Assembly (NCBI GenBank): GCA_019746425.1
Contig: JAIERY010000235.1
Span: forward strand, 1-40,699
DNA length: 40,699 nt
Origin: Cytophagaceae bacterium
GTDB taxonomy: Bacteria > Bacteroidota > Bacteroidia > Cytophagales > Cytophagaceae
Direction: 5' to 3'
The position numbers and the translations under genes were made by a program. The notes beneath the pieces were generated by a model. It was not told where the DNA came from. It saw nothing but the letters and a program-made list of their open reading frames with translations, and searched no databases. Shown piece after piece: positions 1 through 40,699 of the stretch. Within the stretch, counting starts at the first letter, position 1. The number at the start of each line of letters is the position of its first letter.

Positions 1-39
1 TCCAATCAGGATAACGACAATATAATATTGGAAGAATAG
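1..39 (+). CDS. 3' end of a truncated gene
   Basis: Frame 1 is open from the window edge to a TAG at 37-39 and reads SNQDNDNIILEE. A hydrophilic C-terminus followed at once by two hairpins, the second a good terminator, fits the tail of a real gene running in from the left. Too little is present to identify it. Confidence 0.35.
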   Translation, partial: SNQDNDNIILEE

Positions 40-68
40 GAAAGAATTTCATTCTTTCTTTTCCAAAC

Positions 69-95
69 CTCTGCACTGAAAGTGCAGAGATTTTT
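69..95 (+). terminator. Rho-independent terminator
   Basis: A perfect 9-bp stem CTCTGCACT/AGTGCAGAG with a GAA loop is followed by A and five T. It lies 30 nt after the TAG of the partial gene. A second, weaker A/T hairpin (GAAAGAAT/ATTCTTTC, 40-58) lies just upstream. Confidence 0.7.
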
Positions 96-99
96 AGTT

Positions 100-322
100 T
101 GTGAATGAACGAGCCGTAGTGGTCTGACGGCTTATATATTTAACCCTCTGATTTTTTTTATCAGGCGGAATATTCACTCGTCAATACCAGATTTGACAAG
201 TCGTCTGACCACTGATCCGTTGATGGTAGGTGAGAACCAACACGATGCAATTTTCCAGGTAAAAAATAAATTAAGAAGCATGAGGATAGACATTGAAAAA
301 TTAAAATTACCTACCGCAGCTT
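100..322. other. Gene-free stretch, possible mobile-element remnant
   Basis: No convincing gene is seen. A nearly perfect inverted repeat, AGTGGTCTGACG at 118-129 against CGTCTGACCACT at 202-213 (one mismatch), brackets 72 bp that include a weak CTGAT/ATCAG hairpin around a T-run. The only long reading frame here (193-375) runs into the adjacent palindromic repeat and has no recognisable domain. Confidence 0.3.
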
Positions 323-459
323 CCGTCATTCCCGCGCAGGCGGGAATCTCGTCCTTTTGTACTCTGTTAAACTAAGAATCAGAATGCATCAAATATAAAT
401 TATTCAAATAGTAATGGCTGCTCTCTATTTGGAGATTCCCGCCTGCGCGGGAATGACGG
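323..459. repeat. REPIN-like palindrome pair, copy A
   Basis: Two 28-bp arms in inverted orientation (323-350 and 432-459) are perfect reverse complements of each other. Each arm is itself a palindrome: GTCATTCCCGCGCAGGCGGG with AATC following. The roughly 80-bp interior begins CTCGTCCTTTTG and ends TATTTGGAG, like copy C at 2685. The layout of two REP-like hairpins head to head matches REPINs, known non-autonomous elements moved by RAYT (Y1) transposases. No RAYT gene is in the window. Confidence 0.75.
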
Positions 460-484
460 CGAGGGTTGAGATCTATTTCTCTAT

Positions 485-758
485 GGCCTGTCGGGACACC
501 ATAGCCGTCAACTTAAGGATTTTGATGAGGGCATCCTAACAGACATTGTATTGTAAGTTAAAGATGGAAAGTTTGCCGTCATTCCCCTGAACAGGGGAAT
601 CCCCAACTTCTGTACACTGTTAAAATAGTTAAGTTTGTGCAGGAGTTAGAGATCCCCGTTTTCACGGGGATGACGGACACATTTGCTCTTTAATTTAGGA
701 CACAAAGTCTACAGTGATTCTGTTCCTTAAGTTGACGGCCATGGTCAGGGGACAGGCC
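485..758. mobile_element. MITE-like element with ~34-bp terminal inverted repeats
   Basis: The ends are inverted copies of each other. The left end (485-518) begins GGCCTGTC and contains GCCGTCAACTTAAGGA. The right end (724-758) contains TCCTTAAGTTGACGGC and ends GACAGGCC, with a few mismatches between. There is no transposase frame inside. A REPIN-like pair (copy B, 576-676) sits nested in it. The termini resemble those of DDE-type insertion sequences, but I cannot name the family, and no clear target-site duplication is visible. It lies directly upstream of a 5'-truncated gene, so it may have caused the truncation. Confidence 0.6.
576..676. repeat. REPIN-like palindrome pair, copy B
   Basis: The left arm CCGTCATTCCCCTGAACAGG (with GGAATC following) and the right arm GATCCCCGTTTTCACGGGGA (with TGACGG following) are inverted, each with its own hairpin. 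The arms have diverged from copies A and C in the variable stem bases but keep the pairing. It is inserted within the MITE-like element. Confidence 0.65.
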
Positions 759-772
759 GCGATTTTATTACC

Positions 773-1384
773 ATGGAACTTACTGAAAAGCAGGCAGAGA
801 AAATAGAGAAGAAGGCAGAGAAGGGTAAAGATATAGAGTTGTATCAGTTTTCATTAGATGATCTTGTTATAAGAAGTGATGGAGGTATGGTACTTACCGG
901 TGAGCAATATTTTGTGAGAGTACATACGTACACTACTTCTAATCCAAATGGTGGAATGAGCACTACTACTGTTTATAAATATCATTATAATGACATTATT
1001 GTAATTAACATAAATCCCGAAGGAAATATTCAATGGGCTACAAAAATCCCAAAGACACAAATTACCTCAAATGACGGAGGCTTTTTTTCATCTTATTCCA
1101 TGGCTGTAGCTTCTGATAAATTATATTTTGTATTTAATGACAATCCTAAAAATTTAGTCTCTTCTGTAGAAGGCAAAACCTTTAATTTTGTTCCATACAA
1201 AGAATCACATGTTGTATGTGTGCAAATAGATAATAATGGTAAAATAGAAAAGAAATCATTGTTCTCCTCAAAGGATGTTGATATTATTACAAGGCCAAAA
1301 GTTTGCGAGCAAATAAATGACAATTGTTTGTTGATTTTTGGTCAGCGTAAAAGCACCCAGAGATTTGCATTGATGACGTTTTAG
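773..1384 (+). pseudogene. C-terminal remnant of a larger protein (5'-truncated)
   Basis: This 203-residue frame starts abruptly, with no signal peptide, although the sequence looks like the last third of a secreted or envelope protein. It has beta-rich segments such as LDDLVIRSDGG, NDIIVININPEG and NDNCLLIFGQRK, and a lysine/glutamate-rich helix at the N-terminus. From memory, longer uncharacterised Bacteroidota proteins end with this pattern (helix, then RSDGG, then YNDIIVxNINPEG, then FNDNxKNL, then RPKVCEQI), but I could not run a search. The ATG lies 14 bp after the right inverted repeat of the MITE-like element and has no ribosome binding site. The upstream part is missing from the window, so I read it as a decayed fragment. 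It could still be an expressed short protein. Confidence 0.55.
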
Positions 1385-1413
1385 ATTCATAGTTGCCGAA
1401 CGAGAACATTTAA

Positions 1414-1441
1414 AAAGCCCATGTCTTAAGGCATGGGCTTT
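1414..1441. terminator. Bidirectional terminator with CTTAAGG loop
   Basis: The stem AAAGCCCATG/CATGGGCTTT closes a loop TCTTAAGG. It lies between the remnant gene (plus) and corA (minus, stop 43 nt away) and can serve both. The loop is nearly identical to that of the hairpin at 34297-34322. Confidence 0.7.
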
Positions 1442-1483
1442 AAATTGTCCAAGTTTCCCAGCTGTCCCCGGAAAGGCCACTTT

Positions 1484-2551
1484 CTAAAACCACTTCTTCT
1501 TCCTGAAATAAAGCACCATTGCTCCCGCAACAGCGATCATTACTCCCCATACAAAAGGATAGCCGTATTCCCAATCCAGCTCGGGAAAATTTTTCCGGAA
1601 GTTCATGCCATAGACACCGGCGATAAAAGTTAGAGGAATAAAAATGGTGGAGATAACTGTAAGCACTTTCATCACCTGGTTCATTTTGTTGCTTACGCTG
1701 GAAAGGTAAATGTCCAGCATGCCGCCCAGCACGTCTCTGTAAGATTCGATGGCATCGATCACCTGTATGGTATGGTCATACACATCGCGTATGTAAATTT
1801 TGGTCCCATCTTTTATCAAAGGAGTTTCATCCCTTTCCATCCGGCTCAGTACTTCTCTCAATGGCCAGACAGATTTTCTCAGGGTAATGATTTCCCGTTT
1901 TAAATTATAAATGGAATGTAAAAGCGCCGGAGTAGGGTTGGTGGTAAGCCTTACTTCCATTTCTTCAATACGCTCTCCCATTTTCTCCAGGATGATAAAA
2001 TAATTATCTATGATGGTATCGGCGAGAGTGTACATTAAATAGTCAGCTCCTGCTTTTCTTATTTTTCCTTTATTCCCTTTTAAGCGGTTTCTGCTGGGAG
2101 TGAAAAGGTCGCCTTCTATATCTTCCTGGAAAGAGAGCACATAATTTTCTCCCAGCACAAAGCTCACCTGTTCAGATATTATGTCTTTGCGCGTATCATC
2201 ATACGACAGCATGTTGATGACAATGAAAAGATGATCATCGTAGTCATCTATTTTCGGGCGGTGTCCGCCGCAGGCAATGTCTTCCAGTAAAAGTGGGTGA
2301 AGGTTAAAGCACTTTCCTATTTTTTCAATCACATCTACCTGTTTTACTCCATCAACATTGATCCAGGTAACACCAAGGCTGCCTTTATAGACAGAGCATT
2401 CATCCGCATTGATCACTTTTCTTTCTTCAAGATTCTCGCCATCATAATGGATCACATTGATCTCGGCGGCTTCATTGCTGGGGTTGTGATCTGTCAGAGT
2501 TCCCGGGGCAAGGCCTGCCTCACGGGCTTTTCTTTTAATAAATTTTGACAT
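1484..2551 (-). CDS. corA: Magnesium/cobalt transporter CorA
   Basis: This is a 355-residue CorA family channel for divalent cations, mainly Mg2+, in the inner membrane. The large N-terminal cytoplasmic domain and long helix are followed by two C-terminal membrane segments. The family signature GMN is present in YGMNFRKNFPEL at the end of the first membrane helix, with hydrophobic VISTIFIPLTFIAGVYG before it and FVWGVMIAVAGAMVLYF after it. The C-terminus is the usual short basic tail (RKKKWF). Length and domain order are normal. The gene stands alone, with a bidirectional terminator downstream and a REPIN-like repeat 133 bp upstream. The ATG at 2551 is the first in frame and agrees with family length. 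Confidence 0.93.
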   Translation of the reverse strand: MSKFIKRKAREAGLAPGTLTDHNPSNEAAEINVIHYDGENLEERKVINADECSVYKGSLGVTWINVDGVKQVDVIEKIGKCFNLHPLLLEDIACGGHRPKIDDYDDHLFIVINMLSYDDTRKDIISEQVSFVLGENYVLSFQEDIEGDLFTPSRNRLKGNKGKIRKAGADYLMYTLADTIIDNYFIILEKMGERIEEMEVRLTTNPTPALLHSIYNLKREIITLRKSVWPLREVLSRMERDETPLIKDGTKIYIRDVYDHTIQVIDAIESYRDVLGGMLDIYLSSVSNKMNQVMKVLTVISTIFIPLTFIAGVYGMNFRKNFPELDWEYGYPFVWGVMIAVAGAMVLYFRKKKWF

Positions 2552-2684
2552 AGAGAATGTTCTTAAAAGTACTCTTAATATGTAAAGCTAAGAAAAAATG
2601 TAGAATGCTACGAGTAACCCATAAATCCCTTGAAATGTATTTCCCTGAATAGACTTTCTGTTTTTAAAGTCACCTGCGACATTA

Positions 2685-2824
2685 CCGTCATCCCTGCGAA
2701 GGCAGGGATCTCGTCCTTTTGCATTCAGTCGAGACAAACAGCAAGAGAATGCATCATAGAATCGTTAAGTTTGAGGTTACAGCGCAACTTTATTTGGAGA
2801 TCCCTGCCTTCGCAGGGATGACGG
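2685..2824. repeat. REPIN-like palindrome pair, copy C
   Basis: Two perfect inverted 28-bp arms carry CCCTGCGAAGGCAGGG between GTCAT and ATC. The interior shares CTCGTCCTTTTG, GAATGCATCA and TTATTTGGAG with copy A. It lies in the gap between the divergent ends of corA (5' end) and rho (3' end). Confidence 0.75.
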
Positions 2825-2880
2825 TTAAATTATGGATTCCGGAAAAGCTATATCCTTTAGGACAAACATGAGCAAACAAA

Positions 2881-2909
2881 AAAAAGCGACCCTTGTGAGG
2901 TCGCTTTTT
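2881..2909 (-). terminator. rho terminator
   Basis: The 11-bp stem AAAAAGCGACC/GGTCGCTTTTT has a 7-nt loop. Read on the minus strand it is followed by a long U-tract. It lies 20 nt past the rho stop codon. Confidence 0.85.
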
Positions 2910-2929
2910 AATATTATTTAGAAAATGAA

Positions 2930-4474
2930 TTACCCGTTCATAGAAACCAGGAATTCATTATTGTCTTTGGTCTTAGCCATCTTGTCAATTAAGAACTCCA
3001 TCGCTTCTATAGAAGTCATATCAGACATATATTTTCTGAGTATCCATACTCTTGACAATTCATCTTTATCCATAAGAAGATCTTCTCTTCTTGTACCGGA
3101 TGCAGGAACATCAATAGCAGGGTAAACTCTCTTGTTGGAAAGCTTTCTGTCGAGTTGAAGCTCCATATTACCTGTACCTTTGAATTCTTCAAAGATCACC
3201 TCATCCATTTTCGAACCAGTTTCGATGAGGGCTGTAGCGATGATGGTCAATGATCCGCCGTTCTCTACATTTCTTGCAGCTCCGAAGAACCTCTTTGGTT
3301 TATGTAAAGCGTTTGCATCCACACCACCTGATAAAATTTTACCGGAAGATGGAACCACAGTGTTATATGCTCGTGCGAGTCTGGTGATAGAGTCAAGAAG
3401 TATTACCACATCATGTCCGCACTCCACCATTCTTTTTGCTTTTTCCAGTACGATGGAAGCGATCTTCACGTGTCTCTCTGCCTGCTCATCGAAAGTAGAA
3501 GAGATTACTTCTGCTTTTACGTTACGAGCCATATCAGTTACTTCTTCCGGACGCTCATCGATAAGCAATACCATCAGGTATACTTCAGGATGGTTGGCAG
3601 CGATAGCGTTGGCAATTTCTTTTAACAATACTGTCTTACCTGTTTTAGGCTGCGCAACGATCATACCCCTTTGTCCTTTTCCTATAGGGGCAAAAAGATC
3701 AAGGATACGTGTTGAAAGTAAGTTATGGGTAGTGCTGAGGTTTAATCTTTCCTGAGGGAAAAGCGGGGTGAGGTATTCAAATGGAATTCTGTCTCTGATC
3801 TCTTCTGTGGTTTTTCCATTTACGCTTTCTACTCTTAATAATGCGAAATATTTCTCTCCTTCTTTCGGCGGACGAATCTGGCCTTTTACCGTGTCACCGG
3901 TTTTTAATCCGAATAATTTTATCTGTGAGGGAGAAACGTAGATATCATCGGGGCTGGCCAGGTAATTGTAATCAGCAGATCTTAAAAATCCATATCCGTC
4001 CTGCATGATTTCCAGTACGCCTGAATTCTCTATGATACCATCAAACTCTTTTATGTTTACACCAGCATTAGCCGGTTTTTTTCTTTCGATGAATTCTCTT
4101 TCTTCTTTTACTTCGACAGGAGTTTCTGTAGTGGATGGAGTTTCGAAGGTGACCTCAAACTCTTCTTTCGGGAACGTTGATTCAAAAGTGAAATCATTGG
4201 CGCCGAAGTCTTCTAGTTCCGGATCTGATTGTTTTACATTCTCTCTTTTAACGCGGGTCCTTTTCTTTGGATCTTTGGAGTCGTCATTTTTTTCTGTGTC
4301 CATGATTGTGTTTTTTGTTGGAAGTGTATTTTCTGGCATGACAGCCTGTTGGTCTAATATCTTGTAGATTAATTCTTTCTTTTGAAGTTTTTTAACATTG
4401 GGAACGCCCAGTTTCTCCGCAATTTCTTTCAATTCAGACAGCAATCTGACCTCTAATTCTTCAATATTATACAT
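2930..4474 (-). CDS. rho: Transcription termination factor Rho
   Basis: Hexameric RNA-dependent ATPase that ends transcription at Rho-dependent sites. The 514 residues show a SAP-like Rho_N domain (about 1-45: [20 protein letters not shown]), then an insert of about 85 residues that is charged and low in complexity (about 48-135). The cold-shock-like RNA-binding domain follows ([20 protein letters not shown]), then the RecA-type ATPase with Walker [13 protein letters not shown], Walker [17 protein letters not shown] and the C-terminal [13 protein letters not shown] segment. The insert makes it about 90 residues longer than the E. coli protein (419 aa). Long N-terminal inserts occur in Rho of many Bacteroidota. 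The ATG at 4474 is the natural start. It is monocistronic with its own terminator. Confidence 0.96.
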
Positions 4475-4923
4475 AAAATGATTAAATAATTATTTAGAAA
4501 CTCTTTCTTATCACACCAAGAAGGGGGATTTTTTATTAAGAAATAAGACTTTATGATTAAACCGGCAAAGGACTACGTTTATTAACTAAAAAGATATGAA
4601 CTTGTTTTAAGAAAAGAAGCCCAAAGGGTTTTGGTAATGCAATAATACTTTAACATAACAAGATAGTCAAGTTTATATTGTATTTTTTAGTGAAAAATAA
4701 CCCTTTATTATAGAAAAAGTTTGCTTCATGCATTTAAAATAATGACTCTATATATGAGATTGAGTGGTTGTTTAAAACCCGCAAGGATTTGCTCTTTATG
4801 ATATAGTGCAAATTACTATAGTAAAAAGAATCCTTGGGGGTTAAGATATTAATTCTAATTTTTAGAATAGACACAAAATAATTTACTTTGTCTGATACTT
4901 TATTAATATATAATTAAAAAAAA
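4475..4923. promoter_or_regulatory. Divergent rho/serS intergenic region with an inverted repeat
   Basis: 449 bp without a gene separate two divergent essential genes. An inverted repeat AACCCGCAAGGATT (4776-4789) against AATCCTTGGGGGTT (4829-4842), 13 of 14 matching, could form a hairpin with a 39-nt loop. A smaller hairpin ATTCTAA/TTAGAAT lies at 4852-4868. TTACTTTG at 4883-4890 resembles the Bacteroidota -7 element TAnnTTTG with one mismatch and may drive serS. No clear -33 element is seen. The boxes are inferred. Confidence 0.35.
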
Positions 4924-6192
4924 ATGCTACAGGTACTATATATAAGAGAGAACAAATCTGCGGTGATCGATGGTCTGAAGAAAAAACATTTCAAAGGAGC
5001 TGAAGAGCATATAGAGCAGATTCTTGCAACGGATGCAAAGAGAAGAGAAACACAAAAAGAGCTCGATGGCGTGTTGGCAGAGACTAATCAGAAAGCAAAA
5101 GACATTGGGAATTTAATGAAGGCGGGCAATAAGAATGAGGCAGAATCTTTAAAAGCGGTTACGGCAGAATTAAAAATAAAATCAAAAACGCTTTCAGATC
5201 TTTTAACAAAATACGAAGAAGATTTAAGCGCAGTATTGATCAAGCTTCCGAATATTCCCCACGTGTCAGTACCCGAAGGAAGAACTCATGATGATAACCA
5301 GGAAGTATTCAAGCATGGAGAGATTCCACAATTGTCATCTGCTGCTTTGCCTCACTGGGAATTAATTAAAAAATATGACATCATAGATTTTGAAACAGGC
5401 GTGAAAATTTCGGGCGCAGGTTTCCCGGTATACAAAGGAAAAGGGGCACGACTGCAGAGAGCGCTGATCAATTTTTTTCTGGACGAAGCGGTTAAGGCCG
5501 GATACCTGGAAGTACAGCCTCCGATATTGGTGAACCCTGCATCAGGATATGGAACAGGTCAGCTGCCGGATAAAGACGGACAAATGTACAGGGCTGATGC
5601 AGATGATTTATATTTAATTCCTACTGCGGAAGTGCCCATCACTAATATATATAGGGACACTATCTTAAATGAAAATCAGTTACCGGTAAAAAATGCAGGA
5701 TATACTCCCTGTTTCCGCAGAGAGGCCGGCTCATGGGGGGCAGATGTAAGAGGGCTGAACAGGCTGCATCAGTTTGACAAAGTAGAAATTGTTCAGATTG
5801 CATTGCCTGAAAATTCCTACAAGGTGCTGGATGAGATGGTCGGGCACGTGAAAGCCTTATTGAAAAAACTGGAACTGCCTTTCAGAATCATAAGATTATG
5901 CGGTGGAGATATGAGTTTTGCTTCTGCCTTAACTTACGATTTCGAAGTATACTCTGCTGCGCAGAAAAAATGGCTGGAAGTAAGTTCGGTCAGCAATTTT
6001 GAAAGCTTCCAGGCAAACCGGCTGAAGCTGCGATATAAAGGAAAAGATAAAACACATATATTGCATACCTTAAACGGCAGCGCGCTTGCCTTGCCAAGGG
6101 TGGTGGCTGCTATCCTGGAAAATAATCAGACAGATAAAGGGATAACGCTTCCAAAGGCGCTGGTTCCGTATACGGGGTTTGATTCAATATAG
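4924..6192 (+). CDS. serS: Seryl-tRNA synthetase
   Basis: Class II aminoacyl-tRNA synthetase that charges tRNA-Ser with serine in the cytoplasm. The 422 residues begin with the two-helix antiparallel coiled-coil arm that binds the long variable arm of tRNA-Ser (about 25-110, rich in E/K). The catalytic domain follows, with motif 2 TPCFRREAGSWGADVRGLNR and motif 3 NGSALALPRVVAAILEN. PTAEVPITN is the usual serine-site segment. Length is typical. Start at 4924: the ATG follows an A-run with no Shine-Dalgarno, as usual for this phylum. It stands alone and ends next to a minisatellite. Confidence 0.96.
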   Translation: MLQVLYIRENKSAVIDGLKKKHFKGAEEHIEQILATDAKRRETQKELDGVLAETNQKAKDIGNLMKAGNKNEAESLKAVTAELKIKSKTLSDLLTKYEEDLSAVLIKLPNIPHVSVPEGRTHDDNQEVFKHGEIPQLSSAALPHWELIKKYDIIDFETGVKISGAGFPVYKGKGARLQRALINFFLDEAVKAGYLEVQPPILVNPASGYGTGQLPDKDGQMYRADADDLYLIPTAEVPITNIYRDTILNENQLPVKNAGYTPCFRREAGSWGADVRGLNRLHQFDKVEIVQIALPENSYKVLDEMVGHVKALLKKLELPFRIIRLCGGDMSFASALTYDFEVYSAAQKKWLEVSSVSNFESFQANRLKLRYKGKDKTHILHTLNGSALALPRVVAAILENNQTDKGITLPKALVPYTGFDSI

Positions 6193-6194
6193 TT

Positions 6195-6362
6195 GACAGT
6201 TGGCAATGGGCAGTTGGCAAAAACGCTCTGGTAGATTCAGTTGGGAAAAATTTTAATTGCTATTATGGGCTTAACAAGATATAGGGAATTTTAATATTAT
6301 AAGGCTGCTGTTTCATGTTGCCAATTGCCAACTGCCAATTGCCAACTGCCAATTGCCAACTA
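6195..6362. repeat. CAGTTGGCAATTGG minisatellite arms
   Basis: About three tandem copies of a 14-bp unit (CCAATTGCCAACTG) lie at 6319-6362, with an inverted, shorter copy (CAGTTGGCAATGGGCAGTTG) at 6197-6216. The two arms could pair. They fill the gap between the convergent ends of serS and the DUF4286 gene, and the last unit runs to the stop codon of the latter. No ordinary terminator is seen here, so the arms may play that part (inference). Confidence 0.65.
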
Positions 6363-6668
6363 TCCAACAACTTCCAGCACCGTTCTGAATTCAACAAATT
6401 GATTTCTGAATCTTGAATATAATTCAGACTCCACGCTGTTCCGGAATTCATTTTCATATGTTTCCAGGTAATTAAGTTCTTTTAGAAAAAACTGGAAAGA
6501 ATAAGTTATGCCGGTACTTTCTTCATCCTCCTTTAATAAGTGCAGGATCTTGTATTCCTGGAATAAGCCCGTCTTAAACATTGCGGGGATAAACTCGTTT
6601 TTCATCCAGGGAAACCAATCATTATAAATCGCTTTCTCAATATGTATAGTGATGCTGTATAAAATCAT
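6360..6668 (-). CDS. DUF4286 family protein
   Basis: A 102-residue soluble protein of the DUF4286 family, small alpha/beta proteins common in Bacteroidota whose function is unknown. The sequence shows the typical pattern: a first strand MILYSITIHIEKAI, then DWFPWMKNEFIPAMFKTGLF, a central KEDEESTGITYSFQF strand and a C-terminal FVEFRTVLEVV strand. No signal peptide or catalytic motif is seen. It is a single gene, convergent with serS; the stop codon lies in the minisatellite. The assignment rests on pattern recognition. Confidence 0.75.
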   Translation of the reverse strand: MILYSITIHIEKAIYNDWFPWMKNEFIPAMFKTGLFQEYKILHLLKEDEESTGITYSFQFFLKELNYLETYENEFRNSVESELYSRFRNQFVEFRTVLEVVG

Positions 6669-6837
6669 TTAATTCTTTTATGTTGTATTCAGGGCTATAA
6701 GACTCCGAATTTTTGATAATGTCTTTAAAATATAAAAAATAAATATTAAACTTGAATAGAGTGACGTACGTATTTAAAGATAATACATACTTTTTATTGT
6801 TTTTTCTTAACCAGGTCTTATTAAATCTTCAAACATC

Positions 6838-8103
6838 ATGAATACCTTTCAGTCAAAAGAAAGCAATGAAACTTCTGTTTTAGTGGTGCTCTCCACATTA
6901 TTTATCATGTGGGGATTAATAACCGTAATCAGCGGTTTTCTTGTTCCTCAATTGGTAATCGCCCTCCAGTTATCATTGAATAAAGCGATGGTGATTGCCT
7001 ATGCTTTTTTCGGCACATATTTTTTCATGGCATTTCCTGCAGGTAAGCTCATTGACAAAGTGGGATACAAAAATGGAATTGTTGCAGGGGTGCTATGTGC
7101 AGCGCTTGGCTGCCTGCTGTTTTATATAGCGGCAGAAAATATATCTTATGCAATTACAGTCATTTCTTTATTCGTACTGGCAAGTGGTATCACCATCTTA
7201 CAAGTAGGGGCTAACTCTTACGTGGTATTGTTTGGAAAAAGAGGCAAGGGTGCACAGAGGTTAACGCTCGTGCAGGCATTTAACTCATTAGGTACCGTGG
7301 CAGCTTCTATATTCGCTGCTAAAATTATTTCTAATGTCGATGACGGGCAGGCGCTGGAAGGTTATGCAAAGGTGGTGCAGACTCCATATTTAGTGATGGG
7401 AGGAATATTATTATTACTGGCGGGACTGCTGGCTTTTGCAAAGCTTCCCAAGTTGCAGACTGCCGGTGTTGATCCGTTGATCAAAGAAAAAATGCCTCCG
7501 AGAAGACTGGTCTGGGAATTTCCGCATGTTGCCCTGGGCTGCATAGCTATTTTTGCATATGTAGGAGCCGAAGTCAGCATATTCCAGTTCTTATTGCAAA
7601 GAATGAATGCTACAGACAGCGCTGAAGTGGCAAAGAAAATAGAAACCATGATTGAAATATATTGGGGAGGATTGATGGTGGGAAGATTCATCGGGGCTGG
7701 CTTGCTTTCTCAATTCAGCCCGAGAAAGATGATGACTTTTGCTTCTTTGATTGCATCGGCTCTTATCATGGGCTTTATTGTTATAGTTCCCGGTGAACCG
7801 GCAGGCAACTGGGAAACCGCTTTATGGTTATTGTCTGCTGTAGGTTTGTTTAACTCGGTATTATTCCCTTGTATCTTCACCATGGGTATGGACGGACTTG
7901 GAAAATTCTCCGAAGAAGCTTCTTCTGTGCTGGTAATGTCCATCGTTGGCGGAGCAGTGATACCATTTATAGTATTTAATACCATCACGGGTACTACGGC
8001 ATCGGTAAAGACCGCTTTTGTGATCGTCCTTTTATGCTATGCCTTTATCGCATTCTTCGGGTACAAAGGATCCAGGTATGAAAAACAGACCAATTTTTAT
8101 TGA
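6838..8103 (+). CDS. Sugar MFS transporter, FucP/GluP type
   Basis: A 421-residue inner-membrane protein with about 12 hydrophobic segments, of the major facilitator superfamily, sugar:H+ symporter branch (FucP/GluP). Family marks are the N-terminal FIMWGLITVISGFLVPQL, the loop AGKLIDKVGYKNG between helices 2 and 3, and the central GANSYVVLFGKRG followed by RLTLVQAFNSLGTVAAS, which matches the NPY...RL.LAQAFNSLG stretch of glucose/galactose and fucose transporters. The NP usually found in that motif is NS here. The substrate cannot be read from sequence; glucose or galactose is the likeliest. The start at 6838 gives the expected short cytoplasmic N-terminus. It is monocistronic, with a strong terminator 19 nt after the stop. 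Confidence 0.87.
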   Translation: MNTFQSKESNETSVLVVLSTLFIMWGLITVISGFLVPQLVIALQLSLNKAMVIAYAFFGTYFFMAFPAGKLIDKVGYKNGIVAGVLCAALGCLLFYIAAENISYAITVISLFVLASGITILQVGANSYVVLFGKRGKGAQRLTLVQAFNSLGTVAASIFAAKIISNVDDGQALEGYAKVVQTPYLVMGGILLLLAGLLAFAKLPKLQTAGVDPLIKEKMPPRRLVWEFPHVALGCIAIFAYVGAEVSIFQFLLQRMNATDSAEVAKKIETMIEIYWGGLMVGRFIGAGLLSQFSPRKMMTFASLIASALIMGFIVIVPGEPAGNWETALWLLSAVGLFNSVLFPCIFTMGMDGLGKFSEEASSVLVMSIVGGAVIPFIVFNTITGTTASVKTAFVIVLLCYAFIAFFGYKGSRYEKQTNFY

Positions 8104-8121
8104 TCGATATTATTTTTAATA

Positions 8122-8159
8122 AAAAATGCCAACCGGAAAGCTTTCCGGTTGGCATTTTT
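8122..8159 (+). terminator. Strong terminator after the sugar transporter
   Basis: A 38-bp perfect palindrome, arms AAAAATGCCAACCGGAAAG and its complement, ends in five T. It is symmetrical and can work in both directions. Confidence 0.9.
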
Positions 8160-8500
8160 GTTTTCAGACCCGGGATAAAGCTATAAAGTTCAAAATTTTT
8201 TGTCATCGCGGGGCAAATGATGACATGATTAAGCACAAAAAATAAAAAAAATCGTGGCGAGGACTGGTTAATGAATGTAGCGGGGATCTCTATGCTGAGA
8301 AAAGTGTATCGTTGATCGGGAGATTGCTGCGGCGTTACATCAACTGATTTTTATGATTAAGAGCTGGTCTTCTTCTGCTCTTTAAGTATCATTTGTCTCA
8401 CGGTCATGTGTTAAATTACTTTGTCTGCTTAAGCTAACAGCATGAAATATTCCGGAAAAATTAATGAGAGATGAACTACTTATCTGTTCTGAAAACAGCA
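8160..8500. other. Gene-free stretch
   Basis: No gene is seen. TTACTTTG at 8416-8423 is the same 8-mer as the candidate -7 element upstream of serS, with TCTG following in both places, but no gene lies immediately downstream on the plus strand. A small hairpin GTCATC/GATGAC lies near 8200-8222. Confidence 0.3.
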
Positions 8501-8539
8501 GTTTTTCATAGGGGAAATCGATATAACAGGGCACAAAAA

Positions 8540-8568
8540 AAAACATCCCGATCTGATCGGGATGTTTT
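8540..8568 (-). terminator. Terminator of the lysine-rich micro-gene
   Basis: The palindrome AAAACATCCCGATC/GATCGGGATGTTTT, read on the minus strand, runs into a tract of nine T. It lies 22 nt past the micro-gene stop and supports that gene as a separate transcription unit. Confidence 0.9.
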
Positions 8569-8589
8569 GAAAAGCATTAGCGAAGAAAA

Positions 8590-8670
8590 TTACTTCTTCT
8601 TTTTAGCAGCTTTCTTCTTAGAAGCTGGCTTCTTTTTAGCAGCTTTCTTTTTTGCTTTAGCTTTAGCCAT
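8590..8670 (-). CDS. 26-residue lysine/alanine-rich histone-like peptide
   Basis: A short frame encodes 26 residues: 15 Lys, 8 Ala, and one each of Met, Pro and Ser, beginning MAKAKAKKKAAKKK. The composition equals that of the C-terminal tails of histone H1-like and HU-like proteins, which bind nucleic acid without fixed structure, so DNA or RNA binding is a fair inference. Three things argue that it is real: a Shine-Dalgarno GGAGGA placed 4 nt before the ATG, rare in this window where most starts lack one; a terminator with nine U just downstream; and regular codon structure with no other gene near. It lies inside exact 20-bp inverted repeats. An antisense frame over the same DNA encodes only low-complexity Phe/Ala and is a shadow. 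Confidence 0.8.
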   Translation of the reverse strand: MAKAKAKKKAAKKKPASKKKAAKKKK

Positions 8671-9441
8671 GGGTTCCTCCTTTTTTTGTTAGTTAAAAAA
8701 TAATTTAATTAAAAGCAGTTCAATAATAGAAATTTTTTTTGAAGTTCCAAAAATTTGACTAGCATTTTTCAAATTTTTTTTACTCAAGTAACTTTAACGA
8801 CAGATATTTTTTTTGGTTGAGCTAAATAAAAAATATTTTCATCCTCTTTTGTCTTTATATCTGCCCTTGTTAAGAAAAACGAATTCAATCTGCCCATTCT
8901 TTCGTGTGATGATGCACCTGTGAAGAGCAAAGCATGTCTGCACCGAAAGTTTTTCATGAAAAAAAATGCGATTTCCCCTATGAAAAACGCATACATAGAA
9001 GTTCCGGCAATGATTGTGTTTATGGAAATAATAGATACAAAATTTTATACAATAATACCTATCGCAAATAAAATTTTGAGATGAACTCAGTGAGAAAACA
9101 GATCATCCCTGGTCGGAAAGTCAAATAAGGCTGGAGTTATCCACATATTTTTGATCTGTTACAGCTGTCAGGCATGAATTGAAATTATTTTTTCAGATCT
9201 CAGCATCAAACGGAAAGATTTTTCAGATAATTAAGAAAGAAGATGTAGGATGTGAGGATAAAGAAGTCCATACTTAAGATACTTTTGTTGCTGAAATGTT
9301 AACATCGAATTATTAATCGCAAAAAATGTCCTTCGCATGCATTTCATTCAGTATTCTGCAAGATTTATCGATGAACCGGGAGTTTTAGACGATTTCAGAT
9401 TTATTTTGAGTGTCTTTTAAATAAAAAAGTAAACTGGAGTA
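8671..9441. other. Gene-free stretch of about 770 bp
   Basis: I see no convincing protein gene. A 70-codon minus frame at 8784-8996 overlaps the 20-bp inverted repeat and has no domain or RBS. TTATCCACA at 9137-9145 is a perfect DnaA-box consensus, but it is alone. TACTTTTG at 9280-9287 fits the Bacteroidota -7 consensus on the plus strand without a -33 partner. A small RNA from about 9294 to the hairpin at 9479 is possible but unsupported by structure I can see. Confidence 0.3.
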
Positions 9442-9479
9442 AAATAAACAATGCCTTCCGGAGAAGGCATTGTTTATTT
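9442..9479 (-). terminator. lysA terminator
   Basis: A 17-bp perfect stem AAATAAACAATGCCTTC with loop CGGA. It lies 32 bp beyond the TGA that would end lysA if the in-frame TAA were ignored, which supports that downstream TGA as the ancestral end of the gene. Confidence 0.75.
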
Positions 9480-9510
9480 GAAGACATGTTTTTTAGTGCT
9501 TTAAGTTATC

Positions 9511-9618
9511 TCAAAGAGAAATCTCTATCTGATGTTTGATCAGATCTTCAAAAGTTTCTCTCTTTCTTATCAGGTGTGCCTTGCCTTTGTAAACTAAAAC
9601 TTCTGCCGGCCTTAACCT
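9511..9618 (-). pseudogene. lysA: Severed 3' end of lysA
   Basis: Directly after the TAA at 9619-9621, the same reading frame continues as RLRPAEVLVYKGKAHLIRK and ends after IKHQIEISL at a TGA (9511-9513). This is the normal C-terminal strand region of diaminopimelate decarboxylase, where family members read SNYNSRxRPAEVLV. Restoring Ser (TCA) for TAA, a single base change, would give a 410-residue protein of usual length. There is no shift of frame. Confidence 0.8.
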
Positions 9619-10743
9619 TTAATTATAATTAGAGCTCATGCTGAATCCATATGCTCCGGCATTCTTCAGCGCCAGAATATCTCCTTCTTTCACTTCATTC
9701 AGGTTTCTCCCTGCTCCGAAAGTATCTGTTTCGCATATGTAGCCAACCACATTATATGCTTTGACATCCCCTTCAGGATTGGATATATTAACTATATCAT
9801 GATATGCATTATACATCATCGGTCTTATCAGGTGATTCAGCCCTGAATTAATTCCGACAAAAGTAATGTCGGGTGTTTCTTTCACCACATTCACATTGAC
9901 AAAAAGAATTCCTGATTCGCTTACCAGGTATTTTCCGGGTTCAAACCAGATCTCCAGGTTCTTACCGTAGCTTTTGCAAAAATCCGTAAAAGCTTTTTTC
10001 ATTTTTGCCCCCAGCTCAGCGACATCAGTGCTGTAATCACCTTTTTTATAAGGAACTTTGAAGCCGCTTCCAAAATCTATAAAGGATAAGTTGGGAAACT
10101 GCCTGGCAATATTGAAGAGCACATCCGCTGCTTTTACAAAAGCATCGGCATCTTTGAAGTCAGAACCGCTGTGTACGTGTATCCCGGTTACGGAAATATT
10201 ATACTTCTTCACTATATTATATATATCCTGCACCTGTTCAATGGAAATTCCGAACTTTGACTCACGATGTCCGGTCATGATCTTTACATTGCCCCCGGCA
10301 TCTATATGCGGATTGATTCTGATACAGCATGGGTAGGAACTGCCATATTCTTTTCCGAATTTTTCCAGGAAGGGCAGGTTGTCTATATTAATAGTGACAC
10401 CAAGCGCAACCGCTTCCTTAATCTCATCAAAGCAGACGCAGCTGGGCGTAAACATGATGTCTTTCTTGCCGAAGCCTGCGATCTGCGCCATTCTTAACTC
10501 TTCCAGAGAAACTACATCTACCCCGGAGCCTGCATTTTTCAGCAGCTTAAGTATGGAAAGATTGGTAAGGGCTTTGGCCGCGTACTTTATTTTAATATTA
10601 AGTCCTTCGAATGCTTTTATAAGACTGTTGTATTGATTTAATATCACATCGGCGTCATATACATATAAAGGAGTATCAAACTCTTTACATATATCTTTCA
10701 CATTCAATCCCTGGATCTGATATTGTCCCTTTTCTAACTTCAT
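9619..10743 (-). CDS. lysA: Diaminopimelate decarboxylase, truncated by an in-frame TAA
   Basis: PLP enzyme that removes CO2 from meso-diaminopimelate to give lysine, the last step of lysine synthesis. The 374 residues include the PLP lysine in KYAAKALTN, the alanine-racemase-like barrel with HVHSGSDF, the GSGFKVPY glycine loop, EPGKYLVSESG, and the substrate and dimer-interface motif ICETDTFGAGR. The conserved GAYGFSMSSNYN is followed at once by TAA. About 35 residues of the C-terminal beta domain are cut off and lie in frame downstream. The truncated product keeps the Tyr of GAYG but lacks the last strands, so reduced or absent activity is likely. Alternatives are a sequencing error, a recent mutation, or a second lysA elsewhere. 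It is divergent from the trp leader. Confidence 0.85.
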   Translation of the reverse strand: MKLEKGQYQIQGLNVKDICKEFDTPLYVYDADVILNQYNSLIKAFEGLNIKIKYAAKALTNLSILKLLKNAGSGVDVVSLEELRMAQIAGFGKKDIMFTPSCVCFDEIKEAVALGVTINIDNLPFLEKFGKEYGSSYPCCIRINPHIDAGGNVKIMTGHRESKFGISIEQVQDIYNIVKKYNISVTGIHVHSGSDFKDADAFVKAADVLFNIARQFPNLSFIDFGSGFKVPYKKGDYSTDVAELGAKMKKAFTDFCKSYGKNLEIWFEPGKYLVSESGILFVNVNVVKETPDITFVGINSGLNHLIRPMMYNAYHDIVNISNPEGDVKAYNVVGYICETDTFGAGRNLNEVKEGDILALKNAGAYGFSMSSNYN

Positions 10744-10884
10744 GATTTAAGAATTAAGGAGCAAAGATATCCAAGGGGCCGGGGTTTTCAAAGACTATAT
10801 AAACTAAGAATGCTGAAAATTTGGGCTTACAGTTTTATTTTAAGAAAAATATTATTTATTTTGGGTGTATAATTACAAAAACTG
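10744..10884. promoter_or_regulatory. lysA/trp divergent promoter region
   Basis: The trp transcript should start just before the leader peptide at 10885. TATTTTG at 10857-10863 is a partial match to the Bacteroidota -7 box, with TTTT at about 10833-10836 as a poor -33 candidate. A start near 10870 would leave a short 5' end before the leader ATG. This is inferred; no box is a full match. Confidence 0.3.
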
Positions 10885-10929
10885 ATGAGAACAATTAATA
10901 AATTCTGGTGGTGGAGCATATCCTTTTAA
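10885..10929 (+). CDS. trpL: trp operon leader peptide
   Basis: A 14-codon frame reads MRTINKFWWWSISF and stops with TAA at 10927. Three consecutive Trp codons (TGG at 10906-10914) in so short a peptide, 88 bp before trpE and just before alternative hairpins, are the mark of a ribosome-stalling leader. When charged tRNA-Trp is scarce the ribosome should stall at the Trp codons. The ATG has no Shine-Dalgarno but follows an A-rich stretch, as for most genes here. It was too short for ordinary gene calling. Confidence 0.88.
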   Translation: MRTINKFWWWSISF

Positions 10930-10930
10930 A

Positions 10931-10997
10931 AGGCTTGTGAACAACCATTATTTATTCTAAATATTAAAGGCTTGCTGTTCACAGCAAGCTTTTTTTT
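10931..10997 (+). promoter_or_regulatory. trp attenuator (antiterminator/terminator pair)
   Basis: The terminator stem GCTTGCTG (10970-10977)/CAGCAAGC (10982-10989), loop TTCA, is followed by eight T (10990-10997). The competing antiterminator pairs TGTGAACA (10936-10943) with TGTTCACA (10976-10983), which uses the loop and the inner ends of both terminator arms. The upstream strand begins 6 nt after the leader stop, so a ribosome at the stop would cover it and let the terminator form. A ribosome stalled at the Trp codons would leave it free. CCTTTTAAAAGG (10922-10933), overlapping the stop, could form a further hairpin. Confidence 0.88.
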
Positions 10998-11016
10998 CTT
11001 TAAGACCATTTAACAA

Positions 11017-12420
11017 ATGAAAACATATACATTAAAAACCAGACACAAAAAATTACTGGCCGACACGGTGACCCCGGTAAGCATCTTTTTAAGAATAAGA
11101 GATAAGTTTGCCAACAGTATTTTGCTGGAAAGCTCGGATTATCATAGCAATGATAACAGCTACTCTTATATATGCTGCAATCCCATCTCCAGGTTTGAAG
11201 TGAGCAATGGTGAAGTAAAAATAAAATATCCGGATCAGAAGCTGGTTAATCATAAACTCACCAGGAAGGGAGAAGTCATGGAACACCTTACGTCCTTTAC
11301 CAATTCCTTCGATGTGCAGCAGACGGATTTCAATTTTATAAACAATGGATTATTCGGGTATATCTCCTATGATGCAATAAGATATTTTGAAGATATTGGC
11401 ATTAATAACTACGAAAAGGAAGACAGGAAAATTCCTGAAGTGCTTTACCAGGTATACCAGTACATTATTGTAATAAATCATTTTAAGAACGAACTGTTTA
11501 TTTTCGAACATTCTTATGGCGATAAAGAAAGCAGCCTGCCAATCCTTGAAACACTCATCAACAATAAAAACTTTGCTTCTTACAAATTTTACTCAGACAA
11601 TAATGAGACCTCCAATTTTGATGATAATAGCTTCCTGGAAGTGATCATGAAAGGAAAAGAGCATTGCCATCGTGGGGATGTTTTCCAGATCGTGCTTTCC
11701 CGAAGATTCTGTCAGACTTTCAAAGGCGATGAATTCAATGTATACCGTGCTTTGCGGTCGATCAACCCTTCTCCTTATCTTTTTTATTTTGATTACGGAA
11801 GTTTTAAAATATTCGGTTCTTCTCCTGAAGCACAGATAGTCATCAAAGGAAATAAGGCAACCATATACCCTATCGCCGGAACATTTAAAAGAACGGGCAA
11901 TGATAAACAGGATGAAGAGCTGGCTAAAAAATTATTTGACGACCCTAAAGAAAACTCAGAACATGTAATGCTGGTGGATCTCGCCAGGAATGACCTGAGC
12001 AGAAGCGGAAAAAATGTAAAAGTAGAAACTTTCAAGGAAATACAGTATTACTCACACGTGATACACCTGGTGTCAAAAGTTACAGGGGAAATTTCAAATT
12101 CATCTACCCTGAATTTAGTGTCTGATACATTTCCTGCCGGTACCTTATCCGGAGCACCTAAACATATGGCCATGTCTTTGATTAATAAATATGAAAAAGG
12201 GAACCGTGGGTTTTATGGAGGGGCAATAGGTTTTATAGGGTTTAACGGGGATTTTAATCACGCTATTATCATACGTTCGCTATTGAGCAAAGACAACAGG
12301 CTGTTTTACCAGGCAGGCGCGGGTGTAGTGGCAAAATCAGATGTGCAGAGTGAGCTGAATGAGGTGAATAACAAACTGCTGGCTTTACGAACAGCAATAT
12401 CGATGGCTAAAGAAATTTAA
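11017..12420 (+). CDS. trpE: Anthranilate synthase component I
   Basis: Makes anthranilate from chorismate, using ammonia released by TrpG; the first committed step to tryptophan. The 467 residues have the N-terminal domain with LLESSDY (about 34-40), the LLES-type motif that binds tryptophan for feedback inhibition, and the C-terminal chorismate-binding domain. The latter has GDVFQIVLSRRF, PSPYLFYFDYG, FGSSPEAQIV, PIAGTFKRTG, LVDLARNDLSRSG and FPAGTLSGAPKHMAM, ending with the glycine-rich GGAIGFIGFNGD. All expected motifs are present. First structural gene after the attenuator. The gap to the next gene is filled with a TTGTAAAGTTT-type repeat. Confidence 0.95.
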   Translation: MKTYTLKTRHKKLLADTVTPVSIFLRIRDKFANSILLESSDYHSNDNSYSYICCNPISRFEVSNGEVKIKYPDQKLVNHKLTRKGEVMEHLTSFTNSFDVQQTDFNFINNGLFGYISYDAIRYFEDIGINNYEKEDRKIPEVLYQVYQYIIVINHFKNELFIFEHSYGDKESSLPILETLINNKNFASYKFYSDNNETSNFDDNSFLEVIMKGKEHCHRGDVFQIVLSRRFCQTFKGDEFNVYRALRSINPSPYLFYFDYGSFKIFGSSPEAQIVIKGNKATIYPIAGTFKRTGNDKQDEELAKKLFDDPKENSEHVMLVDLARNDLSRSGKNVKVETFKEIQYYSHVIHLVSKVTGEISNSSTLNLVSDTFPAGTLSGAPKHMAMSLINKYEKGNRGFYGGAIGFIGFNGDFNHAIIIRSLLSKDNRLFYQAGAGVVAKSDVQSELNEVNNKLLALRTAISMAKEI

Positions 12421-12421
12421 T

Positions 12422-12468
12422 TGTTAAAAAGTTGTAAAGTTTCAAGGTTGTAAGGTTTAATTAAGCGC
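12422..12468. repeat. Left arm of repeat pair bracketing the S23 gene
   Basis: The degenerate sequence GTTAAAAAGTTGTAAAGTTT (then CAAGGTTGTAAGGTTTAATT and AAGCGCT) is similar to the reverse complement of 12853-12897. The two could pair in the trp mRNA and loop out the S23 gene. Confidence 0.5.
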
Positions 12469-12469
12469 T

Positions 12470-12880
12470 ATGAGTAAAATAAACAGGTTTGAAGATTTAA
12501 AAATATGGCAAGAGGCTACAGAAATTGGAATTAAGATCTTCAAAATCACCAATGATGAGTTGAAAAAGGATTTTGCTTTGAAAGGACAACTTGAGAGAGC
12601 TGCAATATCTGTATCAAGCAATATTGCAGAAGGCTTTGAGTATAATAATACCAGAAATTTTGTAAGATTCTTATATTACTCTAAAGCATCATGCGGGGAA
12701 TTAAGAAGCCAATTATATATGGGCTTTAAATTAGAATTAATAAAAGAAGAAAATTATTTGGAATTATATGATGCGTTAATGGCATTATCAAAAAGAATAT
12801 CAGCATTTATAAAATATTTAAAAAACTTTGAAAGAAATAAGACTGAAAATACAGCTAACGCTAACCTTTCAACTTTATAA
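12470..12880 (+). CDS. Four-helix bundle protein, S23/IVP family
   Basis: A 136-residue helical protein of the S23 ribosomal-protein-like family (IVP, TIGR02436), first known from intervening sequences in 23S rRNA genes and often found singly in Bacteroidota genomes. Family marks are FEDLKIWQEATEI at the N-terminus, LKGQLERAAISVSSNIAEGF in the centre and a C-terminal SKRISAFIKYLKN helix. Related proteins form pentamers that probably bind nucleic acid; a molecular function is not established. It is out of place between trpE and trpG, is co-directional, and is bracketed by complementary repeats. The last codons (NANANLSTL) are encoded by the right-hand repeat, as expected of an inserted cassette that borrowed its stop codon. 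Confidence 0.85.
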   Translation: MSKINRFEDLKIWQEATEIGIKIFKITNDELKKDFALKGQLERAAISVSSNIAEGFEYNNTRNFVRFLYYSKASCGELRSQLYMGFKLELIKEENYLELYDALMALSKRISAFIKYLKNFERNKTENTANANLSTL

Positions 12881-12897
12881 TCTTTCAACTTTCAACC
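12853..12897. repeat. Right arm of repeat pair bracketing the S23 gene
   Basis: GCTAACGCTAACCTTTCAAC and the following TTTATAATCTTTCAACTTTC form the inverted counterpart of 12422-12468 (shared AGCG, AAGGTT, AAAGTTG blocks). It overlaps the end of the S23 gene and reaches the trpG start codon. Confidence 0.5.
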
Positions 12898-12899
12898 AT

Positions 12900-13475
12900 A
12901 TGAAATTATTAGTAATAGACAACTACGATTCATTTGTATATAATATAGTGCATATTATCCGTGAGCTGGGGCACGCGACGGTATTAGATATAGTGAGGAA
13001 CGACAAAATTTCTTTGAAAGAGATAGAAAAGTATGACAAAATACTTCTTTCTCCCGGACCGGGTGTTCCTTCTGAAGCTGGTATCATGCTCGACATCATT
13101 AAAACATATGGATCTAAGAAAAGTATTTTAGGTGTTTGCCTTGGTCACCAGGGAATAGGAGAAGTATACGGTGCAAAGCTTATCAACCTGCCGGAAGTTT
13201 ACCATGGACTGGGAATTACTACAAAAGTCATACAGAAAGATCCTATATTCGAAAGCATGCCTGAGCAGTTTACCTCAGGGAGATATCACTCATGGGCCAT
13301 AGATCCCAAATCTGATCTGAATAACCTGGTGATCACGGCAGTGGATGACAAGGGAAATATTATGGCCATACGCCATAAAGAATATGATGTGAAAGGAGTT
13401 CAATTTCATCCGGAGTCTGTCCTGACAGAAAATGGAAAAACTATACTGGATAACTGGCTAAGAGGAAAAAAATAA
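12900..13475 (+). CDS. trpG: Anthranilate synthase component II (glutamine amidotransferase)
   Basis: Class I glutamine amidotransferase that hydrolyses glutamine and passes ammonia to TrpE. 191 residues from the ATG at 12900; a longer upstream frame exists, but its first 24 codons lie in the S23 gene and the repeat, while MKLLVIDNYDSFVYN is the family N-terminus. The catalytic triad is visible: Cys80 in GVCLGHQG, and His170 and Glu172 in VQFHPESVLT. LLSPGPGVPSEAG is the oxyanion-region motif. The stop is 4 nt before trpD, so the two are tightly coupled. It may also serve p-aminobenzoate synthase, as in some bacteria. Confidence 0.95.
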   Translation: MKLLVIDNYDSFVYNIVHIIRELGHATVLDIVRNDKISLKEIEKYDKILLSPGPGVPSEAGIMLDIIKTYGSKKSILGVCLGHQGIGEVYGAKLINLPEVYHGLGITTKVIQKDPIFESMPEQFTSGRYHSWAIDPKSDLNNLVITAVDDKGNIMAIRHKEYDVKGVQFHPESVLTENGKTILDNWLRGKK

Positions 13476-13479
13476 CAGC

Positions 13480-14478
13480 ATGAAAGACATATTAAATCTT
13501 TTACTAGAGCATAAAACCTTGCCAAAGGATCTGGCCAGGCAGGTGCTTATTGAGATCGCACAGGGAAAAGTAAACAACAGTCAGATCGCTTCTTTTCTTA
13601 CGGTTTACATGATGAGAAGCATCACGGTGGAAGAGCTTGAAGGATTCAGAGATGCCATGCTGGATCTGTGTGTGGCTACCGATCTCTCAAAATATAACCC
13701 GATCGATCTTTGCGGAACAGGTGGGGATGGAAAAGATACTTTTAATGTTTCGACGCTCGCGTCTTTTGTTGTGGCGGGAGCAGGAGTGAAAGTTGCCAAG
13801 CACGGCAACTATGGAGTTTCTTCCGCATGCGGCTCTTCTAATATGATGGAGCATTTCGGTTATAAATTTACCAATGATAAATCCATACTCGAAAAGCAGA
13901 TAGAAATTGCCGGCATTTGCATCATGCATGCACCATTATTTCACCCGGCAATGAAACATGTGGCACCGATAAGAAAAGACCTTGGAGTGAAAACATTTTT
14001 TAATATGCTTGGGCCTATGGTGAATCCTGCTTTTCCTAAAAATCAGTTGGTGGGTGTTTTTAACCTGGAGCTTGCCAGATTGTATGGATACTTGTATCAG
14101 AAAACCGGAAAACATTTTGTGATACTCCATTCACTCGATGGATATGACGAGATCTCTCTTACCGGAGCATTTAAAATGGTAGGGAATGTAAAGGAGCAGA
14201 TATTAATGCCCGAAGAACTCGGTTTTGACAGATTGAATCAGCAGGAGCTGGCATCGGGAGGAACGATTGAAGAATCTGCCAGAATTTTTAAAAAAGTACT
14301 GGAAGGTAATTCAACTAAGGCGCAGAAGCAGGTAGTGCTGGCCAATGCAGGACTGGCTATCTACTGTGCCAAGCCCGAACTGTCTATTGCCGATGCAATT
14401 GTAGAGGCCAAAGAATCGCTCGAATCAAAAAAAGCGCTGAATGCTTTTAATAAGCTCCTTGAGCTAAGCAAGAATTAA
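13480..14478 (+). CDS. trpD: Anthranilate phosphoribosyltransferase
   Basis: Joins anthranilate to PRPP. 332 residues, usual length. The small N-terminal helical domain is followed by the PRPP-binding glycine loop LCGTGGDGKDTFNVST, the KHGNYGVSSACGSS segment, the anthranilate-binding HPAMKHVAPIRKDLG and FNMLGPMVNP, and the metal-binding LDGYDEIS. All are in order. It starts 4 nt after trpG and ends 4 nt before the next frame. Function is not in doubt. Confidence 0.96.
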   Translation: MKDILNLLLEHKTLPKDLARQVLIEIAQGKVNNSQIASFLTVYMMRSITVEELEGFRDAMLDLCVATDLSKYNPIDLCGTGGDGKDTFNVSTLASFVVAGAGVKVAKHGNYGVSSACGSSNMMEHFGYKFTNDKSILEKQIEIAGICIMHAPLFHPAMKHVAPIRKDLGVKTFFNMLGPMVNPAFPKNQLVGVFNLELARLYGYLYQKTGKHFVILHSLDGYDEISLTGAFKMVGNVKEQILMPEELGFDRLNQQELASGGTIEESARIFKKVLEGNSTKAQKQVVLANAGLAIYCAKPELSIADAIVEAKESLESKKALNAFNKLLELSKN

Positions 14479-14482
14479 CAAT

Positions 14483-14878
14483 ATGAAAATTCTTTTTGTA
14501 CTCTTTTTTATAAGTTTTAATTCTTTTGCCCAGCCGGAAGTAAGAGCAAAATTGCTTACAGACAGTTTGGATGGAAAATTAAATCTTACAGAAGCTCAGA
14601 AAAAGAAAATAACTGAGATAAATACCAATACATGTAAATGGCTCGATCAGGTTTATCAAAACAATACAATTGCGATAGAGCATAGCACAAATCTGGAGAA
14701 AAGGCTTAAGGAAATAGAAACAAAATGGAATAAGTCTGTGAAGAAAGTTATCGGGAAAAGAAAACTTAAAAGGTGTTGGGAAAAAAATAAAAAAGAAGAT
14801 GCGGAAAAGAATGCAGATGCATTCAGAATTAATAAAAAATACCTGGGCTTCGATTATTTGCTTCCGCACAAATATTAA
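14483..14878 (+). CDS. Small secreted protein with an LTxxQ-like motif
   Basis: 131 residues with a clear signal peptide (KILFVLFFISFNSFA, cleavage before QPEV) and a mature domain that is helical and highly charged (many K/E). LNLTEAQKKKITEI (about 34-47) resembles the LTxxQ repeat of the periplasmic Spy/CpxP family. Two Cys (in NTCKW and KRCWE) could form a disulfide. It starts 4 nt after trpD and ends 15 nt before trpC, so it is surely co-transcribed with trp, yet nothing in tryptophan synthesis needs a periplasmic protein. The Spy-like reading is tentative; otherwise unknown. Confidence 0.7.
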   Translation: MKILFVLFFISFNSFAQPEVRAKLLTDSLDGKLNLTEAQKKKITEINTNTCKWLDQVYQNNTIAIEHSTNLEKRLKEIETKWNKSVKKVIGKRKLKRCWEKNKKEDAEKNADAFRINKKYLGFDYLLPHKY

Positions 14879-14893
14879 TTAAATATACGACAG

Positions 14894-15712
14894 ATGAATA
14901 TTCTGGATAAAATCATAGAATCTAAAAAAATTGAAGTTGAAAAACGTAAGGAAGAGTGTCCTGTAGCAGAGCTGGAAGCAAGTATGTTTTTTAACAGAAC
15001 AACCTTATCCTTAAAAAAGTATTTACTGGATCCGGAAAAGAGCGGGATAATTGCCGAGTTTAAAAGAAAATCTCCTTCCAAAGGAATTATTAATGGAAAG
15101 GTATTACTTCCAAAAGTAGTGTCAGGCTATGAGGCCGCAGGAGCATCGGCTATCTCCGTACTTACAGACACAGAATATTTCGGAGGCGAGAACAAAGATC
15201 TTATTGAGGCAAGAAGCATCGTCAACATTCCTCTTCTTCGTAAAGAGTTTATTATTGATGAATATCAGATCGTAGAAGCGAAATCAATAGGCGCGGATGT
15301 AATTTTATTAATTGCTGCTGTATTGGAACCTCAGAGACTGAGAAAGCTGGCAGAGTTTGCGAAGTTCCTGGGCCTTGAAGTTTTACTGGAAGTACACAAC
15401 GAGCAGGAGCTGCTTGATAACTGCTGTGATGTAGATGTAATCGGCGTGAACAACAGAAACCTGAAAGATTTTTCTGTGAGCATTGATACCTCTATGAAAC
15501 TGGCAGAGCTTATTCCCGGAAAATACCTGAAAGTATCGGAGAGCGGCATTTATGATGCCGAAACTATTATCAAATTGAAACAGCAGGGATTCAACGGCTT
15601 TCTCATAGGAGAAAATTTTATGAGAAATGATGATCCGGCAAAAGAAATAGAGCAGTTTGTAGCGAAAATAAAAAAGATGGAAGCGGCGCATAAAAGGATA
15701 AAACCAATTTAA
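14894..15712 (+). CDS. trpC: Indole-3-glycerol-phosphate synthase
   Basis: Closes CdRP to indole-3-glycerol phosphate. 272 residues forming one TIM barrel, with the extra N-terminal helix (NILDKIIESKKIEVEKRK). Motifs: IIAEFKRKSPSKG with the catalytic lysine, SVLTDTEYFGG, LLRKEFIIDEYQI, LLEVHNEQEL, GVNNRNL and SESGI. Monofunctional, not fused to TrpF, which follows separately. Normal length. Confidence 0.96.
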   Translation: MNILDKIIESKKIEVEKRKEECPVAELEASMFFNRTTLSLKKYLLDPEKSGIIAEFKRKSPSKGIINGKVLLPKVVSGYEAAGASAISVLTDTEYFGGENKDLIEARSIVNIPLLRKEFIIDEYQIVEAKSIGADVILLIAAVLEPQRLRKLAEFAKFLGLEVLLEVHNEQELLDNCCDVDVIGVNNRNLKDFSVSIDTSMKLAELIPGKYLKVSESGIYDAETIIKLKQQGFNGFLIGENFMRNDDPAKEIEQFVAKIKKMEAAHKRIKPI

Positions 15713-15774
15713 GCTAAACGCTGAAAGCGAAAAGCTTTTTGCCTTTGGCTTTTGGCCCTTAGCCCTTAGCCTAT
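15713..15774. repeat. Low-complexity spacer between trpC and trpF
   Basis: 62 bp of short GC-tagged units, TTTTTGCC, TTTGGC, TTTTGGC, CCTTAGC, CCTTAGC, preceded by a small palindrome around AAAAGCTTTT. Looks like a decayed minisatellite rather than a regulatory site. Confidence 0.5.
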
Positions 15775-16398
15775 ATGAAAATCAAAGTCTGCGGAATGAA
15801 ATATGGTCCCAATATTAAAGAGGTCTCGGCTTTAAAACCGGACTATATGGGATTTATATTCTACAGCAGCTCTAAAAGATTTGTGGGAAATGACTTGAAT
15901 GAGCAGCAGCTTAAAGAATTAAATGGCATTGAAAAAGTCGGGGTATTTGTAAATGCTTCCGTTAGTGAAGTTTTAACCACGGCAAAAAAATTTGGTTTTA
16001 AAACCGTCCAGCTTCATGGAGATGAAACTCCGGAATATTGTAAAGAAATAAAAAGCGCTGGTTTGAAAATTATCAAGGCCATTCAGATCAACGACGAATT
16101 TGATTTTAATACCCTGAAAGAGTACGAACAGTTTTGTGATTTTTTTCTCTTCGACACTAAGAGCGAAGGCTACGGAGGTACCGGAAAAAAATTCAACTGG
16201 GAAGTTTTAAAAAAATACAATAATAAGGTCCCGTTCTTTCTAAGCGGAGGAATTGATCTGGAGGATATAGAGGAAATAAAAAAAATGAAGGGACTTAATA
16301 TTCACGCAATAGACATTAATAGCAAATTTGAAATAAAACCCGGTGAAAAGGATTATAAAAAAATTCAGACATTCATTGAGACAATGAATAATGCCTAA
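15775..16398 (+). CDS. trpF: Phosphoribosylanthranilate isomerase
   Basis: Amadori isomerase converting PRA to CdRP. 207 residues, one TIM barrel. The catalytic pair is intact: Cys6 in KVCGM (general base) and Asp127 in LFDTKSEGYGGTGKKF (general acid). Phosphate-binding loops are LSGGID and HAIDINSKFE; FIFYSSSKRFV matches the usual GFIFxxxSxRxV. Because this enzyme looks fully active, the HisA-like protein at the end of the operon is not needed as a TrpF substitute. Flanked on both sides by low-complexity spacers. Confidence 0.95.
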   Translation: MKIKVCGMKYGPNIKEVSALKPDYMGFIFYSSSKRFVGNDLNEQQLKELNGIEKVGVFVNASVSEVLTTAKKFGFKTVQLHGDETPEYCKEIKSAGLKIIKAIQINDEFDFNTLKEYEQFCDFFLFDTKSEGYGGTGKKFNWEVLKKYNNKVPFFLSGGIDLEDIEEIKKMKGLNIHAIDINSKFEIKPGEKDYKKIQTFIETMNNA

Positions 16399-16434
16399 CC
16401 TTTTAACCTTATAACTTTTGAACTTTTAACTATC
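16399..16434. repeat. Low-complexity spacer between trpF and trpB
   Basis: CCTTTTAACCTTATAACTTT and the following TGAACTTTTAAC belong to the same AACTTT-type repeat as the arms around the S23 gene, in the same orientation as the right arm (12853-12897). Confidence 0.45.
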
Positions 16435-17628
16435 ATGAAATATACAGTAAACGAAAAAGGATTCTATGGTAATTTTGGCGGAGCATATATTCCGGAAATG
16501 CTCTATCCCAATGTGGAAGAGCTTAAGGAAAAATACCTTCAGATCATTCAGGACAGAGCCTTCCAGGATGAGTTCAGGTCTTTATTAAAGGATTATGTGG
16601 GAAGACCTACGCCATTATATCATGCAAAAAGACTTTCTGAAAAATTCAACACCACTATTTATTTGAAACGAGAAGATCTGTGCCATACCGGTGCGCATAA
16701 AATAAATAATACACTTGGACAGATTCTGCTCGCTAAAAGATTAGGCAAAAAAAGAATCATCGCGGAGACAGGTGCAGGACAGCATGGTGTAGCTACTGCA
16801 ACGGTATGCGCACTGATGGGCTATGATTGTATCGTTTATATGGGTGAAGTGGACATGGAAAGACAAAAATCCAATGTAGAAAGAATGAAGATGCTCGGCG
16901 CACAGGTAATACCTGCAAAATCGGGGAGCAGAACCTTAAAAGATGCTACCAATGAAGCAATCAGAGATTGGATAAATAATCCGGTAGATACACATTATAT
17001 AATAGGTTCGGTAGTTGGGCCGCATCCATATCCGGATATGGTAGCCAGATTCCAGTCTGTAATCAGCGACGAAGTGAAAAAGCAGCTCATGGAAAAAACC
17101 GGAAAAGAAAATCCGGACTATGTAATTGCATGCGTAGGAGGAGGAAGCAATGCAGCCGGCGCATTCTATCATTTCCTGGACAATGAAAAAGTAAAACTTA
17201 TTGCAGTGGAAGCAGCCGGTAAAGGAGTCGACTCAGGATATTCTGCAGCTACCACTTACCTTGGAAAGCCGGGGATTATTCACGGAAGTAAAACATTGTT
17301 AATGCAGACCGAAGACGGGCAGGTAGTAGAGCCGCATTCTATTTCTGCCGGGTTGGATTACCCGGGCATTGGCCCTATACACGCGCATCTCTTTGAAAGC
17401 GGCCGTGCAAAATTTTTCAGCATCACCGACGAGGAAGCATTTAAAGCAGGGGTAATGCTGAGCAGGCTGGAAGGAATTATTCCGGCACTGGAGTCTGCGC
17501 ACGCGATAGCAGTGCTGGAAAATCTGAATATTAAGAAAAGTGATGTGGTTGTGTTAAACCTTTCCGGGCGTGGAGATAAAGATCTTATGACTTACATTAC
17601 GAAGAAGGACGAATTTTTAAAAGACTAA
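16435..17628 (+). CDS. trpB: Tryptophan synthase beta subunit
   Basis: PLP enzyme that condenses indole with serine. 397 residues, usual length for TrpB1. Lys89 in TGAHKINNT holds PLP; the catalytic Glu region is [13 protein letters not shown], and [10 protein letters not shown] binds the PLP phosphate. [14 protein letters not shown] and SGRGDKDL are further signatures. Acts as a complex with TrpA, encoded 25 bp downstream. Confidence 0.97.
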
Positions 17629-17653
17629 TTGCAAGCCAATAGCTCCAAACAAC

Positions 17654-18448
17654 ATGGAAACCAAAACTAAAGTCAATAATAGAATTACACAGCTCTTTCA
17701 GCAAAAGAAAGCAGGCGTATTAAATATATATTTCACCGCAGGTTTTCCTAACCTGGAGGATACTGCGCAAATAATTAAATCGCTGGAAGTTGCCGGTGCA
17801 GACATGGTGGAAATAGGAATGCCATTTTCTGACCCGCTGGCAGATGGTCCGACAATCCAGCAAAGCAATGAAGCTGCTTTGAGGAACGGTATGAATATGA
17901 AAAAGCTTTTTGAACAACTGAAGGATATAAGAAAAGAAGTTAAGATCCCGCTTTTATTAATGGGATATCTTAATCCGGTGATGCAATATGGGGTGGAAGA
18001 TTTCTGCAAGAAAGCAAATGAGCTGGGAGTTGACGGAATTATTTTACCAGATCTTCCCATTGAGGAATATATAGAAACTTATAAAGGGCTTTTTGAATCT
18101 TACAATCTTTCCAATATATTTTTAGTGGCACCCAATACTTCCGCCGAAAGGCTTAAAAAAATTGATCAGAATTCTTCTGGCTTTATATACATTGTTTCCA
18201 CCGATAGTACAACCGGGAATACTAAAGATATTACCCAGGCAGAAGGATATTTCAAAAAAATTCAATCATCCGGATTGAACAATCCTACTTTAATCGGATT
18301 TAATATCAATGATCACAAAAGCTTCAATTTTGCCTGCAATTATGCCAATGGGGCAATTATTGGCAGCGCATTTATAAAGGCTTTAAAAGAGGCAAAAGAG
18401 TTAAAAGGGTCCATTTCAAATTTTGTGTCTTCCATTAAAAAATCTTAA
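17654..18448 (+). CDS. trpA: Tryptophan synthase alpha subunit
   Basis: Cleaves indole-3-glycerol phosphate to indole, which tunnels to TrpB. 264 residues, TIM barrel. Catalytic Glu53 and Asp64 are present in MVEIGMPFSDPLADGPTIQ. Other marks are GYLNPVMQYG, GIILPDLPIEE, IYIVSTDSTTG and IGFNINDHKS. In most TrpA the last motif is GFGI; here it is GFNI, a feature I believe is common in Bacteroidota. Follows trpB by 25 bp. Confidence 0.96.
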   Translation: METKTKVNNRITQLFQQKKAGVLNIYFTAGFPNLEDTAQIIKSLEVAGADMVEIGMPFSDPLADGPTIQQSNEAALRNGMNMKKLFEQLKDIRKEVKIPLLLMGYLNPVMQYGVEDFCKKANELGVDGIILPDLPIEEYIETYKGLFESYNLSNIFLVAPNTSAERLKKIDQNSSGFIYIVSTDSTTGNTKDITQAEGYFKKIQSSGLNNPTLIGFNINDHKSFNFACNYANGAIIGSAFIKALKEAKELKGSISNFVSSIKKS

Positions 18449-18470
18449 ATTTAGTTAAGCAATACTTTTT

Positions 18471-19193
18471 ATGATCCAGATCATTCCTGCCATATCGTTT
18501 ATTGGGAATAAAGTTGCAAGGATGAATAAGTGCAGTCTTGATGATGTAAGCCTGTATGATGAAAATCCTCTGGACATGGCTTTGCATTTTCAGGACAATG
18601 GTGTGAAGCGTATTCACCTCATAGATCTGGAAGGCGCAAAAAAAGGAAGGATAGACAATGTCTCTGTCCTCGAAATGATAGCCGGATACACTGATCTTCA
18701 GATCGAATTTGGGGGAGGAATAACAGACGATGATGATATACGTCTTGCTTTTGAAAATGGCGCCCACCTGGTTCATGCTGCTACTGTTGCCGTACAAAAT
18801 CGCGAGCTGTTTTCTTCCTGGATCATTTCATACGGCAGGAATAAAATTATGCTGAGCGCTGATGCGATCGATGGAAAAATTGCTACCAAAGGATGGTATA
18901 AAAATACAGAGATAGATCTGATGGAGCTGGTTGAATATTATCACAGCCAGAGTATCATGTATGTAAAGTGTACTGACATTGCCAGAGACGGCGCTCTTAG
19001 TGGCCCCCCTTTTGAGATGTATAAAAAAATTCTGAATAAATTTCCGGATATAAAACTCATTGCCAGCGGAGGTATACGTTCCATACAGGATATTGAGCAG
19101 CTGCAGGAGCTCGGTGTTTACGGAGTAATTTTTGCAAAAGCCTTTTATGAAGGGAAGATACAGATGAAAGACCTGCAAAGGTTTTTAATATAA
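18471..19193 (+). CDS. HisA-like (ProFAR isomerase family) protein lacking the first catalytic Asp
   Basis: 240 residues, full-length HisA/PriA-family TIM barrel; HisA performs the Amadori isomerisation of histidine synthesis. Strongly HisA-like segments are HLIDLEGAKKG, IEFGGGITDDDD, ADAIDGKIATKGW (with the second catalytic Asp), CTDIARDGALSG and LIASGGIRSIQDI. But strand 1 reads IIPAISF where HisA has IPAID: Ser9 stands in place of the catalytic Asp (Asp8 of Thermotoga maritima HisA). The first phosphate loop is altered too (VHAATVAVQN instead of VIGSxAVxN). It sits 22 bp after trpA, ahead of the operon terminator, so is expressed with trp and under its attenuator. A histidine-operon HisA elsewhere is expected. 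Loss of activity, a regulatory role or a new substrate are all open. Confidence 0.88.
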   Translation: MIQIIPAISFIGNKVARMNKCSLDDVSLYDENPLDMALHFQDNGVKRIHLIDLEGAKKGRIDNVSVLEMIAGYTDLQIEFGGGITDDDDIRLAFENGAHLVHAATVAVQNRELFSSWIISYGRNKIMLSADAIDGKIATKGWYKNTEIDLMELVEYYHSQSIMYVKCTDIARDGALSGPPFEMYKKILNKFPDIKLIASGGIRSIQDIEQLQELGVYGVIFAKAFYEGKIQMKDLQRFLI

Positions 19194-19208
19194 ATTTCTA
19201 TACTATTA

Positions 19209-19250
19209 ATAATAAACCATAAAGGTTTTCGAAACCTTGCGGGTTTATTT
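19209..19250. terminator. Bidirectional terminator, trp operon/nfo
   Basis: An imperfect stem AATAAACC...GGTTTATT with an inner palindrome AAGGTTTTCGAAACCTT. It lies between the HisA-like stop (19193) and the nfo stop (19261), with A/T-rich flanks on both sides. Confidence 0.7.
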
Positions 19251-19260
19251 ATTTAAGATA

Positions 19261-20073
19261 TCAGGAAGCTAACCCTCTCAAAACCTCCAAATTCTTTTTA
19301 TCAAACTCTTTAGGAGTTTCAATTACTTTGGGAATATGTTTGAATTTATTCATGATCACTCTGAACGGCTCCAGGCCTATTTTCCCTTCGCCGATATTTT
19401 CATGCCTGTCGAGATGGCTGCCTAATTCTCCTTTGGAATCATTGAGATGAAATACATGGAGTTTTTTTAATCCGATGATTTTGTCAAGCTTTGCCAATGT
19501 ATCTTCAAAACCACTCTGTGTCCTGATATCATATCCCGCAGCAAAAGCATGGCATGTGTCAAAGCAGATCCCAATTCTGTTGGAGTCCACCATGTTCATG
19601 ATGTCGCGCAGGTGTTCAAATTTTCCGCCTACAGAAGAGCCAGCTCCTGCAGTTATTTCCAGCAGCGCTTTTACTTTCATGTATTCGGAATTATTCAATA
19701 CTATATTTAAACCTTCCGCAATCATGCTGATACCCTCTTTCGTGTCTTTGTGTGCGCCGGGATGAAGTACGGTAAATTGCAGACCCAGGTCATGACAGCG
19801 AAGCAGCTCCGCACCAAGACCGAGTATGGATTTTTTTCTGATCTCTTCATCCATGCTGGCAAGATTAAAGAGATAACTGCAGTGAGAAAATGCGATGGTA
19901 TTTTTTAATGCTGCCTTGAAGGACTCTCCTTCTGTAACTTCGTCAATGGTTTTTTCTTTCCATTGCCTCTGGTTTTTGGTGAAGATCTGGAATGTATCGA
20001 TTTCCTTTTCCCGCATTTCGCCGAATGCGTTAATCAAACCGCCTGCTATGGAACAATGTACACCGAGGAGCAT
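19261..20073 (-). CDS. nfo: Endonuclease IV (AP endonuclease)
   Basis: Base-excision repair enzyme that cuts DNA 5' to abasic sites. 270 residues, TIM barrel with three zinc ions. Metal-ligand motifs are in order: AFSHCSY, VLHPGAHKD, LLEITAGAGSSVG, GICFDTCHAFAAGYD, VFHLNDSKGELGSHLDRH and VIETP. Length is slightly below the E. coli protein (285 aa), as common for this phylum. The start MLLGVHCSIAGG is the family N-terminus. It stands alone, convergent with the trp operon. Confidence 0.96.
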   Translation of the reverse strand: MLLGVHCSIAGGLINAFGEMREKEIDTFQIFTKNQRQWKEKTIDEVTEGESFKAALKNTIAFSHCSYLFNLASMDEEIRKKSILGLGAELLRCHDLGLQFTVLHPGAHKDTKEGISMIAEGLNIVLNNSEYMKVKALLEITAGAGSSVGGKFEHLRDIMNMVDSNRIGICFDTCHAFAAGYDIRTQSGFEDTLAKLDKIIGLKKLHVFHLNDSKGELGSHLDRHENIGEGKIGLEPFRVIMNKFKHIPKVIETPKEFDKKNLEVLRGLAS

Positions 20074-20125
20074 GGAATATTAACTGAGATTTTTTAATAA
20101 GGTTTTGTGCATTCTATCGCCTATT

Positions 20126-20189
20126 TGTCATCCTTCTGCCTGCCGGTAGGCAGGGATCTTGTTGATTGAGAGCTGTGCCATCAGTAGTT
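20126..20189. repeat. Dispersed repeat, second family, copy 1
   Basis: TGTCATCC, then an inner hairpin CTGCCTGCCGGTAGGCAG, then GGATCTTG, GAGAG and TGCCATCA. The segment after the hairpin matches 29474-29522 (GGATCTTG, TTGAGAG, TGCCATCA, then TA and TT). It lies between nfo and the lipoprotein gene. Confidence 0.5.
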
Positions 20190-20268
20190 GCTGTATAAAT
20201 TTTTAATGGCAGTGTAATTAATTGACAAGTTTCCTATGGAATGAAATTATCCACGTTCATTCCTGTAA

Positions 20269-21000
20269 TTACCACCCCAGCCAATCCCAAAGAGTTTTTG
20301 TCGTTGTAGTAACTTTGCCTCCATCGTATCTCCACATAATATTTCCTCCTGCTTCGGTTCCTTCCTGCACGGGGATGTTTCCCTGGCGTGAAATTTCTAC
20401 GGATAAATTGCCATCATATTGTTTGATCATTTCATACCCGAAAGAAATGTAAGTGTCGCCGACCGTCGAAGTAGACTTGGTGTCGGTTTCAGACTTGCCG
20501 TTGATGTCCCCTTCAATCGTTACCATTACTTTTTCATCCTGCTGCACAGGTGCGCCTTCCCACTCAATGATGAGATCCTGGTTTCTGCCAGGCGTAAAAA
20601 TTTTATCTTTTAATTTAATCGGCGTCATCTTTGCCTTGTTGGTATATTTTTTTCCATTGTTGTCCGTCCATTCCCAGACCATTTCTTCAGGAAATTCTGA
20701 AATGTTCAAGCTATATTCTGCTCCGGTAAAAACGCTGTTGTCTTTGTTAAAAGGCTTGCCGTTGAAAGTAAGCTGAGCGGGTGGAGAGAGCTCTATATGG
20801 TCCCCGAATTTTTCTGTTTCCAGCCTGTCCCATTTGGCATTGGTATGAAATTCACTCACCAGGGAAAGTCCGCTGCCGGATGAAGAAACTTTGTGTTTCT
20901 GATAAATGGAATTTACTTCTACTTTTTCAGACTTCTGACTTTCGCCGGCACAGGCAGACAATAAAAGACACAGGGAGGCATAGAAAAAAACTTTTTTCAT
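20269..21000 (-). CDS. Uncharacterised lipoprotein
   Basis: 243 residues with a lipoprotein signal (KKVFFYASLCLLLSAC, lipobox LSAC, Cys17), so anchored to the inner or outer membrane. The mature part looks all-beta: many alternating strands such as HIELSPPAQLTFNGK, EEMVWEWTDNNGKKYTNK and DLIIEWEGAP, with a C-terminal IMWRYDGGKVTTTT. No domain that I recognise and no catalytic motif. The gene follows the hydrolase gene by about 60 bp on the same strand and may be co-transcribed with it. Confidence 0.75.
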   Translation of the reverse strand: MKKVFFYASLCLLLSACAGESQKSEKVEVNSIYQKHKVSSSGSGLSLVSEFHTNAKWDRLETEKFGDHIELSPPAQLTFNGKPFNKDNSVFTGAEYSLNISEFPEEMVWEWTDNNGKKYTNKAKMTPIKLKDKIFTPGRNQDLIIEWEGAPVQQDEKVMVTIEGDINGKSETDTKSTSTVGDTYISFGYEMIKQYDGNLSVEISRQGNIPVQEGTEAGGNIMWRYDGGKVTTTTKTLWDWLGW

Positions 21001-21061
21001 GAGTATTACAGGTTAAGATTCAGGAAATTAAAATAAGAAAATATTATACAGGAAGGAAATG

Positions 21062-21898
21062 CTATTTCTGATTTTCCATGAATTTTATACACTCATTGTA
21101 AAGGTAGTTTTTCTTATTAAAAAACTGAAGGATCATGCCAATGTGTCCTTTGTCTTTTACAACAATAAGCCCTGCGGAATTTCCTTTTGCTTTGTATGCT
21201 TTGAGAAATTCCTCACTTTGTTCTTTGATGACCGGATAGGTTTTTTCACCTGTCATTATTAAAAACGGAATACTGTCAGAGGATATATAATAGTAGGGCG
21301 AGGCTTCCTTCCATTTAGCGGTATCAGTAGAGAAAACGGGATGAAAGCGTTTGCTGAAATCACTATAGTTTGGATTGCATAAATAAGAATGCATGTTCAG
21401 GCCAAAGCCGTCAATCAATATGACGCCTGCGATAGGATTACTATTAATTTCTAATAAGGCTAAATATTCTTTCTTCAAAGTAATGAGCGCGGCAAGGTGT
21501 CCGCCGGCAGAGTGTCCGCTGACGAATATTTTACCGGTGTCACCGCCATAGCTGCTGCCATTGTTCATGGTCCATGCAATGGCTTTGGCACAGTCATCAG
21601 CCATTTCTTCATAGTCTCTGTGTTTCATTTTGTAATTAACAATCACAGCAACTTTTCCTTTTTTAGCCATTCTCCTGCCCAGGAATTTATATTGTTTCTT
21701 GTCGCCGTGTTTCCAGCTGCCGCCATGTATAAAAACAAAAATTTCCTTTTTGCTAATAGTGTCTTTGGGATAATAAACATCCAAAGCATTTCGCTTGGTG
21801 CTTCGGGTATCAGGTAGAATATTTTTTTCTTTAGATATTTTATGCTGAGAGAAACATGTGAAAGGAATTATCAGGAGTATAAAAAATAAAATTCTCAT
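21062..21898 (-). CDS. Secreted alpha/beta hydrolase, esterase/BD-FAE-like
   Basis: Serine hydrolase of the carboxylesterase-like alpha/beta fold. The ATG at 21898 gives 278 residues with a signal peptide (RILFFILLIIPFTCFSQ); a TTG nine codons upstream is less likely. Visible are the oxyanion motif FVFIHGGSWKHGD, the nucleophile elbow VSGHSAGGHLAAL (Ser), a candidate acid region FLIMTGEKTYPV, and the catalytic His in KDKGHIGMI. Such enzymes deacetylate or de-esterify polysaccharides, or act on small esters; the true substrate is unknown. Secretion and the glycanases downstream in the window make a plant-fibre role possible but unproven. Confidence 0.82.
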   Translation of the reverse strand: MRILFFILLIIPFTCFSQHKISKEKNILPDTRSTKRNALDVYYPKDTISKKEIFVFIHGGSWKHGDKKQYKFLGRRMAKKGKVAVIVNYKMKHRDYEEMADDCAKAIAWTMNNGSSYGGDTGKIFVSGHSAGGHLAALITLKKEYLALLEINSNPIAGVILIDGFGLNMHSYLCNPNYSDFSKRFHPVFSTDTAKWKEASPYYYISSDSIPFLIMTGEKTYPVIKEQSEEFLKAYKAKGNSAGLIVVKDKGHIGMILQFFNKKNYLYNECIKFMENQK

Positions 21899-21954
21899 AA
21901 GTGGAATTACGAAGAAAAGTCTCAATTGGATTTATATCTTAAAAAAACAATTTA

Positions 21955-22068
21955 CGTCATTGCGAGGAATGGAGTTGAATCTGCGTGGGATGACGAAGCA
22001 ATCCGACTGCGATAACAATAGATTTTTAAAGTATGGGGATTGCTTCGTCGTGCCTCCTCGCAATGACG
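21955..22068. repeat. Palindrome-pair repeat of a third type
   Basis: CGTCATTGCGAGG (21955-21967) is inverted as CCTCGCAATGACG (22056-22068). Inside, GACGAAGCAATCC (21982-21994) is inverted as GGATTGCTTCGTC (22037-22049). Two nested inverted blocks in 114 bp are typical of intergenic mosaic elements. It lies between mfd and the hydrolase gene. Confidence 0.75.
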
Positions 22069-22094
22069 GCATGGTTTTATTTTTCCTATTTAAG

Positions 22095-25000
22095 TCAGGG
22101 TTTGCTTGTTTTTATTTCAGCATGATTCATAAGATCCGAAGGAATAATATTTTCAAACATATCAATAGCCTGCTGAATGGTTAAAATATTATCGATGGTA
22201 AGAATTAATTTTTTGTTGGTCTCTTTCAGCCTGCATTTTTTGGAATTGGACTGGATGAACTGCAATACTTTTCCGAATATTTCCGACTTGTAATAAGCTT
22301 CATTTTCCTGGGGAACGAATTGCGCTTTCAGGGAATCATTTTTCAGCGAAACTTTTTCAAATCCCAATTGCTTGGCTTTCCATCTCAGTCTTACCGTTTG
22401 AATAAGCTCCTTCACCTCATCAGGCAAAGGACCAAAGCGATCTATCAATGATTTATTAAAGTTCTCCAGTTCTTCTTCCGATTTTAAATTATCGAGTGTA
22501 GAATAGAGTCCTAATCTTTCAGAGATATTAGTGACATAAGAATCCGGAATTACAACTGCAAGATCTGTTTCAATGATGCAGTCGCTTACCAGGGCTTTCA
22601 GGTCACGGGCTTTTAATTCCTGCTCGAACAATTCTTTGAACTCGGTTTCTTTTAATTCCTGTATCGTTTCATCCAGAATTTTGTGATACATTTCAAATCC
22701 TACATCGTTGATGAACCCGCTTTGCTCGGCGCCTAATAAATTTCCTGCTCCGCGGATATCAAGGTCTCTCATTGCTACTTTAAATCCGTCGCCCAGTTCG
22801 GTAAACTCTTCCAGCGCGCTTAATCTTTTTCTGGAATCTGCAGGAAGTGTTGCCAGCGGCGGAGTGAGCAGGTAACAAAAAGCTTTTTTATTGGATCTTC
22901 CAACCCTTCCTCTCATCTGGTGCAGATCGGATAAACCGAACGTGTGTGCTCTGTTTATAATAATAGTGTTGGCATTGGGAATATCCAGTCCCGATTCTAT
23001 AATATTAGTGGAAACCAGTATATCATATTCTCCATCCACAAATTTCATCATCACTTTTTCCAGCTGGTCCCCTTCCATTTGTCCATGCGCTACGCCGACT
23101 TTTGCATCGGGCACTAATCTCAATACAGTGTCTGCTACTTCTTCAATATCTTTCACCCTGTTGTGCACGAAGAAAACCTGTCCGTTCCTTTTCAATTCCT
23201 GCATCATCGCATCACGGATCACCTCCTCATTGTAAATATGAATTTCAGTTGTCACCGGTTGCCTGTTGGGAGGCGGAGTCGCTATAATGGAAAGATCTCT
23301 TGCGCCCATGAGAGAAAAATGCAAGGTGCGGGGAATTGGGGTAGCCGTAAGAGTTAGAGTATCTACATTCACTTTAAACTCTTTTAGTTTTTCTTTCACC
23401 TTTACTCCGAATTTCTGCTCTTCATCTATGATCAGCAATCCCAGCTCTTTGAACTTCACGTCTTTGCTGATGATCCTGTGTGTGCCTATGAGAATGTTTG
23501 TTTTTCCTTCCTCCACTCTCTTCAATGTTTCTTTGATCTGTGCGGTAGTCTTGAAACGGTTTACATATTCCACTATGCAGGGAAGATTTTTCAGGCGCTC
23601 TTTAAAAGTTTTAAAATGCTGCATGGCAAGAATGGTAGTAGGGACCAGCACGGCAACCTGCTTTCCATCGGCCACTGCTTTGAAAGCTGCACGTATCGCC
23701 ACTTCCGTTTTTCCAAATCCTACATCACCGCAAACAAGCCTGTCCATAGGATGAGGCTTCTGCATATCTTCTTTTACTTCTTTTGTAGCACGTGCCTGGT
23801 CGGGAGTATCTTCATATATAAAAGATGATTCAAGTTCTGCCTGAAGAAAACTGTCTTTGGAGAATTGAAATCCCGGCGCTGCTTTTCTTTTCGCATAAAG
23901 GCTGATAAGATCCTTTGCGATATCTTTGATCTGCTTCTTAACTTTTTTCTTTTTGCTGTCCCAGTCACCCGAACCAAGCTTGCTCAATGCAGGAGGCCCT
24001 CCTTCTTTTCCGCTGTACCGGCTGATCTTATGTAAAGCATGTATGCTGATAAGCACCATGTCATCGTCTTTGAAGATCAATCTGATCGCTTCCTGTTTGG
24101 TATCGCCCAGGTTTACTTTTTCCAGTCCGGCGAATCGTGCAATGCCATAATCTGCATGTGTCACATAATCTCCGGGATGCAGCGTTCGTAATTCTTTTAA
24201 GGTAAGTGCTTTTGATTTGGAATATTTTTCTTTGGAACGGTAGCGATGAAAGCGATCAAATATCTGGTGATCTGTGTAGCAGACTATTTTCAGCATTTCA
24301 TCTACATAACCCTGACGAAGAGAAATATTTACGTTGTCAAATTTCAGGTCAGGGTTGAGTTCCTCGAAAATGGTATTCAGCCTTTCCAGCTGCTGGTGTG
24401 ATTCTGCAAAAATGATATTGGTAAATCCTTTGCGCTGATGTTCGCTTAAGCTTTGCACCAGCATATTAAATTCTTTATTGAAAGAAGGCTGAGGTTTTAC
24501 CTGGAAAGAAAACTCACGGTCGCACTTTAAATAAAATTGTCTTCCAAATTCTATGACCGGAAATTCTTTTATATCTTTTTTAAATGATTCAGCTGCCTCA
24601 AACATGTCTTCAGGTTTGGTGATAAGGCTGGATCCTCCCGATTGGTGAAGGAGCGTATTGAATGTCTCGGATACTTTGTTGAAAGATTTTTCAATCACAT
24701 CAAGCGTAAGCTGTATGTCTTTGAACCAGAGTCTTGAATGTTCAGGAAGATAATGGAGAAAAGATTCTCTTCCTTCCTGCAGCATTTTGGTCTGCACATT
24801 GGGAACAATCGATACAGATTTTTTCACGTCAACTGAAAGCTGTGTGTTCGGATCAAAGGTACGGATGCTTTCAATCTCGTCTCCGAATAATTCGAAGCGG
24901 TAAGGAAGTTCGTTGGAATAAGAAAATATATCAATGATCCCTCCTCTTACAGAGAATTGCCCTGCTTCAAAAACAAAATCTGTTTTTTCAAAATCATAGG

Positions 25001-25490
25001 TGTGCAGTACTTCCGATAGAAAATTGATATCAAGCCTGTCACCTGTTCTTGCGGTAAAAGTATTTTCCAGCAGCGATCTTTTATTAATCACTTTTTCGGT
25101 AAGCGCTTCGGGATAGGTGACTATTAGTTCTGAAGTGTTCTCTTTATTATTAATACGACTTAGTACTTCAGCTCTCATGAGAATATTGGCATTCTCAGTC
25201 TCTTCGTATTTGTATGGTTTTTTATAAGAAGTGGGGAATAATAAGATTTCTTTTTCCGGTAAAAGATTCTGAAGATCGTTGTGAAAATAGGAGGCCTCTT
25301 CTTTATCGTGTAAAATAAAAACCTGATGTCCGGCAGCATTTTCAAAGAGGGAAGCGGCGATCACGGAATCAAGGCTGCCGACGAGATTTTTTAAGTGAAG
25401 GCAAAGTTTTCCCGGTTCCTTCGCCTTTTGAGCGATGGTTTGTATGAAACTATCATTCCGATAGCCTGACAAAAACTCTTTTACCTTCAC
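22095..25490 (-). CDS. mfd: Transcription-repair coupling factor Mfd
   Basis: Frees RNA polymerase stalled at DNA damage and recruits UvrA. 1131 residues, normal length. In order: UvrB-like N-terminal modules (about 1-330), the RNA polymerase-interacting CarD-like domain (HPGDYVTHADYGIARFAG), and a RecG-like translocase with Walker A VCGDVGFGKTEVAIRAA, motif III TATPIPRTL and LIIDEEQKFGV (DEEQ box). Then come IIESGLDIPNANTIII and the MRGRVGRSNKKAFCY helicase motifs, and a C-terminal TRCF domain. The start codon is GTG (25488-25490); an in-frame stop lies just upstream, so no earlier start is possible. Monocistronic. Confidence 0.96.
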   Translation of the reverse strand: MKVKEFLSGYRNDSFIQTIAQKAKEPGKLCLHLKNLVGSLDSVIAASLFENAAGHQVFILHDKEEASYFHNDLQNLLPEKEILLFPTSYKKPYKYEETENANILMRAEVLSRINNKENTSELIVTYPEALTEKVINKRSLLENTFTARTGDRLDINFLSEVLHTYDFEKTDFVFEAGQFSVRGGIIDIFSYSNELPYRFELFGDEIESIRTFDPNTQLSVDVKKSVSIVPNVQTKMLQEGRESFLHYLPEHSRLWFKDIQLTLDVIEKSFNKVSETFNTLLHQSGGSSLITKPEDMFEAAESFKKDIKEFPVIEFGRQFYLKCDREFSFQVKPQPSFNKEFNMLVQSLSEHQRKGFTNIIFAESHQQLERLNTIFEELNPDLKFDNVNISLRQGYVDEMLKIVCYTDHQIFDRFHRYRSKEKYSKSKALTLKELRTLHPGDYVTHADYGIARFAGLEKVNLGDTKQEAIRLIFKDDDMVLISIHALHKISRYSGKEGGPPALSKLGSGDWDSKKKKVKKQIKDIAKDLISLYAKRKAAPGFQFSKDSFLQAELESSFIYEDTPDQARATKEVKEDMQKPHPMDRLVCGDVGFGKTEVAIRAAFKAVADGKQVAVLVPTTILAMQHFKTFKERLKNLPCIVEYVNRFKTTAQIKETLKRVEEGKTNILIGTHRIISKDVKFKELGLLIIDEEQKFGVKVKEKLKEFKVNVDTLTLTATPIPRTLHFSLMGARDLSIIATPPPNRQPVTTEIHIYNEEVIRDAMMQELKRNGQVFFVHNRVKDIEEVADTVLRLVPDAKVGVAHGQMEGDQLEKVMMKFVDGEYDILVSTNIIESGLDIPNANTIIINRAHTFGLSDLHQMRGRVGRSNKKAFCYLLTPPLATLPADSRKRLSALEEFTELGDGFKVAMRDLDIRGAGNLLGAEQSGFINDVGFEMYHKILDETIQELKETEFKELFEQELKARDLKALVSDCIIETDLAVVIPDSYVTNISERLGLYSTLDNLKSEEELENFNKSLIDRFGPLPDEVKELIQTVRLRWKAKQLGFEKVSLKNDSLKAQFVPQENEAYYKSEIFGKVLQFIQSNSKKCRLKETNKKLILTIDNILTIQQAIDMFENIIPSDLMNHAEIKTSKP

Positions 25491-25819
25491 GCGAAAACCG
25501 CCTTAAGCTGCGAATTTAACAGGAAACTAACTGGGAAGATTCTAATGGGTTTAAAATAATTTTCTCCTGCGAGGCATTTAGCAAATAATTTTTACTGGGA
25601 AGGACTTACTTTTTTAACCATAAATTGTATAAAAGGAAGGTTAAGTATTGAAATTTTTGCTTTCCGTTGTACGATTGTAGAAATATTTATATAAAATGAA
25701 GAATTTTTACTATTGGAAGAATTTTTCTAAATTAGAGGCCTGATTTAGTACCCATATAAAAAAATGAACCCTGTCAATAGGGGCAGCGACAGGGTCATTC
25801 AACTTGCATTATTAAGAAT
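25491..25819. promoter_or_regulatory. Promoter and 5' leader of the GH8 genes
   Basis: TATTG at 25646-25650 and TACGATTG at 25670-25677, 19 bp apart, match the Bacteroidota -33/-7 pattern (TTG, then 19 bp, then TAnnTTTG) with one mismatch, and would place the transcript start near 25684. The resulting leader of about 135 nt contains the hairpin AATGAaCCCTGTC (25763-25775)/GACAGGGTCATT (25788-25799), whose arms enclose AATAGGGGCAGC. No U-tract follows, so it is more likely an mRNA-stability or control element than a terminator. The mfd promoter must lie in the left part of this stretch. Confidence 0.4.
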
Positions 25820-28800
25820 ATGAAAACAAAATATGTATGCTTTTACGGGGGTCGGAAAAATAAGGTTACAAGGTTTTTAAAAAAATTCTTTTGGGACATG
25901 CGATTTAGCTTTTTACTGTGTTTTTCGCTTATTTTTTCAATTAATTGCCTTGGCCAGGTGCCAGCCAATATCAATACGGGCAACCCAAATTTCCCCTTTC
26001 CTCAATTCAAAGCTTATACTGGCGGCGCTAATACTCTTGCAAATCAGAACCCGGTAGGTATTCCTCATGCTGAAATGGAGCAACGCACACGGGATGCTTA
26101 TGCTATTCTTTGCAACAACTTAACTTATTATGTAAATCAGAACGGCACATATGCAAATCTCACAGTAAATGGTGTGAGATACATCATGCCCAATGAAGGA
26201 AATGGAAATTCTATCGCGCATTGCACCTGTGTGGAAGGAGACGGATATAATTTACTTGCCGCTGCTTACATGGCAGACAAAGCAACCTTCGACGGTTACT
26301 ACATGTGGGCGCACGACAGGATGTTTCAGAAGACAGTTCGGTTCTCAGACAATGTGATGAATTCCGCAGGATATAATTATAGTCCGGGCATAGCAGGCGC
26401 GGGTTCGTTCGGTGCATCGACGAATGTATATGGCGGCGCACTCGGAGGAAACTCTGCAGCGGATGGTGATGTGGATCTTGCATTAGCATTATTAGTAGCA
26501 TGGAAGCAATGGGGTGACGCGGGAGTGATATGCAACGACCCGCAACTCGGAGTGATCACTTACAGAAATGAAGCCATAAAATATATTCGCACGATGGTGG
26601 ATACTTTGAAATACACTCCTTCACTGCCAATAGCAAGATACATTACAGGTATTATCGGATTGGATGGTTACATGAAGGGAGGAGATTCATGGAGTGAAGA
26701 AACCAATTGGGCAACGGGAGGATATATGGGAATGGTCCCGCTGGCTACAGGACCACAAACAAATTATGTAGATTATCATGCGCCTGCATACTTCAGAGCT
26801 TTTGGTGACATGCTGCAGGCAGAAGGAATTTCTCCCTGGTGTCAGAGTCAGTACCGGCGTGCGGAAGCTTCTTGTGATTGGGTGATGGGACAAGCATTTG
26901 CACAGGGACGTATTCCATGGATAGGACAATATGGTGTTACCGGCGCAGCAGTAACATTTTCTGCATTCAATGCGGGAGGTGAAGATTTCAGATATGGATG
27001 GAGGACGATAATGAATCATATGTGGTTTGGTGCTCCTACCAGAAATTGGGATCCCAATACACATGCTGTTACTGCCGGAACAAATTCCTACAACCTCAAC
27101 ATGGCCAACCGCATGGCTGCGCTTCTGCATTATCCTGAAAATCCTCCATTCAACAATGCATGTTATGTCGGAAATACTATTCAATATGGAGGAACTTCCA
27201 ATGTGCGCTGGGAATATAGCATGACGGGTACAGCAGGCGGAGCATTTGTATTGAACATGCCGCAAGGCTCTCAATCTCCTTCCGCAGTAGTCGCCGATAA
27301 CTGGGATCTGATGTCGCAGATGTTCCGCCAGTGTGTAATTGATTACGATGATTATCTCAACCCCGGACCACAGCGATACCTTACAGCCGAGCCAAGATAT
27401 TTTCATGATTTTTTCAGGCTGCTTGGAATGCTGGTGCTCACAGGAAATTTTCATAACCCGATGAACTTCGCGGCCGCATCTACACAATCAAATATGAAAG
27501 TGTACAAAGCAGTAAATAAAACTTTTGCTTATCCTGGCGACACAATCACTTATACTATTTCTTATAGAAACTATTCGAAACAAGGTGCGACCGGAGTAAC
27601 CATCACAGACAATCTTCCGGCGGGAACAAGCTTTGTTTCCGCGAGTAACGGCGGAACAGCTGCAGGAAGCACAGTGACATGGAACATAGGAAACGTTCCG
27701 GGTTTTGTAACAGGAGGATTGGCCGCGACACAAGGTTCAGTTACATTAAGAGTGAAAGTAGATCCTGCAGCGTCAGGAAGGCTTTGCAATGTAGCTACGA
27801 TTGCTACAACCAATGGCACAGGCTGGACAAGCAATGAATATCCGAATAATATTACGGACGTGATGGAAAGAAACTGCGTGGATATTTTAAGTCAGAAACC
27901 TGTGAGCATTACCAAGACCGCGTCGCTTGCCAATGCGAGTCCGGGTGATGTGATCACTTATACTATCACCGTAAAAAACAGATCTGTTCCGTTTCTCAAT
28001 GGCGGCAGACAAGGAGTTATTGTCGCAAGCGCTCATAGCGGAATCACCGCGAGTCAGAATGCGTTGATGCTTAAGTATAGAGTATATCATGGAGCGCATG
28101 AGCCATATATCAATTATAGAAATTACAGAGTCTCTTATTATTTAAATAAAACTCCCATTCCAACATGGGTAAATAATGTAACTATCAATGAAGGTAACTC
28201 AGGTACTTTGCCAACGCTGACTCAGCAGACACTCACTCCCGGAGCTACGTGGAATCATAGATTCATTCTTACCTTCCCTAATCAGCGCGCCACTATTACA
28301 CCGATGCTTTATGCGCGATATAATAGTCCGATATACATTCATGAGGGGGCGATGGAGCCTATGAGGCTGGTGAATCAGATACGTGATGTCGGTTGGACTA
28401 ATTATAATTTTCTTACAGACTGGTCAGCAGAAGCGGGTCTAAATGTTGCTGACGGACATCCATATTTTCCAATAGCAAATGACTGGACCGACCCCTTGTT
28501 ACCCAATCAGCCGGTAACTAAAATTCATCCTAACCAGTGCGGGACAATAACCACTACTGTGCAGAGACAATTAGTGGAAGAGTGGGATGGTTATACCTGG
28601 CGAAGAGCTTACGGTAATGCGCCTGTATCGGGAAGAGAACTCACAAATGTTGTGGTGAAAGATATTCTTCCTTCTACTGTTACATTCGGCGGTTATACAG
28701 CAGGGTATCCTGCCGGAACATTAAGTGCCGGTACGATTACCTGGCCAACTATTCCTCAAATGCTTATCAATGATTCAATAGTCTATAGATTCTGGGTTAC

Positions 28801-29443
28801 AGTAAATCCTTGTCCGGGTAGCTCTCCTATAATAAACACCGCTACGGCAAAAGCCGATAATGAACCGTTGGAAACAGCTACCGCATCAACAAATTTTGCC
28901 TGTGCCCTTCCTGTTTCCTTAATTGATTTCAAGGGTAAAATGCAGCATGAAGATGCGGTGCTTACATGGACTACAGAGTCAGAGCAAAACAATGATTATT
29001 TTAATGTCGAAAGATCTCTGGATGGAAATAATTTTGTAACGATCGGTCAGGTAGATGGTAATGGAAATTCTAATTCAACAATAAATTATAATTATACAGA
29101 TCGTTCTGTTTCAGGAAGAATCATTTACTACAGATTGGCGCAATATAATTTTGACGGCACGGTGCATTATACGAAAGTGATTTCCGTTTCGAATGATAAC
29201 TCGATGGAAGTATTGATCTATCCGAATCCTTTTACAGAGGGGACAACATTGAAAGTACTTGGGAAAGAAGGAGAAAAAATTTCCGTGAGAATTGTCACAG
29301 CGACAGGAGTGGAAGTATATTATAAAGAACATAATGTGAATGAAGAAGTGAGCTTAGGATCCGAGCTTGCAAGCGGAGTTTATTTTGTGCAGGTGGTAAG
29401 CGTAGATATTACAGAGGTTCTTAAATTAGTAAAGAATAAATAA
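25820..29443 (+). CDS. Secreted GH8 glucanase with DUF11 repeats and T9SS sorting domain
   Basis: 1207 residues. The likely signal peptide is RFSFLLCFSLIFSINCLG; the ATG at 25898 may be the true start, as 26 basic residues precede it. GH8 domain about 50-540: Glu139 in VEGDGYNLL is the probable acid catalyst, DGDVDLALALLVAWKQW (215-231) matches the GH8 signature, and GGEDFRYGWRTIMNHMW follows. GH8 enzymes cleave beta-1,4-glucan (cellulose, chitosan or mixed-linkage glucan) or xylan; cellulose is likeliest here. Then come two DUF11-type beta repeats (about 559-690 and 693-1025, the second with an insert), and a C-terminal region opening ALPVSLIDFKG and ending in a type A T9SS sorting domain (IYPNPF, then ASGVYFVQV). 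No CBM is recognised. Paralogue of the next gene. Confidence 0.9.
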   Translation: MKTKYVCFYGGRKNKVTRFLKKFFWDMRFSFLLCFSLIFSINCLGQVPANINTGNPNFPFPQFKAYTGGANTLANQNPVGIPHAEMEQRTRDAYAILCNNLTYYVNQNGTYANLTVNGVRYIMPNEGNGNSIAHCTCVEGDGYNLLAAAYMADKATFDGYYMWAHDRMFQKTVRFSDNVMNSAGYNYSPGIAGAGSFGASTNVYGGALGGNSAADGDVDLALALLVAWKQWGDAGVICNDPQLGVITYRNEAIKYIRTMVDTLKYTPSLPIARYITGIIGLDGYMKGGDSWSEETNWATGGYMGMVPLATGPQTNYVDYHAPAYFRAFGDMLQAEGISPWCQSQYRRAEASCDWVMGQAFAQGRIPWIGQYGVTGAAVTFSAFNAGGEDFRYGWRTIMNHMWFGAPTRNWDPNTHAVTAGTNSYNLNMANRMAALLHYPENPPFNNACYVGNTIQYGGTSNVRWEYSMTGTAGGAFVLNMPQGSQSPSAVVADNWDLMSQMFRQCVIDYDDYLNPGPQRYLTAEPRYFHDFFRLLGMLVLTGNFHNPMNFAAASTQSNMKVYKAVNKTFAYPGDTITYTISYRNYSKQGATGVTITDNLPAGTSFVSASNGGTAAGSTVTWNIGNVPGFVTGGLAATQGSVTLRVKVDPAASGRLCNVATIATTNGTGWTSNEYPNNITDVMERNCVDILSQKPVSITKTASLANASPGDVITYTITVKNRSVPFLNGGRQGVIVASAHSGITASQNALMLKYRVYHGAHEPYINYRNYRVSYYLNKTPIPTWVNNVTINEGNSGTLPTLTQQTLTPGATWNHRFILTFPNQRATITPMLYARYNSPIYIHEGAMEPMRLVNQIRDVGWTNYNFLTDWSAEAGLNVADGHPYFPIANDWTDPLLPNQPVTKIHPNQCGTITTTVQRQLVEEWDGYTWRRAYGNAPVSGRELTNVVVKDILPSTVTFGGYTAGYPAGTLSAGTITWPTIPQMLINDSIVYRFWVTVNPCPGSSPIINTATAKADNEPLETATASTNFACALPVSLIDFKGKMQHEDAVLTWTTESEQNNDYFNVERSLDGNNFVTIGQVDGNGNSNSTINYNYTDRSVSGRIIYYRLAQYNFDGTVHYTKVISVSNDNSMEVLIYPNPFTEGTTLKVLGKEGEKISVRIVTATGVEVYYKEHNVNEEVSLGSELASGVYFVQVVSVDITEVLKLVKNK

Positions 29444-29473
29444 ATATTTCTGGAATGACATTTCATAATCGCT

Positions 29474-29580
29474 TGTCATCCTGGAAGGATCTTGCTGTTG
29501 AGAGACACTGCCATCAATAATTATTCAAAATAAAAACGAAGGCACTGTATTCAAATAACGAGGTTCCTCCTGAATGACAG
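29474..29580. repeat. Dispersed repeat, second family, copy 2
   Basis: TGTCATCCTGGAAGGATCTT at the left and, inverted, GAGGTTCCTCCTGAATGACA at the right. The left half shares GGATCTTG, TTGAGAG and TGCCATCA with the copy at 20126. It fills the 158-bp gap between the two GH8 genes, which therefore has no terminator of its own. Confidence 0.5.
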
Positions 29581-29601
29581 CATGGGGTCCGGAATGAAAC
29601 T

Positions 29602-32600
29602 ATGAAAACAACCGGGGCATTATTAAGAATAACATTCTTCTGCGGGATAATTTTTTCCGCTCCGATTCTCTTTGCCCAAACCTGGCCGGCTGATACTATT
29701 AATACAGCGATTAATACAGGCAATCCTAAATTTCCTTTCCCTCAATTTAAAGAATATAATTCTGGTAAGACACTGGCATTATACAATGCAGAAGGAGTGA
29801 CTCATGCCGATATGGAGAAATCCATGAGAGAGGCCTACAAAATTATGATGCACCGCTGTCTTTATGTCCCTGGTAAAATTCTAAATGGGAAAAAATATAT
29901 TGTATACAATCATTCAAGTGTGCCTTATAACAATAATACATTTGTGTCAGAAGGAGATGGATATGCTTTGATAGCTGCTGCATATTTTGCCGATAAAGAT
30001 GCTTTCGATGGATTGTGGCTATGGATTCATGATAACAGGCTGAGCAAAATAAGACAATACTATGGCCCATGTAATAATTTAAGACCTGGTTATAGATATG
30101 GACCTAATCTTCCCGGCTGGAAAAATACAGAGACTACTCCGGTAAATAATGGAGACAATGATTCTGCTACTGACGGTGATTATGATATTGCGATGGGTTT
30201 ACTTCTTGCCTGGTATCAGTGGGGAGATAATATGGGTATCAATGATGCTTGCGGAACCCCAATCAGTTATAAGACAGAAGCTTTGAATATGATCAAAGCC
30301 CTGGTAGATACATTTCAGTTAAATAATCTGAGCGGTGCATACACCGGACATATGTCGGGTGATATAGGAGTAGACGGGTATTGCAAAAATGGAAATACAT
30401 GGGATGAAACTACTGGATGGAGATATACGCTTGCCAATACCGCTTACGTATGGGCGAGGCCAAAACCTGAAGCATATAATATTTCTGGTTTATACACTGA
30501 TTATATTGGTCCTGCCTATTTCAATCAGTTTGCAAAATTTTTAACGGCCAATGGAGGTACGCCATGGCAGATCAATCAGTTCCTCCGTGGCGAAGCTTCA
30601 TCGGATTGGCTCATTGGGCAAATGTATGCTAAAGGATATATAGCCAGTTCAGGAAGCTGCACGGTTAACAATGATGGTTCGGTCACAACATTTGGTGCGC
30701 ATCCGAGTGGTGCTGGCGGTGAAGATTTCAGAGCAGCATGGAGAACGATTCTTAATTATGTATGGCACGGGAACCCAACTACTAAGTGGGATCCGGTAAG
30801 CCATCAGGTAGTTGCCGGAGGAAATACCTATGAAAGAGATATGGGATTGCGGCATGCGGATTTTTTAAAATATCCACGCACACTTCCAAGCCCAATCACT
30901 TCAGCCAACTGCCAGAAGATGGGGGCATCGCCCGATCCAAGTTGTCCGGATTTTAAAGGAGTAGTGAATATCAAACAGCATCATACAGTAACAGGAGCTC
31001 AGGGTACAGACAACTACAGAACAAATTATAATGTAGGAACAGGGGCACCTGCTGCCGTTGCATCGGGAGATCTTGACCTCATCGCGGAAATTTACAGACA
31101 GTCAGAAATTTTGTGGGATGGTGCTAATCCTGCTTTACCAAAGACTGCACCTGATGATGACCGCTATATAAAAGATACTCCAAAATATTTTCACGACTGG
31201 TTCAGATTGCTCGGGATGTTAACAGCATCCGGAAATCTTCATCCTCCTACCAGCATGATGCCGGCCGCGAATATGAAAGTATATATGGCAGTTGATAAAA
31301 CGTATGCTTATCCCAATGATCTGATTACTTATACTGTGAGCTATAGAAATTATGGGTCAGTGAATGCCACAGGTGTAGTAATCACTACTCCCTTGAGCGC
31401 CGATTACAATTTTGTATCTGCTACCAACGGAGGCTCTTTGAGCGGAGGAAATATTATTTGGAATATTGGAAATGTCCCCGGCTTTCAATCAGCTACGGGT
31501 ATTCCGCCTACGCAAGGCACAGTGCAGTTTGCTGTTAGGGTGAAACCTTCGCCTGCCAGCAGCAGAGTTTGCTTAACGAGCACAATTACAGCAACAAACT
31601 CCGATCCATGGACAAGCAATGAATATCCCAACAATGCCACCTATACCATGGAGAGGAATTGCGTCGATCTCCTCACCGCGAGAAATTTAAATATTGTGAA
31701 AACGGCTGACAGGCCGGTGATGAATCCCGGCGATATTGTAAACTTTAATTTAGAGTTTGAAAATTTAACCGGATCCAATCTCTGGCTTAATGGTGGAAGA
31801 GACAGAGTAGTGGTTTCTTACGGAAATTATTATTTAATGTCTAATACTTTTTACCAGTTCTACAGATTCTGGCATTCAGCGCCTGAAGCATATATCAATA
31901 TGCATAATTACAGAGTGTCTTATTATATGAATGATGCAGCTGCAGTTGGCTTATACAATGCAGCAACTAACCCTACCGGGTGGTCATTCTCTGTAGACAA
32001 CCAAATGGATCTTGATAAATATTTTTATAATCCGGCTACTCTCCCTGCCAATGAAAGAATTACATTTTCCTATCAGGCAGTGCCGTGGGGAAGCGATGCG
32101 AATGGAAGCTGGAACCAGCGTATCATGCTAAGGTTTGCCAATGTGCTTACTGCTCCCACTACTCATATTTACGATAAGCTCGACAACATGTATCTTATAC
32201 ATAAAGGGGTGCTTGGTCCAGGATTTATTCGTACCAAAATGGAATCAACCCCTCCGTCAAGCCTGGCAGCGCGATTAACAGATGACTGGTCTTATAGTAA
32301 TGCAGTAGACATCGGTATGGTGGATGGCCAATCGAAGAGATTGTCTCCGATTACAAACAGTTGGGCAAACCCAGCCAACCTGAATGTGCCGGTAAATAAT
32401 TATAGCAAAGATGTATGTGATCCCAATGTTCCCAATTACAATAGGTTATTAGTAGAAGAATTTGACGGTTATACCTGGAGAAGAATAGCGGGCAATGGAC
32501 CGCTTCCGGGAAGAGAAGCATACAATGTCGAAGTGATAGATACTATTCCCGATTATCTCACCTGGAATGGTTTTACGGATGATAATGCGTTAGGAATTAC

Positions 32601-34296
32601 TGCAACATATACTGCTGCACCGGCTGCGGCTCCTTATGCCGGAATAGTAAAATGGACAATTCCGGTGTTCCTCGTGGGAGAAAAAGGAAACCTTGCATAT
32701 CGTGCCATCGCCAATAATCCTCCATGCCCAAGTGCGGATATTGTTTTTCCTAATATCGGTTATATCAAATCTCAAACAGATTCTCCGGATTCTTCAAGAG
32801 TTAATTTAAGAATCAGCTGTAATCCTGTTCCCCCAACAGCGCCGGCAGAAACCTCTTTGGATAAAACAGCAAACAGAACGACTGCTACTGTAGGCGATGT
32901 AATTACTTATACGCTTACATTCACCAATACTGACGGCTCGACGGCACAATGGACAACCAATACAGCTTCCGACTGGCAGGTGATGGGAACAGGGGTGACG
33001 ATGCCTGACATGACCAAGCCATATATTGATCTTGATCCTAACAATAACCCGGGTTATCCTCAGGGAGCAAATGGATATTCTTTTGGCCACAGAAAATCAC
33101 ATGGCAAAAATGGATATATAGAGACTACTTTTGATCTTAGCAACTCAAGTCCGATCTCTCTTATATTCCGTTACACGGCAGGAACACCAGGGCAGGCAGG
33201 GTTCACAGGTCTTAGATTGGTGATCACGCCAAACCCGATGGGCAACAATACCATGAATCTTGAATTGTTCAATAACACTACTTCCATATTCACTCAAAAT
33301 AATATTTCTTATGGCGGCAGTCCGGACCCGATTACAGTAAGAGCAGAACTGGTGGATGACAAATTATATTTTTGGGTAAATACATTAAGCGGTGCTCCCT
33401 TGAAAGTGATCTCAGGGATTACCAATTTGAATCCAGGCTATGCCGGAATTTTTTCTCAATGGATACAGCAGAAAATTACTTCTTATAAAACACATTTCGA
33501 TTCTTCTTTTGATCTTATAATTACAGATCCTGTTTCAACTCAATTAAGTACACCTACTGCCATTTCAAATGGAGGTGCTTTTTCTGCCGGGACAATCACC
33601 TGGCCAATTGTTGCGGGTCCGATTTTAGCAGGAACAGTTTTAACAAGAACATTCCAGGCTGCCGTAAATACATGTAATAATTTTATTGTAAATACCGGTT
33701 ATGCCTCCGTGTATGGGATCCCAAATATTTCATCACAAAATGTAATTGGCTGCAGTCCGCCTTTGCCAGTAGAATTTCTTTATTTCAGAGGAGAGAATCA
33801 AAATGGAAATGCGGCACTTAGCTGGGCAACAGCTATAGAAAACAATAATAAATATTTTGTAATAATGAAGTCAGAAGATGGAGTAAATTTTGATTCTATT
33901 GGCATAGTAAATGGTGCGGGCAATAGCGCCAATGCACAGACCTATTATTTTGTGGACTATAATATTTCTGGAAGGAATTATTATATGCTGAAGCAGATAG
34001 ATTCTGACTACAAATCGTCTTTCAGCAATATTATGATAGTTTCTTCCGAAGGATCTGTGATTGAAATTTATCCTAATCCTTTCCAGGATGAAGTTTCGCT
34101 GATCGTAAGATCTTCGCAAAAAAATAAAATTACAGTTAAGATTACTTCTGTGACAGGAGTAATGGTACATGAGCCGGGGGAGCATTCTACCAATGAAGAA
34201 ATAAGATTAGGGAAAGATTTTTCCGATGGCGTTTATTTCTTACAGATAATTACCGATGAAAGTTCGGAGATAATAAAAGTAATCAAATCAAAATAA
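29602..34296 (+). CDS. Secreted GH8 glucanase with three DUF11 repeats, an inserted beta domain and T9SS sorting domain
   Basis: 1564 residues. Signal peptide about 1-26 (ending ILFAQ). GH8 domain about 35-540, parallel to the gene before: NTGNPKFPFPQFK, SEGDGYALI (Glu117, probable acid), ATDGDYDIAMGLLLAWYQW (GH8 signature, 189-207) and GGEDFRAAWRTILNYVW. DUF11-type repeats start at about 558, 695 and 1083. A domain of some 185 residues (about 1120-1305) interrupts the third: it looks like a beta-sandwich or lectin-like fold (GYIETTFDLSNSSPISLIFR, RAELVDDKLYFWVNT), absent from the first paralogue, and might bind glycan. C-terminus: LPVEFLYFRG, IYPNPFQDEV and SDGVYFLQI, a T9SS type A domain. 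Tandem duplication followed by domain gain is likely. Confidence 0.9.
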   Translation: MKTTGALLRITFFCGIIFSAPILFAQTWPADTINTAINTGNPKFPFPQFKEYNSGKTLALYNAEGVTHADMEKSMREAYKIMMHRCLYVPGKILNGKKYIVYNHSSVPYNNNTFVSEGDGYALIAAAYFADKDAFDGLWLWIHDNRLSKIRQYYGPCNNLRPGYRYGPNLPGWKNTETTPVNNGDNDSATDGDYDIAMGLLLAWYQWGDNMGINDACGTPISYKTEALNMIKALVDTFQLNNLSGAYTGHMSGDIGVDGYCKNGNTWDETTGWRYTLANTAYVWARPKPEAYNISGLYTDYIGPAYFNQFAKFLTANGGTPWQINQFLRGEASSDWLIGQMYAKGYIASSGSCTVNNDGSVTTFGAHPSGAGGEDFRAAWRTILNYVWHGNPTTKWDPVSHQVVAGGNTYERDMGLRHADFLKYPRTLPSPITSANCQKMGASPDPSCPDFKGVVNIKQHHTVTGAQGTDNYRTNYNVGTGAPAAVASGDLDLIAEIYRQSEILWDGANPALPKTAPDDDRYIKDTPKYFHDWFRLLGMLTASGNLHPPTSMMPAANMKVYMAVDKTYAYPNDLITYTVSYRNYGSVNATGVVITTPLSADYNFVSATNGGSLSGGNIIWNIGNVPGFQSATGIPPTQGTVQFAVRVKPSPASSRVCLTSTITATNSDPWTSNEYPNNATYTMERNCVDLLTARNLNIVKTADRPVMNPGDIVNFNLEFENLTGSNLWLNGGRDRVVVSYGNYYLMSNTFYQFYRFWHSAPEAYINMHNYRVSYYMNDAAAVGLYNAATNPTGWSFSVDNQMDLDKYFYNPATLPANERITFSYQAVPWGSDANGSWNQRIMLRFANVLTAPTTHIYDKLDNMYLIHKGVLGPGFIRTKMESTPPSSLAARLTDDWSYSNAVDIGMVDGQSKRLSPITNSWANPANLNVPVNNYSKDVCDPNVPNYNRLLVEEFDGYTWRRIAGNGPLPGREAYNVEVIDTIPDYLTWNGFTDDNALGITATYTAAPAAAPYAGIVKWTIPVFLVGEKGNLAYRAIANNPPCPSADIVFPNIGYIKSQTDSPDSSRVNLRISCNPVPPTAPAETSLDKTANRTTATVGDVITYTLTFTNTDGSTAQWTTNTASDWQVMGTGVTMPDMTKPYIDLDPNNNPGYPQGANGYSFGHRKSHGKNGYIETTFDLSNSSPISLIFRYTAGTPGQAGFTGLRLVITPNPMGNNTMNLELFNNTTSIFTQNNISYGGSPDPITVRAELVDDKLYFWVNTLSGAPLKVISGITNLNPGYAGIFSQWIQQKITSYKTHFDSSFDLIITDPVSTQLSTPTAISNGGAFSAGTITWPIVAGPILAGTVLTRTFQAAVNTCNNFIVNTGYASVYGIPNISSQNVIGCSPPLPVEFLYFRGENQNGNAALSWATAIENNNKYFVIMKSEDGVNFDSIGIVNGAGNSANAQTYYFVDYNISGRNYYMLKQIDSDYKSSFSNIMIVSSEGSVIEIYPNPFQDEVSLIVRSSQKNKITVKITSVTGVMVHEPGEHSTNEEIRLGKDFSDGVYFLQIITDESSEIIKVIKSK

Positions 34297-34322
34297 TAGC
34301 TCATACCTTAAGGCATGAGCTA
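34297..34322. terminator. CTTAAGG-loop hairpin after the GH8 pair
   Basis: The stem TAGCTCAT/ATGAGCTA begins at the first base after the GH8 stop codon, with the loop ACCTTAAGGC. The loop is nearly identical to that at 1414-1441 while the stems differ by paired changes. It can serve the convergent lipoprotein gene as well. The T-run is weak. Confidence 0.6.
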
Positions 34323-34336
34323 AGAATAATTTCTTT

Positions 34337-34846
34337 TTATTGAGGCGTCATATTAATGTCTCCGTTTTCTTTTGCCCAGCTGGCATTTTTAAATTCTTTA
34401 ATCGAGACTTTCTCCGTTAAATCTATATCAATTTTTTTGTTGATACCCCTGGCTCTCACTTTCAGATTTCCTTTTAATCCGATCAGAGCTTTATCTGTAA
34501 ACGCCATCGTAGGAAGAAGCTTATTTACCCGTGTCATATCAGCATTCAGAATCATCACATAAGTATCTTCTGATTTTCTTTTCATTTTTACGTTATCAGC
34601 CAGCTTTACTTTGCCTACCGGCTTTTTATTAATAAAAGCCTCCAGGTCGTAATCTTTGACTTTGATATCATATTTGTTTGGATTAGTAATCTTCATGGTT
34701 ACTTCAAGGTCAGCCGTGCTGTCTGTCATATTCAGTAATTTTACGTTTTGTACTTCCTGCACTTCGACCTGCTTATAAGAAGTAACACAGGACGTGACAA
34801 ATAGTGGAAAAAACAGCACCCAGAAAGAATTAAACAGCTTTTTCAT
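34337..34846 (-). CDS. LEA type 2 family lipoprotein
   Basis: 169 residues from the ATG at 34846 (MKKLFNSFWVLFFPLFVTSC, lipobox VTSC); an ATG six codons upstream is possible but would spoil the signal peptide. The mature domain resembles LEA14/WHy proteins: VQNVKLLNMTDSTADLEVTM, then KITNPNKYDIKVKDYDLEAFINKKPVGKV with the NPN motif, and a later GLKGNLKVRARGINKKIDIDL. Such proteins are thought to be stress-related or to stabilise membranes; no enzyme activity is known. It is convergent with the GH8 genes. Confidence 0.8.
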   Translation of the reverse strand: MKKLFNSFWVLFFPLFVTSCVTSYKQVEVQEVQNVKLLNMTDSTADLEVTMKITNPNKYDIKVKDYDLEAFINKKPVGKVKLADNVKMKRKSEDTYVMILNADMTRVNKLLPTMAFTDKALIGLKGNLKVRARGINKKIDIDLTEKVSIKEFKNASWAKENGDINMTPQ

Positions 34847-35012
34847 ACTTTTTATACCCTCCATATCTTAAGTTTTTAACCGTATTTGTGAAAAATTAGT
34901 TCTGCCCCCGTTCTTAGTCAAGTATAATTTTTTCCTCTAATAAAACAATTTTATTTCCTCCCGGTTTATTATTTAAAGCATCCCGATTTTACAACCTATA
35001 AACCTCACAGCT

Positions 35013-35582
35013 ATGAAAGAACTGCTTTTAATATTTGCCCAGAATCCGTCTGCCAAAGAAAAAAATAATTGGAACTATGAAAATGGAAATGAATTTTTTG
35101 TAGAGCAGCTGAAGCATATATATTCCGCAACAAAGAATATTAATGTAGACAAATTTCTTTTCCACGACTCTCATATTCCTTTAAATGATCTTTGGAATAA
35201 TGAAAGGTATAAAAAGTATATGCAGCTGGGCTCTGATGCGGGAGAAAAAATGTTCAATGGATTTCTTAAAGGGTTTTTAAAAGAGTACGATAATATTGTT
35301 CTGATAAATTTCAGATGCATGGGCCTTACAACGGAAATAATTGAAGAAGCTTTTGTCAAATTAAGAAGACATGATTTTGTGTTAGGCAGTCAAACCAATG
35401 GAAATTTTTATTTATTGGGAATGAAAAAGCTGAATCCCTTTCTATTCGAGGAGTATCAAGGCAGGGAAAATTATTCAGTAAAAAGAATGCTGAACTACTT
35501 CAGGCACGAGAGTAAAACCTATTATCACCTGCAGCCTTTGGCAGAAACCCGGAAAGAAGAAGTTTTTGCTTTGAAATATTAA
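35013..35582 (+). CDS. DUF2064-like glycosyltransferase, degenerate active site
   Basis: 189 residues resembling the DUF2064 (TIGR04282) GT-A glycosyltransferase family: KELLLIFAQNPSA at the N-terminus, QLGSDAGEKMFNGFLKGF, TTEIIEEAFVKLRRHDFVLG and NFYLLGMKKLNPFLFEE follow the family pattern. In active members the nucleotide/metal segment is of the GTDCPxL type and the later loop is DGGYYLIG. Here they read NFRCMGL and NGNFYLLG, so the acidic residues are gone. Either the protein is an inactive relative or it uses another chemistry. No signal peptide; cytoplasmic. Single gene. Confidence 0.65.
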   Translation: MKELLLIFAQNPSAKEKNNWNYENGNEFFVEQLKHIYSATKNINVDKFLFHDSHIPLNDLWNNERYKKYMQLGSDAGEKMFNGFLKGFLKEYDNIVLINFRCMGLTTEIIEEAFVKLRRHDFVLGSQTNGNFYLLGMKKLNPFLFEEYQGRENYSVKRMLNYFRHESKTYYHLQPLAETRKEEVFALKY

Positions 35583-35589
35583 AGGGGAA

Positions 35590-35657
35590 ATTACAAATAA
35601 CAAATCCCAATATTCAAATTCCAAAAATCAATATTGGAATTAGTGATTTGAATTTTG
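35590..35657. repeat. CAAATCCCAATATTCAAATT-type repeat with hairpin
   Basis: Interleaved inverted blocks: CCAATATT (35607-35614)/AATATTGG (35630-35637), ATTCC/GGAAT, and ATTCAAATTCC against GATTTGAATTTTGG further on. They fill the gap between two convergent genes and may act as a terminator. Confidence 0.5.
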
Positions 35658-35661
35658 GTGC

Positions 35662-35931
35662 TTACTCAAGATTGCTGAGTTTGGGAGGTTTTTGTGATTT
35701 GAATTTTACTCCTTCAGCGATGCCTCCTTTGCGGTTTTGTTTTTCATACAGCTCTTCCGCTGTTTCCTGCTTGACCAATTGTAATTCGGAATAAGTTGTC
35801 TTTCCTGAAACTATAGGAAATCCTGCGACTCTTGAGGTTTCGGAACAATGCACACATGTTTTTGCATGAGGCAGGGCTTTCAATCTCAGTTCAGGTATTT
35901 CAGATCCGCATTTAATGCATTTCATAGGCAT
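35662..35931 (-). CDS. DksA/TraR-type zinc finger protein
   Basis: 89 residues. The N-terminal half is a C4 zinc finger of the DksA/TraR kind: CIKCGSEIPELRLKALPHAK with Cys at 4 and 7, then CVHC, the four ligands of the fold. The arrangement I-x-x-x-R-L-x-A-x-P before the second CxxC is the DksA signature. The DksA coiled coil is absent, so it cannot simply be a DksA; it belongs with the small Bacteroidota proteins that keep only the finger. Role unknown; RNA polymerase contact is only a guess. Start at 35931, or two codons later at 35925. Confidence 0.78.
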   Translation of the reverse strand: MPMKCIKCGSEIPELRLKALPHAKTCVHCSETSRVAGFPIVSGKTTYSELQLVKQETAEELYEKQNRKGGIAEGVKFKSQKPPKLSNLE

Positions 35932-36017
35932 TCAATAAGTTTCATTTAAGAATAATAATCATTATATTGGGTAAACGTGTTGCCGGGATTTATCGTTTCA
36001 CCTTAAATTTTTTCCTT

Positions 36018-36656
36018 ATGCAACAGTCAGACCATGCTACGGAAAGAGAAGTCAGATTTCATCTTCGGACTTCCTACAAAAATGTAAGAATTTTTTATAT
36101 TTCTTTCATTGTTTTTCTTCTTTTAGGAATAGCATCTCTTTTTTTCGTGGAAGGAGATAAAATTTATGCATCATTTATGGTGATTGGTTTTGCTGCATTC
36201 ATGCTTTTAATCACCTGGTCCCAGAATCTCACTTATCATTCGTATTACAGCATTTATCCCGATCATTTATTACTAAAAAGAGGATCTCAGCGCAGAACCA
36301 TTAAAATGAAAAATATTGAAGAGATAAAAATCCTGGATGAAGGAGAGGCCATGAAGCAACTGGTGAAGTTCCAGGAAGAAGAATTGAAAACAAGAAACAG
36401 CCTCGATATGGTGGCGGCATTTTCAGCACAAAGAGAACTGGGTAAGTTTACTTCCTATTGCACCGTTCCGGTAATATTTGAAAAAACGACCATGGGTAAT
36501 CACACCAATGTTGTAAACCAGGGAGCGAAGACAACAGGATATTTTGTATTGGTCTCTTCTAAGAAAGGAGCAAAATTACTTCTTAGTCCTCTCGATTGTG
36601 AGGGTTTTGTCAAACAAGTTGATTCATACAGGAATAAAAACTATGAAAAGGTTTAA
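36018..36656 (+). CDS. Membrane protein with PH-like soluble domain
   Basis: 212 residues from the ATG at 36018; a TTG 17 codons upstream would only add an unlikely leader. A short charged N-terminus is followed by two adjacent membrane segments (FYISFIVFLLLGIASLFFV and ASFMVIGFAAFMLLITW). Next comes a soluble domain, YHSYYSIYPDHLLLKRGSQR, then TIKMKNIEEIKILDEG, like the bacterial PH (YdbT/YcxB-like) membrane proteins. Function unknown. The last 14 bp overlap the start of the GH9 gene in another frame, so translation of the two is probably coupled. Confidence 0.7.
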   Translation: MQQSDHATEREVRFHLRTSYKNVRIFYISFIVFLLLGIASLFFVEGDKIYASFMVIGFAAFMLLITWSQNLTYHSYYSIYPDHLLLKRGSQRRTIKMKNIEEIKILDEGEAMKQLVKFQEEELKTRNSLDMVAAFSAQRELGKFTSYCTVPVIFEKTTMGNHTNVVNQGAKTTGYFVLVSSKKGAKLLLSPLDCEGFVKQVDSYRNKNYEKV

Positions 36657-38361
36657 TGCTCTTTTTTTAATTATCTCTTTTTTTTTCATTCACTCATCTT
36701 TTGCAGGCCGCTATGTCAGGTATAATCTCGCAGGCTATAATCCGCAGAGAAAAAAGACATTGATCATCATGTCAGACAACAACTGCATTAATACTCCCTG
36801 GAGAATTAAAGATAAAAATGCCGCAGTGGTTTTATCGGGGACCGTACCAAAGTCAATAGCTTCAGCCGGAATCCATACTCCTAAATTTTTCAATCATGAA
36901 ATTGATTTCAGTTCACTTAGTAAAGAAGGCATATATACTTTTGAAATAGACAATACAGATACTTTTAATATTAAAATCGCAAAGCAGCCTTATGCGGAAT
37001 ATACCGATGATATCTTAAGATACCTTCGTTCCCAGCGGTGCGGAACAGATCAGTGCGTAGATCACAAACCTTGTCATAGCGGAGATAAGACATGCAGCAT
37101 TCATAGGAGAAAAGACAATGATAATAAAAGCTGGAGCTTTGATCCGGCTAACAAATCGGTGAACATGCTGGGCGGGTGGCACGATGCGGGAGATTATATA
37201 AAATTTACGCTGACCACCGCTTATACCACTTATTTTGTATTGAGATCCTACGAAGCTTATCCTGAAATTTTTAATAAGAAAGAATACAGCAGGACAGATC
37301 TCATAGATATCCTCGATGAAGCAAAATGGGGATTGGATTACCTGGTAAAATGCATGCCCGATACCACAGAGTTTATTATTCAGGCAGGAGGTATTGAAGA
37401 TCATCACCAGGGACTAAGGCTTCCTGAAAAAGATATTTTGAATGGCAACAGGGAATGTTACTCTGCTATGTCTCCGACACAGATGGGATATACGGCAGCA
37501 GCGCTTGCGCTTGGGGCAAAGATATTTAATAGTATCGGGAAAAAGGAAGAAGCAAAAAAATATGAAGAGATGGCTAAAAAGATTTACCGTCTGGCCTTAA
37601 GCAATGATAAAGATATAAATGCTGCATGGTATGAAAAAGATTTTGCTTTTTATGGCGACAATTCCAAAAACGACAACATGCAGTTGGCATCAGTAGAGCT
37701 ATACAATCTTACCAATGATAAAAGCTATCTCAAAAGAGCCAGTGACTACGCAGAGAAAGCTCAGGGTGCCGGTTGGGCAGCATGGCCATCTGTAAATATG
37801 TTCGCTCATGCCAGACTATGTCCTTATAATAATGCTGTGCTGACCTATATGGAATATGATCTGAATTCATTTCAGGCAATAGCGCGGGAAGAAAATAATA
37901 TCTGGGGTGTCCCTCATAAATACACCTGGGCGACTTTATATTCTTTTTTCTCTGTGTCCAATGCCTCGCTGCTTCATATGCAATACACTCAGGAAATGAA
38001 ATACAATGAAATGATATACGATGTAATTGATTATACTTTTGGAAAGAATAACTGGGGAGTTTCTATGATAGCGCTGAAGGAAATAAATCCAAGTGTAAGA
38101 AATATTTATTCGCAGGTATATGCGCTGCAACCCGATTTATATCCTGCAGGCGCTATTGCCGAAGGTTCCGGCGACAATGAAACCCATAAAAACCTGATGC
38201 AGTATTTTAAAATCAGCGAAACAGATCCCTACCATAAGTTCAACACCAGCGATGTCGTATTTTATGATAACAATACTGATTTTCAATGCATGGAAACGAC
38301 CATTACCGGATTAGCAGACGGCCTGTTTTTGCTGACGCTGGCGTCAAAAGTGTCGAAGTAG
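36643..38361 (+). CDS. GH9 endoglucanase (cellulase)
   Basis: 572 residues from the ATG at 36643 (KRFNALFLIISFFFIHSSFA signal peptide); the frame extends 33 codons further up inside the previous gene, but those lack sense as a leader. An N-terminal Ig-like CelD_N domain (about 22-110, YVRYNLAGYNPQRKK) precedes the (alpha/alpha)6 GH9 barrel. GGWHDAGDYIKFT carries the catalytic Asp pair (Asp181, Asp184) and Glu551 in QCMETTITGLADG is the probable acid. A Cys-rich insert (CGTDQC, CVDHKPCHSGDKTC) may bind metal or be disulfide-bonded. There is no T9SS domain and no CBM, so it is more likely periplasmic or exported by another path than the GH8 pair. Hydrolyses beta-1,4-glucan. Confidence 0.92.
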   Translation: MKRFNALFLIISFFFIHSSFAGRYVRYNLAGYNPQRKKTLIIMSDNNCINTPWRIKDKNAAVVLSGTVPKSIASAGIHTPKFFNHEIDFSSLSKEGIYTFEIDNTDTFNIKIAKQPYAEYTDDILRYLRSQRCGTDQCVDHKPCHSGDKTCSIHRRKDNDNKSWSFDPANKSVNMLGGWHDAGDYIKFTLTTAYTTYFVLRSYEAYPEIFNKKEYSRTDLIDILDEAKWGLDYLVKCMPDTTEFIIQAGGIEDHHQGLRLPEKDILNGNRECYSAMSPTQMGYTAAALALGAKIFNSIGKKEEAKKYEEMAKKIYRLALSNDKDINAAWYEKDFAFYGDNSKNDNMQLASVELYNLTNDKSYLKRASDYAEKAQGAGWAAWPSVNMFAHARLCPYNNAVLTYMEYDLNSFQAIAREENNIWGVPHKYTWATLYSFFSVSNASLLHMQYTQEMKYNEMIYDVIDYTFGKNNWGVSMIALKEINPSVRNIYSQVYALQPDLYPAGAIAEGSGDNETHKNLMQYFKISETDPYHKFNTSDVVFYDNNTDFQCMETTITGLADGLFLLTLASKVSK

Positions 38362-38410
38362 TTTTATCTTATAGTGACGAAAATTATTAAGCCGCATAGC
38401 TTACTCTTTG

Positions 38411-38567
38411 CGTCATTCCTGCGAAGGCAGGAATCTCTAGGTAAAGCGGACATTAACCTTTAGGAAATCTTATTTTGACGTACTCAGTTTATTATTTGAT
38501 GTACTCAGTTTATTAAATAATTAACTACGTACAAAAGGACGAGATCCCTGCCTTCGCAGGGATGACG
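38411..38567. repeat. REPIN-like palindrome pair, copy D
   Basis: Left arm CGTCATTCCTGCGAAGGCAG and right arm CCCTGCCTTCGCAGGGATGA. The block ACAAAAGGACGAG before the right arm is the complement of CTCGTCCTTTTGT in copies A and C, so this copy is inserted in the opposite orientation. Confidence 0.75.
38475..38515. repeat. Two direct 20-bp repeats
   Basis: TTGACGTACTCAGTTTATTA (38475-38494) and TTGATGTACTCAGTTTATTA (38496-38515), one mismatch, spaced by one base, inside REPIN-like copy D. Copies A to C have nothing comparable in their interiors. Confidence 0.7.
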
Positions 38568-38616
38568 GTGAGAGTTGATATGACATTAACGTATTCTGTC
38601 TGTTGGGAATTCTCAT

Positions 38617-39278
38617 CTAACAATCGATCATATAGCGCATACTTATTAATTTCTCCTCTTCAAATTTCACCAGCCATCTGTCGCCGGAATTTTCATCAGT
38701 AAAAAGATAAATAAATTGATAAGTTTTTCCTGTGTTTTTATCAACAACTTCATTGAGTGTTCCATATGCTGCCGGGAATTTTTTCATCCGGCGTAGTCTG
38801 GTCATTTTATCCAAAGTAATATGCTGACTGTTAAGCATAATATTACTTTTTGTGAAGTCAATAGAGAAAATATGTGTTTTATTTTTAAGTGTCGCAAAGC
38901 AGGCACCTTTGAAATAATACATATTCAGTGAATCATAGAAAACACCAATGGAGTCATGCAAGCTTCCACAGTCAAAGGGTTCCCGAATAACTGAATCGGG
39001 TTTCCCTAATATTTTTTCAATATGATTTAAATTATCCCAGAAAGAAATGCTATTATTAATTTTAATTGAATCAACGTGCAGCACAGGAAGGGCCGTTATT
39101 TTAGGTGGTGCATTTAAAATAGAATCTAATGTGGAACGCGGGATGGTTGAATATTTGTTAGATTCATCAGGTACAAGTACTCATGGATGCGCTCTTCGCG
39201 GCTTTTCTTTCCCTCTATTTTGTTTTCGCAGGAAATCAGAAATAGAGAAATGCAATACAAAAAAAGAAAACATCTCAT
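38617..39278 (-). pseudogene. Lipoprotein gene broken by a frameshift
   Basis: Starting at the ATG at 39278, the frame gives a clear lipoprotein signal MRCFLFLYCISLFLISCENK (lipobox LISC) and continues to RIHEYL. It then runs into nonsense and a TAG at about 39130. From about 39173 another frame continues VPDESNKYSTIPRSTLDSIL and on through LHVDSIKINNSISFWDNLNH to the stop at 38617. The two join smoothly if one base is restored near GTACAAGTAC (39171-39180). The 155-codon piece alone would have to start at a GTG (39084) with no signal. The mature part (about 185 residues) has no recognised domain. Confidence 0.65.
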
Positions 39279-39318
39279 GAAGTTAAATCAGAGTAATCAC
39301 TCAATCACAAATCAGCGA

Positions 39319-40368
39319 TCAATTATACTGCGACGGTACAAAATAATTTTCCCTGCTAGGCATTAAAAAATTAAGATCAATCCAGGTTACAAACTCATTG
39401 TAGAGTTCTTCATTCCTTGACTTCCATTTTTCAAACTCTTCCGGGTTTCCTTCTTTAAAAAGCCAGTAGTGGTATGCTTCAAAATATCCGCGGAAATATA
39501 ATTGCTGATGCCAGTCAAATAAAGTGTTGGGGTATCTGTTATTGTCGCCATTTTCTATCCACTTTGTCAGAAATATTTTTCTTACATTATAAATAGTGGC
39601 AATGGTCATAGGCTTTCTTACCGAGTCTGCAGCCCATTGTGAGATTCTTTCAAAATCATGTTCAAAGTTTTTGTGTGTAGTATCTGCATCTGCCAGTTCG
39701 ACCGTAACCTTTCCGCTTTCTGAAACCACAATTCCTTTCTGATATACATCATAGACCATTCTGCCCAGCTCATGCGACTTATCTGTTACACCTTCCATGT
39801 TTATGTACAACTCAGCAAAAACGATTCCCCATAATTTATCTTCCATGCTGGAGTGTAATTTCGAGGCCCAGTAATAATTTTCGGAGTATTCAGGCTCAGC
39901 CTGTATTCCTTTTTCGAAGTAAGATAAAGCTTCTTTATAGTTTCTTCCTTTCATGAACAGATTTCCTAAATCACCATACAAAATTCCTGAGTTTGGAAAT
40001 TTTTCCAGTCCCGCCTGATAAGTCTGAATAGCCTTATCGGTATTTTTTGAATTTTCATAACTGCTTCCTAAAAGATGATAGCCAAGGTCTGTTACCTCTT
40101 TGTGCTGCAGCAATGGCTCAATAAGCTGAATGGTTTTTTTATACTGATGTGTCAGGTAATGAGAATGGGCAATTTCATAGGGGTAGAAAAAATTTTCGGG
40201 ATCCAGCTTGCTTGCCTGTTCAAAAAACCCGATCGCATTTTCTATCTCCCCTTTGTCCATTTCCTCAATGCCTTTCAGGCAAAGCTGATGCGCTTTTTCT
40301 TTATCAGTCTGTGAGAAAGCATGAGAGCTGGTAATAATTAATAAAAGAATAGCTAGAAGGGTTTTCAT
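39319..40368 (-). CDS. Secreted TPR-repeat protein
   Basis: 349 residues with a signal peptide (KTLLAILLLIITSSHAFSQ). About four tetratricopeptide repeats follow (residues 24-160: KGIEEMDKGEIENAIGFFEQ, then YKKTIQLIEPLLQ, KAIQTYQAGLEKFPNS, YKEALSYFEKGIQAEPE). The C-terminal half (about 175-349), with Trp/Tyr-rich helices such as YFRGYFEAYHYWLFKEG, is not recognised. TPRs mediate protein contacts, so a periplasmic scaffold or assembly role is a reasonable inference. Monocistronic. Confidence 0.8.
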   Translation of the reverse strand: MKTLLAILLLIITSSHAFSQTDKEKAHQLCLKGIEEMDKGEIENAIGFFEQASKLDPENFFYPYEIAHSHYLTHQYKKTIQLIEPLLQHKEVTDLGYHLLGSSYENSKNTDKAIQTYQAGLEKFPNSGILYGDLGNLFMKGRNYKEALSYFEKGIQAEPEYSENYYWASKLHSSMEDKLWGIVFAELYINMEGVTDKSHELGRMVYDVYQKGIVVSESGKVTVELADADTTHKNFEHDFERISQWAADSVRKPMTIATIYNVRKIFLTKWIENGDNNRYPNTLFDWHQQLYFRGYFEAYHYWLFKEGNPEEFEKWKSRNEELYNEFVTWIDLNFLMPSRENYFVPSQYN

Positions 40369-40403
40369 CGGCTTAACTGGGTATAATCAACAAATATAAA
40401 AAA

Positions 40404-40519
40404 ATAGTCATTATTCTAAAAAGTCATTAGTCATTGGTCATTAATAAATAGCCGTTTTAAAAAGAATATATACAAAATGAAGCAAATGAAGTATTCCAAT
40501 GACTAATTACTAATGACCA
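40404..40519. repeat. GTCATTAGTCATTGG minisatellite, inverted arms
   Basis: AGTCATTAGTCATTGGTCAT (from 40422) is inverted as CCAATGACTAATTACTAATG (from 40496). A third unit ATAGTCATTATT lies at 40404. It sits between the TPR gene and the last gene. Confidence 0.6.
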
Positions 40520-40608
40520 ATTTCATCAGGCAACCCTTTTTATTTCCCCTTTGTCTTTGCTTCAAGACGTCTGAAAAAATCAATTAATAACATTTTTAAA
40601 ATAAGAAT

Positions 40609-40699
40609 ATGAAAATCAACATTAAACCTTTTATCAGCGTTTTAATTTTAAGCATGGGCATGATGAGCTGTGACAAAAATAAAGAAACGGCAGTACCAT
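40609..40699 (+). CDS. N-terminus of a lipoprotein, cut by the window edge
   Basis: The frame reads MKINIKPFISVLILSMGMMS and then Cys21 (lipobox MMSC), followed by DKNKETAVP at the edge. The start has A/T-rich upstream sequence without Shine-Dalgarno. A secreted lipoprotein is clear; its family is not. Confidence 0.7.
   Translation, partial: MKINIKPFISVLILSMGMMSCDKNKETAVP

Follow-up and report, generated by a model that had tools for sequence, protein, structure and literature searches.

A probable ribosome-mediated transcription attenuator before the trp operon of a Cytophagaceae bacterium

The trp leader and its elements

The window analysed here, a stretch of 40,699 nucleotides from a Cytophagaceae bacterium, carries a trp operon that is preceded by a short Trp-rich reading frame, two hairpins, and a run of eight T. 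The initial annotation had read these elements, from the leader through the hairpins and T8 to trpE, as a tryptophan attenuator, and re-reading of letters and positions confirmed every one of them. They are listed below with the neighboring features.

10857-10864, + strand: weak candidate -7 promoter box, TATTTTGG, with 5 of the 6 defined bases of TAnnTTTG, 28 nt before the leader ATG
10885-10929, + strand: leader peptide open reading frame MRTINKFWWWSISF, with ATG at 10885 and TAA at 10927-10929; WWW leaders are conserved before the trpE of relatives
10897-10956, + strand: 1:2 (anti-antiterminator or pause) hairpin, part of the minimum-free-energy fold and only partly conserved in relatives
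10906-10914, + strand: three adjacent Trp codons (TGG at 10906, 10909, and 10912), the putative sensor
10936-10943, + strand: strand 2, TGTGAACA, 5' arm of the antiterminator
10976-10983, + strand: strand 3, TGTTCACA, 3' arm of the antiterminator and at the same time apex and loop of the terminator hairpin
10966-10997, + strand: intrinsic terminator, with stem 10966-10977/10982-10993, G+C core 10970-10989, and T8 at 10990-10997
11017-12420, + strand: trpE, anthranilate synthase component I, the first gene presumed to be controlled
12470-19193, + strand: rest of the presumed transcription unit

No Shine-Dalgarno sequence is visible for the leader frame at 10885-10929. The 1:2 hairpin spans the Trp codons and takes in some of strand 2. 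Measured from the first base of each codon, strand 2 starts 24 nt past the last Trp codon and 9 nt past the stop codon. The core of the terminator is formed by the arms GCTTGCTG (10970-10977) and CAGCAAGC (10982-10989). The pairing of TGTGAACA with TGTTCACA, proposed in the initial annotation as the structure that breaks the terminator, is present and is an alternative to it. The pattern ATG-N18-TGGTGGTGG has two copies in the whole genome, one being the trp leader; the second ATG-N18-(TGG)3 copy (C417, L113) lies antisense within a long coding sequence and was rejected as a chance occurrence. A search before hisG of the same genome for a corresponding His-leader attenuator found no His-rich frame.

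The predicted fold of the leader region is more stable than that of shuffled versions (z -2.78, with 1 of 200 shuffles as good), and its minimum-free-energy structure, a check suggested together with the original reading, holds both the 1:2 hairpin (10897-10956) and the terminator (10966-10993). Termination is favored at equilibrium: the terminated structure reaches -29.9 and a forced antiterminated one, extendable by pairing of 10928-10935 with 10987-10994, reaches -20.7. This greater stability of the terminator would be in keeping with a constitutive attenuator that holds trp expression at a fixed level, the Trp-rich frame then being no sensor. If the leader is instead a switch, the outcome at equilibrium means that the switch must be kinetic and decided during transcription, as in other attenuators; when the RNA extends only to 10984 and a ribosome occupies the Trp codons, the best fold is the antiterminator (-9.0). 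The 2:3 helix of the window (-10.9) has a less favorable energy than the family average and, with the shorter definition of strand 3, does not differ significantly from shuffles of its own spacer (z 0.2). A first duplex test, in which strand 3 was cut at the loop, missed the pairing of the window, and the replacement extends 3 nt into the 3' arm.

Conservation, covariation, and ribosome geometry

The DNA upstream of trpE was compared at 146 loci from Cytophagales and other Bacteroidota, and frames of at most 45 codons containing WWW were counted. Such a frame occurs at 108 of the 146 loci, compared with 0 in the reverse complement, 2 in the reversed sequence, and an average of 0.1 in shuffles; the conservation of Trp codons that an alignment upstream of trpE had been predicted to reveal is thus evident. 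A Trp leader and a terminator are found together at 125 loci, which comprise 50 of 67 usable regions from genomes of the same family and order, 74 loci of named genomes (Cytophagales, Flavobacteriia, and other Bacteroidota), and the window itself. At the remaining loci, either the leader or the terminator was not found in the 500 bases searched upstream of trpE. Among these, five genomes of family f4 (G021, G040, G055, G069, and G094) and several of family f20 have no Trp leader within 500 nt before trpE, and trp control in the f4 and leader-less f20 genomes may differ.

RNAalifold applied to the MAFFT alignment recovered the terminator alone, an outcome that is expected because the two structures are mutually exclusive, and a partner-swap test was therefore used. 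In this test, the RNA from the last Trp codon to the terminator was paired, at each locus, with the 5' arm and loop of the terminator. Among 59 dissimilar representatives, own strand 2 with own strand 3 gives a mean of -16.5 kcal/mol versus -10.8 for swapped partners (z -14.5; 0 of 20,000 permutations), so that the compensatory changes anticipated in the initial annotation are indeed observed. The paired sequences vary jointly, from TGTGAACA/TGTTCACA in the window to GGGATGAGG/CCGTCATCC in L130, GAATCGG/CCGATTC in L138 and L145, and GGCGATAAGT/ACTTATCGC in L139. Strand 2 of the window pairs better with only 4 of 58 foreign terminators than with its own, and GTGAAC and CTGTTCAC hardly vary among the closer relatives. 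Because strands 2 and 3 change together between families, selection acts on the antiterminator, which is no chance by-product of a palindromic terminator.

The spacing of these elements is equally regular. Across the 125 leaders, the distance from the last Trp codon to strand 2 is tight (median 21 nt, sd about 3.4), and that from the Trp codons to the stop codon is loose (sd 11.5). In 122 of the 125 leaders, the window among them, the start of strand 2 lies 13 nt or more past the last Trp codon and no more than 12 nt past the stop codon, each counted from the first base of the codon, whereas 64 of 125 would be expected under uniform placement of strand 2. Such limits match a ribosome that reaches, on its 3' side, about 12 nt beyond the A-site codon, the same distance as in Korolev et al. 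(PMC4833913). The geometry is what would be demanded of a strand 2 that is free when the ribosome stalls at the Trp codons and masked when it arrives at the stop codon, and the spacing of Trp codons, stop codon, and antiterminator strand therefore fits ribosome control, as had been proposed from the window. A WWW frame, seen at 108 of 146 loci versus 0.1 by chance, would be superfluous for a constitutive terminator, as would a strand 2 that keeps a fixed spacing from the Trp codons and changes in step with the terminator arm, and this explanation seems very unlikely.

Proposed mechanism and known Trp leaders

Conservation of WWW, covariation of strands 2 and 3, and footprint geometry together lend strong support to the Trp-codon-sensing attenuation put forward in the initial annotation, and we consider it highly probable that a ribosome-mediated transcription attenuator sets the expression of the trp operon according to the supply of charged tRNA-Trp. 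In the proposed sequence of events, RNA polymerase would transcribe the leader and a ribosome would begin on MRTINKFWWWSISF. When Trp-tRNA is scarce, this ribosome would stall on UGGUGGUGG with its 3' edge near 10924, leaving strand 2 (10936-10943) free to pair with strand 3 (10976-10983) as strand 3 emerges; no terminator would then form, and transcription would proceed into trpE and onwards. When Trp-tRNA is plentiful, the ribosome would reach the stop codon at 10927 and cover the RNA to roughly 10939, masking half of strand 2, so that strand 3 would pair with strand 4 and transcription would end in T8. If the leader is not translated, the 1:2 hairpin (10897-10956) would sequester strand 2, and termination would be expected in this case too.

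A leader that works in this way might nevertheless have as its main product the terminated short RNA or the peptide, acting in trans, for which rnTrpL and peTrpL of Sinorhizobium meliloti provide a precedent (PMC7298713). Strands 2 and 3 are more conserved in sequence within the clade than pairing alone requires, as a trans-acting product might lead one to expect, but this conservation is also explicable by common descent and by the pairing of strand 3 with both strands 2 and 4, and a predominant role in trans seems exceedingly improbable.

Riboswitches, T-boxes, and TRAP-like systems control trp genes in other phyla, and a direct RNA or protein sensor of tryptophan of this kind could be imagined to govern the terminator, with the short frame being incidental. 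Among Rfam families, including those of T-boxes and riboswitches, none reaches its gathering score in the whole window. The best weak matches are the two Trp peptide leaders, RF01692 and RF00513, and the geometry tracks the codons and the stop, both of which speak against a direct sensor; we give this explanation hardly any credence.

The novelty implied in the initial annotation, which held a clean example in this phylum to be worth describing, is not supported, as elements of this kind are already recognized in Bacteroidota (RF01692, PMC2864571, PMC6414381, PMC9723704). Rfam family RF01692, Bacteroid-trp, represents a Bacteroidota leader of the Trp peptide type (Weinberg et al., 2010, PMC2864571). 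Its model positions 1-131 align full-length to 10862-10976, with the Trp codons on the 5' side of the hairpin, at 39.8 bits; because the gathering score of 49 is not reached, strict membership is not claimed, and the window leader counts as an example, scoring below threshold, of an element type already known. Its location agrees with the family, as trpE lies downstream and the relatives are Bacteroidota. Both share a position before trp genes, a short Trp-rich leader, a 1:2 hairpin over the Trp codons, and, after the hairpin, AAAGGCUUG... where the terminator begins. The model stops at this point, however, so that the 2:3 antiterminator and the terminator described for the window lie outside it. 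A second weak match to RF01692 in the genome (L002, 24.4 bits, E 4.4) lacks a run of Trp codons and was rejected.

In Flavobacterium psychrophilum, which belongs to another class of the phylum, a conserved element before the trp operon was discussed by Rochat et al. (2019, PMC6414381), and Guerin et al. (2021, PMC9723704) reported strong clues for leader-peptide attenuation before amino-acid operons. That trp leader resembles the one in the window in phylum, in its position before the trp operon, and in the proposed mechanism, but its RNA was detected by transcriptomics, whereas the description given here is based on sequence alone. The proteobacterial family RF00513, Trp_leader, scores 34.7 bits against the window, below its gathering score of 41. 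Like the trpL of Escherichia coli, a member of that type, the window leader has Trp codons in strand 1, a 2:3 antiterminator opposed to a 3:4 terminator, and a strand 2 that would be masked by a ribosome at the stop codon; unlike it, the window leader has three adjacent Trp codons, is without a Shine-Dalgarno sequence, and forms an antiterminator by capturing the terminator hairpin at its loop and apex. The trpL (rnTrpL) of S. meliloti has in common with the window a 14-residue leader peptide and a trpE attenuator, but its mRNA is leaderless and acts in trans (PMC7298713), whereas the transcript of the window is predicted to start some nucleotides upstream.

The mechanism of attenuation itself is textbook. 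The Rfam model misses most of the order, as its cut-off is exceeded in only 6 of 98 genomes of relatives, compared with 50 of 67 usable trpE upstream regions of these genomes that have leader and terminator. The covarying 2:3 antiterminator and the fixed distance from Trp codons to strand 2 are supplied here beyond that model, and the geometry amounts to a rule, both quantitative and testable, for ribosome-mediated attenuation where, as in this phylum, initiation does not use Shine-Dalgarno sequences.

Promoter boxes and downstream genes

The promoter of the window copy is uncertain, since its -7 box is imperfect with respect to the Bacteroidota consensus TAnnTTTG (quoted in PMC7366714). Of the 125 leaders, 70% have a perfect -7 box no more than 70 nt ahead of their start, compared with 6% of shuffles; the window leader is not one of them. 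At 58 of the 125 leaders the box is placed 11-20 nt before the start codon (1% in shuffles), most often at -13, and although many of the loci are closely related Flavobacteriia, several lineages of Cytophagales show the box at this position as well; the window leader has no box in this interval. With the usual distance from -7 box to transcription start, RNA would begin at the AUG or a few bases before it, and transcription from a box at 11-20 nt is therefore predicted to start at the AUG or very close to it. There is, in our estimate, an even chance that in much of Bacteroidota the trp sensor frame belongs to an mRNA that is leaderless or nearly so, a prediction that covers relatives, among them probable Cytophaga-type genomes, and not the window, and that we did not find in the literature consulted. 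In Bacteroides thetaiotaomicron, 5' UTRs shorter than 10 nt make up only about 3.7% (PMC7366714). The trpL RNA of S. meliloti begins at its own AUG (PMC7298713), and the leaderless idea thus has a precedent in another phylum. If it is true, cells that lack Shine-Dalgarno sequences could load the sensing ribosome at once.

In the window, trpE is followed by a gene for a four-helix-bundle protein of the 23S-rRNA-IVP type, trpG (ATG near 12900), trpD, a DUF4890-like gene, trpC, trpF, trpB, trpA, and a HisA-like gene. Besides the terminator of the attenuator, no other terminator-like site is present on the + strand in 10700-19400, and control of the additional genes is plausible because none lies between the attenuator and 19193. 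If these genes are co-transcribed, the attenuator would govern three non-trp genes, namely the 23S-rRNA-IVP-type, DUF4890-like, and HisA-like genes.

The first of these, encoding a four-helix-bundle 23S rRNA intervening-sequence protein (12413-12900), lies within the trp operon at the trpE-trpG junction. A gene of this type is found in the trp operon of at least 10 other Bacteroidota at three different junctions: trpE-trpG (L076, L106, L064, L066, L036, and L037), trpD-trpC (L097, L100, and L089), and trpG-trpD (L070). It is flanked by partly complementary repeats and is absent from the nearest relatives (L004-L008). By analogy, it may be a mobile element in operons, akin to the IVS elements in 23S rRNA.

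Between trpD and trpC, 14483-14878 encodes a small secreted-looking protein with a weak DUF4890 match, for which no homologue was found among the loci fetched. After trpA lies a second HisA homologue (18471-19193), the canonical hisA being located on another contig (C363). In this paralogue, the IIPAID motif reads IIPAIS, with Ser at the position of the catalytic Asp, as it also does in the trp-linked copies of four relatives (L163-L166), and the protein is probably not an ordinary ProFAR isomerase. Further downstream, the window encodes two very large related secreted proteins (25820-29443 and 29602-34296) and a third, probable glycoside hydrolase (36544-38361), and this region (25820-34296 and 36544-38361), judging by its sequence, looks like a cluster for cellulose or glucan degradation.
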